Made by a program: the position numbers and the translations under genes
Source of the DNA: Streptomyces sp. SUK 48
GTDB lineage: Bacteria > Actinomycetota > Actinomycetes > Streptomycetales > Streptomycetaceae
DNA: 64,000 bases
Direction: 5' to 3'
NCBI RefSeq assembly: GCF_009650765.1
Contig: NZ_CP045740.1
Span: forward strand, 744,001 to 808,000
Part shown: piece after piece, positions 1 through 64,000 of the stretch
Position numbering within the stretch: the stretch's first letter is position 1
Layout: each line of letters begins with the position of its first letter
The notes under the pieces: generated by a model
Seen by the model: only the letters and a program-made list of their open reading frames with translations
Database searches by the model: none
Told to the model about the DNA's origin: nothing

Positions 1-478
1 CGTCGGGCCAGTGCCGAGGCGGCCGGTGGTTGGTGGCCACCACGAACTTCGCATAGTCCTGGTTGGTCGTGGGGTAGACGTCGATGAGGAACGGCTCCAG
101 CCACACCGAGCGGTTGTCGGGTCCGGAGAGGTAGATGCCCTCTTCGACGAGGGCCATGACCTTTCCGTCGACCGGGTGCCGGCGGGTGCTCGGGTCCCTG
201 CGCAGCAGCGCCTCGGCTCGTTCGTCGTGCTCGGCAGCGGCTCGTTCGGTCAGCAGCGCGGCGAATCGCTGCTGGACGTCGGTCGGGGCCTGGGCGAGGA
301 GCGTGTCCAGGGCGGCCTGGTTGTCGAGTCCGAGCTCGATGGTCTCCCCGCGTCCTTTCCACCGTGGGACCTGGCGAGGGTTCACACCGACCAGATCGGC
401 GAAGTCCTTCTGCTTCTTGCGCATCGCCATGCGCAACAACTCGGCTTCTCTACCGGTCCACCTGGTCACCCCCGCCAT
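1..478 (-). CDS. XRE helix-turn-helix protein with formylglycine-generating-enzyme-type domain (partial)
   Basis: The reading frame runs off the left edge of the window, so only the first 159 codons are visible. It begins at an ATG preceded by AAGGCGAG, ten bases after the stop of the aminotransferase gene, so the two look cotranscribed. The first ~60 residues resemble an XRE-type DNA-binding head (KKQKDFADLVGVNPRQVP). From about residue 100 a formylglycine-generating-enzyme/SUMF1-type domain starts (MALVEEGIYLSG, then FLIDVYPTTNQDYAKFV). Enzymes of this fold oxidise cysteine to formylglycine or act in sulfoxide synthesis, but the active-site cysteines lie beyond the window, so activity cannot be judged. 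A DNA-binding head on this fold suggests a regulatory or repurposed role; that is inference. Confidence 0.75.
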   Translation of the reverse strand, partial: MAGVTRWTGREAELLRMAMRKKQKDFADLVGVNPRQVPRWKGRGETIELGLDNQAALDTLLAQAPTDVQQRFAALLTERAAAEHDERAEALLRRDPSTRRHPVDGKVMALVEEGIYLSGPDNRSVWLEPFLIDVYPTTNQDYAKFVVATNHRPPRHWPD

Positions 479-487
479 GGTCTCGCC

Positions 488-1270
488 TTACAGGGTCTCG
501 CCGGGGATGGACAGGTACGCCTCCTGGAGTTGCCTCAGGACCGGATGGTCCACGGGGAACTCGGTGTCGTCGATCGCAGCCAGCGGCCGGACCCCGATCG
601 AGGTGTTGGTGGCGAAGGCGGCTGCCATGCCCTTCGCCTGGTCCAAGGTGACGGTGGCGGTGCGGTGTTCGGCCTGCTGCTGGAGCAGGGCCATCGTGAC
701 GCCGGGGAGCACAGGGGCGTCCGGCCAGACGATGGTGCCGTCCTGGTCGACGAAGGCCACGTTCCAGGTTCCGCCCTCGGAGACAAGGCCGTCCCGGCCG
801 ACGAAGAGGGCGTCGTCGAAACTCGCGCGCTGAGCCGCGCCTCGGGCGTGCAGGGCTCCGAACAGGCCGACGTGCTTCACCTGGGGGAGATCGCGCTCGT
901 ACATCAGACTCTGGGCGCGCAGCGGCGCGGGAGGCAGCGCGCCAGCGCTGCGGACGGACACGAGAACGTGGGGCTCGCTGGCGTCGGCCGGATGCCCCAT
1001 CTCGACCTTGGGGTCGTAGATGGAGACGCGTACGACGCACGGCAGGGTCTGTCCCTCCAGGGCCTGGCGGACGTATCCGCGCACGCGGTCGGTGTCCAGG
1101 GCCGCGTGCCACACGATCTCGCAGTCCCGCACGAGGCGTTCCAAGTGCAGGGACAGGCCACGGATGCTGCCGTCGGTGTCCACGCGCATGGACGTGAAGT
1201 GCCCGATGTTTGTGAGGGCCAGGGGGAGCAGGTCGTCTACGGATACGGGCTTGCCGTCAAGAGTCGCCAT
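488..1270 (-). CDS. Class IV aminotransferase (branched-chain aminotransferase / ADC lyase family)
   Basis: About 260 residues with the layout of the fold-type IV PLP enzymes. Visible landmarks are the N-terminal SMRVDTDGSIRGLSLHLERL segment, the central KHVGLFGALHARGAA region where the PLP lysine is expected, and the EGGTWNVAFVD strand that matches the family's E-x-x-x-x-N signature. The substrate cannot be told from sequence; branched-chain amino acids, D-amino acids and aminodeoxychorismate are all used within the family. The start was placed at MATLDG rather than the ATG four codons upstream because homologues as I know them begin there; neither has a strong ribosome site. It precedes the helix-turn-helix/FGE-type gene by ten bases. 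Confidence 0.85.
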   Translation of the reverse strand: MATLDGKPVSVDDLLPLALTNIGHFTSMRVDTDGSIRGLSLHLERLVRDCEIVWHAALDTDRVRGYVRQALEGQTLPCVVRVSIYDPKVEMGHPADASEPHVLVSVRSAGALPPAPLRAQSLMYERDLPQVKHVGLFGALHARGAAQRASFDDALFVGRDGLVSEGGTWNVAFVDQDGTIVWPDAPVLPGVTMALLQQQAEHRTATVTLDQAKGMAAAFATNTSIGVRPLAAIDDTEFPVDHPVLRQLQEAYLSIPGETL

Positions 1271-1546
1271 GGCGGCCAGCATGTCAGGACCACTTGCTCG
1301 GGCGGCACCCCGAACCAGGTTACTGACGGGTCAACGTCATCTGAAAGTCATTCCCACGCCTTCACGGTGGGGTGTTGGCTAGTCACCGCGCAGTCACTTC
1401 GGGTGATCAGTTGCGTGTCCCAGGCCGCACACCGCAACGGCGCCGCATGCCGGGCTCGGCTGCACCGCCCACCTGGAATGCCCCCGATGAGCCCTGCACC
1501 AGCCGCGGCCAGTACCGGTTGGCCTGATGTGAAAGGGAGTTGTGCC

Positions 1547-2041
1547 ATGCGTCTGCCGCTGCTGCCCCGTCGGGATGTCGGCCAGCGCCTCGCGAGGAGC
1601 CGGAAGGGCGGGGTCGGAGCCGTGCCTGGCCCGCAGCGCGATCAGGCGGTCGCCGCAGCGGAGATGGTCGCGCTCGTGCTGGATAAGTCGTCGCCGCTGC
1701 CGGAGGGCGCCGGCGACGTGAAAAAACTCGCGCGGCGTCTTCGCGGCCACATCAGCCAACTCGGGCTTGCCGTACCGGCCGGAGCGCCTGTGCTCCGCAA
1801 CGCGCAGCAACTCGCCTCGGAAGGTGTTCCCGTCGGATACATGCCCAGCCGGGTCCATCTCGTCAAGCTGGCTAGGGCAACCCAGGCGCTTGTCGCGACC
1901 GTACGGGCTATCGATGACGTGTCGGTGAAGCGGTTGCACCGACGGCGTTGGTGGCCGCCGCAGATCAACGCCCTGCGCGGGGCGGTCCTCGCCGTCGCCC
2001 TGGCCTGTCTGATCGTCGCCGCTTCGGTGCCGCGGACATGA
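1547..2041 (+). CDS. DUF6415-like protein with C-terminal membrane segment
   Basis: A 164-residue protein. Its central part (MVALVLDKSSPLPEG followed by LARRLRGHISQL) resembles the Streptomyces family DUF6415, whose function is not known. A hydrophobic stretch near the C-terminus (LRGAVLAVALACLIVAA) could anchor it in the membrane, which is not usual for the family as I know it. The ATG at 1547 is preceded by AAAGGGAG at good spacing; the frame is open much further upstream but that part reads as antisense of the aminotransferase gene. It overlaps the next small gene by four bases (ATGA). Confidence 0.6.
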   Translation: MRLPLLPRRDVGQRLARSRKGGVGAVPGPQRDQAVAAAEMVALVLDKSSPLPEGAGDVKKLARRLRGHISQLGLAVPAGAPVLRNAQQLASEGVPVGYMPSRVHLVKLARATQALVATVRAIDDVSVKRLHRRRWWPPQINALRGAVLAVALACLIVAASVPRT

Positions 2042-2274
2042 CGGTGGCCGGTGCCGTCGTCCTCGCTCTGGTCCTCGGGCCGACGGCCTGGCTGGTGCTT
2101 CGCGGCGAGCGGCCGACCGGGCCGCCCCGAGTCGTCGAGGACGTGTCGCCGCCCGACAGTGCTCCCCCTCACCCCGGTGACCACCGACCTGCCTTCCGCC
2201 CAGCGTTCCCGGCCGCTGCGGCGCCCCCGAAAACCACCCCGTATCCGCGAGGCTCAATGGAGAGCACACGATGA
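2038..2274 (+). CDS. Small membrane protein, unknown function
   Basis: A 78-residue reading frame starting at the ATG that overlaps the stop of the preceding gene and itself overlapping the GH15 gene by ATGA. It starts with a clear hydrophobic segment (VAGAVVLALVLGPTAWLVL) followed by a Pro/Arg-rich tail. The coupling on both sides supports translation. I do not recognise it. Confidence 0.55.
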   Translation: MTVAGAVVLALVLGPTAWLVLRGERPTGPPRVVEDVSPPDSAPPHPGDHRPAFRPAFPAAAAPPKTTPYPRGSMESTR

Positions 2275-4154
2275 AGCACACACCCCGCATCGAGCAGTAC
2301 GGCCTGATCGGCGACATGCAGACCAGCGCGCACGTCTGCGACGACGGCTCGATCGACTGGCTGTGCCTGCCCCGCTTCGACTCCGAGGCCGTCTTCGCGG
2401 CCCTGGTCGGCGAGCGTGAGCACGGCAGCTGGCGCCTGGCGCCCGCCGCCGCGTTCGAAGGCGGACAGGCAACCGCCGCCCGGCACTACGTCGGGGACTC
2501 CGCAATCCTGAGGTCGACGTGGACCACACCGACCGGCACCGCCCGGGTCACGGACTTCATGCCGCCGCGGGACGGAGCACCGCGGGTGATCCGGATCCTC
2601 GAGGGTGTGTCCGGCGAGGTGCCGATGCGCTCGCTCTGGCGGCCGCGCATGGGCTACGGCCGCATCAGCCCCTGGATCCATACGGTGGACGGGCGGATCG
2701 CCGCCGAAGCAGGGTCCGACGCGCTCTGGCTCGACACCACGGTCGAGCAGGAGGTGGAGGACGGCACGGTCATGAGCACCTTCATGGTCGCGGCCGGGCA
2801 GAGCCTGGCCTTCGTGCTCAGCTGGGCGCCGTCCCACGGTGCGCCGCCCCGGATCCCCAGCCCCGAGGCCGCGCTCGCGGCGACGTACTCGTTCTGGGAG
2901 GGCTGGGCCGACCAGTGCGCCTACGCCGGGCCCTACCGCGAAGCGGTCGTACGGTCGCTCGTCACGCTCAAGGCGATGATCTACGAGCCGAGCGGCGGGA
3001 TCGTCGCGGCGCCGACGACGTCGCTGCCCGAGGAGATCGGGGGCGCCCGCAACTGGGACTACCGCGCGACGTGGCTGCGCGACGCGGCCACCACCCTGGC
3101 CGCGCTGCTGGGCGCCGGATACCGGGAGGAGGCCGTTGCGTGGCGGCGCTGGCTGCTGCGCGCGGTGGCCGGCGATCCGGAGAACCTCCAGATCCTGTAC
3201 GGCATCGGCGGGCAGCGCGATCTGCCGGAGCGGGTGCTCGGGTGGCTGCCGGGGTATGAGGGATCGGCGCCGGTCCGTGTCGGCAACGGCGCCGCGACCC
3301 AGCTGCAGCTCGACGTGTTCGGCGAGGTCATCGAGACGATGTACCTCGCGCATCAGGCCGGTGTGGCTCAATGCGCCGACACCGCGGTCCTGCACCAGCG
3401 GCTCGTGCGCCAGCTGGCCGCATGCTGGCAGGAGCCGGACGAGGGGATCTGGGAGGTCCGCGGGCCGCGCCGGCACTTCGTGCACTCCAAGGTGATGGCG
3501 TGGGTCGCGGTCGACCGCACGATCCGCCTGGCCGAGGAAGGCGTCCTCGACGTCGACCTGTTCGAGCTGATGGAGCTGCGCGAGGCGATCCACCGCGAGG
3601 TATGCGAGAAGGGCTTCGACCCGGTCCGTGGCACCTTCACCCAGTCCTACGGCTCCACCGAGCTCGACGCGGCCCTGCTGCTGATCCCCCGGGTCGGGTT
3701 CCTGCCGCCCGACGATCCACGCGTCACCGGCACCATCGACGCGATCCAGCGCGAACTGACCTCGCCGGACGGGCTGGTCTGGCGCTACGCGACCGCCGGC
3801 GACCGCGCGGGGGTGGACGGACTCGTCGGCGACGAGGGCGCGTTCGTGCTCTGCACCTTCTGGATGGTCGACGCGCTGGCCCTGGCCGGGCGGCTGGAGG
3901 AGGCCCAAGAGCTGTTCGAGCACGTCCTGTCCCTGCGCAGCGACCTCGGGCTCCTGGCCGAGGAGTACCACCCCAAGTCCGGACGGCAGCTCGGCAACTA
4001 CCCCCAGGCGTTCAGTCACATGGGGCTCGTCGAAAGTGCCCTCCTCCTCGACCAGCTCCTGGCGGAGCGTGGATCCGAAGCCTGTGCCCTGCCGCCCGAC
4101 GCGGTGCCGGTCCAGCAGCGCCCAGCGGCGCTGGCCTTGTCGTCGCGTATCTGA
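2271..4154 (+). CDS. GH15 family glucoamylase/trehalase-like protein
   Basis: A 627-residue protein typical in length and layout for the actinobacterial GH15 family. The N-terminal beta domain opens with RIEQYGLIGDMQTSAHV and DGSIDWLCLPRFDS. The (alpha/alpha)6 barrel carries the characteristic GGARNWDYRATWLRDA motif around residues 258-273, and the end has NYPQAFSHMGLVESALL. These enzymes hydrolyse alpha-glucosidic bonds (starch-type glucans or trehalose); substrate preference cannot be read from sequence. No signal peptide is visible, so it is probably cytoplasmic. The ATG overlaps the preceding stop and has GGAGAG upstream. Confidence 0.92.
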   Translation: MKHTPRIEQYGLIGDMQTSAHVCDDGSIDWLCLPRFDSEAVFAALVGEREHGSWRLAPAAAFEGGQATAARHYVGDSAILRSTWTTPTGTARVTDFMPPRDGAPRVIRILEGVSGEVPMRSLWRPRMGYGRISPWIHTVDGRIAAEAGSDALWLDTTVEQEVEDGTVMSTFMVAAGQSLAFVLSWAPSHGAPPRIPSPEAALAATYSFWEGWADQCAYAGPYREAVVRSLVTLKAMIYEPSGGIVAAPTTSLPEEIGGARNWDYRATWLRDAATTLAALLGAGYREEAVAWRRWLLRAVAGDPENLQILYGIGGQRDLPERVLGWLPGYEGSAPVRVGNGAATQLQLDVFGEVIETMYLAHQAGVAQCADTAVLHQRLVRQLAACWQEPDEGIWEVRGPRRHFVHSKVMAWVAVDRTIRLAEEGVLDVDLFELMELREAIHREVCEKGFDPVRGTFTQSYGSTELDAALLLIPRVGFLPPDDPRVTGTIDAIQRELTSPDGLVWRYATAGDRAGVDGLVGDEGAFVLCTFWMVDALALAGRLEEAQELFEHVLSLRSDLGLLAEEYHPKSGRQLGNYPQAFSHMGLVESALLLDQLLAERGSEACALPPDAVPVQQRPAALALSSRI

Positions 4155-4185
4155 CCCGCCTTGCCGAGTTGTTCGAGGATTTTTC

Positions 4186-6219
4186 ATGTCTGACGCCGTC
4201 TCCCCCACCCGTCCGGCAGCCGTCCGCGGCCGTCGGCGGCGCCCCGCGCATGCGGACGAGTTCGTCCTCGGCCGGATCCGGCGCGCCGTGATGACGCCGC
4301 TGTTCCATTTGACGGGATCGCTCGCCGCCACCGTGGTGGTGTGGCGCATCACCGGCTGGCCGGACAGCAGCATGCCGGCCGGTGTGGCGTGCGGGCTCGC
4401 CGAGGCCGCGTTCATCGCCGTCCGTCAGGCGCGCGGCGCGGCCCGATCCGTGCAGGATTCGACGGCCCGGGCCGCGGAGGCCGATCTGACCACGGCCCTC
4501 AACGCGGTGGCGGCGGCGCAGAAGACGGTGCTGTGGACGGCCGACGAACTGTGCCGAGGGGCCCGGCCGCCGGTCCCCGCCACGCAGCAACCGCGGCCGG
4601 GGAGCCAGGGGGCCCAGATCGAGGCCGCGCTGGAGGACTTGCGGGCCTCGACCGTGACCGCGCTGCTCCGCGTGCACGACGAGTCCGGGTCGGCCGTGCT
4701 GCTGGAAGTCCTGCGCAAGCTGGCCATGCGCCAGCACGCCCTGCTCGCGCGGACGTTGGTGGCCCTTGATCAGCTGGGGCGGCTGACGGCCGACCCCGAC
4801 CTGCTGGCGAAGATCTGGGAGATCGATCACCTCGTGACCCGGGTGCGCCGGCAGGTGGAGAGCACGGCGGTGCTGGGCGGCCAGTCGCTGCGCAAGAACC
4901 GCGAGCCCGTGAACATCACGGCGGTGCTGCGGGGCGCGGTCTCAGAAGTGGTGCAGTACCCGCGGGTCGTCGTCGTCGCGGCGGGCACCGTCGGCACCGA
5001 GCTGGGACTTCCCGGGCATGTAGGCCCCAACGTGATGCACGTGCTGGCCGAGCTGATCGAGAACGGCACCGAGTACTCGGACCCGGCCACGCGCGTGATC
5101 GTGCGGGCGCAGCGCGTTCCGGCCGGTCTGGCGATCGAGGTGGAGGACCGGGCCGTCGCGATGACTCCGCAGGCCCGCTCCCGGATGAACCGGCTGCTGG
5201 AGGCGCCCGACGAGGTGGATGTGAGCGCCCAGGTGCGGGCCGGGCAGATCGGCCTGCTGACCGCGGCGAAGATCGCCCAGCGGCACGGTGTGCGCGTGCG
5301 GTTGCAGGAGAACGTGACCGGCGGCACCACCGCCCTGGTGGTCGTGCCCACCCGGCTCCTGGTGCGGATCGATCCACCGGAAAGCGCCCTGCCCGAGCAG
5401 ACCGGCCCGGTACCTTCCTCGGCCGCGCAGCCCGCGGCGTCGGCGGACGGCCCCCTCCCGAGTCGAGAGAGCGGGCAGCACCGGACGGCCGGCGAGCCGC
5501 CGCTCCCGCGGCGCACGCCCACCCGTGGAGCCCTGCGCTCCGCCGAGCAGCAGCCGATCCCCCCGTCCGCGCCGGCGGCGGCGACGCCCGGGATGGCGGC
5601 CGCGTTCCTCAAGCCCGGCCGGTCCCCCGGACGGCACCGCCCGAACAGCCCTGAGCACAACCGACGCGCCCAACCCGCCGGGCCGCAGGCCCGCCCCCAC
5701 ATTGGAGCGATTCTCATGAACACCACGTCCGACACGGCGAACACGACCGGCCACGACGGAGCCGGGCCCGCGCAGGAGATGGACTGGCTGCTGCGGCAGT
5801 TCGCCGCGGACACTCCCGGCGTCACGCACGCCGTGCTGCTGTCGCGCGACGGTATGCGGCTGCTGGACAGCGACATCGACAAGGACTGGGCGGACAAACT
5901 TGCCGCCGTGGGCAGCGGGCTCGCCTCGCTCGCGGCGAACCTGCCCGGTCCGACCAACGAGCCGGCATCCGTCAGCCAGCTCCTGGTCGAACGAACCGAC
6001 TGCGTGGTCCTGCTGCGGAACGCGGGCGGCACCACGGCCTTCCCCCACCAGCATGGCAACGTCCGAGGGGTGACGGACACCATCCTGGCCGTCATCACCC
6101 CGCCCGACGCCGGTATCGACGATGTCGCCTACGAGATGGACCGCCTGGTGCGGTCGTTCGCCTCCTTCATGGAGATCCCCGTCCGGGGGTCGGTGGCGGC
6201 GGGCGATGAGGCCCGGTGA
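4186..6219 (+). CDS. Fused conservon sensor ATPase (CvnA-like) and roadblock protein (CvnB-like)
   Basis: One uninterrupted frame of 677 codons. Residues ~1-385 look like a conservon sensor: two hydrophobic segments near residues 36-78, a helical linker, then a histidine-kinase-type ATPase with an N box (AELIENGTEYSD, ~285) and G box (GQIGLLTAAKIAQRHG, ~354). A low-complexity Pro/Arg linker follows. Residues ~511-677 are a roadblock/LC7 protein (MDWLLRQFAADTPGVTHAVL). In known conservons these are separate genes cvnA and cvnB. Here no stop separates them, yet the cvnB part keeps its own ATG at 5716 behind GGAGCG, so it may also be made alone. The roadblock protein is expected to act on the CvnD GTPase. 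The N-terminal start follows the GH15 gene by 31 bases. Confidence 0.85.
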   Translation: MSDAVSPTRPAAVRGRRRRPAHADEFVLGRIRRAVMTPLFHLTGSLAATVVVWRITGWPDSSMPAGVACGLAEAAFIAVRQARGAARSVQDSTARAAEADLTTALNAVAAAQKTVLWTADELCRGARPPVPATQQPRPGSQGAQIEAALEDLRASTVTALLRVHDESGSAVLLEVLRKLAMRQHALLARTLVALDQLGRLTADPDLLAKIWEIDHLVTRVRRQVESTAVLGGQSLRKNREPVNITAVLRGAVSEVVQYPRVVVVAAGTVGTELGLPGHVGPNVMHVLAELIENGTEYSDPATRVIVRAQRVPAGLAIEVEDRAVAMTPQARSRMNRLLEAPDEVDVSAQVRAGQIGLLTAAKIAQRHGVRVRLQENVTGGTTALVVVPTRLLVRIDPPESALPEQTGPVPSSAAQPAASADGPLPSRESGQHRTAGEPPLPRRTPTRGALRSAEQQPIPPSAPAAATPGMAAAFLKPGRSPGRHRPNSPEHNRRAQPAGPQARPHIGAILMNTTSDTANTTGHDGAGPAQEMDWLLRQFAADTPGVTHAVLLSRDGMRLLDSDIDKDWADKLAAVGSGLASLAANLPGPTNEPASVSQLLVERTDCVVLLRNAGGTTAFPHQHGNVRGVTDTILAVITPPDAGIDDVAYEMDRLVRSFASFMEIPVRGSVAAGDEAR

Positions 6220-6638
6220 GCGCCGCTGAGGACGCTCGTGGGGAGGCGGCGCCCGACGGTGAGTTCGTGCGGACCTACACGCTGACCGGCGGCCGGACAC
6301 AGCCGCGGCATCTGCTGGGCATGGACACCGTGCTCGAAGCGGGCCTCCGGCCGGCCGGGCCCGGTCAGCCGCAGGAGTGCGGGCAGATCCTCGCCCTGTG
6401 CCGGGAACACCGCCGCTCGGTGGCGGAGCTGGCCGGGCTGCTCAGGCGCCCCGTCACCGCGGTCAAGATCCTCGTCTCGGATCTCCTGGACGCCGACGCC
6501 CTCACCCTGCCGCTGTCCACTCCCTACACCTGCGGCCCCGACGGGAAGCCGCGCCCCAACCCGCAGTTGCTGGCAGCCCTCTCAACGGGCCTGCGAAAGA
6601 AGTTTCCCGATGCTCAATCCCTGCTCCGAGCGGGCTGA
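6216..6638 (+). CDS. cvnC: CvnC-like DUF742 protein of the conservon
   Basis: 140 residues matching the DUF742 family: FVRTYTLTGGRTQPRH near the N-terminus and a winged-helix-like core (LAGLLRRPVTAVKILVSDLL). DUF742 proteins are the third gene of Streptomyces conservons and are proposed to work with the roadblock protein and GTPase in a membrane-linked, G-protein-like signalling complex. It starts at a GTG overlapping the preceding stop (GTGA) and overlaps the following GTPase gene by 29 bases, as expected in a conservon operon. Confidence 0.88.
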   Translation: MSAAEDARGEAAPDGEFVRTYTLTGGRTQPRHLLGMDTVLEAGLRPAGPGQPQECGQILALCREHRRSVAELAGLLRRPVTAVKILVSDLLDADALTLPLSTPYTCGPDGKPRPNPQLLAALSTGLRKKFPDAQSLLRAG

Positions 6639-7251
6639 ACCCGTGCCGCCGGCCCCGGCACAACCGGCCACTCTCAAAGTCGTGATCGCCGGCGGATTCG
6701 GGGTCGGCAAGACCACCGCGGTCGGTGCCGTCAGCGAGATCACGCCTCTGCGGACCGAGGAGCTGCTGACCGAGTCCGGCACCACCGTGGACAGCCTGGA
6801 AGGCGTGGCCGCCAAGCGGACCACAACGGTCGCCTTCGACTTCGGGCGCATCACCTTCCCCGACCCCGTCGCGCCGCTGGAGCTGCTGCTCTTCGGCGCT
6901 CCCGGGCAGGACCGGTTCCTCGGCCTGTGGCACGACCTGGCCCGCGGAGCGGTCGGCGCCGTCGTCCTGGCCGACACCCGCCGGCTCGCCACCAGCTTCA
7001 CGGCCGTCAGCTTCTTCGAGGACAACGACCTGCCCTTCGTCGTCGCGGTCAACGAGTTCGACGGCGCCCGCCGCCATCACCTCGACGAGGTCCGCACCGC
7101 TCTGGAACTCGGGCCGCACGTGCCGCTGATGACCTGCGATGCGCGCCGCCCCCACCACGTGGCCTCCGTCCTGCGCACCCTCGTCGACCACGCCATCACG
7201 GTCGCCTCCGCCCAACCCCACCCTCCCGCCACTGCCTTACAGGACTCCTGA
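6610..7251 (+). CDS. cvnD: CvnD-like Ras/Rab-type GTPase of the conservon
   Basis: 213 residues with a P-loop GGFGVGKTT at ~28-36 and the switch II-like GAPGQDRF, where the second glycine of the usual DxxG is kept in an altered context typical of conservon GTPases. The family is a bacterial small-GTPase group, expected to be controlled by the roadblock protein encoded just upstream. The ATG at 6610 lies inside cvnC; an in-frame GTG at 6643 is an alternative start that would remove 11 residues. The GAF gene follows one base after the stop. Confidence 0.88.
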   Translation: MLNPCSERAEPVPPAPAQPATLKVVIAGGFGVGKTTAVGAVSEITPLRTEELLTESGTTVDSLEGVAAKRTTTVAFDFGRITFPDPVAPLELLLFGAPGQDRFLGLWHDLARGAVGAVVLADTRRLATSFTAVSFFEDNDLPFVVAVNEFDGARRHHLDEVRTALELGPHVPLMTCDARRPHHVASVLRTLVDHAITVASAQPHPPATALQDS

Positions 7252-7252
7252 G

Positions 7253-7870
7253 ATGACCACTTCACCGCCGCCGGCCGACCGGCTGGGAACGCCCACGCAC
7301 CCGCTGCCCCGGCGCAGCCCCCGCCACACTCCCGCGGACGAGCCCCTCCCCCGACTCGCTCCGCAGCCCGACGGCATGGCCGCCGAACGCCACGCCCTGA
7401 TCCTTCGCCTGGGGCTGCCCACCGAGGCTCACCCGGATTACGACGCGTTCGCCCGTGACATGGCCGCTGAGACCGGCTTTTTGTACGGGTTCGTCAACCC
7501 CTTCTTCGCCGACTGGCAGCAGTTCATCGGCCTGCATCAGCCGCCCGCAGGCAGCGGATATCCCATCATCGGCCGCACGATGAGCCTCTCGGACGGCTGG
7601 TGCCCCGAGGTCGTGGTCCGCCAAAGGGCACTCCCGCTGCACGACGTCTACGCCAGCCCCCGCTTCGCCGGCAACGCGGTCGTCGATGCCATAGGGATCC
7701 AGTCGTACTTCGGCGCGCCCCTCATCCATGACAGTGGCATCGTCCTGGGCACGGTCTGTGTCACCGACCTGCACAAACGGCCGCTGGCGGACGCGCGCTC
7801 ACTGCTGGACATCGTGAGCGAGTACGCCCGGCGGGTGATGCGCCACATCACCGACGACTCCGGCCGCTGA
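7253..7870 (+). CDS. GAF-domain protein at the end of the conservon
   Basis: 205 residues. After a Pro/Arg-rich leader of about 40 residues comes a GAF domain (LSDGWCPEVVVRQRALPLHD, IQSYFGAPLIHDSGIVLGTV). GAF domains bind small molecules such as cyclic nucleotides, haem or tetrapyrroles. Several conservons carry a GAF protein in this position, suggesting an input or output module for the sensor-GTPase complex. The start codon follows the cvnD stop by one base. The ligand is not predictable from sequence. Confidence 0.82.
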   Translation: MTTSPPPADRLGTPTHPLPRRSPRHTPADEPLPRLAPQPDGMAAERHALILRLGLPTEAHPDYDAFARDMAAETGFLYGFVNPFFADWQQFIGLHQPPAGSGYPIIGRTMSLSDGWCPEVVVRQRALPLHDVYASPRFAGNAVVDAIGIQSYFGAPLIHDSGIVLGTVCVTDLHKRPLADARSLLDIVSEYARRVMRHITDDSGR

Positions 7871-7947
7871 TCCTCCTTTTCGCCACCCCCACCCAGGCCG
7901 CCCCGGAAGCCGCCCGTGTTTCACCCAGGCAGAGGGAGACGACGACC

Positions 7948-9195
7948 ATGACCACCACACCACCCGACGACGCGCTGCGCCCCTTCCTGACGGCCCACCA
8001 CGAACTGCTGTGGAAGGAAGCCGACGGATTCGCCGCCGACCAGGCCGCCCCGTGGGCTGCCCGCGTCGAGAAGTCGCCCGCGCGCGCGGACCACCGGCTC
8101 GCCCACCGCATGGCCGAGCGCCGCTGGTTCGCGGTGACGGTGCCGCGGGAGTACGGCGGCCTGGCGGCCGGCCACGTCTCCAAGGTCATCCTGATCCACC
8201 GGCTCGCCCGCGTCTCGGCCGCTGCCGCCGCCATCTTGCAGGCCACCCTCATTCCCGTCGGCGCCCTGCTCGGCTTCGCCACCGACGAGCAGAAGAAGTA
8301 CTGGCTGCCGCAGGTCGCGGAGGGCTCGCTGCTGCTGTCCATCGCCTCCACCGAGCCGGACGCCGGCGGTCACATCGGCGGCATCGAGACCACCGCCACG
8401 CGCCGCGGCCGGGACTGGGTGATCACCGGCAGCAAATCCCACATCGGCAACGCCGGCCTCGCGGGCGCCCACCTCGTCATCGCCCGCACCCCCGGAACAC
8501 CGTCCACGACGCGGGCGCTGACGGCGTTCCTGGTCGAGTCCGGCTCCGAGGGTCTGACTGTCACCGACACACCGGCGCTCGGGCTCCGCGGATTCTCCGC
8601 CGGCCGTCTCGATCTCGACCACGTCCGCGTCCCCGACACCCACCGGATCGGGGAACAGGGCCAGGGCATGGCCGTCGCCCAGAGCAGCAGCATCCTCTAC
8701 GGCAGGCCCAACATCGCCGCGATCAGCCTGGGCCTGCACGAAGCGATCGTCCAGATCACCACCACATATCTCAAAAACCGCCCCCGCTACACGAGCGTGC
8801 TGTCCGACCAGCCGGTGGTACGTGACCGTATCGGTGACCTGGACGCCCGCCTGCGCGCCGCCCGCGCCCTGGCCTACCACGCCGTCCATCTCCTCGACCG
8901 CGGCCTGGCCTGCGACCCGGAACTGATCAACTCCAAGTACCTCGGGCACCGCTGGGCCGCGCAGTCCGCCCGGGCCGCCATGGAACTGCACGGTGCACGA
9001 GCGCTCGACGCCGCCTACCCGCTCCAGCGGCTGTGGCGCGACATCCAGCACACCTACCCGCCCGCCGGAACCGGTGAAGTCCAGCGCCTGCGCCTCGCGG
9101 ACCACGCCCTGGGCGAAGAACACGCCCCGTGGTCCGTCCACCCCACCGCACACGCCGCGCGCCCGTCGGCCGACTACCTCCCCAGCCCCGCATAA
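7948..9195 (+). CDS. Acyl-CoA dehydrogenase family flavoprotein
   Basis: 415 residues with the acyl-CoA dehydrogenase layout: a helical N-terminal domain (AERRWFAVTVPREYGGL), the middle beta domain (LLSIASTEPDAGGHIGG, then DWVITGSKSHIGNAG) and a C-terminal four-helix domain with YLGHRWAAQSARAAMELHGA. FAD-binding family members desaturate acyl thioesters, but secondary-metabolism members also act as hydroxylases or on carrier-bound aminoacyl groups. There is no nearby acyl-CoA synthetase to give context. GAGGGAG precedes the ATG. It stands between the conservon and the LanB-associated genes and could belong to either. Confidence 0.88.
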   Translation: MTTTPPDDALRPFLTAHHELLWKEADGFAADQAAPWAARVEKSPARADHRLAHRMAERRWFAVTVPREYGGLAAGHVSKVILIHRLARVSAAAAAILQATLIPVGALLGFATDEQKKYWLPQVAEGSLLLSIASTEPDAGGHIGGIETTATRRGRDWVITGSKSHIGNAGLAGAHLVIARTPGTPSTTRALTAFLVESGSEGLTVTDTPALGLRGFSAGRLDLDHVRVPDTHRIGEQGQGMAVAQSSSILYGRPNIAAISLGLHEAIVQITTTYLKNRPRYTSVLSDQPVVRDRIGDLDARLRAARALAYHAVHLLDRGLACDPELINSKYLGHRWAAQSARAAMELHGARALDAAYPLQRLWRDIQHTYPPAGTGEVQRLRLADHALGEEHAPWSVHPTAHAARPSADYLPSPA

Positions 9196-9314
9196 GCCCC
9201 CGTGCGCGGCACCCCTGCCCGCCGCGCACGGGCCGGCCGCCGGCCCTCTGCCCGATCCCCCCCCGGTGCGGGGGCCGGCGGTCCCTCAGCCCACCACCGA
9301 CTACGGAAGTGACC

Positions 9315-10028
9315 ATGCCCGCGAATCCCCCGACGGTGCCGGAGCCCGCCACCGAGGGAAGTGCCGCCTCTGTGAAGGCAGAGCTCGACGACGCCCTGAA
9401 GGCGGCCGACTTCCTGGCAACGCTCGAAGTCGCCGATGACCGGACGGCCCTGCACCTGATGGAGTACAGCAGCAGGTCCCCCTTCGGTGCCACCGTGGAG
9501 GCTGCCACCGAATGGCTGCGCCAAAGCGGCATCGACGCCACCGCCGCGCGGGATGAGCAGACCCTCCGGGTCGTCCTGACCCTTGCCTCCGCCGACTCCG
9601 TGCGCACGCTCATCGCGACACTGCTGCAGCCCCTGATCACCGCCCGCACCACCGCCCAACAGCTCGAGGACGTCCTTTCGGACCTTGGTGTCGACAGCAC
9701 GGTCGACGCAGGGACGCAATACCTCAACCTCCACCTGGCCGAGGACGAGCTGGGCCCGGCCATCGCCCTCGCGCGCCTCCTCGGTGCCCCGGGCCTGGCA
9801 GACGGTCTTCAGCTCTCCCGCCGGCGGGGAATTCGCCGGTTGACCGAGCGGATCCGGTGGCTGATCACCGGGGTGGTCGGATCTCCCGTGTCCGCGGAGG
9901 CCGAGCCGGCCTGCCCGCACGAGGCCGACCGCCTCACGATCGGGATGAGCCTGGAACAGGCGCGCCGTCTCACCGAGCGCCTCCGCCTCGCGAAGGCCGC
10001 CGTCCCGTGGAGCGGAGCGAGCCAGTGA
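9315..10028 (+). CDS. Unrecognised protein with an internal repeat
   Basis: 237 residues, not recognised. Two segments look like diverged copies of one unit: WLRQSGIDATAARDEQT...LIATLLQP (~70-115) and VLSDLGVDSTVDAGTQ...LARLLGAP (~123-165), each an alpha/beta stretch ending in a leucine-rich helix. No membrane segment or catalytic motif is visible. The ATG at 9315 was chosen because the upstream open frame is Pro/Arg-rich noise. It ends by overlapping the start of the truncated P450 frame, so the two are translationally coupled. Confidence 0.6.
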   Translation: MPANPPTVPEPATEGSAASVKAELDDALKAADFLATLEVADDRTALHLMEYSSRSPFGATVEAATEWLRQSGIDATAARDEQTLRVVLTLASADSVRTLIATLLQPLITARTTAQQLEDVLSDLGVDSTVDAGTQYLNLHLAEDELGPAIALARLLGAPGLADGLQLSRRRGIRRLTERIRWLITGVVGSPVSAEAEPACPHEADRLTIGMSLEQARRLTERLRLAKAAVPWSGASQ

Positions 10029-10192
10029 GCAAGCTCTCCGCCCTGCACCGGACCGCCGATCAGTTCGACGCCACCCGAGCCGGCGAGGCCCACCTCGCAT
10101 TCGGGCGCGGCGCCCGCTTCTGCCCCGGTGCCCCGCTCGCACACCTCGAAGCCGCCACCGTCCTGCGCCTGCGCCCTACGACGACCATCTGA
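10025..10192 (+). pseudogene. Cytochrome P450 remnant retaining only the haem-binding loop
   Basis: A 55-codon frame starting at a GTG coupled to the preceding stop. It contains the P450 cysteine-loop signature FGRGARFCPGAPLAHLEA, matching F-x-x-G-x-x-x-C-x-G, but nothing else of a P450: no I-helix AGxxT, no ExxR, and only about 25 residues before the loop against about 350 in an intact enzyme. Conservons usually carry full P450 genes (cvnE, cvnF) nearby, so this is most simply the C-terminal remnant of such a gene brought next to 9315-10028 by deletion. Whether the short peptide is still made is unknown. Confidence 0.7.
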
Positions 10193-10216
10193 TCGATACC
10201 AATGAGGAAGCCCGCC

Positions 10217-10702
10217 ATGCCCAGCCCCGACCCCTCCCCGACGCGGCGTCTCACCCCGTCCGAGCGGCGGCTCGCCACGCACGTGGTGAAGGGCCTGAAC
10301 GCCCGCGAGATCGCATCCGCAGCCCAGCTCAAATTGCCCACCGTCAACTCCAAGTTGCACAGCATGCGCTGGAAGCTGCACTGCCCCGAACGCTGTTCCC
10401 TCGCCGTCGTCGCACACCACCTCCTCGCCGCCGAAGTGGTCACCGCCGCGACACCGCAGCGAGCCGCTCCGGTCATCAGCCCTGCGCAGATCAGCCTGCT
10501 CAAGGCCGTCGCCAGATATAGCCAGACCCTGTACATCGCCAGCGCCGCCAATCTCGCCACGGCCGACCTGCCCGCTGCGCTCGATCAGCTCCTCGCCGAC
10601 ACGGGAGCACAGGACATCACCCAGCTGGTGGTCCTGGCTCACGGCTGGAAGCTGCTGCCGGGCGAGCCGGCCCGCACGAAGCGAAGCGGGGCGAGCCAGT
10701 GA
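10217..10702 (+). CDS. LuxR-type helix-turn-helix protein, copy 1
   Basis: 161 residues. The N-terminal half is a GerE/LuxR-like DNA-binding domain (LTPSERRLATHVVKGLNARE, IASAAQLKLPTVNSKLHSM), followed by CSLAVVAHHLL and a second, variable helical half. There is no receiver or ligand domain. It is a diverged paralogue of the proteins at 15976 and 22225. I chose the ATG at 10217 because GAGGAAG stands seven bases upstream; an ATG at 10202 has no ribosome site. It overlaps the downstream acetyltransferase-like gene by GTGA, the same arrangement as in the second copy. Confidence 0.75.
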   Translation: MPSPDPSPTRRLTPSERRLATHVVKGLNAREIASAAQLKLPTVNSKLHSMRWKLHCPERCSLAVVAHHLLAAEVVTAATPQRAAPVISPAQISLLKAVARYSQTLYIASAANLATADLPAALDQLLADTGAQDITQLVVLAHGWKLLPGEPARTKRSGASQ

Positions 10703-11394
10703 CCCGGCCTGCAGCCTCGCCCACCAGCCAGGGGTACCCCCCTCAGGTCCCGTTCGCTCCGGCCCCGACGGCCGCCGGCTACGAGATGCGCACGCTGTGC
10801 ACGCAGGCCGAGTGCGAAGAGGCCGCAGCCCTTGTGCGGAACCGTCAGCGCTGGCTCACCAGGCGCCGTCTGCCGGTGCCCGCGCGAGCCGACGTCCCGG
10901 CCCGGTTCCGCGACCCGCAGGCGAGGCCGGTCGGAATGTACGAGGACGGCAACCTGCTGGCCTGCATGTTCCTCCAGCTCGACCCCGACCTCGGCTGGGG
11001 CACGGGCCGGTGCCTCTTCCTGGACTGCCTCCACACCCTGCCCGGCCAGACCGACAACATCACGCGGCTGATCACGCTCTGGGTATCCGGCTATGCCGCC
11101 CAGCTCGGTCTGCCCCTCGTGCGGGCCGAGACCGTGGCCCGTCACGCCCTCGATGCCGAACCCACCGCCACCCTGCTGCGTCGGCTCACGGATATGGGAT
11201 GGGTCACCCGGGGCTCCGGAACAGGTCGAGAGGGCGACCGAGTCGCCCGCCTCGAACTGGCCGCGGAACCCCGGCCCGGACTCAGTGCCTTCATCGCCTG
11301 CCGCGTCCACGAGCCGGAGGCGGGCCCGGGCGGGCCGGCGCCCCGAACCGCCTCCGGCGCCCCGCAGCCGCGCTCGCAAGGACGCACATCGTGA
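10699..11394 (+). CDS. GNAT acetyltransferase-like protein, copy 1
   Basis: 231 residues related to the protein at 16476-17063: both share PVGMYEDGNLLACMFLQLDP / PVGLYEDDVLLACLTLDHAP, a central helix LWVSGYAAQLGLPLVRAE / LWAADYAARQGIPLLRAE, and a final MGWVTRG / MGWQSRG. The fold and the 'domain of a large domain' pattern suggest GNAT-type acyltransferase, but the canonical acetyl-CoA loop (Q/RxxGxG/A) is not obvious, so activity is uncertain. The start is a GTG overlapping the preceding helix-turn-helix gene, and it overlaps the next gene by GTGA. Confidence 0.6.
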   Translation: MTRPAASPTSQGYPPQVPFAPAPTAAGYEMRTLCTQAECEEAAALVRNRQRWLTRRRLPVPARADVPARFRDPQARPVGMYEDGNLLACMFLQLDPDLGWGTGRCLFLDCLHTLPGQTDNITRLITLWVSGYAAQLGLPLVRAETVARHALDAEPTATLLRRLTDMGWVTRGSGTGREGDRVARLELAAEPRPGLSAFIACRVHEPEAGPGGPAPRTASGAPQPRSQGRTS

Positions 11395-11834
11395 CTCTCG
11401 CAACCCTGCCTCGACAAAGCCGGCTTGGTCCCTCGCCCGGGCTCGCCGACCACGGCGTGTGGACGGGGAAGGTCGGGCCGGGCTGGGAGGTCCTGCTCAT
11501 GCCCGAACCGCTCGCCCGGCTCGTCACCGACGCGATCAGCGGGTCCGCAGCGCAGTCCGCGCTCGGCTGGATCTTCGCGTACGCCGGCCACGCGGGTGTC
11601 TTCCTGCCCGAACAGTCCGACGACCCCGCCTGGCCGCCGGGCACCACGTACCTCAAGACCGGCGCCCTCCTCACGCTGCCGCCCTTCACCTGGGGAGTCG
11701 CTGGTTTCGACGGCACTCCGGGATGGGCCCGCCGCAGCGGTGATCCGCTCAGCCGGCCTCTGCTGCTCCACCCCGTCGTCACCCTCCTCGCCACCGACAG
11801 CGCCTGCTCGCCCCCGCCCGCACCGGAGACCTGA
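11391..11834 (+). CDS. Hypothetical protein upstream of the LanB precursor candidate
   Basis: 147 residues starting at a GTG coupled to the preceding stop. It contains VWTGKVGPGWEVLLMPEPLA, a hydrophobic but not clearly membrane-spanning middle and a conserved-looking TTYLKTGALLTLPPFTWGV. I do not recognise the family. Position, immediately before the putative precursor peptide and the dehydratase, suggests a role in the same pathway. Confidence 0.55.
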   Translation: MTLATLPRQSRLGPSPGLADHGVWTGKVGPGWEVLLMPEPLARLVTDAISGSAAQSALGWIFAYAGHAGVFLPEQSDDPAWPPGTTYLKTGALLTLPPFTWGVAGFDGTPGWARRSGDPLSRPLLLHPVVTLLATDSACSPPPAPET

Positions 11835-11836
11835 CC

Positions 11837-12016
11837 ATGCCCACCGCCGGCTTCTCCACCGCACCGGCCCACGTCACCGCGTCCGCCCCCGCGCTCGGTC
11901 AAGGGCACCGCAGTGACCGGGACGAGCCTCCGGCCCTGGCCGAGGTCCTCGATCTCCAGGAGGCCGAAGTGCCGCGCACCGCGGACGCGATCCACCACTT
12001 CTTCGGCGACATCTGA
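11837..12016 (+). CDS. Small peptide, candidate RiPP precursor for the LanB-type dehydratase
   Basis: A 59-residue frame two bases after the previous stop, with GGAG at proper distance, ending 47 bases before the dehydratase. The sequence has a Ser/Thr-containing N-terminal half (GFSTAPAHVTASAPALG) and an acidic helical C-terminal half (LAEVLDLQEAEVPR) that resembles a RiPP leader recognition motif such as the FxLD or thiopeptide leaders. There is no cysteine, so it cannot form lanthionines on its own. If it is the substrate, the outcome would be dehydroamino acids without rings, or the leader-like motif and the core are in an unusual order. It may instead be a carrier or regulatory peptide. 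Confidence 0.5.
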   Translation: MPTAGFSTAPAHVTASAPALGQGHRSDRDEPPALAEVLDLQEAEVPRTADAIHHFFGDI

Positions 12017-12063
12017 CCCGCCTGCCACCGATCCCCTGACTACCCCTCAGCAAGAAGGCCACG

Positions 12064-15000
12064 ATGAGCTCCCGCCCCGCCTTCCACTCCCAGCGCGGCA
12101 TTCTGGTGCGCTCCGTACTCCTGCACGACCTGCCCCTCCCGGCGCTGCCGGACCTGTCCCGGCACGCCGACGTCGCCTCGGCGTCCTGGCGGCGGTGGGT
12201 CCGCCAGGTCTGGGACATCCCGCAGATCGCGACCGCCGTCCGTCACGCGAGCCCCGCCCTCGCCCGTGACCTCGACGGCCTCACCGAGCCGACCGGCGAC
12301 GCCGACGCGGTCCGCCGCCTGGCGCTGTCGCTGCTCGGCTACGTCCTGCGCCTGTCACGCCCCACGCCCTTCGGGTACTTCGCCGGCGTCGCGGAGGGCG
12401 AGTTCGGCTCCAAGACCGCTGTCCGCTGGGGCGAGGAACACCATCTGCTCACCCGTGCCGACGGCGGGTGGGTGGAGGCCGTCGTGCAGCAGCTCGAAGC
12501 CGTGCCGGAAATCCGGCGCAGCCTGAAGGTCATGGCCAACAACGCCCTCCGGGTCCGCGGTGGGAGGCTGGTCCTGCCCTGGCAGCAGCGCGCCCCGCAG
12601 GACACCGGCACTGCCCTGCGCGAGGTGAGCTTCCGCCGCGTCGGGGCCGTCGCGGACGCCGTGCGGATGGCGAGCGCACCGGTGTCCTACCGCGAGCTGG
12701 CCGGCCAGCTCGCCGCCGCCCATCCCGTGCTGGGTGTCTCCGGCTGCGGGGAGCTGCTGGACCTTCTGATCTCCAAGCGGATGCTCCTGACTGGCCTTCG
12801 GCCCTCGAGCACCGAGACCGACGCCCTGGGACACGTGGTGCGAGAGCTGGATCGCGCCCGCATACATCCGTCCTCTCCGGCGGCCGGCTTGGTCGCGGCG
12901 GTACGGGAGATCCAGGCGCAGATCGGCTCGCTCGACCGCCGCATGGGCCGGGCCCCGGGGAACGCGGAGCAGCGCCGGCGGGTGATCGCCGGGCGGATGC
13001 GGGAGATCGCCGCCCGGGCCACGCCGCTCGCCGTGGACGTGCGGATGGACGCGCACTTCGCGGTGTCCCGCGCCGTGGGCTGGGAAGCGCAGAGGGCGGC
13101 CGCCGTGCTGGCGCGCGTCGCGCCGGAGCCGCACGGGACCATGGCGTGGACCCGCTACCGGGCCCGGTTCAAGGACCGGTACGGCGAGAACGTCCTCGTT
13201 CCGCTGATGGACCTCCTCGACCCGCACTCCGGCCTGGGGATGCCCGAGGACTACCACGGCACCGCGCGGGCCCCACTGCCCGACACCACGGCGCGCGACC
13301 GCCTGCTGGTTGCCCTCGCGCAGCAAGCGGTCGCCGAGGGCCGTGACCTGGTACTGGACGAGGACCTCGTCGAGCAGCTCGCCGGGCCCCGGCCGGCCAC
13401 CGCCGCGGACACGCCCGCCCACGTGGAGCTGGCCGTCTCCGTGCACGCGGCCAGCGCCCAGGCGCTGGACGGCGGGGAGTTCGAGCTCGCGGTTCGCCGC
13501 GTCGGCCGCGGGTGGGGGCACCTGAACGGCGGACGGTTCGCCGCCCTGCTCGCCGACCAAGACCGTCCCAGCGATCTGCTGGGCACCCTGGCGTGCCGCC
13601 CGACCACCGTGCACGGCGCCCTGCCCGCCCACGTCGCGTTCCCCTCGCTGCGGCCCAGGGCCCTGCACATCACGTACACGCCCCGCCTGGTCTCCCCCCT
13701 GATCTCCCTGTCCGAGTACCGCGAACCCGACCCGGGCCTTTTCGCGCCCGAGGATCTCGCGGTGGTCTGCCACGAGGACCGCCTCCACCTGGTCTCCCTC
13801 TCACGCCGCCAGGTACTGGAAGCAGGAATCCCGCACCCCCTCCAGATCGAATGCCAGACCCCCGGCGTCGCCCGGTTCATGGACGAGATGCAACGCGGCC
13901 AGAGCGGCTGGCTCATCGGAGGGTTCGGCCACGTGGCCGCCTGGGACTGGGGCGCCGCCCAGCATCTCGCGGTTCAGCCCCGGGTCCGCTTCGGCCGCAG
14001 CATCCTCAGCCCGGCCACCTGGCGCCTGCTCAACACCAAACTGCCCGGCGCGGGCGCGCCCGCCGACAAGTGGGAGAAGACGTTCGGCGTACTGCGGGAG
14101 CGGTGGCGCCTGCCCCGGCACGTCCACCTCCAGCAACTGGACTCGCGCACGCCGCTGGACCTGGACCACCCGTCCCACCGCGCGCTGCTGCGCACGCGCC
14201 TGGAGCGGCACACCTCACAGGACCCGCTCGCCCTCGTCGAGGCCGAGCCGGACGACGCCTACGGATGGTGCGACGGCCGGCCCCACGAGATCGTCACCTA
14301 CCTCGCCTCCACGGCGCCGCGCCTGCCGTCCCCGCCCCTGCGCGGCATGCCGGTCGCCGAACGCGGCCACGCCCAACTGCCCTGCGCCTCCCGTTACTTG
14401 TCTGTCCGCCTGTACTGCCAGGCGCCGACCCGGCATGCCCTCCTCGTCGATCACCTGCCCGGGCTCGTCACGGACCTTCCCCGCTCGATCTGGTGGCTGA
14501 CTCCCCGGGACCAGGACGAGCCGGCGCACACGGTGCTGACCGTGCGGCTGGCCGAGGCCACCCGGGCCGCCGACGCGATGGGGACGCTCGGCGCGTGGGC
14601 CGAGCACCTGCTTGGTACCGGCGTGGTCAGCGATGTGGTCTTCGCCCCGTACCGGCCGCACACCGGCCTGTGGGGAGCCCGCGCATCGCTGACGGCGGCG
14701 GAAGAGGTCCTGGCAGCCGACTCGGCAGTCCTTGCCTACCAGCACGCCCACCAGCGTCATTTGCCTACCACACCGGTGCTCGCGGCCGCGAACGTCGTGG
14801 CCATCGCGTCCGGCTTCCACCTCGGCACCGCAGCCGGGCTGCGCTGGCTGGCGGCCCAGCCCAAGCCGCCCGCCGCCGAACAAATCCCAGCGCAGCTGCT
14901 GGAGCAGGCCCACGCACTCGCCGCCCCGGACAACGGCCCGTCAGCGCCCAGGTCAACTCCGCACGCTCGAGAGCTGGTTGACGGGCTATGGGCGGACCGC

Positions 15001-15192
15001 GAGGCCACCTTGAGCAGGCATCGCGCCGTACTGGACGCCGCCGACTCGCGCGCCGACGGGGACGCCGTGCTGCGGGCGCTGATCGCCGCGCACCTCCGCC
15101 TCGCCGGCGAGAGCGTCGACGGCACGGCCTGGCGGCTGGCCCGCGCCGCGGCGCTCGCCGGGACCCGGCCGCGCCGCAGGCCGGCTTCCTGA
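12064..15192 (+). CDS. LanB-type (class I lanthipeptide/thiopeptide) dehydratase
   Basis: 1042 residues, the usual length of a complete class I dehydratase. The N-terminal ~720 residues match the glutamylation domain (GILVRSVLLHDLPLPALPD, then VLRLSRPTPFGYFAGVAEG near 95-115). The last ~280 match the SpaB-C elimination domain (RYLSVRLYCQ, IWWLTPRDQDEPAHTVLTVR, FAPYRPHTGLWG, the last a diverged form of the usual PYxPETxRYGG). Such enzymes use glutamyl-tRNA to activate Ser/Thr side chains and then eliminate glutamate to give dehydroamino acids. Because both domains are present it is not a stand-alone PEARL ligase. No LanC cyclase, thiopeptide cyclase or YcaO is seen nearby. AGAAGG precedes the ATG. 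Confidence 0.88.
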   Translation: MSSRPAFHSQRGILVRSVLLHDLPLPALPDLSRHADVASASWRRWVRQVWDIPQIATAVRHASPALARDLDGLTEPTGDADAVRRLALSLLGYVLRLSRPTPFGYFAGVAEGEFGSKTAVRWGEEHHLLTRADGGWVEAVVQQLEAVPEIRRSLKVMANNALRVRGGRLVLPWQQRAPQDTGTALREVSFRRVGAVADAVRMASAPVSYRELAGQLAAAHPVLGVSGCGELLDLLISKRMLLTGLRPSSTETDALGHVVRELDRARIHPSSPAAGLVAAVREIQAQIGSLDRRMGRAPGNAEQRRRVIAGRMREIAARATPLAVDVRMDAHFAVSRAVGWEAQRAAAVLARVAPEPHGTMAWTRYRARFKDRYGENVLVPLMDLLDPHSGLGMPEDYHGTARAPLPDTTARDRLLVALAQQAVAEGRDLVLDEDLVEQLAGPRPATAADTPAHVELAVSVHAASAQALDGGEFELAVRRVGRGWGHLNGGRFAALLADQDRPSDLLGTLACRPTTVHGALPAHVAFPSLRPRALHITYTPRLVSPLISLSEYREPDPGLFAPEDLAVVCHEDRLHLVSLSRRQVLEAGIPHPLQIECQTPGVARFMDEMQRGQSGWLIGGFGHVAAWDWGAAQHLAVQPRVRFGRSILSPATWRLLNTKLPGAGAPADKWEKTFGVLRERWRLPRHVHLQQLDSRTPLDLDHPSHRALLRTRLERHTSQDPLALVEAEPDDAYGWCDGRPHEIVTYLASTAPRLPSPPLRGMPVAERGHAQLPCASRYLSVRLYCQAPTRHALLVDHLPGLVTDLPRSIWWLTPRDQDEPAHTVLTVRLAEATRAADAMGTLGAWAEHLLGTGVVSDVVFAPYRPHTGLWGARASLTAAEEVLAADSAVLAYQHAHQRHLPTTPVLAAANVVAIASGFHLGTAAGLRWLAAQPKPPAAEQIPAQLLEQAHALAAPDNGPSAPRSTPHARELVDGLWADREATLSRHRAVLDAADSRADGDAVLRALIAAHLRLAGESVDGTAWRLARAAALAGTRPRRRPAS

Positions 15193-15227
15193 ACGACCCG
15201 AGCACCCATATGTCCCACGGAGCCCAC

Positions 15228-15845
15228 ATGACCACAACACCCCACGACGATCCGGTCCTTCGCCTGCTCACCTTGGACCTGGATCGCGCCGCCGACCCGG
15301 GCGTCGAAAGGGGGCGCCCGTTGCGGCCGCGCCGCCAGGCACAGGAACCGATCAGCTCGCGGCGGCCGCCGATCCGAGACCCCTCGGCCGCCGGTATGCC
15401 GCCGCACGCGCTCGTGGACAAGGCGCCCGCACAGCGCGGGGCCCCGACCAGCGCGGCCGAGTTGCGCGCGATGCGGGAGGCCGACCTCGACCGTGCGCTC
15501 GCCCGGCACGCCGGAACCGGCACGGCCGTACGGGTCGCCCGCTACAGCCTGGTCGAGCCGGGGCAGGACCCCACGGTCCGCCTCGCCCAGACCCAGGTCG
15601 TGGTCTGCCGCCGCCACTGGACGACCGCCATCGTCACCTTCGACCGCACCGGGGACGGTAACCCGGCGCTCCGCCCGCAGCTGGGCCGGCTCGTCGCGGC
15701 ACTGGACGCCGGCGAGATCCACGGCATCGTCGCGCTCTCCCGGGTCGACATCAGCCCCTTCGACGAGAGCTACGCCCGCACCCTCGCCGTCCTCCGCGCC
15801 CGCCGCGGCTTCCTGGCCCTGGCCCGCAGCGAGACCAGCATCTGA
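15228..15845 (+). CDS. Protein resembling a serine-recombinase catalytic domain without its serine
   Basis: 205 residues. The first ~80 are low-complexity and charged. From residue ~100 the pattern matches the N-terminal domain of large serine recombinases: QTQVVVCRRHWTTAIVTFDR, GNPALRPQLGRLVAALDAGE, then IHGIVALSRVDISPFDESYA and LRARRGFLALARSE. The nucleophile-bearing YxRxS start is absent (VRVARYSLVEPGQDP) and there is no zinc ribbon or C-terminal DNA-binding domain, so it is unlikely to recombine DNA. Related fold-only proteins occur in Streptomyces clusters, with unknown roles. The ATG at 15228 has GGAG at good spacing; an ATG at 15210 is possible. Confidence 0.5.
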   Translation: MTTTPHDDPVLRLLTLDLDRAADPGVERGRPLRPRRQAQEPISSRRPPIRDPSAAGMPPHALVDKAPAQRGAPTSAAELRAMREADLDRALARHAGTGTAVRVARYSLVEPGQDPTVRLAQTQVVVCRRHWTTAIVTFDRTGDGNPALRPQLGRLVAALDAGEIHGIVALSRVDISPFDESYARTLAVLRARRGFLALARSETSI

Positions 15846-15975
15846 CCGCGCCCCGCAGAAAGAGGCCCCGGCTCACGGGCGCCGGCCCCGGCCCGCGCCC
15901 GGATGCGAAGGCGCCGACAGCCGAACGGCGAGAACGCCGAGCGATGCACCAGATCAACTTCAGGAAGAGACCGTC

Positions 15976-16479
15976 ATGACGTCCCCCGCTTTGCACACGC
16001 CCCTCGTGGCCCCGCTGCGGCACCAACGCCAGAAACTCACCACGGCAAAACCCGAGATTCCCGCCCTCCTGGTACGCGACCCCTCCACGAAGGAGATCAC
16101 CGCGCGGGCGTCCCTTTCTCCCTCGACGGTCGAACGCCGGCCCGAGGCCACAGGCGAGAAGGACAGCTGCCCGCCGCGCCACGTCCTGGTGCGCGCGATC
16201 CTCTCCTCGGGCCAACTGCCGCGCCCCAGGGCGCCCCGGCCGACCCACTCCGAATGGAGGTCGCAGGAGATACGGCTCCTGCGGGCGTTCGCCCAGCACC
16301 TTCGGCCCACGGACATGACAGACGCAGCCGGCATCGCTGCCTGCGGCGTGCCGCGCCCCATGCACACCCCCGTGGACAGCGCAGGCGTCGGCAGCGCGAC
16401 CGGGCTCATCCGCTACGGGCACCTCTGGAATCTGCTCGATCCGAGGCACGCCCGGGACGCGGCAGGAGCAAGCCGATGA
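15976..16479 (+). CDS. LuxR-type helix-turn-helix protein, copy 2
   Basis: 167 residues. The segment IPALLVRDPSTKEITARASL, STVERR and CPPRHVLVRAILSSGQLPRP mirrors the LuxR-like domain of the proteins at 10217 and 22225, though the recognition helix is less canonical. The C-terminal half also follows the family layout and ends in YGHLWNLLDP, comparable to AHGWKLLP and AHVWDILD in the other copies. AGGAAGAG precedes the ATG. It overlaps the acetyltransferase-like gene behind it by ATGA, so this is a second copy of the gene pair at 10217-11394. Confidence 0.65.
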   Translation: MTSPALHTPLVAPLRHQRQKLTTAKPEIPALLVRDPSTKEITARASLSPSTVERRPEATGEKDSCPPRHVLVRAILSSGQLPRPRAPRPTHSEWRSQEIRLLRAFAQHLRPTDMTDAAGIAACGVPRPMHTPVDSAGVGSATGLIRYGHLWNLLDPRHARDAAGASR

Positions 16480-17063
16480 GCGAGCGCGTGGTGCGCAGCC
16501 TCAGGACCGGCAGTGACCGGGCCGAGGCCGGGGCCCTGGTGGAGGACCGCCTGGGCAGCCTCGCCCGCAGCGGCCGACCCGTTGCCGCGGCAGCGGACGC
16601 TGCCGCCCCCTTCCTGGACCCGCAGAGCTCTCAGGGTGAACCGGTCGGCCTGTACGAGGACGACGTCCTGCTCGCCTGCCTGACCCTCGACCACGCCCCC
16701 GACCTCAAGCACTGGGGCCGAGAGGCCGATCGCACCGGCCTCCTCCTGCGCCACCTGTACACGCACCCGGACCACTCGGCCGACAGCGTCTTGCGCATCA
16801 CCCTGTGGGCCGCCGACTACGCCGCCCGCCAGGGCATACCGCTCCTGCGCGCTGAGGTGCCCGCCCACCACCGCAGGGACACCAATCCCCTCACCGGCTT
16901 CCTCGACCGCCTGAAAGGGATGGGGTGGCAGAGCCGGGGGGTCGGGCCCGGCATCGCGGACGACCGCGTCGTCCGCCTCGAGCGGCAGACCGAGGAGATT
17001 CCCGGCCTTACCGGCATCGTCCGCCCCGCCCTGCGTGCACGAGACGACGAGAGCGCAGCATGA
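16476..17063 (+). CDS. GNAT acetyltransferase-like protein, copy 2
   Basis: 195 residues, related to the protein at 10699-11394 (see shared motifs there). Layout: a helical N-terminal part, LYEDDVLLACLTLDHAPDL, RHLYTHPDHSADSVLRITLW resembling the GNAT acetyl-CoA strand-loop-helix, and VRLERQTEEIPGLTGIVRP at the end. Function and substrate are unknown. Start and stop both overlap neighbouring genes, so it is inside the long coupled operon. Confidence 0.6.
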   Translation: MSERVVRSLRTGSDRAEAGALVEDRLGSLARSGRPVAAAADAAAPFLDPQSSQGEPVGLYEDDVLLACLTLDHAPDLKHWGREADRTGLLLRHLYTHPDHSADSVLRITLWAADYAARQGIPLLRAEVPAHHRRDTNPLTGFLDRLKGMGWQSRGVGPGIADDRVVRLERQTEEIPGLTGIVRPALRARDDESAA

Positions 17064-17644
17064 GCCCACAGCCCCAACTTCCCCTCCTCGCCCGCGACCT
17101 CATCACCCGCGTGCAGGAGGCCGCCGAGCACTGGTCGTGCCGTATCCGGCACGGCGTAGACGTCGTGGAGATCGGCCAGTTCCGGCACGTCGATCACGCC
17201 AACGCCAGCTTTCTCCAGCTCGTCCTGGCCGAGCACGGCTGGCCGGGACACCGCCTCGTGGGCGTGGACGGCTGCCGTGCCGCCTGGTGCCTCGCCCTTC
17301 ATGCCGACCGGTTCGACCTCCAGCGCGCGGCAGTCCGCCTCCTTCATCGCGCTGTCGCCGAGGGCGATGCCCCGGGCTGGCAGGAGGTCCACCTCCAGGA
17401 CCGCGCACTGATCATGGGCGCCCAGGCGCAGGAGTGGGGCACCCAGTACCGGATCACTCCCACCGGAGTGCAGCGGTGCTCTGTTCGGGAGCCTGCCGGA
17501 CTCGACGCCCGCCGTGCATCGGTCGGCCTGCCGCCCGCCGCCACCGCAATGGCGGCGCTGCTCGACCGCCTCGCCGTATCCCGCCAGGCCGCCGATCCGA
17601 CCGGCGAGGTCGACGCACTGCTCCCACTGGCGGAGGCGGCATGA
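17060..17644 (+). CDS. DUF6624-like protein
   Basis: 194 residues matching the DUF6624 pattern: repeated aspartate/histidine-bearing helices (VDHANASFLQLVLAEHGWPG, GCRAAWCLALHADRFDLQR), a middle VHLQDRALIMGAQAQEWGTQ, and the characteristic closing GLDARRASVGLPP. Members are common in actinobacteria and are often found beside peptide or effector genes, but their activity is not established to my knowledge. It is coupled at both ends (ATGA overlaps). Confidence 0.7.
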   Translation: MSPQPQLPLLARDLITRVQEAAEHWSCRIRHGVDVVEIGQFRHVDHANASFLQLVLAEHGWPGHRLVGVDGCRAAWCLALHADRFDLQRAAVRLLHRAVAEGDAPGWQEVHLQDRALIMGAQAQEWGTQYRITPTGVQRCSVREPAGLDARRASVGLPPAATAMAALLDRLAVSRQAADPTGEVDALLPLAEAA

Positions 17645-19776
17645 CGTCGCCCACCGAGCCCACGATTGTTGCGGCCGCCGCGCGTGGTGCAGCGAGCGTG
17701 AACCGCATCCACGGGGAGCCCCACTTCACCGGGCCGGTCGTCCAGGCCCGTTCCATCGAGGGCGGCATCCACTACCACGCCACGGCCACAAAGCAGCCTA
17801 TCCCCCGACAACTCCCACCGATGTTCGCCCATTTCACCGATCGGGACGATGCCCGACGGGCCCTGGACTTGGCCTTTGAATCGGGGTTCAGGCTGTTCGT
17901 CGTCAGCGGGATCGGCGGTGTCGGCAAAACGGCGATGGCCGCATTCTGGCTGTCCCAGCGCGCCTTCCCGGACGGCCAGGTGTATGCGGACCTGTCCGCC
18001 GGGCGCACGCCCGACCCTCCGGAGGTGATCCTGCGACGGTGGCTGCGGGCCTTCGGCATCGAGCAGCCGCCGGCGGATCTCGCGGAGCTGACCGCGCTGT
18101 GGCGCACGGTCACGGCCACCCGCACGGTGGCGCTCCAGGTCGACGGAGTGACATCGCCGGACCAGGTCCGGCCCCTGCTCCCCGCCGGTCCGGACTGCGT
18201 GACCGTGGTGACCAGCCGGTCCGCTCTTTTTGAACTGGTCGCGGCCGGCGCCGCACTCCACTCGCTGGACGCCTTCAGCCCGTCCGCCGCGCTGCAACTC
18301 CTCGCCCGCCTGGCGGGCCAGGAGCGGATCGCCGCCTTGGCGGACGGCGGTGCCCGCCTGGCCGAGGTGTGCCACCGGCTCCCCCAGCCCCTGGTCCTCG
18401 CCGGCGCCCGCCTCGCTTCCCGACCGCGGCACTCCGCCGCGGCCCTCGCCGACTCCCTGGTCCGCCGGACCACGCTCTCCCACACCCACCGTGAGGATCC
18501 CATCCAGATGGTCACCATTTCGGCACTCGACGAGACGTACAGCGCACTGGCGCGCGAGATCCAGCACCTCTACCGCCATCTCGGCCTGCTCCCGGTCCAC
18601 GACGTCAGCCCGGACATGGCCGCCGCGATCACCGGCCTGCCATGGCGCCGAGCCGAGGCCGGCCTGGACGCCCTCGCCGACGAGCATCTGCTGGAGCCGA
18701 CCGCGACCCACCACGACGGTGTCCACTACCGCCTGGTCTCCGCCGCCCGCGGCCATGCCAGCGAACTGGCCCGGCGACACGACCCCGCAGGCGAGCGCCT
18801 CCTCGTGCAGCGACGGCTGTGCGAATGGCTTCTCTCGACCGCCATCCAGGCCCAGCAGCGGCTGACCCCCGCCCAGGCGACCCTCCAGACGTCGCTGGGG
18901 AACGCAACCCCGGCCTGCCCGGCCCCGTTCACCGACGACGCCGGTGCCCTGGCCTGGCTGGAGACGTACGAGAGCGCCCTCCTGGACATCCTGCACGTGG
19001 CGGAAGAAGCCGGGTGGCACGAGCTCGTCTGGCGCACCGTCGACGCCTTCTGGCCGTACTTCCTGCGCTGCCACCCGTACGAGCTGTGGGTGACCGCGCA
19101 CGAGATCGGGCTCGCCGCCGCCCGGCATGCAGGCAACGACGAGGCCGTCCGCCAGATGCTCGCCTCCGGCGCCATCGGCCTGACCTCGGCAGGCCGCTTG
19201 GACGAAGCGATCACCTGGTACACCCACGCCCTTGAGGCCGCCCGCGCCGTGGGCGACACCCGCGACGAGGGACAGGCGCTGCACGGCCTCGGCACGTGCC
19301 ACTGGAAGGCCGGACGGCCCAGCCACGCCCGCACTCTGCTGACGCAGGCCATCACCCGGTGGGAGGCATGCGGCTACCCGCGCGGCGTCGCGCTCACGAC
19401 GATCGTGCTCGGCGAGATCGCGCTCACCGACGACGTCGGCCACGCACCGGAGCTGTTCACGAGGGCCCACGTCCTGCTGCTGGATTCCTGCGACCCCTAC
19501 GAGGCCGCCCGCGCACTCGCCCTCAAGGGCCACGCCCGCGTCCTGACCGGCGAAACCGCCGCCGGTATCGAGGAGATGGAGAGCGCCCTGCGGATGCTGG
19601 CGGAGGCAGGCTCCACCCCCTGGCAGGCCCGCACCCTGGAACTGCTCGGCCACGGCTACCGGCAACAGGGCGAGCCCCAGATCGCGGGCGACTGCTACCG
19701 GCGGGCCGCGGCCCTGTACGAGCGCATCAGCCCGGCCGCTGCCGAGCGAGTGCGCGAGCTGGAGAGCGCACTGTGA
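17641..19776 (+). CDS. NB-ARC (STAND) ATPase with TPR repeats
   Basis: 711 residues. After ~60 residues that include the short GPVVQARSIEGGIHYH element common in actinobacterial STAND proteins comes an NB-ARC nucleotide-binding domain with P-loop VSGIGGVGKTAMA at ~89-101, Walker B VALQVDG and sensor VVTSRS. The last ~230 residues are TPR repeats (EAITWYTHALEAARAVGDTR, HARTLLTQAITRWEACG, CYRRAAALYERISP). STAND proteins act as switches in signalling, transcription control or phage defence. There is no effector domain at either end, so its output is unknown. It starts by overlapping the DUF6624-like gene. Confidence 0.85.
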   Translation: MTSPTEPTIVAAAARGAASVNRIHGEPHFTGPVVQARSIEGGIHYHATATKQPIPRQLPPMFAHFTDRDDARRALDLAFESGFRLFVVSGIGGVGKTAMAAFWLSQRAFPDGQVYADLSAGRTPDPPEVILRRWLRAFGIEQPPADLAELTALWRTVTATRTVALQVDGVTSPDQVRPLLPAGPDCVTVVTSRSALFELVAAGAALHSLDAFSPSAALQLLARLAGQERIAALADGGARLAEVCHRLPQPLVLAGARLASRPRHSAAALADSLVRRTTLSHTHREDPIQMVTISALDETYSALAREIQHLYRHLGLLPVHDVSPDMAAAITGLPWRRAEAGLDALADEHLLEPTATHHDGVHYRLVSAARGHASELARRHDPAGERLLVQRRLCEWLLSTAIQAQQRLTPAQATLQTSLGNATPACPAPFTDDAGALAWLETYESALLDILHVAEEAGWHELVWRTVDAFWPYFLRCHPYELWVTAHEIGLAAARHAGNDEAVRQMLASGAIGLTSAGRLDEAITWYTHALEAARAVGDTRDEGQALHGLGTCHWKAGRPSHARTLLTQAITRWEACGYPRGVALTTIVLGEIALTDDVGHAPELFTRAHVLLLDSCDPYEAARALALKGHARVLTGETAAGIEEMESALRMLAEAGSTPWQARTLELLGHGYRQQGEPQIAGDCYRRAAALYERISPAAAERVRELESAL

Positions 19777-19934
19777 CCGCGCCCTGCGGCGCCCGGGCCG
19801 TGGTCAGGCAGCTCGTCGCTCCCACGAAGGACGGCCATTCGTGCGGGGACGAGGCATGCCACGACGCCTCGGTGGACGACATCGTCGTCGGCGCCGCGCT
19901 GCAACGCGCGGTCCGACGCTGGGACCAGGCATAA
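19773..19934 (+). CDS. Small Cys-containing peptide, unknown
   Basis: A 53-residue frame starting at a GTG that overlaps the stop of the NB-ARC gene. It contains three cysteines (TAPCGAR and HSCGDEACHD) and a helical, slightly basic tail. The CxxxxC-H spacing could bind a metal. Because the dehydratase upstream lacks a Cys-bearing substrate this peptide is a second, weaker precursor candidate, but its position 4.6 kb away and composition do not favour that. The coupling argues it is translated. Confidence 0.4.
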   Translation: MTAPCGARAVVRQLVAPTKDGHSCGDEACHDASVDDIVVGAALQRAVRRWDQA

Positions 19935-20082
19935 CAAAACCCCGAAACACTTCTGAAGAAAATATCCGACGAGTAAGGCCCGAGAATCGGAACACCTCGC
20001 AACTCCTGCGCTGGGTCGCGCCGGGCTCGTATCGGAAAGCATCAGACCACCTACTCGGCAAGAGAGACACGGATCGTAAGTA

Positions 20083-20205
20083 GTGAGCAGCAAGAAGAAG
20101 CACATCGTGTACGCCCTGATCTGCGGCAGCCTCATGTTCCTTGTCGTGATATCCCAGCAAACGGCACAGCCGCGTCAACAGTGGGCTGCGGCTCCGACTT
20201 CGTGA
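20083..20205 (+). CDS. Small single-pass membrane peptide
   Basis: A 40-residue frame from a GTG, with a positively charged start (SSKKK), one clear hydrophobic helix (IVYALICGSLMFLVVI) and a short polar tail. The 150 bases upstream are unusually A/T-rich for this DNA and probably hold a promoter, though I cannot assign hexamers with confidence. No obvious ribosome site is visible (only GTAAGTA). It may be a small membrane modulator or an artefact of the low-GC patch. Confidence 0.4.
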   Translation: MSSKKKHIVYALICGSLMFLVVISQQTAQPRQQWAAAPTS

Positions 20206-20246
20206 ATCTGAATTCCAGGCACTTCTATCGATCGCTTGAAGGGTCC

Positions 20247-21368
20247 ATGCACTTCTCTCAGTGGCCGTCGACGCATATCGCGTCCCGGAAGAACTCCCCG
20301 CGCGAGTTATTCGTCAGCGCGGGCGGTCTGCTCCTGCTGGGCAGCCTCCCCACCCTCTTGGCCAGCGTGCTGTCCAGCGCTTTTGTTTTCGGCGGCGTCC
20401 TCTGGCCCCGCTCGGTCCTCACTCTGGTCGAGGCCGTGAACATCACCACCACGGTCCTGCAACTGCTGTGGCTGGCCCGGCTCTTGAGCGCCAGGAGGCG
20501 GGCGGTCCGCCTCCCGCATCGCGTCTTCCTGATCCTGGCCTTCAGCACTGTCGGGATCCTGGCCGTAGGCGGCCTCCTGCGGCATCCGGACGGGCCCTTC
20601 CTTCACGAGTACCCGGTCCGTGCCGTCCTTCTGGCGTGGCTGTGTTACGAGCTGTACCGCTGGCACGGCATTCCGCTGTCCGCTCCGGCCGCCGGCAGTC
20701 GCGCGGTCCGCTGGGAGGCCACGTGGCAGATGACACAGACGGTCTTCTCCTACTGCGGCATCGGCGGCTTGAGCACGTTCATGGCGGTTCTCGCGCTGCG
20801 GTCGTTCGGGCCGCAGTGGCTGCCGGTCATGCGCACCAGCCAGCTCACCGCACTCGGCGGCTTCAGCGCCACGGACATGATGTTCTTCGCCCTTGCCTGG
20901 ACTGTCGTGCTGGAGGGCAGCGTGATCGGCGCGACGGCGATACTGCTGTGCGCCGCGCGCAGGCCCTCCTGGCAGATCTACGGCATCGTCGCCGCAGTCG
21001 AGATCATTTTCCACTCTTATTTCGGCGTACCCGCTCTTTTCATGGGCGTATACGCAGTCCTGTGCACCAAGTTCTACATCAGGGATTCCCGGTTCCAGAT
21101 CCTCCCGCTCCTGGCCGGACACGCCATTTTCGACACCGTCGGTCTGCTCGTCAGCAGCTGTTCCCTGCCCGAAAAGATTTGCTTGGGTGCAGCACTTTCC
21201 ATCGTTGTGAGCGCGGGCGAGTGTTGGCTCGCCGTAAAGACAGGCCGGCGCGCCAAGTTCTTCATGCGGCCCAGGCTCCCCCACTTCACGTTGCCGTTCC
21301 GAACCGTCCGGCCGCCAGCCGATATCCCTGCCGCCGACCGTTCCATGACGGGCTCTGAAATCTCATGA
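20247..21368 (+). CDS. Polytopic membrane protein resembling CPBP intramembrane proteases
   Basis: 373 residues with about eight hydrophobic segments. The second half resembles the CPBP/Rce1-like fold: VEIIFHSYFGVPALFMGVYA provides a histidine in the second motif position and LLAGHAIFDTVGLL matches the final HxxxD/N motif. The first motif, EExxxR, is not present, so catalysis is doubtful. Related proteins process or protect against peptide products in bacteriocin clusters. I set the start at ATG 20247 behind GAAGGG. It overlaps the next gene by ATGA, tying it to the transport end of the operon. Confidence 0.65.
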   Translation: MHFSQWPSTHIASRKNSPRELFVSAGGLLLLGSLPTLLASVLSSAFVFGGVLWPRSVLTLVEAVNITTTVLQLLWLARLLSARRRAVRLPHRVFLILAFSTVGILAVGGLLRHPDGPFLHEYPVRAVLLAWLCYELYRWHGIPLSAPAAGSRAVRWEATWQMTQTVFSYCGIGGLSTFMAVLALRSFGPQWLPVMRTSQLTALGGFSATDMMFFALAWTVVLEGSVIGATAILLCAARRPSWQIYGIVAAVEIIFHSYFGVPALFMGVYAVLCTKFYIRDSRFQILPLLAGHAIFDTVGLLVSSCSLPEKICLGAALSIVVSAGECWLAVKTGRRAKFFMRPRLPHFTLPFRTVRPPADIPAADRSMTGSEIS

Positions 21369-22228
21369 CGACCGCACGCGACAAGCCGCCGGGCCTGGCT
21401 GCGGTACTCGGGCCGGTACTCGACGAAACAGCTGCTGAGCTCGGCCCGTTCCCTGCGCGCGACCCAGGCCACAGCAGCCGCATACGCAGCGCCCATGCGG
21501 GCACCGAACCCGTCGCCGAGCTCAACCTGCGGTTGCAGGACATGCTCACCGGCGCCCTCACCCGCGCATGGCCCGAAGTGCCGGTCATCACCCAAGGGCA
21601 GCACCACGCCCTTGAGGTGCTGCCCGACGACTGCGTCCTGCTCGCCCCTCCCAGCGGCATCAGCCCGTCCGGGGACCGCAGGGCCGACTGCGCTGTCACC
21701 GCCTGCCGCATCCGAGCGGGATTCCCCGTCGAGGGCATCGTGGACCTGCCCTTCTACGGAGTACGCGTCGAGGTCGACCGAGGCATGCTGAGCGTCACGG
21801 GAGATACCGACCGGCTGCCCGCGTTTCCCCGGGACACCGTGCTGACCTGCCCCCACCACCTCGACCTGGCCCGCCGGCTACTTCCCGGCCGGCCGGTCGC
21901 GGAAGTGCCCACCGTCGGCATCAAGTTGGTCCTGGTCGCGCTCCGCCGGGCGCAAGCCGCTGTCTGCCTTCCCACGTCCGGATGCGGCACTGCGCCGTGG
22001 GACTACGCCGGTGCCGCGCTGGCCGTGCACAGCATGGGCGGGAAAGCCGTCGCGTCGGACGGCAGCGACCTCGCCCACAGCAGACCCCGAGCCCACGCCG
22101 GCTGGCTCGCCGCCCACACCCTCCACGCGGCAGCCGACCTCGCACCGCTCATGCACGCCGCCTCGTCCCCGTCGAGCGCGGGTGCGGCCTCATCCCTCCC
22201 GCCGTCGTCGACCCAGGACTGCGCATGA
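21365..22228 (+). CDS. Inositol monophosphatase-like protein with altered metal motif
   Basis: 287 residues. The C-terminal half has the inositol-phosphatase family signature WDYAGAALAVHSMGG and a LARRLL/PTVGIKLVLVALRRA stretch typical of the fold. The usual metal-binding DPxDGT strand is not found: the corresponding region reads CVLLAPPSGISPSGDRRADC. A phosphatase of this fold without that aspartate pair is probably inactive or has a new ligand. Family members act on inositol phosphates, fructose bisphosphate or PAP. It is coupled to genes on both sides. Confidence 0.55.
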   Translation: MTTARDKPPGLAAVLGPVLDETAAELGPFPARDPGHSSRIRSAHAGTEPVAELNLRLQDMLTGALTRAWPEVPVITQGQHHALEVLPDDCVLLAPPSGISPSGDRRADCAVTACRIRAGFPVEGIVDLPFYGVRVEVDRGMLSVTGDTDRLPAFPRDTVLTCPHHLDLARRLLPGRPVAEVPTVGIKLVLVALRRAQAAVCLPTSGCGTAPWDYAGAALAVHSMGGKAVASDGSDLAHSRPRAHAGWLAAHTLHAAADLAPLMHAASSPSSAGAASSLPPSSTQDCA

Positions 22229-22719
22229 CCACCTCTCTCACTGGGCCGGCGAGCCTCACTGCGGCCGAGCTCCGCGTGGCCACCCTGCTCGTCCACGGCA
22301 TGACCAAAAAAGCGATCGGCCGGCAGATCTTCCTGTCCATGGCCGGGGTCACCACCCACCTGAAGTCGGTGCGAAAGAAGTTGGGCGTCCCGGGCTGCTC
22401 CCTCGCCGTCCTCGTGCACACCCTGCTCACAGCAGGAGCAGTCCCACCGCCGGCCGCCTCCCGGATTGCCCCGGACTTCACACCGGACGAGTGCAAGACC
22501 ATCCGGGCGATCGCCGAGCACACCGGCAACAGGAACATCGGCGCCGCGATCGGTGTGCGCGCCCGTGACGTGTGCACCGAGGTCGACGCCGTCATCGCCA
22601 AGGCCGACGTCGACAGCGCGCACCAGCTGGTCGGCCTGGCCCACGTCTGGGACATCCTCGACGTCCGCGCGGGCGATCCCCGCGGCGCCTCCACCTCATC
22701 CGTCACGGGCACGCTGTGA
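22225..22719 (+). CDS. LuxR-type helix-turn-helix protein, copy 3
   Basis: 164 residues. It has the clearest LuxR/GerE domain of the three paralogues: LTAAELRVATLLVHGMTKKA, IGRQIFLSMAGVTTHLKSVR and KKLGVPGCSLAVLVHTLL. A second helical half ends in LVGLAHVWDILDV. No sensor domain is present. The ATG overlaps the stop of the phosphatase-like gene and the stop overlaps the transporter start (GTGA), so it is expressed with them. Small stand-alone LuxR proteins usually act as transcription activators. Confidence 0.75.
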   Translation: MTTSLTGPASLTAAELRVATLLVHGMTKKAIGRQIFLSMAGVTTHLKSVRKKLGVPGCSLAVLVHTLLTAGAVPPPAASRIAPDFTPDECKTIRAIAEHTGNRNIGAAIGVRARDVCTEVDAVIAKADVDSAHQLVGLAHVWDILDVRAGDPRGASTSSVTGTL

Positions 22720-24053
22720 AGCGCGCGAACACGCCGACGCTGAGCCGGCGCTCCGGCAAGCTGGTCCGGCAAACCGATGCCGAGGCCCGGTCGTTACGGG
22801 CGTACTGGGTCGGTGAATCCACGAGCCTGGCCGGCTCCTTTGTCCACGCGGTGGCTCTGCCGGTGGTCGCCGTGGTGGAGTTGCACGCGACACCGCGTCA
22901 GGTGTCGCTGCTGGCCGCCGCCGCGACCGCTGCGGCGGTCGTGCTCGCGCTGCCCGCGGGCGTGGTGGGTGACCGGTGCGCGAAGCGGCCGCTGATGGTG
23001 GCCACGGACCTGACGGCGGCCGCGGTGGTCACAACGGTTCCCCTCTGCTGGGCCACCGGATCGCTGTCGATGCCTGTTCTCTACGTCGTCGCGCTACTGC
23101 TGGGCGTCCTGACGGTGTTTCACCAGGCCGCGTCGATCGCGATCGTTCCGGACCTCGTCCGCCCGCAGGGCCTGCCCTCCGCCCATTCCCGGATAGGGGC
23201 CGCGTGCGCGGTCGCGGACACCGCGGGCACCTACGGCGGCACGCTCGTCGTCGCCCTGGCAGGCGCCGCCCGCACCTTGTGGCTGGACGCCCTGTCCTAC
23301 TTCGTCAGCGCCTGCTGCGCCCTGCGGATCACACCCGGACCGGCCGCTGATCCACAAGGCGGTCGGCCCGCGGGGGTGATCGGCGACATACGCGAGGGTG
23401 TCGGCTACGTGATGCGGGACGCGATCCAGCGGCCCCTGGTCCTGGCCCTGACCGCGTACGCCTACGCCGACGGCATCGTGACCACCTACACCGCCTACAC
23501 CCTGCTGACCCGGCTGCACGCCGGCAGCACCGGCCTGGGAGTGGTGATGGGCGTCACCGGAGCCGGAGGGCTGGCGGGAGCACTCCTCTCCTGTCGAATC
23601 ACGGCGCGGTTCGGGCCGGGCCGGACCATCGTGGCCGGATTCGCCGCCTACGCGGTGTGCGGGGTGCCGCTCCTGGTGGCCCGGCCCGGTGCGGGCTGGC
23701 TGAGCGTGATCGCCGTCGCCGGGGCGCTGAAGACGGCCGTCGGCGTGGCCGCCGGCAGCACCCACCGCGCGTTGCGCCAGCAGTTGTGTCCGCCGCACCT
23801 GCAGTCCCGCGCCCAGCAGACCGCGGTCTGGCTGGCGTCCGGGGTCAGACCGCTGGCGGCCCTGACCGCCGGCGGCATCGCCGCCATCTGCGGAGTACGG
23901 GCCGCTCTGCTCGCCGGGACCGTCCTCTACCTCATCCCGGCAGCCCTCGTGCAGGCATCCCGGGCCGGGAGGCTCGCCGCGATGCCCTGCACCCCTGGCG
24001 ATCCCCTCACGGCCCCCGACACCCTCAACGGTCAGACGAGGTCGCCTGCATGA
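22716..24053 (+). CDS. MFS transporter
   Basis: 445 residues with about twelve hydrophobic segments and the MFS motif A-like loop GVVGDRCAKRPLMVATDL after the second segment. The layout (SLAGSFVHAVALPVVAV at the start, WLDALSYFVSACCALRI after segment six) matches the MFS_3/enterobactin-exporter-like group, usually drug or metabolite exporters. Position at the end of the LanB-containing operon makes it the likely exporter of that pathway's product; this is inference from context. The GTG start overlaps the previous stop. Confidence 0.88.
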   Translation: MKRANTPTLSRRSGKLVRQTDAEARSLRAYWVGESTSLAGSFVHAVALPVVAVVELHATPRQVSLLAAAATAAAVVLALPAGVVGDRCAKRPLMVATDLTAAAVVTTVPLCWATGSLSMPVLYVVALLLGVLTVFHQAASIAIVPDLVRPQGLPSAHSRIGAACAVADTAGTYGGTLVVALAGAARTLWLDALSYFVSACCALRITPGPAADPQGGRPAGVIGDIREGVGYVMRDAIQRPLVLALTAYAYADGIVTTYTAYTLLTRLHAGSTGLGVVMGVTGAGGLAGALLSCRITARFGPGRTIVAGFAAYAVCGVPLLVARPGAGWLSVIAVAGALKTAVGVAAGSTHRALRQQLCPPHLQSRAQQTAVWLASGVRPLAALTAGGIAAICGVRAALLAGTVLYLIPAALVQASRAGRLAAMPCTPGDPLTAPDTLNGQTRSPA

Positions 24054-24718
24054 AGAAGCCGTCCGATGGACGCCACGCCCACGAAGAACCGAGCGGACCA
24101 GACGAGCGAGCCTGGCAGCAGGACCCGCTGCTGTCGACGCTCCGCGACATCGGCGGCTGCCTCGCCGTGATCTTGATGGGAGTTCTGATCACCGTTCTGG
24201 TGTCGGCGGCCCGCGACGCCCGGTCGCGGATCGGCGACGTCAGGCAGCTACGCCGCTGTTCTGTCGACACGAATCGGGGCGGGGAGAGCGCGCAGATGGT
24301 CGCTCAGCGCTGTAGCCGAGCCGGCCGCCCAGGCGTCGAGCAGTCGCTCCAGTCGCGTCAAACGCTCGCGGGCGGTAGCCCGGAGCCGCGGCGGGGGATC
24401 CGGTCGAGTACGTCCAGCGCAGGGCCGACCGCCCGGTCCGGAGCATCGCGGGCTCCCGCGAGCGCGAGGACGAGGGTGGCGGCCACCCACCCCAGCGTCT
24501 CGGCGGGCACGGCGGCGAGCGACTCGCGGACGACGCCGGCCGCTCGGCCGAAGCGTTCGAGGGTGAGGTACCTCTCGGCGACCTCGTTAGCAACTCACGA
24601 AGGAAGATCATGGGCACGCAGCGGCACCCGGGCTCAGTCGCCGGCGGACTGGCAGCCGAACGACAGGACGGTGGCGGCATCCACGTGCCGTTCCTCTCCG
24701 GGTTACGCGACGGCGTGA
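24050..24718 (+). CDS. Small membrane protein with uncertain C-terminus
   Basis: The frame starts at an ATG coupled to the MFS stop. The first ~70 residues look real: a polar head, a hydrophobic helix (IGGCLAVILMGVLITVLV) and a charged end (SAARDARSRIGDVRQLRR). From about position 24260 the translation turns into Ser/Arg-rich noise until a stop at 24716, while the opposite strand there carries protein-like sequence. I think the original gene ended near 24250 and lost its stop at a junction, so the true product length is unknown. Confidence 0.45.
   Translation: MKKPSDGRHAHEEPSGPDERAWQQDPLLSTLRDIGGCLAVILMGVLITVLVSAARDARSRIGDVRQLRRCSVDTNRGGESAQMVAQRCSRAGRPGVEQSLQSRQTLAGGSPEPRRGIRSSTSSAGPTARSGASRAPASARTRVAATHPSVSAGTAASDSRTTPAARPKRSRVRYLSATSLATHEGRSWARSGTRAQSPADWQPNDRTVAASTCRSSPGYATA
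24240..24594 (-). pseudogene. Fragment of a helical protein, frameshifted
   Basis: On the minus strand two frames give natural-looking alpha-helical protein without a start: EVAERYLTLERFGRAAGVV and ETLGWVAATLVLALAGARD (about 24594-24365), then in another frame RERLTRLERLLDAWAAGS and HLRALPAPIRVD (about 24360-24250). A single frameshift would join them. No start codon or ribosome site is visible at the upstream end. It may be the remains of a regulator or TPR protein. Weak evidence; it rests only on residue composition. Confidence 0.3.
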
Positions 24719-26037
24719 AGGAGTTCGGACACGCCTTCCGCCGTCCGGTAGGGCGTGAAGGCGGGGGTCAGATCACGGACGAGCTGAACGCATCGTGGAG
24801 CTCCGATTCGTTCAGCCAGGCGGAGTGCTTCGAGGGCGTCGGCAGCTGCAGCTTCGGGTTCCCGACGGCTGAGGTGGCCTTGCGCCCGGTAGGCGAGGAA
24901 GACTCCGCGGGTCTTGTCACGGCTGGCCGGCAGGAGCGCTTGGCCTTCGGCGATGAGGCGGTGTGCCTGGGTCGTGTCGCCGAGATCGAGCAGGCAGCGG
25001 CCCGCGTCGACGGCGAGGTCGGCGTCCGAGTACCAGGAGCACCAGGCGGGCAAGTCGCCGTTGTTTCCGGCACTGAGGAGGCGTTCGGCCGCGTGCAGGG
25101 AGTGTTGGGTTGCGCGGCGTTCGCCGAGCGCGGCCTGGGCGCGTGCCAGGCGCAGGTGCAGCAGCGAGCTGGCAGCGGGGTGGGTGGTGCGGCTGAGGGC
25201 CTTGGTGAGGATGCCGGCGGCGGTGGTGGGGTCGTTCCGCCAGGATGCCTGGTAGGCGAGGTCGCTGAGGAGGGCGGCGCCCATGTCCCGGTCGTTCCCG
25301 GCGTGGGCGTTGTGCAGCCCGGCGATCCAGTACCGGCTGGCGGCGCCGTGCTGGCCGTGGTCGAAGCGGATCCAGGCGACGGTCTGGGAGAGGCCGGCGG
25401 CGAGCTTGTGCAGGCGCGCTCCCAGGGGGCGGGTGTAGCGCTGCTCCTCGATCAGGTCGGTGACGCGGGCGAGGTGGGCGTCGTAGAGGGGTGCGAGGTG
25501 CTGGCGTTGTTCGGTGGCCAGCGTGTTGAGGCGTGCGCTGGTCTCCTCCAGCAGGGTCACGACGTCCTCGCCGACCGCGGCGCCGGGGCGAGGGGGGCTG
25601 GCGGCGAGAGCCGTGGGTTCGGTTCCGGCCCAGCTTCCGGCAAGGACGACGAGCGCGGATCCGGGGATGGTGCTGAGCAGGGTTCGACGGTCCATGGTGT
25701 GCAGGGCCTCTCGCAGAGCGGTCACGGTGTTGGCGTGGCCGAGCGGCACGACACCCCGGTCGACGCGAGGAAGCCAGGCAGGCCAGGTGGCAGGATCCAC
25801 GTCATCTGCCGGGATGCCCAGGGCCTCCGCGATGTAGGTCTGGGAGACGGCGTCGGGCCGTACTTTGTTGACCTCCCACTTGCGCACCCGGGTCTTGTCC
25901 ACGCCGGAGCGAAGCCCGTGACGACGGGCGGCGACGTGCACGGCCTCGGCGAACTCAACACGGTTGAGACCGCGCGCGATTCTGACGGCGGCCAGCGGGT
26001 GGGGTGTGCGCTCATCCTCGTCCACGACGAAATCCAA
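24703..26037 (-). CDS. XRE-family regulator with TPR-like C-terminal domain
   Basis: 444 residues, transcribed divergently from the ProRS-paralogue operon. The N-terminus is an XRE helix-turn-helix (LAAVRIARGLNRVEFAEAVH, KTRVRKWEVNKVRPDAVSQT). A linker with a hydrophobic, possibly membrane-associating piece (STIPGSALVVLAGSWAG) leads to a long TPR-like helical domain (LSDLAYQASWRNDPTTAAGI, LLHLRLARAQAALGERRAT). This is a widespread Streptomyces regulator architecture, often controlling an adjacent cluster. The 221-base gap to the operon start holds a tandem repeat that could be its binding site. Confidence 0.85.
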   Translation of the reverse strand: MDFVVDEDERTPHPLAAVRIARGLNRVEFAEAVHVAARRHGLRSGVDKTRVRKWEVNKVRPDAVSQTYIAEALGIPADDVDPATWPAWLPRVDRGVVPLGHANTVTALREALHTMDRRTLLSTIPGSALVVLAGSWAGTEPTALAASPPRPGAAVGEDVVTLLEETSARLNTLATEQRQHLAPLYDAHLARVTDLIEEQRYTRPLGARLHKLAAGLSQTVAWIRFDHGQHGAASRYWIAGLHNAHAGNDRDMGAALLSDLAYQASWRNDPTTAAGILTKALSRTTHPAASSLLHLRLARAQAALGERRATQHSLHAAERLLSAGNNGDLPAWCSWYSDADLAVDAGRCLLDLGDTTQAHRLIAEGQALLPASRDKTRGVFLAYRAQGHLSRREPEAAAADALEALRLAERIGAPRCVQLVRDLTPAFTPYRTAEGVSELLHAVA

Positions 26038-26073
26038 TCAGGCAGGCACGGCCTGAGCGTACTGCCGCAGACA

Positions 26074-26095
26074 GCGGGACTCCCGCGGGACTCCC
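26074..26095. promoter_or_regulatory. Tandem 11-bp repeat in the divergent promoter region, candidate operator
   Basis: Two adjacent perfect copies of GCGGGACTCCC. Each copy contains GGGA-C-TCCC, a small palindrome, so the pair reads the same way to a dimeric regulator on either strand. It lies 36 bases upstream of the XRE regulator start and about 165 bases upstream of the operon on the other side, a position suited to autoregulation. No consensus promoter hexamers could be assigned. The rest of the 26038-26258 gap shows nothing else I recognise. Confidence 0.4.
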
Positions 26096-26258
26096 GTCAG
26101 CACCTGTGGCTGCACGCACAGTTGGCCGACACTCGATCATCCCAGCGACCTTTCGGGCGCTGTGGCGATTCGCCCCGGCTCCGTTTGCACGGTGTATCTG
26201 TGCGCACCCGGCTGCGTTCTTCGACGACGAGCGGGTGCCTTGTGAAAGGACTTCCTCA

Positions 26259-26867
26259 GTGATCAAGCAATCCTTGACGGTGGATGAAGTCGTCGGTGGC
26301 GTGGCCGACCGCTATGCCGCTCTCGGTTTCCAGACCCGTGGAGACCTCGGGCAGCACTTCCTTCGGACGATGGACTGCGCGCACGCCCTGCTGGAGCGGG
26401 CCGGTATACCGGCGGGAGCACAGGTGCTCGAGGTCGGTGCGGGGCTGGGCACGCTCTCCTCGGCGATCGCGTCCGCCGGACACCGCATCTGGGCGGTGGA
26501 GAAGGACGAGCGGCTGCGGGACCACCTGACGGAGCGGCTCGCCCCGTTCGGGGCCCGAGCCCGCGTCACCTTCGACGACGTACGCCGCGTCGACCTGGAC
26601 GGCGGCCTGGACCTCGGCAGCGCGCTGGTCTCCATCATGCCGTTCGACCCCGATCTGTCCGCCGACCTGATCCGGCACGTGTTCGCCTGCCCCCGCGTGG
26701 AGTACGGACTCGTGGTCGTCCCCAGCGCCAGCTCCGTGCTGCTCAGCCGTCACGCGGACCTGGTGGTGGAGGAGGTCGACGGCATTGCCCGGGCCTCCTT
26801 CTGGCCGCCGGCTCCCACCGTGCTGCGGGTCCTCGCGGTCGGCCGGAGGTCGACGTGCAGCAGTTGA
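26259..26867 (+). CDS. KsgA/Erm-like methyltransferase with altered motif IV
   Basis: 202 residues related to rRNA adenine dimethyltransferases: DLGQHFLRTMDCAHALL, the SAM-binding VLEVGAGLGTLSSAIA, an acidic end of strand 2 (IWAVEKDERL). The catalytic N-[LI]-P-[YF] motif that positions the target adenine reads SIMPFD here, so the expected amino-group contact is lost or shifted. It is shorter than KsgA and lacks most of the C-terminal RNA-binding domain. It may methylate a small molecule rather than rRNA. The GTG start follows AAAGGA and is the first gene of the overlapping operon. Confidence 0.7.
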   Translation: MIKQSLTVDEVVGGVADRYAALGFQTRGDLGQHFLRTMDCAHALLERAGIPAGAQVLEVGAGLGTLSSAIASAGHRIWAVEKDERLRDHLTERLAPFGARARVTFDDVRRVDLDGGLDLGSALVSIMPFDPDLSADLIRHVFACPRVEYGLVVVPSASSVLLSRHADLVVEEVDGIARASFWPPAPTVLRVLAVGRRSTCSS

Positions 26868-28030
26868 TCGCCACGGGTTGCTTCCACTCCTCGCTGCCCG
26901 ACGGCCGCCGTGCCCTGTCGGCGCTGCGCTCCGCGCGGAAGACCGGGGCACTCGTCGTCGACGCAGGTGACTTCTTCTCCGGGAGCGCCTTCCACGCCTT
27001 CTCCGGCGGCCGCGTGGAGGAAGGGCTTTTGGCCGAGCTGTACGACGCGGTGGTCCCCGGCAACCACGACCTCTCCGACTTGATGCGGCTGCGCCGCCCC
27101 GAGGCGTTTCCGCCGGTCGTCTGCGCCAACGTCTCTCCACCGGCCGCCTTCGCCGGCCGGTGGACGTCCGGGCTGCTGCTGCACGGTGCGGGCCTACGGG
27201 TCGGGATCGTCGGCTACCTGGGCGAACAGGCGTACGAGGCAATCCCTCAGGCCGAGCGTGCGGGTTTCACCTACCGGGCCCCGACGGCCATGCTGATCGC
27301 CGCCGAGGCCGAAGCGCTGCGGTCGGCCGGTGCCGATGTGGTGGTCGGGGTGAGCCACAGCGGCTTCCTGGTCGATGTCGCCGACCAGGAGGCCGAGTGG
27401 CCGCTGACCACGGTGATCTCCTCGCACTGCCACTCCCCGTGGACGCACTGGACGCAGGGGACCCGGCACGTGGCCAAGCCGGCCGCGCTGGGCGCCGGGC
27501 TGCTCCGCCTCGACCTCGGCGTCGACGGTCTGCTCAGCGTGCGCCACGACGCTCCCGCCGCGAGCGGCGGCGCGGAACAGCCGTTCATGGAAGCGGAGTT
27601 GAAGGCGTTCACGGCATGGGGGGATCAGCCTGTGGGCCGTCTCGCGACCGCCCTGCCCCGGCGAGAGGACGCCGCCCGCCTCTTGGCCGCCGGCGCGCTG
27701 CACGCGACGGGCGCCGACGCCTTCGTCCTCAACACCTACACGCTGCGAGCAGGACTGCCGTCCGAGGTGACCCGGGCGGCGCTGTGGGCCTGCGCGCCCT
27801 TCGACAGCGACCTCGTCGTGCTGGACGGCGCCCACTCGCCGCGTGCTCTGGCCGCGCGGGCTCGCGAGCTGGGCGAGGCCCTCACCGTCGCGCCGGCCCC
27901 GGCGGCCGCGGACCCGAGGCGCGTCGCCACCACGTCCTACCTCGCCGGGCGTCTGCGACTGCCCGCCCGGCCTCCCCTGACGCCGTGCACGCTGCACGGC
28001 GTCCTCACCGCCCACCTGGAGACGTTATGA
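26855..28030 (+). CDS. 5'-nucleotidase-like metallophosphoesterase
   Basis: 391 residues with the calcineurin-type metallophosphoesterase layout: GCFHSS near the start in place of the usual D-x-H, VVDAGDFFSGSAFHAF, the VVPGNHDLSD signature (GNHD) and histidine-bearing VVGVSHSGFLVDV and ISSHCHSPWTHW. The C-terminal ~150 residues match the 5'-nucleotidase accessory domain in size. No signal peptide is seen, unlike most periplasmic 5'-nucleotidases, so it is likely cytoplasmic and may act on a nucleotide intermediate. The GTG start overlaps the previous gene by 13 bases. Confidence 0.78.
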   Translation: MQQLIATGCFHSSLPDGRRALSALRSARKTGALVVDAGDFFSGSAFHAFSGGRVEEGLLAELYDAVVPGNHDLSDLMRLRRPEAFPPVVCANVSPPAAFAGRWTSGLLLHGAGLRVGIVGYLGEQAYEAIPQAERAGFTYRAPTAMLIAAEAEALRSAGADVVVGVSHSGFLVDVADQEAEWPLTTVISSHCHSPWTHWTQGTRHVAKPAALGAGLLRLDLGVDGLLSVRHDAPAASGGAEQPFMEAELKAFTAWGDQPVGRLATALPRREDAARLLAAGALHATGADAFVLNTYTLRAGLPSEVTRAALWACAPFDSDLVVLDGAHSPRALAARARELGEALTVAPAPAAADPRRVATTSYLAGRLRLPARPPLTPCTLHGVLTAHLETL

Positions 28031-28842
28031 CCGATTTACTTCATCTGGATGCCCGCGAACTGACCTGCGGCCCGAGCGCACCGGACGCCTTCGCGCACGC
28101 CTTCGACGGCCCCGGGGCCGCGAGGGCGCTCGTCACCTTCGGGTCCGAGAACCACGACGGAAATCTGGACCTCGCGCTGAGTCTGCTGTCCGCCCTGGGC
28201 ACGGTCCTGGCCCTCTACCCGGATCGGGGCTGCTGGGACGAGCTGACGGTCCGCGACGACGTCGACCCCGGCCGTACCCACGGCGTGGGCGAGAACCGGC
28301 TGCATGTCGACCTCGTCGACCGCGACCGCACCCCGCGCCTGATCGCCCTGTACTGCGTGCGCGCGGACCCGGCCGGCGGCGGCGCCTCCGCCCTGTCCGA
28401 CCTCCGCACCGCTGCCGAGGACCTCGACGAGGCGGACCGCGATCTGCTGCGGCGGCCGGTCTTCTCCTACTTCACCGACCACGGGGTGCACGGCGTCGGT
28501 GAGGGCCTGGCCCGCTTCCCCGTCCTGCCCAGGCACCTCGACGACCGGGAACCGATCCGCTTCACCTCCAAGATGCTCCCCCACCTCCAGCGCGGCGAAC
28601 TGGTGGACGGCGGCGCCCCCGAGCAAGTCGCAGCCGCGTTCGGTCGTCTCGTGGCTGCCGCCGAGGCGCGGCGTACCACCGTGCGGTTGCAGCCCGGCCA
28701 GCTCCTCGTCTTCGACCAGTGGCGCTACGCCCACGGCCGGATGCCGCTGGGCCCGGGCCAGCGCGACCTGCCGCCCGGCCAGCGCAGGCTGCTGAAGCAG
28801 GCATACGGCCACCGCTTTGAGGCGACCGGAGAAGCCCGATGA
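28027..28842 (+). CDS. TauD/TfdA-type Fe(II)/2-oxoglutarate dioxygenase
   Basis: 271 residues. A His-x-Asp pair (RLHVDLVDRD) and a distal histidine followed by arginine (DQWRYAHGRMPLGPGQR) match the 2-His-1-carboxylate iron site and the 2-oxoglutarate-binding arginine of the TauD/clavaminate-synthase group. LLVFDQWR is also typical. Such enzymes hydroxylate, desaturate or epimerise unactivated carbons in secondary metabolites or amino acids. ATG overlaps the preceding stop. Confidence 0.8.
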   Translation: MTDLLHLDARELTCGPSAPDAFAHAFDGPGAARALVTFGSENHDGNLDLALSLLSALGTVLALYPDRGCWDELTVRDDVDPGRTHGVGENRLHVDLVDRDRTPRLIALYCVRADPAGGGASALSDLRTAAEDLDEADRDLLRRPVFSYFTDHGVHGVGEGLARFPVLPRHLDDREPIRFTSKMLPHLQRGELVDGGAPEQVAAAFGRLVAAAEARRTTVRLQPGQLLVFDQWRYAHGRMPLGPGQRDLPPGQRRLLKQAYGHRFEATGEAR

Positions 28843-29399
28843 TCCTCACCGGACCCGCGATCCGCGAAGCCGTCGCCAACGGGACGATCACCATCGACCC
28901 CTTCGAGCCCGAGCTGCTGAACCCCAACAGCTACAACTACCGGCTCGGCGACCAGCTGCAAGAACTCACGAGCAGGCCGGCCGATCCCACCGTGCCCGCC
29001 CGCACGCGCGCCATCGACCTGAGCGACGGCGGCTTCGTGCTCCAGCCGGGCACCGTCTACCTGGGCACGACCGTCGAGACGATCGGCAGCGAGGACTTCG
29101 TCACCAGCCTGATCGGCCGCTCCTCCCTCGGCCGGCTCGGCTGCTTCCTGCAGATCTCCGCCGACCTCGGCCAACTCGGCGCCGTGCACCGCTGGACGCT
29201 GGAGATCACCGTGGTCCAGCCGCTGCGGATCTACCCGGGTATGCGCGTGGGCCAGGTCTCCTTCTGGCGTCCGGCCGGCCACCGCTCCCCCTACCGCGGG
29301 CACTACGGCACCCTCAGCGTCCCCGCCGCCTGGTCGCCCCGCGCCGCCGCCGGCCACGGCGCGGCCCCCACCCCTCGCCTCCAGGAGGTGACCGCATGA
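28839..29399 (+). CDS. dCTP deaminase-like protein, copy 1 (catalytic glutamate kept)
   Basis: 186 residues of the dCTP deaminase/dUTPase fold: ILTGPAIREAVANGTITIDP, LNPNSYNYRLGD, LIGRSSLGRLGCFLQISADL and TLEITVVQPLRIYPGMRVGQ. The glutamate at residue 122 corresponds to the catalytic Glu138 of E. coli Dcd, and the R-S-S motif is intact. A ~40-residue Ala/Pro/Arg tail follows the fold. It may deaminate dCTP or a cytosine nucleotide intermediate. It overlaps genes on both sides and is followed directly by a paralogue. Confidence 0.82.
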   Translation: MILTGPAIREAVANGTITIDPFEPELLNPNSYNYRLGDQLQELTSRPADPTVPARTRAIDLSDGGFVLQPGTVYLGTTVETIGSEDFVTSLIGRSSLGRLGCFLQISADLGQLGAVHRWTLEITVVQPLRIYPGMRVGQVSFWRPAGHRSPYRGHYGTLSVPAAWSPRAAAGHGAAPTPRLQEVTA

Positions 29400-29920
29400 T
29401 CCTCACCGGCCCCGAGATCACGTCCCGCGTCAAGGACGGCCGCATCCGCATCGAACCCTTCGACACGAGCCACGCCCAGCCCAACTCCTACGACTTCCAC
29501 CTCGGCGAGACCATCGGCTCCTACACCAGCCACATCCTGGACTGCGCCCGCGACAACGCCTTCGAACAGCAGCCCATCCCCACCGACGGGTTCGAACTGC
29601 AGCCCCACCGCATCTACCTGGCCGCCACCCGGGAGCGGATCGGCAGCGACCACTTTGTGCCGATCATCCGGGCCCGCTCCTCCATCGCCCGCCTGGGCCT
29701 GTTCGTCCACGTCACCGCCGACCTGATCGACCTCGGCTCCTTCGGTCAGCTCACCCTGCAACTGCACGCCGTGCAGCCGGTACGCATCTACCCCGGCATG
29801 CTGATCGGGCAGGTCACCTTCTGGGAGACGACCGGGGAACGCGTCCTGTACGAGGGCAAGTACCAGCACAGCAGCGGCCCGCAGCCCTCCAAGGCCCATC
29901 TCGACTTCGAGGACCGGTGA
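29396..29920 (+). CDS. dCTP deaminase-like protein, copy 2 (catalytic Glu replaced by Gln)
   Basis: 174 residues, collinear with the preceding protein from the first residues (MILTGPEITSRVKDGRIRIE) through PNSYDFHLGE, IRARSSIARLGLFVHVTADL and the end of the fold. At residue 122 the sequence is TLQLHAVQP where copy 1 has TLEITVVQP: the catalytic glutamate is a glutamine. The corresponding change abolishes deamination in the E. coli enzyme as I recall. It could be a pseudo-enzyme partner, since Dcd is a trimer with active sites at subunit interfaces, or it could act like a dUTPase-type phosphohydrolase. Confidence 0.8.
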   Translation: MILTGPEITSRVKDGRIRIEPFDTSHAQPNSYDFHLGETIGSYTSHILDCARDNAFEQQPIPTDGFELQPHRIYLAATRERIGSDHFVPIIRARSSIARLGLFVHVTADLIDLGSFGQLTLQLHAVQPVRIYPGMLIGQVTFWETTGERVLYEGKYQHSSGPQPSKAHLDFEDR

Positions 29921-30654
29921 ACACTCCCGCGGCCGTCGGCCGCGCACCGCACGGTCCCGACGGGCGGGGGGAGAAAGTGGTGGCCCTCGTTGCCCACCCC
30001 GACGACGCCGAGTTGCTGTGCTACGGAACGCTGCGCCGCGCCGCCCAGGCCGGGGCCACCGTGACCGTGGTCGTGGTCACCCACGGCGCGAACGGCGTCT
30101 CCCTGGCCGACGCCGCCGACGGCCGCCGCCTGGGCACCGACGAGCGGGCCGAAGAGGTCCGCGCGGCCTGGCGCTTAACCGGCATCCAGCTCACCTTCCT
30201 CGGTATGCCTGACGGGGCCCTGGTGGCCGACCGGCATCTCATCTCCGCCGTGGAGGCCGAACTGACCCGCCTGGGCTGCACGTTGCTGATCACCCACAGC
30301 CTGCACGCCGACACCGACCACCAGGACCACCGCGCGCTGGCCGGCGCCGCCGCGAACGCCGCCACCCGCGTGGCCACCTGCCACACCATCCTGCACGGCG
30401 AGCCCCACGCCGCCCGTGCCGCCTTCGCCCCCGCCGTCCTCGTCGACATCACCGAGCACCTCGACGACAAGGTCACCGCCCTGGCCGCACACCGCACCCA
30501 GGCCGGCCGCTGGTACCTCGGCAAGGACTACACCCACCACCGTGCCGCCCAGGCCGGATGGCACCTGCGCCCGGCGGCGGCCGAGGCCGGGCGCGCGTAC
30601 GAATCCTTCGAGACCTCCGTGCTCACCCTCTTCCCCCAGGAGGACTGGTCGTGA
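29917..30654 (+). CDS. PIG-L/LmbE family zinc-dependent deacetylase
   Basis: 245 residues. The zinc-binding and catalytic signature is complete: VALVAHPDDAELLCYG (H-P-D-D) near residue 30 and the second metal histidine in HADTDHQDHRAL. These enzymes remove N-acetyl groups from GlcNAc-type sugars (mycothiol, GPI and several antibiotic pathways). With a MurG-like and a GT4 glycosyltransferase in the same locus, deacetylation of an added GlcNAc is a reasonable role; this is inference. GTG start overlaps the preceding stop. Confidence 0.88.
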   Translation: MNTPAAVGRAPHGPDGRGEKVVALVAHPDDAELLCYGTLRRAAQAGATVTVVVVTHGANGVSLADAADGRRLGTDERAEEVRAAWRLTGIQLTFLGMPDGALVADRHLISAVEAELTRLGCTLLITHSLHADTDHQDHRALAGAAANAATRVATCHTILHGEPHAARAAFAPAVLVDITEHLDDKVTALAAHRTQAGRWYLGKDYTHHRAAQAGWHLRPAAAEAGRAYESFETSVLTLFPQEDWS

Positions 30655-31385
30655 TCTACATCGAACAGCCGCCCTTCGCGCCCTGGCTGGGTTTCTGCGA
30701 GGCCCTCTTCGCCTGTGACACCGTCGCCCTCTACGACGACGTGCCCTACACCGACGGCGGCTACCAGAACCGCAACCGGATCAAGACGGCCGACGGGGTG
30801 CGCTGGCTGACCGTCCCGGTCACCCGCGCCCCCGGGCAGCTGATCCGTGACACCCCCATCGCCCCCGGCTTCGACGCCGACCGCATGCTGCGCACAATCC
30901 GCCTGGCCTACGCCCGTACCCCGCACGCCGACGAGGCGCTGCACGTCCTGCAACCCGTGCTCGGCCAGAGGCACACCTGGCTGGCCGACCTGAACATCGA
31001 GCTCCTCACCCACATCCGCGCCGCCCTCGGCGCGCCCGCACGCCTGCAGCTCACCTCCGAGATGCGCATCGCCGACACCGACCGCACCCGGCGCCTGGCT
31101 GCCATCTGCGCGGCCGCCGGCTGCAAGGTCCTGTGGGCGGGCTCCGGCACCCGCAGCTACCTCGACACCACGGCCCTGGCCCAGCACCACGTCAGCGTGC
31201 GGTGGAACGAGTACGCCGACCGCCACCCCGTCTACCAGCAGGCTTGGCCTCGGCAGGGCTTCGCGCCCAACCTCTCCGTCATCGACACCGTCTGCGCACT
31301 GGGCTGGGCGGGCACCGCGGCGCTCCTGCGCACCGGCCTTGCCACCCACCTCCAGCAGCCCGCCCCCAAGGAGGCGACCGCGTGA
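30651..31385 (+). CDS. WbqC-like family protein
   Basis: 244 residues with the WbqC signature: IYIEQPPFAPWLGFCEALFA, YDDVPYTDGGYQNRNRIKTA and WLTVPVTRAPGQLI. The family occurs in O-antigen and secondary-metabolite clusters and has been suggested to be an amide- or ester-forming or aminoacyl-transfer enzyme, but no activity is firmly established to my knowledge. The conserved Asp, Asn and Lys residues of the YDDVxYxxxxxxNRNxIK motif are present. It is translationally coupled (GTGA) on both sides. Confidence 0.8.
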   Translation: MIYIEQPPFAPWLGFCEALFACDTVALYDDVPYTDGGYQNRNRIKTADGVRWLTVPVTRAPGQLIRDTPIAPGFDADRMLRTIRLAYARTPHADEALHVLQPVLGQRHTWLADLNIELLTHIRAALGAPARLQLTSEMRIADTDRTRRLAAICAAAGCKVLWAGSGTRSYLDTTALAQHHVSVRWNEYADRHPVYQQAWPRQGFAPNLSVIDTVCALGWAGTAALLRTGLATHLQQPAPKEATA

Positions 31386-32488
31386 GCCGCCCACTGATCC
31401 TCACCGGCATCGACCTGCCCCTGGAGCCCTCGTGCGGCTCGACCATCTGGTGCAGCGACGTCTACACCCGCCTGACCGGGCACGGCTACGACACGCTGTT
31501 CGCGCACCTGCCCGGCAGCGGAACCTGGCAGCACGGCTTCACCTCAACCGCCCAACTGGCCGCACGGAAAGCACCGTACGGGCCCGGCTTCGACGCGTAT
31601 GCCGACGCGCTCACCGACGAAGTCCGCGGCCTCGTGCGCGCACACCGGCCCGAGGTGATCCACGCCCAGCACCTGGGATTCGGCCTCGCGCTCGCCTTCG
31701 CGCGGGCACGCGGCGAGGTGCCGATGGTGTCCGTCGCGCACGGCACCGACATCATGGCCGCCACCCAGCACGCCCAGGCGCGCGCCGTCCTGAACGAGAT
31801 CGCCGACGCGAGCAGGAGCGTCATCGTCCCCAACGCGGCCATGGCCGACGAGGTCAACCGGCTCACCGACCACCGCCACCCAGACCGGCTGGCGGTCGTG
31901 CCCTGGGGGGTGCCGCTTCCCGCAGCCCCGACAGCTCACCCGCGCCCCGGGGACCGGCTGCGCCTGGTCCACGCGGGCCGCCTCGACGCCAACAAGTCCA
32001 CGATCACCGCCATCGAGGCCCTTGCGCGGACCACGGGACACCAGCTCACCGTGATCGGCAGCGGCAGCGAACTCGACACCCTCACCCGGCGCTCCGCCGA
32101 ACTCGGCCTCGCAAAGCGGGTGACGTTCGAGCCGTTCCTGCCCCGCCAGGACCTGCTCAAGCGGTTCGGTGACTTCGACGCGATGCTGTTCACCACCCGC
32201 ACGCTGGAGGCATACGGCCTCGTCGCCGTCGAAGCCCAGGCGCACGGCCTGCCCGTCCTCTACAGCAGCGTCCCCGGGCTGGAGACCACCCTGGGCCCGG
32301 GCGGCCTGGGCTTCCCCCCGGGCGACGCCGCCGCCCTCGCCTCGCTCATCGACCACCTGGCCGCCAGCCCCGCCACCCGGCAGCTCCTCCACCAGGCGGC
32401 CGTCGCCAACGCCCGCGGCTACGACATCGCCCACACCGCGGCCCATCTCGCCGCGCTGTCCCGCACCGCGAGGGAAGGCTCCCGATGA
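31382..32488 (+). CDS. GT4-family glycosyltransferase
   Basis: 368 residues in the GT-B fold. The N-terminal domain has VIHAQHLGFGLALAFARA and HGTDIMAATQH; the C-terminal donor-binding domain has RLVHAGRLDANKSTITAIEA and the E-x7-E-like EAYGLVAVEAQAHGLPVL. Glycosyltransferases of this group use nucleotide-activated sugars with retention of configuration. Acceptor and donor are unknown; the deacetylase two genes upstream hints at an amino sugar. It starts with GTG overlapping the WbqC gene. Confidence 0.85.
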   Translation: MSRPLILTGIDLPLEPSCGSTIWCSDVYTRLTGHGYDTLFAHLPGSGTWQHGFTSTAQLAARKAPYGPGFDAYADALTDEVRGLVRAHRPEVIHAQHLGFGLALAFARARGEVPMVSVAHGTDIMAATQHAQARAVLNEIADASRSVIVPNAAMADEVNRLTDHRHPDRLAVVPWGVPLPAAPTAHPRPGDRLRLVHAGRLDANKSTITAIEALARTTGHQLTVIGSGSELDTLTRRSAELGLAKRVTFEPFLPRQDLLKRFGDFDAMLFTTRTLEAYGLVAVEAQAHGLPVLYSSVPGLETTLGPGGLGFPPGDAAALASLIDHLAASPATRQLLHQAAVANARGYDIAHTAAHLAALSRTAREGSR

Positions 32489-34155
32489 GCACTGTCCCCC
32501 TGTACGCCAGCCGCCTGTGGCCGCCGGTCCGGCCCCGCACCGGCGACGCCTGCGCCTCCACTCTCGACCTGCTGCACACCCTCGGCCTGATCGCCCGCAC
32601 GGATGCGACCGGAGTCCACACCCTCCTGCCGCTCGGCGTACGGGTGCACGACCGGCTCACCGCCATCGCCCGCCACGCCTTCGAGGAACGCGGCGCCCTG
32701 ACCTTCGCCCCGCCCACGCTGCAGAGCCGCACCCTGTGGGAGCAGACCGGGCGCTGGGACGTCTACCGCCGCGAAGGGGCGCTGCTGACCGTGGCCTCCT
32801 CCAGTGGCGAGGAGATGTGCCTGGCCCCCACCTCCGAGGAGATCGCGGCCGCCACCGTCCGCAAGCACCTGCGCTCCCACCGGGACCTGCCCGTGCGCCT
32901 GTCGCTGAGCACCACCAAATTCCGCGACGAACTCTCCCCGCGCGGCGGGCTGATGCGCGGCCGCGAATTCACCATGGCCGACGCCTACACCTTCGACACC
33001 GGCCCCGACACCATGCGCGAATCCGTCGCCTTCCTCAACGACGCCGTCGCCGCCGCCCTCACCGGCATGGGCCTGACCGGCACCTTCACCGCCCCCGCCG
33101 ACGGCGGCAGCATCTCCGCCGGCCCCAGCACCGAACACCTCGTCCTCGCCGACAGCGGGCAGGGCACCATCGTCGCCTGCACCCACTGCGGCAACCGCGG
33201 CGACGGCGCGGTCGTCGCCGCCGGGCCCCCGCCGCCCGGCCCGGACCCGGTCGTCAACGTCATCGCCTTCACCCTCACCCTGCCCGACGGCACCACCCAG
33301 ACAGCGACCGTCGCCATCCGCTCCGGCCTCCACGTCAGCCCCCGCAAGATCGCCGCCGCCACCGGCGCCGCCCGCGTCGACCTCCTCGACCCCGACCACC
33401 TTCCCCACCTGCTCGGCAAGAAGGCCGGCACCCTCACCCCCTGGGACGCCGCCGGCGCCACCGGCGTCCTGCCCCTGTACGACCTGTCCGCCGCAGAACT
33501 GGAGACGTTCGGCATCTCCGACGGAGACACCGGGCTGCGCACCGGCATCAGCTGGAGCGGCACCCGCAGTCTGCCCGCGCTGCATCCGGGCGGCGCCGAT
33601 CTGCACCACGCGATCGAGGGCAGCGCGTGCGGCGCCTGCCGCCAGGGCCGCTACAACGTCCTGCGCGCCGTCGAGGTCGCCCACGTCTTCGAACTGGGCA
33701 CGCAGTACACCACCCCCATGAACCTCCGCTACAACGACCCCGACGGCCGGCCCACAACCCCCTGGATGGCCTGCTCGGGCATCGGCATCACCCGCTGCCT
33801 GCAGACCGCCGCCGAGCTCAACCGCGACCGGCACGGCCTGCGCTGGACCCCGGGCACCGGACCCGCCGACATGCACCTCGTGGTGCTGCGCGCCGATCAG
33901 AGCGACATGCGCGACCGCGCCGACCGTCTCGCCCGCGACCTCACCGCCCGCCGCATCAGCGTCCTCGTCGACGACCGGCCCCTGCCCGCCGGCGACAAGC
34001 TCCGCTACGCCCGCCTCCTCGGCCTGCCCCACGCGGCCGTCCTCTCCCCCGACCGCCCCGACACCCAGATCGAGGTCATCGCCCGCTCCACCGGACGCAC
34101 CACCCGTACAGATCTCAGCCACAGCGCCGACCGCACTCCTTTCACCCACCCATAG
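32485..34155 (+). CDS. Prolyl-tRNA synthetase paralogue (ProRSx-type)
   Basis: 556 residues of a bacterial-type ProRS. Class II motifs are visible: motif 2 region KFRDELSPRGGLMRGREF (145-162), the CLAPTSEE loop (112-119), VAHVFELGTQYTTPMNLRY (398-416) and motif 3 GIGITR (432-437). An inserted editing-type domain lies between (SGLHVSPRKIAAATG), with two Cys pairs (CTHC, CGAC) uncommon in housekeeping ProRS, and an HGTP-type anticodon domain ends the protein. The sequence diverges strongly from a housekeeping enzyme and sits 197 bases before a tRNA with prolyl acceptor and alanine anticodon. This matches ProRSx, described by Vargas-Rodriguez and colleagues (PNAS 2021). It is the last gene of the nine-gene overlapping operon. 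Confidence 0.88.
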   Translation: MSTVPLYASRLWPPVRPRTGDACASTLDLLHTLGLIARTDATGVHTLLPLGVRVHDRLTAIARHAFEERGALTFAPPTLQSRTLWEQTGRWDVYRREGALLTVASSSGEEMCLAPTSEEIAAATVRKHLRSHRDLPVRLSLSTTKFRDELSPRGGLMRGREFTMADAYTFDTGPDTMRESVAFLNDAVAAALTGMGLTGTFTAPADGGSISAGPSTEHLVLADSGQGTIVACTHCGNRGDGAVVAAGPPPPGPDPVVNVIAFTLTLPDGTTQTATVAIRSGLHVSPRKIAAATGAARVDLLDPDHLPHLLGKKAGTLTPWDAAGATGVLPLYDLSAAELETFGISDGDTGLRTGISWSGTRSLPALHPGGADLHHAIEGSACGACRQGRYNVLRAVEVAHVFELGTQYTTPMNLRYNDPDGRPTTPWMACSGIGITRCLQTAAELNRDRHGLRWTPGTGPADMHLVVLRADQSDMRDRADRLARDLTARRISVLVDDRPLPAGDKLRYARLLGLPHAAVLSPDRPDTQIEVIARSTGRTTRTDLSHSADRTPFTHP

Positions 34156-34301
34156 ATTAACTCCAATAAACACCCGGAAAAGCAAGGCGACACCACCCCA
34201 GGGCGACGCCTCGAATTGGCGTACCCGAAATCAGAAAACACGTCTGCGATTCAGCGGGTCCGCGCGGCGGCGAAAATTATTCACCCAACCGCACGGGCCC
34301 G

Positions 34302-34330
34302 TTGACCGCAGACTGCAGAAGGTCTAGCGT
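34302..34330 (+). promoter_or_regulatory. Predicted promoter of the tRNA gene
   Basis: TTGACC at 34302-34307 and TAGCGT at 34325-34330 are separated by 17 bases, a good match to a vegetative (HrdB-type) promoter. Transcription would start near 34337, about 15 bases before the mature 5' end of the tRNA. The rest of the 34156-34351 gap is comparatively A/T-rich and shows no gene. The tRNA can therefore be made independently of the ProRSx operon. Confidence 0.6.
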
Positions 34331-34351
34331 CCTTCTCATCGCACCTCCAAA

Positions 34352-34426
34352 CGGGTCGTAGCTTAATTGGTGGAGCACGGCAAAAGCGTTGCCGAGGATC
34401 TGGTTCGAATCCAGACGGCCCGACCA
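34352..34426 (+). tRNA. tRNA-Pro-like with anticodon AGC (tRNA-ProA type), CCA encoded
   Basis: A complete cloverleaf can be drawn. Acceptor CGGGTCG/CGGCCCG (one T-G pair), D arm GCTT/GAGC with G18G19, anticodon stem CGGCA/TGCCG, four-base variable loop AGGA, T arm TCTGG-TTCGAAT-CCAGA, discriminator A73 and encoded CCA. C1:G72 and A73 are prolyl identity elements and the alanine element G3:U70 is absent (G3:C70). The seven-base anticodon loop AAAGCGT puts AGC at 34-36, which reads the alanine codon GCU. Position 33 is A, not the near-universal U, and A32-U38 could pair. The gene lies directly behind the ProRS paralogue, consistent with a dedicated pair that inserts proline at GCU codons. Confidence 0.9.
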
Positions 34427-34500
34427 CTCTCCACATTCAAGGCGACAGGAAGAGCGCTCCCGTGGTGGACCACGGCGCGGCCAATTCAGAAAAGGGATTG

Positions 34501-35580
34501 ATGAAAATCGCCATCACGGGCGGCGCCAGCGCCGGCCATGTCGTTCCGGCCCTCGCAGTCGCCGGCCAGCTCCGCGACCGTGGCGCCGAGCTCGTCTTCC
34601 TCGGACGCGAGAACACCATCGAGCACGACTACGCCCAGCGTGCCGGCATTCCCTTCCGCCACGTCCCCTCGGCCGGGCTGCGCCGCCACCGCTCCACCGG
34701 CAACCTGCTGATGCCGTTCACCGTCGCCCGGGGCATCCTCGCCGCCTTCACGGCGCTGCGGCGCGAACGGCCCGACGCGCTGTTCTCCAAGGGCTCGTAC
34801 GTCTCCGTGCCGGTCGGCATCGGCGCCGCCCTCGCCCGCGTCCCCGTCGTCATCCACGAGAGCGACCACTCCCTGGGCCTGGCGAACAAGATCCTGGGAC
34901 GCGTGGCCACCACCATCTGCCTGAGCGTTGCGGCTTCCGGCCCGGCGCCGCGCTGGATGCGCAACAAGACCCAGGTGACCGGACTGCCGCTGCGAGCGGA
35001 CCTTGCCGACGCCCAACCCGATGCGCTGCGCGAGCGCCTCGGCATCCCCGGCGGCAAACGGGTGCTGCTGATCTTCTGCGGAAGCAGCGGCTCGCAGCGC
35101 GTCAACACCGCCGTCCGCACTCAACTCGACGCCCTGTGCGAGCGGTACAGCGTGCTGCACGTCGCCGGCAAGGGCAACCTCGACCCCCAGCTCGCCGGCC
35201 GGCCCGGATACTGGCAGCTGGAGTACCTGCACGACGACATGCCGCACGCCCTGGCACTTGCGGACCTCGTCATCGGCCGGGCCGGGGCCACCACCCTGGC
35301 CGAACTCGCCGCCCTGCAACTGCCCGCCGTCCTGGTACCGCTGCCCGCCTCCGTCAGCCGCGGGGACCAGCTCGACAACGCGCGCGCCTACGCCACCCAG
35401 AATCCGGAGCGCTGCCGCGTCGTCGCCGACGAGGAACTGACCGACGCCGGCGTACTCGTCCATGCCTGCGCCGCCCTGTCCGCCGTCCCCCGCGGCGGGC
35501 AGGGCGCCGGACCGCGCCCGGAAGCCGCGGCCCAACGCATCGCCGAGCTCGTCCTGCAGGCGGCGAACCGGCACAGGTAA
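34501..35580 (+). CDS. MurG-like GT28 glycosyltransferase
   Basis: 359 residues of the MurG family: ITGGASAGHVVPALAVAGQL (the glycine loop, GG-T-x-GH in MurG), VIHESDHSLGLANKILGR matching the MurG HExNxxxGxxN motif, and the donor-sugar site GRAGATTLAELAALQLPAVL. MurG adds GlcNAc to lipid I; this is clearly a paralogue outside the cell-division cluster. A secondary-metabolite or resistance role is possible. ATG 34501 follows AAAGGG. It starts 74 bases after the tRNA and may be read through from the tRNA promoter; a short hairpin (CCGTGGT/ACCACGG, 34460-34475) lies between. Confidence 0.85.
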   Translation: MKIAITGGASAGHVVPALAVAGQLRDRGAELVFLGRENTIEHDYAQRAGIPFRHVPSAGLRRHRSTGNLLMPFTVARGILAAFTALRRERPDALFSKGSYVSVPVGIGAALARVPVVIHESDHSLGLANKILGRVATTICLSVAASGPAPRWMRNKTQVTGLPLRADLADAQPDALRERLGIPGGKRVLLIFCGSSGSQRVNTAVRTQLDALCERYSVLHVAGKGNLDPQLAGRPGYWQLEYLHDDMPHALALADLVIGRAGATTLAELAALQLPAVLVPLPASVSRGDQLDNARAYATQNPERCRVVADEELTDAGVLVHACAALSAVPRGGQGAGPRPEAAAQRIAELVLQAANRHR

Positions 35581-35585
35581 CACGG

Positions 35586-35963
35586 TCAGTCGTGGTTGCC
35601 GTACATGCCGCGGATCTCCGCCTCGCTCTCACCCCGGTAGACGACATGCCAGTGCATGTGCTTCGACTCCTGGTACAACCCCAGGTTCGTCGTCACCGAG
35701 CACGCCCCGTACTCCTTCTCCACTCCAGCGGCCACCTCCCGCACCACCGCGACAACCTCGTGCAGGAGGCCCTCGTCGGAGTTCCCGAGGTCGGTGAGCG
35801 AAGGGACGTGCTCCTTGGGGATCACCACGATGTGCACCGGATACGACGGGTTGGTGTGGTGGAAAGCCAGCACCCGATCAGTCTCCGCCACCCTCTCGAT
35901 GGGGACCGCGCCAGTGAGCGCCTGATGGCAGTAGAAGTCGGAGACGGTCGCGGTACCGGTCAC
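35586..35963 (-). CDS. HIT-family nucleotide hydrolase/transferase
   Basis: 125 residues with the histidine triad KHMHWHVVY near the end and the upstream HIVVIPKEHVPSLTDL strand typical of HIT proteins. HIT enzymes cleave nucleotide phosphoramidates, dinucleoside polyphosphates or adenylates, including aminoacyl-adenylates (HINT group), which is of interest beside an aminoacyl-tRNA synthetase paralogue. I placed the start at the GTG at 35963 because the upstream extension lacks conservation-like sequence and GAAGG lies before it. It is convergent with the MurG-like gene (five-base gap) and divergent from the radical SAM gene. Confidence 0.82.
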   Translation of the reverse strand: MTGTATVSDFYCHQALTGAVPIERVAETDRVLAFHHTNPSYPVHIVVIPKEHVPSLTDLGNSDEGLLHEVVAVVREVAAGVEKEYGACSVTTNLGLYQESKHMHWHVVYRGESEAEIRGMYGNHD

Positions 35964-36184
35964 AGGCGCACACCTTCGCTGGGCAGGGATGTCGGAGGAA
36001 CGCCCGCTGTACGTCTGTGCCAGGCAGGCGCCGACGCCAGCGTAGCGATCAGCCAACCAACAGCCGAATCAGCTCAACACCGGCTGCACGAACGGGCGTT
36101 CTTCAAACACCTGTCGCGCTCCGCGGAACTCTTCCGCAAAGGACGCGCGAACCGATCCTGGACCATCGCGAAGGGACCATGTCC

Positions 36185-37081
36185 ATGACCGTCACGCTCG
36201 AACCCCCGGTAGCGAAGCCGCCGACCGTACCTCGGCTCCTCGAACTGGAGATCACCCGGCGCTGCCAGCTGACCTGCCCCACGCACTGCTACGCCGAAGC
36301 CGGCCCGACGCAGGGGCACGGCACCATGACCACCGACGAGTGGAAGCGGATCATCAGCGAGGCCGCCACCCTCGGCACGGAGCGTATCCAGCTGATCGGC
36401 GGCGAACCCACACTGCACCCCGGCTTCGGCGAACTCGTCGAGCACGCCCTGTCGAGCGGGGTGAAGGTGATCGTCTACTCGAACCTCTACCGCGTGCGCG
36501 CCGAGCACTGGGAGCTCTTCGCCCGGCCCGGCGTCAGCCTCGCCGCTTCCTACTACGCGGACACCGACGACGGCCACGACCAGGTCACCGGCCGCATCGG
36601 ATCCCGCGCCGCCACCCGGGCGAACCTGATCGAGGCGCACCGCCGCGGCGTCCACGTCCGGGTCGGGATCGTCGACGTCCTGGAGGGGCAGCGCGTCACC
36701 GAGGCCCGCGCGGACCTGAAGAGCCTCGGCATCACGGACATCCACACCGACCGGGTCCGTGCCGTCGGCAACGCCGCCAAGGGCACGGCCCTGCCGTCCA
36801 CCTCCGCGCTGTGCGGCCGGTGCGCCAACGGTGTCGCCGCGGTCCTGTCGGACGGGGCGGTCACCCCGTGCGTCCTGGGCCGATTCCTGCCCGCCGGTCA
36901 CGTCCAGGGCAATACGCTGCAGGGGGTGTTCGCCTCCCCGTCCTGGCGGCAGGTTGCCGCGAGCATCCCCGCCAGCCGGCATGACCCCTGCGGCCCCGAC
37001 TGCGGGCCCAACGACGACAGCTGCAAGGGCGGCGGCACCTGCGACCCCGCCTCCGGGCTCACTGCGACCACCGCGCACTGA
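36185..37081 (+). CDS. Radical SAM protein with SPASM-like cysteine-rich tail
   Basis: 298 residues. The N-terminal LELEITRRCQLTCPTHCYAE carries the iron-sulfur motif as C-x3-C-x3-C, one residue longer in the second gap than the canonical C-x3-C-x2-C. IQLIGGEPTLHP is the usual GGEP strand. The C-terminus has many cysteines (LCGRCANGVAAVL, PCVLG, HDPCGPDCGPNDDSCKGG) consistent with auxiliary clusters, as in peptide-modifying SPASM enzymes. ATG 36185 has AAGGG at nine bases; an ATG two codons earlier is too close to it. No precursor peptide was found nearby. Confidence 0.85.
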   Translation: MTVTLEPPVAKPPTVPRLLELEITRRCQLTCPTHCYAEAGPTQGHGTMTTDEWKRIISEAATLGTERIQLIGGEPTLHPGFGELVEHALSSGVKVIVYSNLYRVRAEHWELFARPGVSLAASYYADTDDGHDQVTGRIGSRAATRANLIEAHRRGVHVRVGIVDVLEGQRVTEARADLKSLGITDIHTDRVRAVGNAAKGTALPSTSALCGRCANGVAAVLSDGAVTPCVLGRFLPAGHVQGNTLQGVFASPSWRQVAASIPASRHDPCGPDCGPNDDSCKGGGTCDPASGLTATTAH

Positions 37082-37096
37082 ACGGGGAGAACCTCG

Positions 37097-38269
37097 ATGG
37101 ACTGGGAATCAGCGGCACACCGGCTCGCCGCCAGCATCGCCATCCGGCCGGAATCCCGCTGGTATGCGCCGCTCGCCACCACTCCGCGCCACCAGTTCGT
37201 GCCGCGCTGGTGGGCCCGGGACACCGAGGCCGGCGGCAAGCCCGTCTGGGTGCTCCGGGACGGCGCCGCTGACCCCGAGCAGTGGCTGCGGACTGCCTAC
37301 AGCGACAGCACGCTCGTCACCCGGGTCGGCTCCCAGCACGCCGACCACGCCGACCCGGGCCGGTCCCTCGTCCGCGGCTCCGACCGGTACTCCACGTCGT
37401 CCTCCACGCTGCCCTCCCTGGTGCTGCTGATGTACCGCTCCGGGTGCATCACCGACCGCTCCCGCGTGCTGGTGACCACCGGAAGCGGCTACGGCACCGC
37501 CCTGGCCTGCGCCCGCCTCGGCGACGACCAGGTCACAAGCGTCGACGTCGACCCCTACCTCGTCTCGGCGGCCCGACAGCGCCTCGCCGGCACCGGTCAC
37601 CACCCGCGGCTCGAGGTCTGCGACCTGACCAAGGAACTTCCCCACGGCAGCTACGACCGGATCATCTCCACCGTGTCGGTGCCCGCCGTGCCCGTCTCGT
37701 GGCTGGAGGCGCTCGCCCCCGGCGGACGGCTGGTGACCACCCTCGCCCGGACCGGGCTGATCATCGTTGCGGACAAGAACAGCGGCGGCGGGGCGAGCGG
37801 ATACGTCGCGCCCGAACCGGCCGGTTTCATGAGCACACGCCACGGCGAGGACTACGACAGCCCCCTCACGGACGACGCGCCCGGCTGGCAGCACGCCCGG
37901 CACGCCGAAGGGGAGACCAGCACGGGCCGCTACCCGCTGACGTACGTGCCGGACACCTGGGAGCTGCGGTCCACTCTCGAGCTCACGCTGCCCGGCATCG
38001 AGTACCGTCAGCACATCGCGGACGACGGCAGCCGCACCGTGTACATGCTGCACCCGGACGGCTCCTGGGCCCGGGCGACGGCACCGACACGCCACGAGCT
38101 GCCGACCGTCCACCAGGGCGGCCCATCCCGCCTGTGGGACGAGCTGGACCGCATTCGCACCTGGCTCGTCGTTGACGGCGACCTCCCCGTCCGAGGCGCC
38201 GCAGTGACCATCAGCCCCAACGGGGCAGTCGCCATCTCGCGGAAGGGCTGGACCGCCACGGTCGGATGA
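37097..38269 (+). CDS. PIMT-like SAM-dependent methyltransferase
   Basis: 390 residues. The N-terminal ~200 follow protein-isoaspartate O-methyltransferase: TTPRHQFVPRWW, LLMYRSGCITDRSRVLVTTG, then SGYGTALACARLG and SVDVDPYLVSAARQRLA. The C-terminal ~180 residues form an extra domain ending in PSRLWDELDRIRTWLV, the layout known from methyltransferases of the ATP-grasp and FxLD peptide systems. The usual LEIGTGSGY glycine motif is altered to VLVTTGSGYG. No ATP-grasp ligase is present, so the target is unclear. GGGGAG precedes the ATG, 15 bases after the radical SAM stop. Confidence 0.8.
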   Translation: MDWESAAHRLAASIAIRPESRWYAPLATTPRHQFVPRWWARDTEAGGKPVWVLRDGAADPEQWLRTAYSDSTLVTRVGSQHADHADPGRSLVRGSDRYSTSSSTLPSLVLLMYRSGCITDRSRVLVTTGSGYGTALACARLGDDQVTSVDVDPYLVSAARQRLAGTGHHPRLEVCDLTKELPHGSYDRIISTVSVPAVPVSWLEALAPGGRLVTTLARTGLIIVADKNSGGGASGYVAPEPAGFMSTRHGEDYDSPLTDDAPGWQHARHAEGETSTGRYPLTYVPDTWELRSTLELTLPGIEYRQHIADDGSRTVYMLHPDGSWARATAPTRHELPTVHQGGPSRLWDELDRIRTWLVVDGDLPVRGAAVTISPNGAVAISRKGWTATVG

Positions 38270-38318
38270 GACCGTGCCCAACCCAGCGCCCCGGCCTTTC
38301 ACGAACGAGGAGCGATCT

Positions 38319-39432
38319 GTGAACACCACCCGGCCCAACTGGTCCGAGCACTACATCCGGGGGCGAGGTTTCCGGCGGCTCGGCGACGACGAGAAGAAGT
38401 TGATCGTCGAGCACGCGCCGGCACACGAGGACGGCCGTGCCCTCGACGTCGGCTGCGGAACGGGCGAGATGTCCGTCTACCTCGCCTCGCTGGGCTACGA
38501 GGTGGACGCCGTGGACCTGGCCGACGCCGCGCTCGCGCGAGCTCGAACGGACCACCCCGACGCGAAGGTGCGGTGGCTGCGCCTGGACATCGAACGCGAC
38601 GACCTCGCCCCGCTGGGCAGCGAGCGCTATGACCTGGTGGTCTTCCGCTTGTCGGTGGCCTTCTTGCACGACCGCACCCGCATTCTGCACGCTCTCGGGC
38701 GCCGGCTGCGCGAAGGCGGCACCGTGCTGGTCATCACCCCGCTGGTGGCGCACACATCCGCCGAGAAGCGGCACATCGCGCTGGACGAGGACGAGATCAG
38801 CGCCTTCACCTGCGGATGGACGAGCGTGCAGCGCTTCGCCGTCGGCGACCTGGCGGCGCTGGTCCTGCGCGGGCCGTGCGCGGACACGGTCGCCATGGAA
38901 CGGTCCGTGCCGGCTACCGGCTACGCCGTTGCCGGGGCGCTGGCCGTCGTCACCGACGAGCACGGGCGCGTTCTGCGGCTGGTCCACACGCGGCATGTGG
39001 GAACTCCCCGGAGGGAAGATCGAGGGCGCCGAGCCGCTGGAGGGAGCCGGGGTGCGCGAGCTCGCCGAGGAGACCGGCCTGCACGCCAGCGGGGCCACCG
39101 TGGTGACCATCCTGACCGACGCCGCTCAAGGTGTCCCGCGCCTGACCGCCGTGATCCGGATCGCCGGCTTCACCGGCACACTCACCACCGCGGAGCCGCA
39201 CAAGTTCACCCGCTGGGAATGGCACGACCCCCACGCTCTGGGATGTCTCGGGCCGGTGTTCACCCCAGGCGCGCAGGCCCTGAACACCGTCTGGCCCGGA
39301 GTGATCGCCGGCCTGCCGCCGGTCCACTCCTATCCCACGGCCAATGTCGGACCCCGGGGTTCAGCGGGCTGCCGCTCGGCCGCGTCGCCGCCGACGGCAG
39401 CCTCGCCTCCTGGCCCCCAGGCCCCGGCCTGA
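38319..39432 (+). pseudogene. SAM methyltransferase-Nudix fusion interrupted by a frameshift
   Basis: From a GTG behind GAGGAG a class I methyltransferase domain is open (ALDVGCGTGEMSVYLASLGY, VRWLRLDIERDDLAPL), continuing through YAVAGALAVVTDEHGRVLRL, which is already the first strand of a Nudix domain. Near 38985-38992 the sequence shifts frame: MWELPGGKIEGAEPLEGAGV and RELAEETGL (a complete Nudix box GX5EX7REUXEEXGU) lie in the next frame and end at 39432. Removing one base, or adding two, would restore a ~370-residue fusion. The same two-domain protein is the natural reading; a sequencing error is the main alternative to real inactivation. Confidence 0.75.
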
Positions 39433-39557
39433 AGCGGGCCTTCCCGCTCGGCGGGCACTACCGACAACTTCGGCTCGATGAACCTCAGTTCCGGGACGAT
39501 GTGAACGATCCGGCACCCCGCACGGGGCCACCGGCAGACAAAGCCGCCGTTACCGAA

Positions 39558-39597
39558 GCGCCCTGCCCTCTTCAGTCTTCCTACCAGGGCAGGGCGC
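39558..39597. terminator. Bidirectional terminator hairpin
   Basis: A 12-bp perfect stem, GCGCCCTGCCCT pairing with AGGGCAGGGCGC, with a 16-base loop, between the end of the methyltransferase-Nudix gene and the convergent rubrerythrin gene. There is no long T run, as is usual in Streptomyces. It would stop transcription from both sides. Confidence 0.75.
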
Positions 39598-39614
39598 GGC
39601 TCCTTGGCCGACGG

Positions 39615-40040
39615 TCAGAAGTCCAGGGATTCGAGGCCCTTCTTGAAGCGGCCAGCCTGCTTCTTGTGGGCCTGTACCAGGGTTTCGAAACATCCGGCGA
39701 TGTCGTCGAGACCCTCCTCGCGCGCAGTCTCCGCGAAACCGGCGTACAGTTCCCCGGCGCGCTGGGTCTTGTCCGCGATGGCGGCTACGAGGTTCTTCCC
39801 GGTGTCACCGATCGGCTGGCCGGTGACCGGGTCGCCCACCTGCTTGAGGTAGTCGAGGTGGCCCTTGGCCCGCCCGGTCTCGCTGTTTGCTGTGTCACGG
39901 AACAATTCCGCGATGTAGGGTCGTCCTTCCTCGTCCGCCAGCTCGGCGAAGTAGACATACCGCATGTACGCCTGAGCCTCGGCGGCAAACGCGGTCTTCA
40001 GGTTCGCGTACGTCGTGGTGTTCTTGAGCTCTGCCGACAT
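39615..40040 (-). CDS. Rubrerythrin-type diiron protein without rubredoxin tail
   Basis: 141 residues, a four-helix ferritin-like diiron domain: FAAEAQAYMRYVYFAELADE (E-x-x-Y), AELFRDTANSETGRAKGHL, and GFAETAREEGLDDIAGCFET (E-x-x-H-type positions partly changed). These proteins reduce peroxide. The C-terminal rubredoxin zinc/iron domain is absent, so an external electron donor is needed. Start at MSAELKNT with GAGGA upstream; the 27-residue extension upstream is not protein-like. Confidence 0.85.
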   Translation of the reverse strand: MSAELKNTTTYANLKTAFAAEAQAYMRYVYFAELADEEGRPYIAELFRDTANSETGRAKGHLDYLKQVGDPVTGQPIGDTGKNLVAAIADKTQRAGELYAGFAETAREEGLDDIAGCFETLVQAHKKQAGRFKKGLESLDF

Positions 40041-40250
40041 ATAGCCGTCCTCCACTGGATGGGCCCTACCCGGGGGAGCACCGAATTCCGTCTTCCCGTC
40101 TCGGTCCAACAACGTAACCACGGATCTGCTCGTTCGCTGGCTGATGAGGCGATTACCCCTAAACGAGGTAAGAGGCAGAGGTCACCGCTCGCGCTCAATG
40201 CTGCCTGAGCGTCCGAAATACGGCGGCTGGCGTGCGGGAAGTGGGGCTCC

Positions 40251-40359
40251 GGGGAGCGTAGTTGACTCGTCATCTCTGGAGGGATCGCACCACTCCCGCG
40301 CGGGCCTCCTCGGCATGCGCGTTCCGTGTCCGCGCCAGCTCTCCAAGGGATTTCCGATG
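40251..40359. repeat. Dispersed ~110-bp repeat, copy A
   Basis: This stretch and 54950-55057 are near-identical over about 110 bases, with a few substitutions and one- or two-base indels; for example both contain CTGGAGGGATCGCA, GCATGCGCGTT, CGTGTCCGCGCC and GGGATTTCCGATG. Both end in a ribosome-site-like AAGGGATTTCCG followed by ATG. It lies in the 40041-40451 gap upstream of rubrerythrin, where no gene is evident. It looks like the conserved leader of a lost gene or a small mobile or regulatory unit. Confidence 0.6.
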
Positions 40360-40451
40360 AGTTCCTGCTGGCCACCGGCCGGACTGGTCGCGAGCCCTGT
40401 CCTGGATGCATGTCCCGCTGACCAGCCGACGCGGGCCGGCCGGTCGGCCGG

Positions 40452-41060
40452 TCAGACGAGTACAGGGAACACGGGAACGGGTACCTGGTTGTCGGGGAAG
40501 GCGAGGTTGCTGGCGGCGACGGCCGCGACCTCGGCGATGTCCGCGGTGTCGGCGAGAGCGAAGTTCTCTTCGTCCAACTCAGCGTCCGCTGTAGTCCTGG
40601 CGGCCGACTCGGCGGCCTTGGCGGCGGCACAGATCCTCACCCGAGCACCGCTCTGGTGCGCCTGAGCAAGGTTGCAGACATGGGCAACGGTCAGGAACGA
40701 GGTGTTGACAGCCTGGTAGTCGTCGCTGAGCGCTTCGCTGAGATCGCTAGCGGCCTGGGCGGCATCGGCGAATTCCTTCGCGGCTGCGGCGCCCCTGACG
40801 ATGCCCGGGGTGGCAAGGTCGTCAGGGGCATTCTTCACCGCCCAGGCGGCCGCGGCCTGGGCGCGAGCTGCCGAGCTCTGGGCGCGGATCTTGGCCGCGG
40901 CGAGCAGGTCGGCTTCCGTGGCGCGTGGGGTGCGCGCCACGGCGGACTGGCTGATCGCCGCGGTGGCGGTCCGGGTGGCGGCGTGGGCCTGACTGGCCAG
41001 GCTGCCCGTGACCGCGGCAAGGAGAGCTGCGGTGGCGAGCGTTCTGCGGATCGTGGACAC
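40452..41060 (-). CDS. Secreted Ala-rich helical protein, unknown function
   Basis: 202 residues with a Sec signal peptide (RRTLATAALLAAVTGSLASQAHA, cleavage after AHA). The mature part is alanine-rich and almost wholly helical, with two cysteines (AHVCNLAQA and ARVRICAAA) that may form a disulfide. I do not recognise a family. The start has a good fit to a signal peptide. The 410-base gap downstream holds only repeat copy A. Confidence 0.75.
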   Translation of the reverse strand: MSTIRRTLATAALLAAVTGSLASQAHAATRTATAAISQSAVARTPRATEADLLAAAKIRAQSSAARAQAAAAWAVKNAPDDLATPGIVRGAAAAKEFADAAQAASDLSEALSDDYQAVNTSFLTVAHVCNLAQAHQSGARVRICAAAKAAESAARTTADAELDEENFALADTADIAEVAAVAASNLAFPDNQVPVPVFPVLV

Positions 41061-41197
41061 GGGTGAGTCCCTTCGTCGGTGAAATGTGGCAGGAGCGGCG
41101 GCGTCAACTGGCCGACAAGGTGGACGCGACCCAACTCCTGAGATCTGATCGCAGGCTGTAGCGCTGGTGCGGATCGCGCGCCAGCGGTTGACCCGTC

Positions 41198-41766
41198 AGT
41201 GTCATGCGCATACGCACTGAATGAGCGCGCGCATCGCGGGCGACACCGTTCTCGGCCCCAATTCCCGTTCCGTCTTCAGCACCTCGCGCCCTACGCCGAG
41301 GAGGCTCGCACGTGGCTGCACGCCGAGGCCGAGGTCGTCGACACCGCGCACCTCACCCCTGGCCAGACCCTCCAGCAGGTCGCAGAGGCCGTCAAGAGTC
41401 AGTCCTTTCGGCGCCGCACCTCGCAGGTGACGACAAGGCGGCCGCCTAACGCCCGATGGCCGGTCCTGCACGGGGGCGGTCGGCTGCCCGCAGTGGGCAG
41501 CCATGCCCCCGCCATACCGTGCCGCAGCTACTGGGCCGCGGTATCGTGCTGTCGACCTGGCAAGGACTGCACCTGCCGACCATGATCGGATTTTCGGGAC
41601 CGCAGGGAAAACCGCGCAGTTACCCAAACCCCGTCTGGACTCCGTTGGCCATGCTAATTGTCTCTGGTGATCCGAGGCAGTCACGCGTCCGCGTACGGCC
41701 CTTATCTGGTAGATGATAGTCCGCGAGCAGCCTTGGCCGACCGCCTCTTCGGCTGCGGCGGGCGGC
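41198..41766. other. Gene-free stretch with one possible protein fragment
   Basis: No credible intact gene. On the plus strand around 41278-41400 the translation LAPYAEEARTWLHAEAEVVD and HLTPGQTLQQVAEAVKSQSF looks like natural helical protein, with neither start nor conserved end, and may be a gene remnant. The rest looks non-coding. Confidence 0.35.
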
Positions 41767-41770
41767 GCGT

Positions 41771-42127
41771 TCAGAGGGGAATGACGTCGACGGCCCGCGG
41801 CCCCTTGGGGCCCTGTTCGATCTGGAATTCGACTCGCTGGCCTTCTTCCAGGGTCCGGTAGCCGACGCCGATGATGTCGGTGTAGTGGACGAAGATGTCG
41901 GGGCCCGGGGTGTCGGGGGTGATGAATCCGTAGCCCTTTTCGCTGCTGAACCACTTCACGGTGCCGAAGTTGACCAGAGATCGCGGGCTCTGCACCGTTG
42001 GTCCGACCGCCGTCCGGCCGGTGTCCGCCCAGGCCGGAGCGCCGAGGGTCACCAGAACGGAGAGAACGAGAACCGGTGCGCACACCAGGGCTGCCGCGCG
42101 GCGGCGGACAGGACCACGAGGGGACAT
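41771..42127 (-). CDS. Cold-shock-domain protein with a signal peptide
   Basis: 118 residues. The C-terminal ~65 are a complete cold-shock domain: [18 protein letters not shown] (RNP1 motif KGYGFI) and DIFVHYTDI (RNP2), [20 protein letters not shown]. In front is a convincing Sec signal peptide: RRR, then [18 protein letters not shown] and cleavage after AWA. Cold-shock proteins are normally cytoplasmic and start directly at the domain. There is no start codon just before the domain, so export is the straightforward reading. AGGAGA stands eight bases before the ATG. Confidence 0.8.
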
Positions 42128-42303
42128 CACTTATCTCCTGACGAGGGGTCGGCTGGAGTTGCCGGGACGGAGGTGAAGAACACCGCCGTCCGGGACGCTC
42201 CAGCACGGTTGACTGATCGTCACTCACGGTGATCGCCGTTCGCGCCTTGCGAACCAGGGCGATCGGATGAATGGCATGTGCGGCGTCACCGACCCGGCGA
42301 CCG

Positions 42304-43474
42304 CTACCAGGTGATCAGGACGTAGCCGGGTCCGCCGGGGTTGCCCTGGTGGCCGTTGCCGCCCGCGGTGGCCGCGGTGCCGGGCTGCGGATCCGGGGCG
42401 GGGGCCGGGCCGCCACCGTTTCCTCCCCGGCCCCCGGTGCCGCCGGTACCGCCCCCCGCGCTGTCTCCGCCGACACCCGTGCCCGCGGGCGGGGCGGGGG
42501 AGACCGCCGGCGGGATGGCGCCGGCGACGCGGGTTCCGCCGGGTCCACCGGTTCCGCCGCGTTCGCCCGCGCCGGGCCGTCCCACCGCTCCCCGGCCGCC
42601 GGTGACACCGGCACGGCCCGTCTCTCCCGCACCGCCTGCCGTCCCGGGGGCGCCGGGCAGTGCCGTGAGCGTTCCGGGGCAGTACTTCGTCCGCGGGGGC
42701 CGCCGCACCGCCCGAACCCCCGGTGCCGGGACCGCCGGATGTGCCGCCGGCACCGCCCGCGCCGCCTGAGCCGCCGATCTTGCCGTTCTCCCCGCCTTGG
42801 CCGCCGTGCCCACCGGGACCCGAGCCGCCCGCGGCGCCGTTGCCGCCGGCGGCCGCGGTGACAAAAGCATCGGGCCCCGAGACCTGGGTGACGGGCGTGT
42901 AGGTGTCGGCGCCTCCTCCTCCGCCACGCGCGCCGACGGCGCTGGGCCGACCGCTGGTGAAGGTGCTGCCGGCCGCTCCGCCGTCTCCGCCCGCGCCGCC
43001 CCCGCCACCGCCGAGGGGACTCTGGCTTCCGGCGCCGGCCACGACGATGCCGAACGTCGTGCCCGCCGTGACGGGGAACGTGCACTGGGTGTACGCGCCG
43101 CTTCCGCCGGACCCGCCTGCTCCGCCGCCGCTTCCCCCCGCACCCCCGCCGCCTCCGCCACCGGAGATGGGGCCGGCGATCAGCGGCGGGTAGCTTCCCC
43201 CGCCACCTCCTCCACCCCCTCCGCCGCCCGCGCCTCCGCCCGCCCCGGCACCGCCCCGTCCCCATGCACGGACGGTCACCTCGGTCACCCCGGCCGGGAC
43301 CGTGAACGTCTCGAACCCCGGACCAAAGCCCTGCTCGCCATGGAGGGCCGCAGCCCGTGCACCGGGTGCTGCCTTGGCCAGGCTGCACGGCAGCACGGCC
43401 ATGGCAGCGGTCAGACCGACGATTCTGCGACGCAGGGAAGCCCTGCCACGACGACAGGTGCGCATAGCTGTCAT
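42304..43474 (-). pseudogene. Secreted glycine-rich protein, frameshifted (copy 1)
   Basis: A signal peptide (RRIVGLTAAMAVLPCSLAKA) is followed by FETFTVPAGVTEVTVRAWG, the start of a glycine-rich domain, and then several hundred Gly/Ala-rich residues. At a run of five C on the coding strand (42695-42699) the frame breaks: upstream sequence ends in GTGGSGGAAAPADEV, while the matching continuation KYCPGTLTALPGAPG and the end GNPGGPGYVLITW lie in another frame. The homologue at 46845-48056 has the equivalent VCPGTNSL in frame, which confirms the shift. One C fewer would restore the gene. Confidence 0.7.
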
Positions 43475-44269
43475 AGTCCACAGTTCCCCGTACTTCGCCG
43501 CACCGACACCGCCGCCAGGGCTGAAGCACTCGAACGTGGTACCAGGACAGCGAAAGCGAAATTCCACAACAGGCTTTGGGGCACGTGGTGTTGAGGAACC
43601 TGCGGTCAGTCCGACTCGGCGTCCGCACCGCAGCCGGTGTCCGCGACGAGCACCGCGGCCGTAGCCGCAGTAGACCTGACACCCCTGCCGCCTCGATCCG
43701 GTACGCCGAGGCGTCGACTCGCGACGTCCCTTTCCTCCTGCCGCAGTTGCGTGATGCCGACGAGCCGGACCTGTTGCGTCCGCATCTGGCCAGGCCGGTG
43801 AAACGCTGACCTCGCGCAGCGAGTTGACGAGATCGGGGTACCGTCCTCGCGGCCGAGCCTGGCCGGAGGGCGCACGGGCAGGTTCTCCGGGCCGGCCCGC
43901 CGACGGCCACCAGCCAGTAGGACCTCATGGCCCACCCTCTGGCGAGCCGGCCCGGGTGTCGGCCCGGGTGAACCGTTCGGCCGACCTGCATGGCGGCGCG
44001 TCATCGGACGGCACACGATGGACGGGCGGTCGGCGGCACGTCCCGAACAAGGGGCAGCGCTCGCCGGTATGCGCCGTACCCGACGACGCGCGGCACCACG
44101 TCGGGCCTCCGGGACGTCGTTCGTGAAGGCCAACGCAGTGCGCGGCGGCCTGCGGACGAGCAGTCCCGCAGCGTCCGGGCGGGCACGGTGCGCACCAACC
44201 CGCAACAGCATTCTCCGGCCGTCCCGTTGGTCTCCAATATTCGCACCACACCGCCTCACAGGAGTGTCC
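43475..44269. other. Gene-free stretch of ~0.8 kb
   Basis: Every open frame across this interval has Arg/Pro/Ser-rich, shadow-like translation, and I see no repeat, hairpin or RNA that I can support. It separates two groups of exported-protein genes and presumably holds the promoter of the saposin-like gene near its right end. Confidence 0.5.
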
Positions 44270-44659
44270 ATGACCAGCACCTCCCTGCGCACCGGGCTGG
44301 CGGCTCTCGCGGCCGCCGCGCTCCTCACCATCGGCGTCCCCGCCACCGCCCTGGCCCTTCCCACCGGTACCGTGTCGGCCGCCGCCGCGGAAGAGGACGC
44401 CCCCGCCACGTGTGCGCTGTGCCTCTACCTCATAAGCGGGGCCGAGGAGCGGATCGACAACGGTGCCAGCCCCGAGCAGGCGCTGGACCAGGCCGTCGCA
44501 GCCCTGCCAGCATCGCTCCGGCCCGCCGGGCAGGCCCTGGTCGACACCTACCGCGACAGGATCCTGGACCTCCTGAAAGCCGGCTTCAGCCCCCAGGACA
44601 TCTGCCTTCATCTCGGCCTGTGCGCTCCGTCTTCCGGCCGGTCCTGCCCAGCGACCTGA
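44270..44659 (+). CDS. Secreted saposin-B-like protein
   Basis: 129 residues. A signal peptide (TGLAALAAAALLTIGVPATA) and an acidic linker precede a ~75-residue helical domain that starts with ATCALCLYLISGAEERIDN and ends with PQDICLHLGLC. The C-x2-C start and C-x5-C end are the pattern of saposin B domains, which bind or perturb lipids; the middle cysteine pair of typical saposins is missing. A further cysteine follows in the tail. CAGGAG precedes the ATG. Bacterial proteins of this type are uncommon and their role unknown. Confidence 0.72.
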   Translation: MTSTSLRTGLAALAAAALLTIGVPATALALPTGTVSAAAAEEDAPATCALCLYLISGAEERIDNGASPEQALDQAVAALPASLRPAGQALVDTYRDRILDLLKAGFSPQDICLHLGLCAPSSGRSCPAT

Positions 44660-44916
44660 CCCTTCCCGCCCCGGGGGCGAGGGCCTGGAGTCGGTCCGGC
44701 CGGCTAACCAGGCCCTCACCGGCAGCTCGCCAATGACCGGCAGCCCCACCATCAGCGGCAACGACGGCAGTGCCTTCCCCCTCTGACTAACGCGGGGGCA
44801 AGCAGCACCGGACACCAGCATCATCGCCCGCCGGGGCCGGTCACCCACGGCGCCCGGCTCCCGGCGGGCCGCCACGGCCAGACCCAGGATCCGCAGCGTA
44901 GAAGGGCATCACGTTC

Positions 44917-45840
44917 ATGCATGCCGACGCCATCGCCTTCGCCGAATACGGCTCGCCCGACGTCCTCAAGCCGGCCAGCACCGACGTGTCCGATCCCGGG
45001 CCGGGCCAGGTCCGCATCACCCTGCGTGCCGTGGGCGTCAATCCGCTGGACGCCAAACTCCGCAGCGGCTCGATGGCCTCGGTCATGCCCCTGCGCCTTC
45101 CCCACATCCCGGGTCTGGAATTCGCCGGAACCATCGAGACCGCCGGCCTCGACGTACCCGATCTCCCGCCCGGTACCGCCGTCTTCGGCACCGCCCCCCT
45201 CACCTACGCCGGCCTCGCCCTGGCCGACGCCACCCAGCTCACGCCCATCCCTGAAGGCATGGACTATCCGCAGGCCGCAGCGCTTCCCGTGCCCGCAGAA
45301 GCGGCCTGGCGCGCGCTGGAGGAACTCGGTGTGGCCGACGGCCAGACCCTGCTCGTCCACGGCGCCGCCGGAAGCGTCGGCAGCCTCGCCGTCCAATTCG
45401 CCCTCGCTCGCGGGGTGCGCGTCATCGGGACCGCTTCCGCGGCCGCCCAGTCCTTCGTCACCGGCCTCGGCGCACACGCCGTCACCTATGGCGCGGGCAT
45501 GGCCGAGCGTGTACGCGCCCTCGCCCCCGACGGCGTCGACAGGGTCCTGGACACCTCGGGCGCCGATGTCCTGGGTGACTCGGTCGACCTCACGGGCGAT
45601 CCCTCCCGCGTCCTCAGCCTCGTCGACCCGGTGGCCGCCCAGACCCATGGGGTCCGCTTCTCGGCGGGAGGCCCGGGTGAGACCCGCACCGCCGCTGCCC
45701 TGAACGCCGCCGCCGCCCTGTACGCCGACGGCAACCTCACCCAGCGGATCCACGGGCAGATGCCGCTGGCCGAAGCCGCCCGGGCACACCGCGCCATCGA
45801 GGCGGGCGGCCTGAACGGAAAGATCGTCCTGACCACCTGA
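44917..45840 (+). CDS. NADP-dependent quinone oxidoreductase (MDR family)
   Basis: 307 residues of the zinc-independent medium-chain dehydrogenase/reductase family: AIAFAEYGSPDVLKPASTDV, VRITLRAVGVNPLDAKLRSG, HIPGLEFAGTIE and the nucleotide-binding LLVHGAAGSVGSLAVQFALA (A-A-x-G-x-x-G). The AGGLNGKIVLT ending is typical. No zinc ligands are visible. Such enzymes reduce quinones or activated alkenes using NADPH. GAAGGG lies nine bases before the ATG. It appears monocistronic and unconnected with its exported-protein neighbours. Confidence 0.9.
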   Translation: MHADAIAFAEYGSPDVLKPASTDVSDPGPGQVRITLRAVGVNPLDAKLRSGSMASVMPLRLPHIPGLEFAGTIETAGLDVPDLPPGTAVFGTAPLTYAGLALADATQLTPIPEGMDYPQAAALPVPAEAAWRALEELGVADGQTLLVHGAAGSVGSLAVQFALARGVRVIGTASAAAQSFVTGLGAHAVTYGAGMAERVRALAPDGVDRVLDTSGADVLGDSVDLTGDPSRVLSLVDPVAAQTHGVRFSAGGPGETRTAAALNAAAALYADGNLTQRIHGQMPLAEAARAHRAIEAGGLNGKIVLTT

Positions 45841-46062
45841 GAACTACGCGCCGCAGCAGACACAGTGGGGGCACAAAGAGCCCCTGCACCGGCCCCGGAC
45901 GCCGACAGATGCCAACGGGCATGCGCGTCGGACGCCGGCAGCGGTGACGGTGGTTGCGACGATCGCTCGGGGCCGCCCTGACCCGCTCAACGCATCACGT
46001 CGAGGAACGCGACGGGCAGGATCGGAAACGGGCTCAGGTCCAGGACCTGGGTCTGGGCCTTG

Positions 46063-46617
46063 TCACGGTGAGGTCAGGGCAAGAACGGCGGAGCCGCCGG
46101 CCCCTGAGATGGCGCCCTCCCCGAATGCGCACTGCACCGAAGTGGCCCCCGTGTAATCGAGAGGCAGTGCGATCTTCGTAGCGGCGGCGCCTTCGTAGCG
46201 GCCGGCGGTGACCATGCCGGTGAAGGTGCCGCCGGCGAGAGGCCCGACCGCGATGCCCCACCGCACGGTGCTCGTGCTGCGGTCACTCCAGGTGATGATC
46301 TCGTCGAACGGGACATAGCGCTCGGCGTAGCAGGTTGCCGTGGAGCTGATCGTGAACGCACTCGATCCGGAAGGAACGGCCCCGTTGCACGTCGCGTAGG
46401 TGTACTGGGCGGCGTAGTTGACGGCCTGCGGCTGGAGGGGCGCCGTCACCGCGGGGGTGAGCCCGGCGGTGAATGTGCCCGTGCATCGCACGTCCAGCGG
46501 TGCCTGAGCGTTGGCCGGTGAACTCGCCGGGACCAGGACCAGCCCGCAGGCCAGTGCCACGGCCCCGGCCAGACCGGTGAGGCGGGAAACCACGGATCGA
46601 GACAGAACGGCGTCCAT
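46063..46617 (-). CDS. Secreted protein, unknown function
   Basis: 184 residues. Signal peptide LTGLAGAVALACGLVLVPAS followed by SPANA, then a beta-rich mature domain with cysteines (VRCTGTF, ATCNGAV, ATCYAERY, VQCAFGEG) probably forming two disulfides. The layout resembles short secreted Streptomyces beta-sandwich proteins, but I do not recognise the family. GGAGG lies four bases before the ATG at 46617, which decides this start over an upstream open frame. Confidence 0.75.
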   Translation of the reverse strand: MDAVLSRSVVSRLTGLAGAVALACGLVLVPASSPANAQAPLDVRCTGTFTAGLTPAVTAPLQPQAVNYAAQYTYATCNGAVPSGSSAFTISSTATCYAERYVPFDEIITWSDRSTSTVRWGIAVGPLAGGTFTGMVTAGRYEGAAATKIALPLDYTGATSVQCAFGEGAISGAGGSAVLALTSP

Positions 46618-46844
46618 CGGACCTCCAGGCGATAAGACCCGAAACCACATTTCGCGCTCACCATGACACGGAACGTAACCGCCCGGAAGTAGCGCTGGTG
46701 GCACAACGGCGCGGACAGCCCCGCGGACCCGCGCGCACCCCGGCGTACACACCGCGAACGCGGGTGCGCCACACCCGACCCACACGCGCCGCGGCGGTAC
46801 GGGCGGCAGCGGCGCGGGCCCGCTCGGCCGGCGGACCGAAAATG

Positions 46845-48056
46845 TCAGCCAGCCGGTGCGGCCGCCGTCCATTCGAGAAGCACCGCGCCAGGCCCTCCTG
46901 GAGCACCCGGGGTGCCGCTGTCCCCCGCCCGGCCGGGCAGACCGCTCGCCGGACTGCCGCCCGGGCGCCTACCGCCCTGGCCGCCGGCTCCGCTGTCGCC
47001 ACCGTAGCCCCCACCGCCCCCGGAGCCTCCCGCCCCGAAGGAGTACGGGGCCGATGCGGTGGCCGTGCCGCCCGCCCCACCGGCACCAGGAGCGCCCCCG
47101 ACCCGACCTCCGCCGCCCGCCCCTGGGCCGATGTTGATGATCGGCCCGTTCCCGTTGCCTCCCCGTAGGCCGCCAACTCCCGCCAGACCGGCGATACCGG
47201 CCTCTCCGCGAACGATCAAGGAATTGGTTCCGGGACAGACGGACCCCGGCGTCGCCTCGGTGGGCGCCCCCCTGCCTCCGCCGCCTGCGCCGCCGCCGGG
47301 CTCACCGCTGCCGGGCCCCTCGAAGACGGCGCCGGCGCCGTCACCTCCCGTACCACCGCCGCCACCCCCACCCGCGTGACCGCCTGCGCCGCTCTTCGCC
47401 CTGACCGTTGTGAGGCCCGCGCCGGCCAGGATGACGCTGCTGTCGAAGACCGGCGTCGGCCTCAGGGTCTCGCCACCGCCAAGGCCGTTGCCTCCACCCG
47501 AGCCATTGTCGTCGTTGCCGACCCCGCCCAGACCACCCGCTCCGCCCGCGCCGCCGACGGTTCCGCCCGCCGGACCCGCGACCCTCACGTTGACGAGCGC
47601 CCCACCACGGACAGCAAGGGTGCAGGTGACGAAGTCACCCGCCTGCCCGCCCTGCCCGCCACCGCCTCCCCCACCGCTGCCACCGCCACCGCCACCCGCA
47701 CCGTCCTCCGAACCACCGGCCCGCTCCCCGCCGCCCCCACCGCCGCCGCCACCGCCACCGCCACCCCCGCCACCGGGACCGCCCGGCCCCCAGACCGAGA
47801 CAGTCAGCGCGCTCACCCCCATCGGCACACGGAAGTTGTATCCACCAGGCGTGGTGTACAGCGCCACTGACACGGACTCTGCGACGACACCGCCCGCCGC
47901 CAGCGGACCGACCGCACGCGCCGGCAAAGCCACGCCCGCGACCGTCCAGCCCAACGCCAGCGCCCCCACCGCACTCACACCGCGCACCCCGGTCCGCCGG
48001 CCCCGTACCCGCACCGGCCGTTCTCCCACGTCGCCCACCACATACGGATCACCCAT
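46845..48056 (-). CDS. Secreted glycine-rich protein (copy 2)
   Basis: 403 residues. A signal peptide (VSAVGALALGWTVAGVALPA) leads to YNFRVPMGVSALTVSVWGPG and a long glycine-rich region with poly-Gly runs of up to ten residues, TPGSVCPGTNSLIVRG in the middle, and GTPGAPGGPGAVLLEWT near the end. It is homologous throughout to the frameshifted gene at 42304-43474. The type recalls mycobacterial PGRS-like cell-surface proteins in composition. GGAAGGG precedes the ATG. Confidence 0.78.
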   Translation of the reverse strand: MGDPYVVGDVGERPVRVRGRRTGVRGVSAVGALALGWTVAGVALPARAVGPLAAGGVVAESVSVALYTTPGGYNFRVPMGVSALTVSVWGPGGPGGGGGGGGGGGGGGGGERAGGSEDGAGGGGGGSGGGGGGGQGGQAGDFVTCTLAVRGGALVNVRVAGPAGGTVGGAGGAGGLGGVGNDDNGSGGGNGLGGGETLRPTPVFDSSVILAGAGLTTVRAKSGAGGHAGGGGGGGTGGDGAGAVFEGPGSGEPGGGAGGGGRGAPTEATPGSVCPGTNSLIVRGEAGIAGLAGVGGLRGGNGNGPIINIGPGAGGGGRVGGAPGAGGAGGTATASAPYSFGAGGSGGGGGYGGDSGAGGQGGRRPGGSPASGLPGRAGDSGTPGAPGGPGAVLLEWTAAAPAG

Positions 48057-48190
48057 GACATCACCCTTCCAATACAGATAAACCACCACAGACAACTCCC
48101 CGCCCATCCTGCCCAAACGGCCGGACCCGCAAGCGCACAGCGCCCCCGTCCGGCCGACCCACCCCGCCGACGGCCAGCACCGGCCAGCCG

Positions 48191-48480
48191 GTGGTCACCG
48201 ACGCCGCCTTCACGGCGCGGCAGGCCGCCGAGCGGATCCGTGACGAGCGCCGGGCCAGCGCCTACCAGCGCCTCCTCGCCAGCGAGGAAGCCGAGACGGA
48301 GGCCGGCGCGGTCTACGACAGCGTGCGCGCCAGCGCCCCCGTGGGCACCAGGTGGCGGAGAGGGCCGCCGAGGAGGCCCGCCACCGCACCGCCGAGTACC
48401 TGCTGGGTCAAAAACTCGGGCAGCTGCGGGTACTCCGGGCCAGAGCAGCGGCGGGGCGCGGCCCGCGGCGGGCAGGATAA
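48191..48480 (+). pseudogene. Frameshifted remnant of a helical protein
   Basis: AFTARQAAERIRDERRASAY and LLASEEAETEAGAVYDSVRA (48191-48345) continue in another frame as VAERAAEEARHRTAEYLLGQ and KLGQLRVLRARA to a stop near 48480. Joined they would make a charged helical protein of ~95 residues. I do not know the family. It is the first of three decayed or small genes that look plasmid- or element-derived. Confidence 0.4.
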
Positions 48481-48603
48481 AGGCGGTGATGGCGTCAACT
48501 ACTGCCGATCTTCTGGACGTTGCCGCCTGCCGGCGGCCCCACGCGAGCTGGGGAGCCCCGATACGGTGCTGTGGTGCAGTTCGTCTGCGTCAGAGGTTGA
48601 GGC

Positions 48604-48819
48604 ATGACTGGTGCGGACGCCGTCGCGGCGGCGACGAAGGCCGCCGACTCGGCCCGGGACGCTGTGGCCGAGTTCCTGCTCGCGGCGCGGCTGAAGCAGC
48701 CGCGCGAGCAGGCCGTCGCCCGCACCAGACAGGCCGCGGCCGCGCCGTGGACGGACCGGCCGCCCGAGCTCGCCGCGCGCCTGCTGGACGACGACGCCAC
48801 CGGGGTGCTGCTCGCATGA
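48604..48819 (+). CDS. Small helical protein upstream of the dciA remnant
   Basis: 71 residues, helical and alanine-rich (MTGADAVAAATKAADSARDA, PWTDRPPELAARLLDDDATG). The end overlaps the ATG of the dciA-like remnant by ATGA. I do not recognise a family, but the coupling and the decayed state of both neighbours suggest one degraded element. Function unknown. Confidence 0.4.
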   Translation: MTGADAVAAATKAADSARDAVAEFLLAARLKQPREQAVARTRQAAAAPWTDRPPELAARLLDDDATGVLLA

Positions 48820-49305
48820 CCGAGCTGAGCGGTGTCGACCCGCCCGCCAGGCCCTGGTCGCAGCCTGGGAGGCGGCGAGGAAGAACGACGCCACCACCAG
48901 GAAGCCGAAGCGGCGCACAACCACCGTCGTCCGCCGTGACGGACGCGAGCCGCTCGGGCTCGGCGCGGCGATCGGGATGATGACCGAGCGCGGCCTGACC
49001 GCCCCGGCCGCCAGGGGCAACGTCCTCGCCCGGTTCGACGCCATCCTCGCTGCGGCCGTCCCCGAACTCATCGGCCGGATCCAGGCAGCAGGCTTCGACG
49101 AGGACACCGGCGGCCTGGGCGTCGTTCCCGACGTCCAGGCCGCCGGCGCGAAGTTACGCTGGAGCGCCCTGAAGCTGATGGCGACAGCAAACCAGGCGGT
49201 GCCGGAGGCGAACGTCCGCGCCCTGCACGTCCTGGCGTCCGCGCCGTGAAGGCTGGCCCCGCCGCAGCGGCCGCCCCGGGCCCCGCACAAGCACTCGTCG
49301 GTGCC
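48816..49305 (+). pseudogene. dciA (DUF721) pseudogene with two frameshifts
   Basis: The pieces assemble into the Streptomyces DUF721/DciA protein normally encoded between recF and gyrB: MTELSGVDPP in the first frame, then RQALVAAWEAARKNDA, RTTTVVRRDGREPLGLGAAI and DAILAAAVPELIGRIQA in a second, then after a premature stop KAGPAAAAAPGPAQA in a third. Each shift is explained by one missing base, near 48843 in a C-rich run and near 49245 (CCGTGAAGG for CCGGTGAAGG). DciA is the helicase loader of many bacteria. There is no recF or gyrB here, so this is an extra, decayed copy. Confidence 0.65.
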
Positions 49306-49306
49306 T

Positions 49307-51292
49307 TCAGGAATCGAAGGGTCGGTGTCGTCGCTCCTGGTCGGCGATGGAGGCCGGAGTGCGGTACGGCTCGATCGTCAGGTCGCCGGAGTCGAAGCGG
49401 GATCCGGAAAAGCCCAGCCCCTGGTAGCGCTTGCTCACTCGATGGAACTCGCAGATTCCGGTGTGCAGGTGCACGATCTCCGGTACGTAACGCCGCACGG
49501 CGGCGTGCTCGCCCAGCGCCGACCCGAGAATTCGATCGCGGATCCCGACAAGGTGGCGCTGCAGCACCTCGCACCTGCCCGCGAGCGCGTCGACGGCCTC
49601 CTGCAGATCCAGGTGTTCGTCGCGCATGACGAGCCAGACCGCGTTGAGGGGATCCCGTTCGGCCGCCTCCTTGCGCAGGGAGTAGAGATCACCGAACAGG
49701 ACCGTGAGGTCGAAAGCCGTGTCCCGCAGCGCCGTGAGGTCCGGATGCCCGGCCGGTCCGCCGCTCATGTCGATGCCGAGGGCGTATTCGGTCAAGGCGG
49801 CCATCCAGTCGAGAAAGAAGTCGACTCGGCGCAATACCAGGTACTGATCGAGACTGAGCGCGTCCACCTGGAGTGCCGGCCGGGCGGCCAGGTTCTCGAT
49901 CTGTTTCCGGATGGCCGTGACGAGCCGCGCCCCGGCCGCCGGGCGGACATCGGCCAGCACGGAAGCGAGCACCTCGGAGAACAGCTTCGCCAGAGGGGCT
50001 CCGGCGCGCGGCGCGGCGCCGTCGAGCACGTTCAGGTGGTCCTCGCGCAGCACGGCACACTGGTCGTCGTTGTCCAGGACGTCCGGCCGTGCGAATTCGT
50101 CGTCGAGCATGGCGATGTGTTCCAGGGCGCGTTGGAGGTGGAAGATCCGGTCGCCCTCGGCATGCGGCCAGCAGAGGCTGGCGAGAACGGGAACCCGGTG
50201 CGCGGCGAAGGCGGCGACCGCCTCGGCATTCCCGTAGTGCGCTTCGAGGTACGGCTGGTCCGCGATCCGGGTGCGGCGCTCGGCCTCGTCGCCGCCGGGG
50301 TGCCGCAGGACCGGAAGCGTCAACTCGACCGGGGGCAGGTGCACCGTGGTGCCGAAGGACGGCATGACCGCCCTGGTCCGGCGCGACTGATCGGACCTGG
50401 TCGCGGGTCCGAACGTGGCGATCAGGCTGGAGACGGCGACCTGGCCGGTGCGCAGTGCGGAGCTCCAGTTCCGGGCGTGGTCGGCGAGTTCGGCGAAGAC
50501 CTTGGGGCGATCCGCGCCGGGATAGTGCCGCGCCACGTTCGCGCCTATGTCGGTCAGCCAGCGGATCGAGTCGCCGGCCGAGGGAAGCTGCCGCAGGTCG
50601 CGGAGCACGAAGCCGTGACGGTCGAGCGCTCGGGTGAGGTCGGTGACGGTCTTGCGGTGTCCGCTGGCGAGCCGGTCGTCCGGATCGGGTATCGCGGAGC
50701 GGTACCGATCGAGATCGGCGTAGGTGTGCTCGGAAATCACCACTGTGCCGCCCGGGCTCATCCGGCGCGCGAGGCCGGCGAGGGTCTCCTCCAGGATCTC
50801 CGGGCTGAGGTGGACGATGGCGCCGCGCAGCAGGACCAGGTCGTAGTGCTCGTCGGGGTCGGGCAGCCGGTCGACGTCCCGCGCAGCGCACAGGTACAGG
50901 TTGACCCGGCCGGCCAAGCCGGCCCGAGCGAGCCGCCGGGCCGCGTGGTCCAGCTGCGGCCGGCTGACGTTGACGATGTCGAGCCGCGGGCAGTTTGGGA
51001 ACCGGGTGGCGAGGTGCGAGGTCGCCGTGCCCCAGCCGGGGCCGAGTTCGAGAACGCGACGGGGAGGCTCGATCCCGGCGAGGTCGAGCTGGATCTCGAA
51101 GTGTCGCGCACCGGCCTCGTCGAGGCTCGTCCCTTGGTCGTAGACGCCGAACTGGAACCACATCGCCTCCCCGATGACCGGCCGCCACCGGTCCGGCGGG
51201 TCTTGGTAGACGCGTTCGACGGCGGCCTGGTAGGGATCCGGGGTCGGCCCGCTGATCGGGACGATTGGGATCGCGGCGGGCGTGTCCTGCAC
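49307..51292 (-). CDS. Fusion of a SAM methyltransferase and a class I terpene synthase
   Basis: 661 residues in one frame. Residues 1-295 are a class I methyltransferase (VLELGPGWGTATSHLA at 80-95; related to the protein at 52525-53448). Residues ~315-630 are a terpene synthase: aspartate-rich motif MLDDEFARPD with D397/D398, the diphosphate-sensor area YLVLRRVDFF, an NSE triad FGDLYSLRKE (534-542, with G in place of N but S538 and E542 kept) and the closing R622-Y623. Methylation of a prenyl diphosphate before cyclisation is known from methylisoborneol, sodorifen and methylated-IPP pathways, but with separate enzymes. The GTG start has AAGGGAG. It ends the three-gene operon. Confidence 0.9.
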   Translation of the reverse strand: MQDTPAAIPIVPISGPTPDPYQAAVERVYQDPPDRWRPVIGEAMWFQFGVYDQGTSLDEAGARHFEIQLDLAGIEPPRRVLELGPGWGTATSHLATRFPNCPRLDIVNVSRPQLDHAARRLARAGLAGRVNLYLCAARDVDRLPDPDEHYDLVLLRGAIVHLSPEILEETLAGLARRMSPGGTVVISEHTYADLDRYRSAIPDPDDRLASGHRKTVTDLTRALDRHGFVLRDLRQLPSAGDSIRWLTDIGANVARHYPGADRPKVFAELADHARNWSSALRTGQVAVSSLIATFGPATRSDQSRRTRAVMPSFGTTVHLPPVELTLPVLRHPGGDEAERRTRIADQPYLEAHYGNAEAVAAFAAHRVPVLASLCWPHAEGDRIFHLQRALEHIAMLDDEFARPDVLDNDDQCAVLREDHLNVLDGAAPRAGAPLAKLFSEVLASVLADVRPAAGARLVTAIRKQIENLAARPALQVDALSLDQYLVLRRVDFFLDWMAALTEYALGIDMSGGPAGHPDLTALRDTAFDLTVLFGDLYSLRKEAAERDPLNAVWLVMRDEHLDLQEAVDALAGRCEVLQRHLVGIRDRILGSALGEHAAVRRYVPEIVHLHTGICEFHRVSKRYQGLGFSGSRFDSGDLTIEPYRTPASIADQERRHRPFDS

Positions 51293-51305
51293 GGTGGTGC
51301 TCCCT

Positions 51306-52520
51306 TCAGGTCGCGAGGGTGACCGGGAGGTGGTTCAGCCCGCGGAAGACGGTGGTGGTGTGCCAGTCCAGCCGGTCGGGAGGGACCGCCAGGCGCAGTG
51401 CGGGCAGCACGGTGAGGGCCACCTCGGCTTCGAGCAGGGCGAGCGGGGCGCCGAGGCAGCGGTGGATGCCGTGCCCGAAGGAGAGGTGCCCGCCGCCGGT
51501 CCTGGTGATGTCGAGCCGGTCCGGGTCGGGGAACCGCCGCGGATCCCGGTTGGCCGGCCCGAGCCCCGCGAGGACGACTTCGCCCGCCGGGACGGTGACG
51601 TGGCCGAGCTGGACCGGCACGGTGGTGAACCGGTGTGTCGCCAGGTACACCGGGCTCTCGTAGCGGAGGAGTTCGTGCACCGTGCCGGGGACGAGCCCGG
51701 CGTCGGTCCGGATCAGGTCGTACTGCTGGGGGTGGGTCAGCAGACAGAACGTGCCGTTGCCGATCAGATTCGCCGTGGTTTCGTGGCCGGCGACCAGTAA
51801 CGCGTAGGCCATGGCGACCAGTTCGGTTCTGGTGAGCCGTTCCCCGTCGCCGGGAGCGTTGACGAGCGCGGCCAGCAGATCGTCGGTGCCCTCGCCGCGC
51901 TTGGCACGGACGATCCGGGAGAGAACCTCGGCCATTTTGTTGGCCGCGGCGGTGTGGGCCGTGGTTCCGGAAGCGGCCGACCGCAACCGGGACCACGCCG
52001 CCCGGAAACCCGGCCGGTCCTCGTTCGGCACGCCGAGCAGCTCGCAGATGACGGTGAACGGCAGCGGAACCGCGAAGTCCGCGATGAGGTCTGCCGGGCC
52101 GTCGGCCCGGCGCATGCGGTGAACGAGGCGCTCGGCGACGCTTTCGATGCGCGGGCGCAGCGCCGCGACCCTCGCCGTGGTGAACGCACTGACGATCAGC
52201 CGACGCAGCCGGGTGTGCTCCGGCGGATCGGTGAACGCGATCATCCGGTCGATCTCGTGCACCGTTCCCGGCCGCTTGAGGGCTGCCCGGAGGCCGTCGG
52301 CGTCCTTGCCCATCGTCGGATCGTCGAGCACCGCCCGCGTGTCCTGGTACCCCGTGGTGATCCACAGGCCGGTGCCGTCGGGCGTGAGCACCTTGTGCGC
52401 GGGGTCCCGTGCGCGTAAGGCCGCCAGGGGCCGGTACGGATCACGGGCGAAGTCGTCGCCGAAGATCGGCGGAGAGTTCCGGTCCCCCACGTGAGAAGCC
52501 ACCACCTTCCGTGGGAGCAT
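51306..52520 (-). CDS. Cytochrome P450
   Basis: 404 residues with all P450 landmarks: I-helix LLVAGHETTANLIGNG, K-helix ELLRYESPV (ExxR) and the haem loop FGHGIHRCLGAPL. FTDPPEHTRLRRL is the usual actinobacterial P450 feature. It lies between the two methyltransferase-bearing genes, 13 bases before the fusion gene and four bases after the upstream gene, so it should oxidise the terpene made by the fusion protein. Ferredoxin and reductase are not encoded nearby. The exact start is uncertain: in-frame GTGs 6 to 11 codons downstream, behind GGAAGG, are alternatives. Confidence 0.92.
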   Translation of the reverse strand: MLPRKVVASHVGDRNSPPIFGDDFARDPYRPLAALRARDPAHKVLTPDGTGLWITTGYQDTRAVLDDPTMGKDADGLRAALKRPGTVHEIDRMIAFTDPPEHTRLRRLIVSAFTTARVAALRPRIESVAERLVHRMRRADGPADLIADFAVPLPFTVICELLGVPNEDRPGFRAAWSRLRSAASGTTAHTAAANKMAEVLSRIVRAKRGEGTDDLLAALVNAPGDGERLTRTELVAMAYALLVAGHETTANLIGNGTFCLLTHPQQYDLIRTDAGLVPGTVHELLRYESPVYLATHRFTTVPVQLGHVTVPAGEVVLAGLGPANRDPRRFPDPDRLDITRTGGGHLSFGHGIHRCLGAPLALLEAEVALTVLPALRLAVPPDRLDWHTTTVFRGLNHLPVTLAT

Positions 52521-52524
52521 CGGT

Positions 52525-53448
52525 TCAGTGTTCGTCCCGGCGTGCGACCACGCTGTAGGCGGAGACCTGATCGGTCAGCAGGGCCACGGACATGTTCAGG
52601 GCGGTGACCCGTAGATCCTCCAGCGCCCCGGTGACGCCGTCGGGAAACCAGGTCTCGATGTTGCTGCGGGTTTCGAGAAACCAGTGCGCCACGTCGGTGT
52701 TGGAGGGCAGCACCCGCATGTCCTCGATCGTGAAGCCCGCGCCCTCGATGGCGCCGGCGAAGTACGCCGGGCTCTTGCGATTGCCGCAGGCCAGCCGGTC
52801 TACCTCGTCGGGGATCGCGGACTCGTAGCCCTCCGGGGACTTGAACAGTGTGTCCGAGATGACCAGGAGTGCGCCGGGAGCGGTCCGGCGGGCCAGCGCG
52901 GCCAGGCATGTCTCGTAGGTGTCGCGCGGGAAGTGGGTGAAGACCCCACGGGCGACGACCAGGTCGTAAGGGTGACCCCGGTCGGGGATCAGGTCTACGT
53001 CCCGGCCATTGCACAGGTAGAGCCGGGTACGGTCGGTGAGTCGGTGGCCGGCCAGGTACCGGGCGCAGTAGTCGAGTTGCTGGGGGCTGATGTTGATGCC
53101 GTCGATCAGCGGGCACTGGGGGAACCGGTCGGCGAGGTCCCGCATGATGTAACCCCAGCCGCACCCGAGGTCGAGAATCCGGCGCAGCGGGGGACGGCTG
53201 GTTGCCGTGAGCCCGGCCAGTTCGAGCTGTCGTTCGAAGAACCGTATGCCGGCTTCGTCGAGCGACACGGGGCGAGGGGAATCCGGGTGGTTGTAGACGC
53301 CCCACTCGAAGAGCAGGTGTTCGCCGAGCACCTTGTGCCAGTCCGCCGGGTCGTCCTCGTAGGTGCGGACGACCTTCTCCTCGTAGGGATCAAGCACACC
53401 GCCTCGGACGACGCTGTATTCCGGAGTCGTCTTACTCTTTCCGTCCAT
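52525..53448 (-). CDS. SAM methyltransferase related to the fusion protein's N-terminal domain
   Basis: 307 residues. ILDLGCGWGYIMRDLA is the SAM-binding motif; INISPQQLDYCARYLAGHRL and YDLVVARGVFTHFPRDTYE parallel VNVSRPQLDHAARRLARAGL and YDLVLLRGAIVHLSPEILEE in the fusion protein, so the two are homologous along their length. The layout also recalls the prenyl-diphosphate and cyclopropane-type methyltransferases. It is the first gene of the terpene operon. I chose ATG 53448 because GGAG sits five bases upstream; a GTG two codons earlier overlaps that site. Confidence 0.85.
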   Translation of the reverse strand: MDGKSKTTPEYSVVRGGVLDPYEEKVVRTYEDDPADWHKVLGEHLLFEWGVYNHPDSPRPVSLDEAGIRFFERQLELAGLTATSRPPLRRILDLGCGWGYIMRDLADRFPQCPLIDGINISPQQLDYCARYLAGHRLTDRTRLYLCNGRDVDLIPDRGHPYDLVVARGVFTHFPRDTYETCLAALARRTAPGALLVISDTLFKSPEGYESAIPDEVDRLACGNRKSPAYFAGAIEGAGFTIEDMRVLPSNTDVAHWFLETRSNIETWFPDGVTGALEDLRVTALNMSVALLTDQVSAYSVVARRDEH

Positions 53449-53454
53449 GGGCAC

Positions 53455-53928
53455 TCCGCCGCGGAAAAGAAGGACAGGCGGTTACCGTACTTCTCGTATG
53501 TTCTCGTTGCTTGCCGCGGCCGGTATCGGTGTTCTCTCCGTCGGCTTGAATGCGCGCTGATCGATCTGGCCGCCTTCATCATTTTCTGGCGAGGCCGTGG
53601 TGATGAAATCTTGAGCCCGACCATGGGTCAGGTCCGGGCCGATGCGGGCCTGAGGGCCCGGAGTTACCGGTGATCTCGGGACGTCCCGGCCTCCGGATGC
53701 ACGATGAGTCGGGGTCGTCATGCGACAACTCGGAGTGTAATCCCGCACGTTGCCGGATGCCAGCACTCCGGCCACCCGGAAAGGCAAGGGGAACCAGCGG
53801 GAAATTCACGGACGTCGGAGCGTTGGTCCGGCGTACCAGGTGGCTCCGCACTCCGGGCAGCGAGGCCGGGGCCGGGGGAGCTGTCGTCCTTCCAGCAGGG
53901 CCTTGTACACCTCGATGGCGGCGAGGCG
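53455..53928. other. Non-coding stretch upstream of the terpene operon
   Basis: About 470 bases without a credible gene. It must hold the promoter of the terpene operon near 53480-53560, a relatively A/T-rich part (TTTTCTGGCGAGGCC, GATGAAATCTTG), but no convincing hexamers are seen. Minus-strand CPECGATWYAGPTLRRP near 53810-53860 resembles a zinc-ribbon end of a lost protein. Confidence 0.4.
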
Positions 53929-53969
53929 GGCCCGCTGCCGTACGCCAGGCTCGCGTACGGCAGCGGGCC
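53929..53969 (-). terminator. Strong terminator hairpin after the small secreted-protein gene
   Basis: A perfect 17-bp stem: GGCCCGCTGCCGTACGC pairs with GCGTACGGCAGCGGGCC around a seven-base loop CAGGCTC. It begins 28 bases beyond the stop of the minus-strand gene ending at 53997, the expected place for its terminator, and also shields the terpene operon from read-through. Confidence 0.8.
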
Positions 53970-53996
53970 GAGCAGTACTGCCGTGAGTGTCGGCTC

Positions 53997-54290
53997 CTAG
54001 TAGAAGGCGACCGACCAGGCGTGCGGCACCGTACGGACGTAGGTCGGCAGCAGAATGTCGACGAGGTCCTTGCAGGCCAGGTCCGAGTACACGTAGGCGA
54101 TGCTGTCGGTGGCGTTGACGATCGTGGCGGGGTCGCCTGGCCAGTTGCTCGCGTGGCAGCCGGTGGGGTTCTCCCAGCGGCCACCGTTGAAGATCAGAAC
54201 TCCGTTCGCGGCCGAGGCCGACTGAGTCGCCCCGAGCGTGAGCGCAACACTCGCGCCGAGTACTCCGAGTGCGGTGGCAATACGCCGCAT
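53997..54290 (-). CDS. Small secreted protein, unknown function
   Basis: 97 residues. Signal peptide RRIATALGVLGASVALTLGA then QSASA, cleavage after ASA. The mature ~70 residues have two cysteines (PTGCHASNWPG and LACKDLVDILL) and an aromatic-rich surface. Similar short exported proteins are frequent in Streptomyces and of unknown use. AAGGGAG lies six bases before the ATG at 54290; the ATG two codons earlier touches that site. Confidence 0.78.
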   Translation of the reverse strand: MRRIATALGVLGASVALTLGATQSASAANGVLIFNGGRWENPTGCHASNWPGDPATIVNATDSIAYVYSDLACKDLVDILLPTYVRTVPHAWSVAFY

Positions 54291-54650
54291 GCACATCTCC
54301 CTTGAATCGAACCCTCAGTGCCGCCCCGTGCCAGAGCGGCGGGACGGCACCTGGACGATCCGAGCCTGCCGGGCACCCCGTCCGCGCCGCCACAATATCC
54401 AGGTACTTCGGGACGCTGGAACGCGGAAACACCCGTTGACCAGGGCAGCCGCAAGCAGCCTGGAACGCGGGCTGGAACGCCTGGGCGCTCCATCAGTCCC
54501 TCTGGCGGACAGGGCACTCGGGACCCGGCCTGCCGACGCCCTGACCTCGGCCGGGGGCACCTGTCTCTGGGCGGCGCGAGATGCTGGTGCCCTGCTAGCC
54601 GGTCGCCTCTGCGGTCCAGGCCGGGCGTCGAGGTTGCGTCGGCCCTTGGT

Positions 54651-54685
54651 GCCCGGTTGCCGCGGTGTCGTTGCGGCAACCGGGC
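54651..54685. terminator. Orphan 13-bp perfect hairpin
   Basis: GCCCGGTTGCCGC pairs perfectly with GCGGCAACCGGGC around a nine-base loop GGTGTCGTT. It looks like a strong factor-independent terminator, but no gene ends near it on either strand, so it may belong to a lost gene or a small non-coding RNA. Confidence 0.55.
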
Positions 54686-54949
54686 ATGTGTCACCTGTGA
54701 TTGCGTGTGCGGCGGCCGGTGTGCGGGGGCCGCGTCGGCATCACCCGATGGTGCACGGCGTCAGCTCGTCCGTGCTGACGGGTAGGACGCCAGCGAAGAC
54801 ACCGGAATCAAGATGGCCCCGGCACAGAGCATCCGGTCCTCCCCCGGCCGCGCATCCGCGAAAGAGACAGCCAGTACTCGCCGCGTCCGCGCCCATGCGC
54901 CGTCCGCCGTGGCTCCCTTCGGCGAAGAGCTGCGGCCCACCCGGGGCAC

Positions 54950-55057
54950 CGGGTAGCGTACGGCTCATCATCCCTGGAGGGATCGCATCACCCCGCGTGG
55001 CCTTCTCAGCATGCGCGTTTCGTGTCCGCGCCCGCTCTCCAAAAGGGATTTCCGATG
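54950..55057. repeat. Dispersed ~110-bp repeat, copy B
   Basis: Partner of the copy at 40251-40359 in the same orientation. It ends in CTCCAAAAGGGATTTCCG and ATG. The sequences diverge immediately after the ATG, so the conserved unit is the leader rather than a gene body. See copy A. Confidence 0.6.
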
Positions 55058-55382
55058 GCCTCCCCTTGCGTTCCTCCCGCCCGGCCGAGGCAGCGGCCGA
55101 CCGCACGGCTTGTTGCTGAACCGCGCCGCGACGTAGGCGCACAGCGCACCACCATTTACCGCGCGGCCACGGCTCCGCGACCACCGGGACTGTCAGCCGG
55201 TCGCCCGCGCCGGGGGTGCCGGGCTGCGGCGACGGAGGCTCAAGTGGCGGCGGGTCGACGACCGTGATCGCGGTCGAGCTGGGCCACGACGTGGCGGTGG
55301 TCCACCGCGCGCACCGCCGTCTGACCGCGCCCGGAGACAACGAGGGGGCCGGTTCGCGAACGAGCAGGCCGGCGGCGAAGCG

Positions 55383-56423
55383 GTGACCGCGGCGGTGGAG
55401 GTCATGGTGCCGGCGGTGCCCGAGGGTGCGCGGCCGGGGGCGTGCTGGCGTCGTACGGTCGCGGCGGTGAACCGGGGACAGCGCGGCGGGTACGCGGTAC
55501 GCGGCGAGCACCTGCCGGCCGGGGTCGCCGTGCTCCTGGCGGTGGGCACGCTGGTGATCGCGGTGGACCGCCGCACGACCGGGCCGGCGCTGCCGCGCCG
55601 GCGCGGAGCACGGCCCCGCGCGCCGGAGGATGCCGAGGTGACGGTGTGGCTGGTCGAACTCGGCGAAGCGGGTGGGGAGTCGGGCGGACTGCGGGAGGTG
55701 CGGCGGCACTACCGGCAGGCCGTGAGCGCCTGCGGTCCGACCACCCTGGCGGCCCTGGAGCGGCTGCTCGGCGAGCACCCGCCGCCCGCCGCCGGGGGTG
55801 CGGGCGAGGGCGGCGGGCCGGGCGTGGAGGTGCGGCGCCCGGCGGCCGGGCGGTGCCGCTGGTGCGCGGAGCCGGTGCGGGAGCACGCCGGCCACCAGGC
55901 CGACGCTCATGGCGAGGGGGTGGAGCACTGGCTGACCTGCCCGCCGCGCCGGGCGCGGGACGGCGCGGTGTGCGTGCTGTACGGGCGGACCGTGGTCGGC
56001 TCCGATGCCGGCGAGTACCTCGTACGCGGTCCCGGGGGCCCGGCCGAAGCGGTGTGGGAGACCCGGCATCCGCCGTTCCGGCGCTGCGCGGACCAACCGG
56101 CGCGCACCTTGTCCTGCACCGAAGTCTGCGCCGAACTCCAGGAGATAGGGCTGCCGTTCGATCAGGCGACCGTCTACCGGACCCTGGAGACCTTCACGGA
56201 GGTGGGCTTGGCGCACGCCGTGCACGGCCCGGGGCCCAAGCGCTACGGCGTCAGTCCCGAACCGCACCATCACGCCGTGTGTGAGGAATGTGGTCGCGTA
56301 CAGGATGTCGCGATCGCCCACATGGGTGACACCGTGGAACGGATCACCGAACTGACCGGTCTGCGCGCCGGTGCGGGGGGCTCGCTGCTGCTTTACGGCC
56401 GGTGTGCGCAGTGCAGCGAGTAA
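55383..56423 (+). CDS. Chimeric protein: plasmid-type hypothetical N-terminus joined to a Fur-family C-terminal part
   Basis: 346 residues. The first ~215 (RRTVAAVNRGQRGGYAVRGE, TLVIAVDRRTTGPALP, then a cysteine-rich RCRWCAEPVREHAGHQADAH and EHWLTCPPRRARDGAVC) resemble hypothetical proteins of Streptomyces plasmids. From about residue 235 the sequence is a Fur/PerR-type regulator (VCAELQEIGLPFDQATVYRT, HHHAVCEECGRVQDV, LLLYGRCAQC) with metal-binding His and Cys residues, but lacking the first helices of the winged-helix domain. Either a real fusion or a deletion joined two genes in frame near 56080. Start GTG overlaps the small frame before it. Confidence 0.6.
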   Translation: MTAAVEVMVPAVPEGARPGACWRRTVAAVNRGQRGGYAVRGEHLPAGVAVLLAVGTLVIAVDRRTTGPALPRRRGARPRAPEDAEVTVWLVELGEAGGESGGLREVRRHYRQAVSACGPTTLAALERLLGEHPPPAAGGAGEGGGPGVEVRRPAAGRCRWCAEPVREHAGHQADAHGEGVEHWLTCPPRRARDGAVCVLYGRTVVGSDAGEYLVRGPGGPAEAVWETRHPPFRRCADQPARTLSCTEVCAELQEIGLPFDQATVYRTLETFTEVGLAHAVHGPGPKRYGVSPEPHHHAVCEECGRVQDVAIAHMGDTVERITELTGLRAGAGGSLLLYGRCAQCSE

Positions 56424-56557
56424 GTGAGCCCCTGTCACGGGTGCGGGACGCCGCCGTCGGAACGGACGCTGTCAAGGCATGACGACGTCCCGCACCCGGC
56501 CGATGGCGGGGTACCGCTTCAGCACCCCAGCCGGTCGGCCTTCGTTGAATCTAGTCG

Positions 56558-56580
56558 TTATTGCGAGCCGTTCGCAATAA
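56558..56580. promoter_or_regulatory. Inverted repeat between convergent genes, operator-like or terminator
   Basis: TTATTGCGA and TCGCAATAA form a perfect 9-bp inverted repeat with spacer GCCGT. Its inner part TTGCGA-N5-TCGCAA resembles the Fur-family Nur box (TTGCAA-N5-TTGCAA). It lies between the 3' ends of the chimeric Fur gene and cobN, where a terminator is expected, but the A/T-rich stem is unusual for one in this DNA. Confidence 0.45.
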
Positions 56581-56589
56581 GCCGAGCGC

Positions 56590-60219
<3,630 letters not shown>

Positions 60220-60289
60220 GCGTCGCCTGGCCTTCCTCGGGGTCCGCGCCCCGGGCGGTGTCGGAATGGGCTCCCCCTCGGACCAAGCC

Positions 60290-60422
60290 GAGGGCAAGGG
60301 AAGGGAGTTCCTGGCTCACCCGGCCTGGGGAGGCCGAGATCACAGTGGCGGGACCGCGCCGGATTCACACCGGCTTCCTCTCCTGTCGCCGTGATGGCGG
60401 TTCGTGGACCGGGTGATCCACT
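60290..60422 (-). ncRNA. Cobalamin riboswitch upstream of cobN
   Basis: Read on the minus strand the leader contains the hallmark core AAGCCGGTGTGAATCCGGC followed by GCGGTCCCGCCACTGTGA, then AGCCAGGAACTCC, a B12-box-type element. It is preceded by a variable hairpin (GTCCACGAACCGCCATCACGG region). The element ends about 70 bases before the cobN start, and adenosylcobalamin binding would be expected to shut off cobN expression. No second riboswitch is seen for the divergent cobG operon. Confidence 0.9.
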
Positions 60423-60482
60423 GGGGAGCATAGTAAGGGTCACTGGAACAGCGCGGGGCATACATCCCACATGATCGTAGGT

Positions 60483-61763
60483 ATGCTCACCGCCATGCCC
60501 ACGGCAGCCCTTCCTTCAACACCCCAGGCCACACCGGCCACACGGGAGCGCGGTGACGCCTGCCCCGGAGCGCTGCGCCTGCACACGGCGGACGACGGGG
60601 CCCTTGCCCGTATCCGGCTCCCCGGCGGAGTTCTGACGCTCGGACAGGCCGAAGCGCTCGGCCGCGCCGCCCGGCGACTAGGTGACGGCGACCTGCACCT
60701 GACGTCGCGTGGCAACGTGCAGCTGCGCGGCTTGGCCGCCGGGTGCGGCGGGGAGTTGGCGGAGGCGCTGGACGCGGCCGGCCTGCTTCCCTCGCGGGAG
60801 CACGAGCGGGTGCGCAACGTCGTCGCCTCGCCCCTTTCCGGCCTGGACGGCGCAGGCTTGCAGGACGTACGGCCCTGGCTGGCAGCCCTGGACGCCGCGT
60901 TGTGCGCCAGCGATGCCGCCAGGGGGCTGTCGGGGCGGTTCTTGTTCGCTCTGGACGACGGGCGCGGTGACGTGGCGGGCCTCGGCGCCGACGTCACGGT
61001 GCGCGCGGTCGGGGACGACGCGGCGTGGCTCACCCCCGGGTCGGTCCGGGTGGCCGCCGCTGATGCGCCGCTCGCGGCAGTGGCGGCCGCCGAGACCTTC
61101 CTGGAGGCCGCACAGTCGCACGGCGTGCGCACCTGGAGGGTGTCCGACCTCCCGATGCCGGCAGGCGAGTTGGACAGTCTGATCCGCGATCGGCTGACAG
61201 CCGCGGGCATCGCACACGAAGGCGGTCCCGAGCCGGTCGGTTCGGCCGACGGGCCGCCCCCGGGAGCCGTCGGCGCAGCCCTGTCCGTGCACGTCCCGCT
61301 GGGGCGGCTTACGGCCCGCCAGTGGGAGGAGTTGACGCTGGTCGCCGGCGTCGAGCTGCGGCTGACTCCATGGCGTGGGGTCGTCGTCCCGCACGAAGGC
61401 ACCACCGCGCGGTCCGCCGAGGCGCTCGCACGTCTCGGTGCGGCCGGCCTGGTGACCGATCCCGCGTCCCCCTGGCTGCGTGTGGGCGCTTGCATCGGCC
61501 GCCCCGGATGCGGGAAGGCGCACGCCGACGTCCGGGCGGACGCGGCGCGGACGCTCGAAGCGACGGGCCGCCCAGCCCTCCCCCTGTACTGGTCCGGGTG
61601 TGAACGGCGCTGCGGGCACCCGAGTGGTGCCCACATCGATGTGCTCGCGACACCGGACGGCGGGTACCGCCTGTCGGCCGCCGCGCCAGCCGGGAGCGGG
61701 CGCACCGTGTCCGCAGCAGATCCTTCCCGGATACCCGCCGCCCTGGCGGCGATCACCTCATGA
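60483..61763 (+). CDS. cobG: Precorrin-3B synthase CobG
   Basis: About 426 residues of the nitrite/sulfite-reductase-like family: [39 protein letters not shown], a matching second half ([34 protein letters not shown]) and the 4Fe-4S cysteines in [18 protein letters not shown] and [15 protein letters not shown]. CobG hydroxylates and ring-lactonises precorrin-3A using O2, so the pathway is the aerobic one. The start is uncertain: ATGs at 60471, 60483 and 60495 are possible and none has a good ribosome site, so the transcript may be leaderless. It overlaps cobH by ATGA. Confidence 0.93.
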
Positions 61764-62431
61764 CCCGCACGACGACCGAAAGCAGTGAGAAGACCACCGT
61801 GACCACCCACGTCTACGAGAAGGACGGTGCGGCCATCTACCGCCAGTCCTTCGCCACCATCCGCGCTGAGGCGGATCTCGCGGGTCTGCCCGCCGATGTC
61901 AGCCAGGTCGCGGTACGCATGATCCACGCCTGCGGAATGGTCGACCTGGTCGAGGATCTGGCCTACACGCCCGCGGTGGTGGCCCGGGCCCGCGAAGCCC
62001 TGCGTGCCGGCGCCCCGATCCTGTGCGACGTGCAGATGGTGGCCAGCGGCGTGACCCGCAAGCGGCTGCCCGCCGGGAACGACGTCCTGTGCACTCTGTC
62101 CGACCCAGCCGTCCCGGAGCTGGCGCAGAAGATGGGCACCACGCGCAGCGCCGCGGCGCTGGAGCTGTGGCGGGACCGGTTGGAGGGCGCGGTCGTCGCC
62201 GTCGGCAACGCACCTACCGCCCTCTTCCGCCTCCTGGAGATGATCGAGGAGGGCGCGCCCCGGCCCACCGCCGTCATCGGCGTCCCGGTCGGCTTCGTCG
62301 GCGCGGCCGAGTCCAAGGACGCCCTGGCCGCGCACCCCTCCGGCCTGGAGTACCTGGTGGTCCGCGGCCGCCGCGGCGGCAGCGCCATCGCGGCCGCCGC
62401 ACTCAACGCGATCGCGAGCGAGGAAGAGTGA
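61760..62431 (+). CDS. cobH: Precorrin-8X methylmutase CobH
   Basis: 223 residues, full length for CobH/CbiC. The catalytic histidine is in [20 protein letters not shown], and the family stretches [39 protein letters not shown] and [20 protein letters not shown] are intact. The enzyme moves a methyl group from C11 to C12 to give hydrogenobyrinic acid. It overlaps cobG and the cobI-cobJ gene by ATGA and GTGA, so the three are cotranslated. Confidence 0.96.
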
Positions 62432-63915
62432 GCGGCAAGCTGTACGGGGTCGGCCTGGGCCCCGGTGACCCCACCCTGATGACCGTACGGGCCGTCGAGG
62501 TCATCGCCGAGGCGGACGTGGTCGCGTACCACAGCGCCCGGCACGGGCGTTCCATCGCCCGGTCGATCGCGGCGAAGCACATTCGCGCCGACCACATCGA
62601 GGAAGCGCTGGTCTACCCGGTCACCACGGAGACCACCGACCACCCCGGCGGCTACAAGGGCGCCATGGAGGAGTTCTACGCCGAGGCGTCGGCCAGGCTC
62701 GCGTCCCACCTGGACGCCGGGCGCACGGTGGCCGTGCTGGCCGAGGGCGATCCCCTCTTCTACGGCTCCTACATGCACATGCACAAGCGGCTGGTCGACC
62801 GCTACGACACCGAGGTCATCCCTGGTGTCACCTCCGTGTCGGCCGCCGCGGCCCGACTGGGCGCGCCGCTCGCCGAGGGCGAGGAGGTGCTGACGATCCT
62901 GCCGGGCACCCTGCCCGAGGAGGAGCTGACGGCCCGGCTCGCCACGACGGACGCCGCGGTGGTGATGAAGCTCGGCCGCACCTTCCCCAAGGTGCGCCGC
63001 GCGCTGGAGAGTTCGGGACGCCTGGCCGAGGCCCGGTATGTAGAGCGGGCCACCATGAGCCAGGAGCGCGTCGCCGAACTGGCGGACGTGGACGCTCAGT
63101 CGGTGCCGTATTTCTCCGTGGCCGTGTTGCCCAGTCAGGTGGACGCCGAGCGGCCCGTACGGGAGCGGGGCGAGGTGGTCGTGGTCGGGACGGGTCCGGC
63201 CGGTCCGCTGTGGCTGACACCCGAGACGCGGGGCGCGCTGGCCGCCGCCGATGACCTGGTCGGCTACACCACCTACCTGGACCGGGTGCCCGAGCAGCCG
63301 GGCCAGGCCCGGCACGGCTCGGACAACCGCGTGGAGGCCGAGCGCGCCGAGTTCGCGCTGCAACTGGCCCGGAAGGGGCGTCGAGTGGCCGTGGTCTCCG
63401 GTGGCGACCCGGGAGTGTTCGCGATGGCCACTGCGGTCCTGGAAGTGGCCTCGCAGCCCCAGTACCTGGATGTGCCGGTGCGGGTGCTGCCGGGTGTGAC
63501 CGCCGCCAACGCTGCCGCGGCACGGGCCGGGGCCCCGCTCGGACACGACTACGCCGCTCTCTCCCTCTCCGACCGGCTCAAGCCGTGGGAGGTGATCGCG
63601 GAGCGACTGCGGGCAGCGGCCTCGGCGGACCTGGTGCTGGCCCTGTACAACCCGGGCTCGCGTAGCCGTACCTGGCAGGTGGGCAAGGCGCAGGAGCTGC
63701 TGCTGGAGTACCGGGCGCCCGAGACGCCGGTGGTGGTCGCCCGGGATGTCGGTGGCCCGGGCGAGCGGGTGCGGATCGTGCGGCTGGACGAGCTGGATCC
63801 CGCCGAGGTCGACATGCGCACCATCCTGCTGATCGGTTCCTCGCAGACCCAGGTGGTACGGCGGGGAGACGGTGAAGAGATCGTCTGGACGCCGCGCCGG
63901 TATCCGGAGGCGTGA
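62428..63915 (+). CDS. cobIJ: CobI-CobJ fusion: precorrin-2 C20-methyltransferase and precorrin-3B C17-methyltransferase
   Basis: 495 residues with two tetrapyrrole methylase domains. The first (~1-245) is Cob[21 protein letters not shown] and [19 protein letters not shown]. The second (~250-495) is Cob[41 protein letters not shown] and [14 protein letters not shown] [18 protein letters not shown]. This fusion is common in Streptomyces. It carries out the steps on both sides of CobG. A GTG overlapping the cobH stop starts it, and a terminator follows. Confidence 0.96.
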
Positions 63916-63922
63916 GAGGTGA

Positions 63923-63951
63923 GCGGTGCCGCACCGTGCGGGCGGCACCGC
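63923..63951. terminator. Terminator after the cobG-cobH-cobIJ operon
   Basis: GCGGTGCCG pairs perfectly with CGGCACCGC (9 bp, 11-base loop), seven bases after the cobIJ stop. It has no T run. It may serve both the corrin operon and the convergent gene that seems to end at 63960. Confidence 0.7.
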
Positions 63952-63959
63952 CTCCTGCT

Positions 63960-64000
63960 CTACTCGCCGTGCTCCTGAGCCGTGGCCGGCTGGGCCAGCC
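63960..64000 (-). CDS. Possible C-terminal end of a convergent gene (partial)
   Basis: On the minus strand the last visible codons read LAQPATAQEHGE followed by TAG at 63960, right behind the terminator hairpin. Only about 12 codons are inside the window, so identity cannot be given; another cobalamin gene is possible from context. Weak evidence. Confidence 0.3.
   Translation of the reverse strand, partial: LAQPATAQEHGE

What the first reader, a model, noticed from the sequence alone, without database searches (positions are those of the whole stretch)
32485..34426. Prolyl-tRNA synthetase paralogue next to a prolyl-type tRNA with an alanine anticodon: a dedicated mistranslation pair
Seen: a divergent ProRS with intact class II motifs, followed within 200 bases by a tRNA with C1:G72 and A73 (prolyl identity) and anticodon AGC (reads alanine codon GCU). 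Known: Vargas-Rodriguez and colleagues (PNAS 2021) described ProRSx/tRNA-ProA in Streptomyces, mostly plant pathogens, which puts proline at GCU codons. Inference: this strain carries that system, and it sits at the end of a nine-gene coupled operon whose other members could be its users or its context. GCU is very rare in high-GC genomes, so the effect would fall on few, possibly chosen, genes.
Basis: partly seen in the sequence, partly recalled or inferred. Interest (0 to 1): 0.93.

Follow-up and report, generated by a model that had tools for sequence, protein, structure and literature searches.

The report
Private proline tRNA in biosynthesis operon
A spare proline-charging enzyme and an odd tRNA, described elsewhere as a pair for deliberate protein misreading, here form part of a conserved set of biosynthesis genes, which suggests that the tRNA hands proline to a small molecule rather than to the ribosome.

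The parts
24703..26025 (-). NsdA-family TPR-like regulator, divergent from the operon
   Evidence: NCBIfam NF053720 308.9 bits. Of 11 other intact loci, 4 have a 62-90% identical gene beside the operon (L006, L008, L009, L033), L011 a 46% one further off, L005 and L052 weak hits (27-29%), 4 none
26259..26867 (+). small RsmA/Erm-like methyltransferase (GTG start proposed), first gene of the coupled operon
   Evidence: Pfam RrnaAD, below KsgA and Erm cut-offs; motif IV reads S/A-I-M/L-P-F, not N-x-P-Y (motif recalled)
26855..28030 (+). calcineurin-like phosphodiesterase
   Evidence: Pfam PF00149
28027..28842 (+). TauD/TfdA-family dioxygenase
   Evidence: Pfam PF02668 75.6 bits
28839..29399 (+). 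dCTP-deaminase-like protein 1 (keeps T-L-E)
   Evidence: PF22769; 73.8 bits, below the NCBIfam cut-off of 92.8; alignment
29396..29920 (+). dCTP-deaminase-like protein 2 (L-T-L-Q: the presumed catalytic Glu, recalled, is Gln in 12 of 12)
   Evidence: TIGR02274 106.4 bits, over cut-off; alignment
29917..30654 (+). PIG-L deacetylase, nearest NCBIfam models BshB1/BshB2
   Evidence: PF02585; TIGR04001 53.1 bits, cut-off 182.5
30651..31385 (+). WbqC-family protein with BshC-like fold; proposed prolyl transferase
31382..32488 (+). GT4 glycosyltransferase, nearest NCBIfam models MshA, SenB; BshA lower
   Evidence: PF00534; TIGR03449 65 bits, cut-off 462.5
32485..34155 (+). ProRSx, divergent prolyl-tRNA synthetase with editing-like insert
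   Evidence: tree
34302..34330 (+). candidate promoter of the tRNA: TTGACC-N17-TAGCGT
   Evidence: footprint across 15 loci; not reported by the strict sigma-70 scan
34352..34426 (+). tRNA-ProA (anticodon AGC, A33, CCA encoded)
34501..35580 (+). MurG-like GT28 glycosyltransferase
   Evidence: present in 14 of 14 intact loci and in the decayed one
35586..35963 (-). HIT (HinT-like) protein, convergent with MurG-like
   Evidence: NCBIfam NF007965 30.5 bits, cut-off 206; found in 12 of 12 intact loci examined for it, window included, and in L050; not looked for in L146 and L148

Best explanation
The pair is a private Pro-tRNA supply for a small-molecule pathway. Shown: ProRSx and its tRNA are fixed members of a conserved cassette of ten protein genes in every intact locus I could fetch. 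Inferred: GT4 moves an N-acetylated sugar onto an acceptor (perhaps nucleotide-derived, given two dCTP-deaminase-like proteins, a phosphodiesterase and a MurG-like GT28), PIG-L removes the acetyl group, and WbqC, a class-I-synthetase-like fold, places proline on the freed amine, taking it from Pro-tRNA-ProX. ProRSx is reported to favour this tRNA (E. coli work, seen in reviews only); its odd core and wrong anticodon with A33 would keep its proline out of normal proline decoding. TauD and the methyltransferase would tailor the product. The tRNA seems to have a promoter of its own, so it could be made apart from the operon.
Against: In E. coli tRNA-ProX does decode Ala, Asn or Thr codons as Pro (PMC10365949, PMC11415595), so A33 does not bar it from the ribosome; and E. 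coli ProRS also charges it, so a private synthetase is not strictly needed. WbqC-family genes elsewhere have no tRNA nearby (0 in L096 and 0 in L152), so the family does not require one; a ligase that uses ATP and free amino acid is possible, all the more as the fold is that of ATP-using enzymes. WbqC shows no sequence similarity to BshC (hhalign probability 0.1%; no BshC among the hits), and Foldseek alone gave BshC only E 0.05. In the 12 rows with a label the anticodon follows the ProRSx tree (AGU outermost, AGC one group), so it has moved with the synthetase rather than drifted. A distant ProRSx clade (11 clusters, P0156-P0166) shares no contig length with any listed WbqC or GT4 cluster, so it may lie elsewhere. 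Two WbqC+GT4 contigs (Asanoa iriomotensis, Streptomyces sp. tea 10) show no full-length ProRSx. No product or activity is known.
Confidence: 0.55

Rival explanations
1. Deliberate mistranslation, as published: ProRSx charges tRNA-ProA with proline and the ribosome puts it at GCU Ala codons, giving stochastic Ala-to-Pro variants. The cassette around it would be what benefits from, or triggers, the errors.
For: The tRNA hallmarks match the published family. Reviews report Pro at Ala, Asn and Thr codons in E. coli and carbenicillin resistance or tolerance (PMC10365949). The tRNA has a candidate promoter of its own. A34 could be made inosine by TadA, as in tRNA-Arg (PMC11415595), which would widen decoding beyond GCU.
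Against: The native role is stated as unknown. GCU use in the cassette is ordinary. The reading does not explain why the pair sits in the same biosynthetic operon in 14 of 15 loci, nor A33 in 15 of 15.
Confidence: 0.25
2. Self-resistance: the product or a precursor is a prolyl-AMP or prolyl-tRNA mimic, and ProRSx, with the HinT-like HIT protein, keeps the producer alive.
For: Cluster-borne synthetases can be the more resistant copy, as AcmD is (PMC12945691, passages). A HIT gene lies within about 1 kb of the MurG-like gene in 12 of 12 intact loci examined.
Against: Expression in E. coli suggests that ProRSx acylates tRNA-ProX and not tRNA-Pro (PMC11415595), so it could not rescue proline decoding; a resistant copy would not need its own tRNA with an Ala or Thr anticodon.
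Confidence: 0.08
3. The tRNA end itself becomes part of the product: the phosphodiesterase or another enzyme releases prolyl-adenosine or a short prolyl-oligonucleotide from Pro-tRNA, which the cassette then decorates.
For: Phosphodiesterase, dCTP-deaminase-like and HIT genes point to nucleotides.
Against: No precedent that I know; the PIG-L/WbqC/GT4 trio is better explained by an amino-sugar route.
Confidence: 0.05
4. WbqC or another enzyme uses free proline and ATP, and the ProRSx/tRNA pair serves to couple expression of the cassette to charging of a tRNA (a sensor or timing device).
For: WbqC has a class I synthetase-like type of fold; WbqC genes elsewhere lack a tRNA; the tRNA has a candidate promoter of its own.
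Against: I did not look for a T-box or attenuator; a dedicated synthetase is costly for a sensor.
Confidence: 0.07

Closest known systems
ProRSx/tRNA-ProA (tRNA-ProX family), Vargas-Rodriguez 2021 and Schuntermann 2023 (primary papers not held, nothing of them seen; known through PMC10365949, nearly whole text, and passages of PMC11415595 and PMC9437257)
   Same: Synthetase beside the tRNA, anticodons AGC and AGU, A33, A34, G21, A15-A48
   Different: Described as a mistranslation pair with unknown native function; the biosynthetic cassette is not mentioned in what I saw of the reviews. I cannot say whether the primary papers mention it.
Ascamycin biosynthesis, AcmD/AcmF (PMC12945691, passages)
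   Same: A cluster-borne synthetase makes aminoacyl-tRNA for a cluster-borne transferase
   Different: AcmD charges tRNA-Ala; here the cluster also carries its own tRNA; the transferase candidate is WbqC, not an AlaRS-like protein
Bacillithiol / mycothiol pathways (BshA-BshB-BshC, MshA-MshB-MshC)
   Same: Steps implied by GT4, PIG-L deacetylase and a BshC-fold enzyme
   Different: PIG-L and GT4 are far below the curated cut-offs of the Bsh/Msh models and WbqC does not hit BshC; the amino acid expected is proline, not cysteine; extra nucleotide-type enzymes
SbzA and cyclodipeptide synthases (class I synthetase-like folds that use aminoacyl-tRNA)
   Same: Rossmann class I synthetase-like fold in a natural-product setting
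   Different: No sequence relation shown; WbqC has only 244 residues

Membership tests
ProRSx/tRNA-ProX | tRNA-Pro acceptor end (C1:G72, A73) with non-proline anticodon | tested here: met
   C1:G72 and A73 in 13 of 13 aligned; AGC in the window
ProRSx/tRNA-ProX | A33, A34, G21, A15-A48 (PMC11415595) | tested here: met
   read from the window's sequence; A33 and A34 in 15 of 15 cassette tRNAs, U33 in 46 of 46 distinct host tRNAs examined
ProRSx/tRNA-ProX | synthetase outside the housekeeping ProRS clade, with a canonical proS elsewhere | tested here: met
   tree (39 rows, split 100/100; 4 long branches flagged); canonical copy in G000 and in 8 of 9 other carriers tried (the ninth, G895, has no copy at E 1e-150)
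ProRSx/tRNA-ProX | ProRSx ligates proline to this tRNA | not testable with these tools
   needs biochemistry
ProRSx/tRNA-ProX | Ala-to-Pro mistranslation in cells | not testable with these tools
   needs native-host proteomics; codon counts give no hint either way
Bacillithiol synthase BshC | BshC fold | tested here: met
Bacillithiol synthase BshC | sequence family (TIGR03998 or profile similarity) | tested here: not met
   TIGR03998 not among the 14 families hit by the 60 WbqC sequences at E 5; hhalign probability 0.1% against one BshC from a B. velezensis record
BshB / BshA / MshA equivalogs | score above NCBIfam cut-off | tested here: not met
   PIG-L 53.1 against 182.5 (BshB1); GT4 65 against 462.5 (MshA) and 43.4 against 273.7 (BshA)
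aminoacyl-tRNA-dependent natural-product pathway | cluster enzyme that transfers the amino acid from tRNA | not testable with these tools
   WbqC is proposed by fold, context and the W-L-G-F motif only
aminoacyl-tRNA-dependent natural-product pathway | synthetase inside a conserved biosynthetic-type cluster | tested here: met
   14 of 15 distinct loci found by ProRSx, the fifteenth a decayed copy; that the cluster is biosynthetic is inferred from the enzyme families
Erm/RsmA rRNA methyltransferase (resistance) | N-x-P-Y/F motif IV and score above cut-off | tested here: not met
   S/A-I-M/L-P-F in 12 of 12 aligned (motif recalled); 56.5 against 171 and 48.7 against 212 bits

The most novel reading that the evidence does not exclude
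The ProRSx/tRNA-ProX pair is a dedicated synthetase-plus-tRNA couple whose job is non-ribosomal, to my knowledge the first: it loads proline on a tRNA set apart from normal decoding so that a BshC-fold WbqC enzyme can put proline on an amino sugar of an unknown natural product. The reported mistranslation would be leakage. By extension BshC itself, whose mechanism a 2015 review calls unknown, may take its amino acid from aminoacyl-tRNA.
Probability: 0.45. Interest if true: 0.93.

Novelty: new variant of a known kind. Interest (0 to 1): 0.8.

Why it matters
The native role of ProRSx/tRNA-ProX is stated to be unknown (PMC11415595, PMC9437257, passages). A strict link to one biosynthetic-type cassette turns that open question into a few clear tests and could overturn the reading of the pair as a mistranslation device. 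A BshC-fold enzyme with its own aminoacyl-tRNA supply would also be a lead on how BshC adds cysteine, which a 2015 review calls unknown (PMC4360819, passages). The cassette points to a family of uncharacterised natural products in about 2% of sampled Streptomyces genomes (8 of 392, the window's own and one decayed copy included).

Tried and rejected
Targeted recoding: I expected GCU to be enriched or avoided in the cassette if mistranslation were aimed at it; 11 of 421 against 33 of 992 Ala codons shows neither (13 other window genes chosen by GC frame, not the whole genome). bldA control as a shared feature: TTA codons are scattered and not conserved. rRNA-methyltransferase self-resistance: motif IV is not that of an adenine-N6 enzyme. 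Sequence proof of a WbqC-BshC tie: none; the tie is of fold only. Fold search: Foldseek gave no match at E 0.001 or better; BshC was sixth, prob 0.98, E 0.05, TM 0.44, and stood out only in the second look. WbqC beyond the genus: of 394 genomes of the class, the window's own and one more matched at E 1e-30, the latter (G407) 35% identical and with no tRNA in its 19-kb stretch. Distant ProRSx clade (P0156-P0166): no locus could be fetched (viral contigs gave none; in the family sample no hit looked like it, the strongest being 45% identical to P0164), so its context is open. Contig-length matching between the protein lists is weak evidence: L053, on a contig of 31052 bases, has an intact ProRSx but is missing from the ProRSx list, since each cluster shows only its longest contig; and one search listed 120 of 270. 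GT4 relatives on three other Streptomyces plasmids lie outside such a cassette. BshC was sought first in three genomes without success. A look for the deacetylase of the tunicamycin route in PMC6105854 gave nothing on it. In one search the methyltransferase rows of L052 and L053 show a stop a few residues before the end of the aligned stretch; I took it as the natural end. The second structure job was not used.

Paper searches bearing on whether this is in print. In their listings I saw no paper that ties ProRSx or tRNA-ProX to a biosynthetic cassette, but the two primary papers are not held, so I do not claim that it is unpublished.
Full report
Observation. The ORF at 32485-34155 encodes a 556-residue ProRS-like protein (best PDB relatives are bacterial proline-tRNA ligases) with an editing-like insert just below Pfam's cut-off (24.2 against 25.5 bits) and an anticodon-binding domain. 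ARAGORN finds a single tRNA in 64 kb, at 34352-34426, anticodon AGC. Reading the letters gives C1:G72, G3:C70, A73, encoded CCA, A15, G21, A33, A34, and A at position 48. The last five are the hallmarks that a review lists for tRNA-ProX (PMC11415595, passages). The host's own tRNAs have U33 in 46 of 46 distinct sequences examined, and the cassette tRNA is the third lowest scoring of 68 tRNA matches in the genome. The genome has a second ProRS.

Relatives. A pattern scan of the genome collection gave 28 ProRS loci; 7 (L005-L011, 60-85% identical) are of the ProRSx kind and 21 are distant (26-37% identical) ProRS of other bacteria and archaea. A plasmid search gave 103 records, one of them at 89% (a linear Streptomyces plasmid, L033) and 102 under 60%. 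A sample of 392 Streptomyces genomes gave 8 carriers at E 1e-100, the window's own included. A sample of 394 Streptomycetaceae, searched with the distant P0164, rang in 312 at E 1e-60, nearly always the housekeeping enzyme; besides the window's own, three matches exceeded 400 bits (G895, G875, G857), G875 being the genome of L011. All were found by ProRSx, not by the rest of the cassette.

The pair is part of a cassette. All 14 intact loci carry, in the same order and direction, an RsmA-like methyltransferase, a phosphodiesterase, a TauD dioxygenase, two dCTP-deaminase-like proteins, a PIG-L deacetylase, WbqC, GT4, ProRSx, the tRNA and a MurG-like GT28. In the window the nine genes up to ProRSx overlap, mostly by 4 bases. 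A HIT gene follows on the other strand in 12 of 12 loci examined for it, and an NsdA-family regulator lies upstream in some; the window's other neighbours that I tested were not found in the other loci beyond stray hits. In the 392-genome sample the tRNA is found in the same 8 genomes as ProRSx, and WbqC (E 1e-30 or better) in 7 of these and in none of the other 384. The eighth, G058, keeps 89 residues of GT4, a ProRSx split in two with one stop inside, no WbqC, and recognisable tRNA, MurG-like and HIT genes. Protein distances of the other nine genes follow those of ProRSx with r from 0.70 (methyltransferase) to 0.96 (GT4) in 12 loci. dN/dS is 0.14-0.53 in the three pairs computed for each of the ten genes.

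The tRNA. Anticodons are AGC in 10 and AGU in 5 of the 15 loci. A33 and A34 are present in 15 of 15. In a 13-sequence alignment 99.3% of cells pair and 5 of 21 pairs change on both sides, against 0 of 500 shuffles that reach this; the two unpaired cells are in the anticodon stems of L008 and the decayed L050. So the tRNA is kept as a folded molecule. Just upstream lies TTGAC-N17/18-TAGCnT, ending 11-21 bases before the tRNA: TTGAC in 12 of 15 and TAGCnT in 13 of 15 best matches. A 12-position score of 9 or more is met in 15 of 15 loci, and in 13 of them at most 2.3% of 300 shuffles do as well, the exceptions being L050 (6.3%) and L053 (14.3%). The strict sigma-70 scan does not report it. On the ProRSx tree, in the 12 rows with a known anticodon, AGU is outermost and AGC forms one group, so the anticodon has moved with the synthetase.

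Other parts. The second dCTP-deaminase-like protein passes the family cut-off but has Gln where the family has its catalytic Glu (recalled), in 12 of 12; the first keeps Glu but is below the cut-off. The two may form a mixed enzyme with a new role (conjecture). The HIT protein is HinT-like at low score; that family splits nucleoside phosphoramidates (recalled). The product is therefore likely to hold a nucleotide-derived or amino-sugar part, but I cannot name it.

Mistranslation. GCU makes up 11 of 421 Ala codons in the ten cassette genes and 33 of 992 in 13 other window genes, so the cassette shows no sign of being aimed at or shielded. Published E. coli work does show that the tRNA decodes, and that E. 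coli ProRS charges it too, so leakage or a double role is possible.

Weak points. No biochemistry. One distant ProRSx clade shows no sign of the cassette, and two WbqC+GT4 contigs show no full-length ProRSx; neither could be fetched. The samples are of species representatives, and the two primary papers could not be read. I hold membership in a conserved cassette as near certain, use of Pro-tRNA by the cassette as more likely than not, and WbqC as the user as about even.

Noticed in passing
L050 (G058:C1:8155000-8174500): Decaying copy of the cassette: GT4 remnant and interrupted ProRSx, while tRNA, MurG-like and HIT genes remain; the tRNA seems to outlast its synthetase.
   Followed up: partly
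L033, NZ_CP108096.1 (312 kb linear plasmid): The whole cassette is carried on a linear plasmid of Streptomyces sp. NBC_00239, whose downstream genes include an amino acid-tRNA ligase-related protein, LD-carboxypeptidase and radical SAM genes.
   Followed up: no
proteins P0156-P0166 (S. tanashiensis, S. hayashii, metagenomes): A second, distant ProRSx-like clade (43-54% identical to the window's) with no contig length shared with listed WbqC or GT4 clusters; its tRNA and neighbours are unknown.
   Followed up: partly
window 29396-29920: dCTP-deaminase family protein in which the presumed catalytic Glu is Gln in 12 of 12 loci aligned, next to a divergent paralogue that keeps Glu.
   Followed up: partly
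window 36017-40208: A radical SAM/SPASM protein, an ATP-grasp-peptide-system type methyltransferase and another methyltransferase follow the cassette; no orthologue of them was found near the cassette in the other intact loci.
   Followed up: partly
window 35586-35963: A convergent HinT-like HIT gene is kept within about 1 kb of the MurG-like gene in 12 of 12 intact loci examined for it, though on the other strand.
   Followed up: partly
window as a whole: Nearest proteins are from S. murinus (ProRSx 97%) and S. incarnatus (GT4 97%), so the strain is probably of that group.
   Followed up: no
G895 (L146): This carrier has ProRSx but no close bacterial-type ProRS at E 1e-150; its housekeeping enzyme may be of another type.
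   Followed up: no
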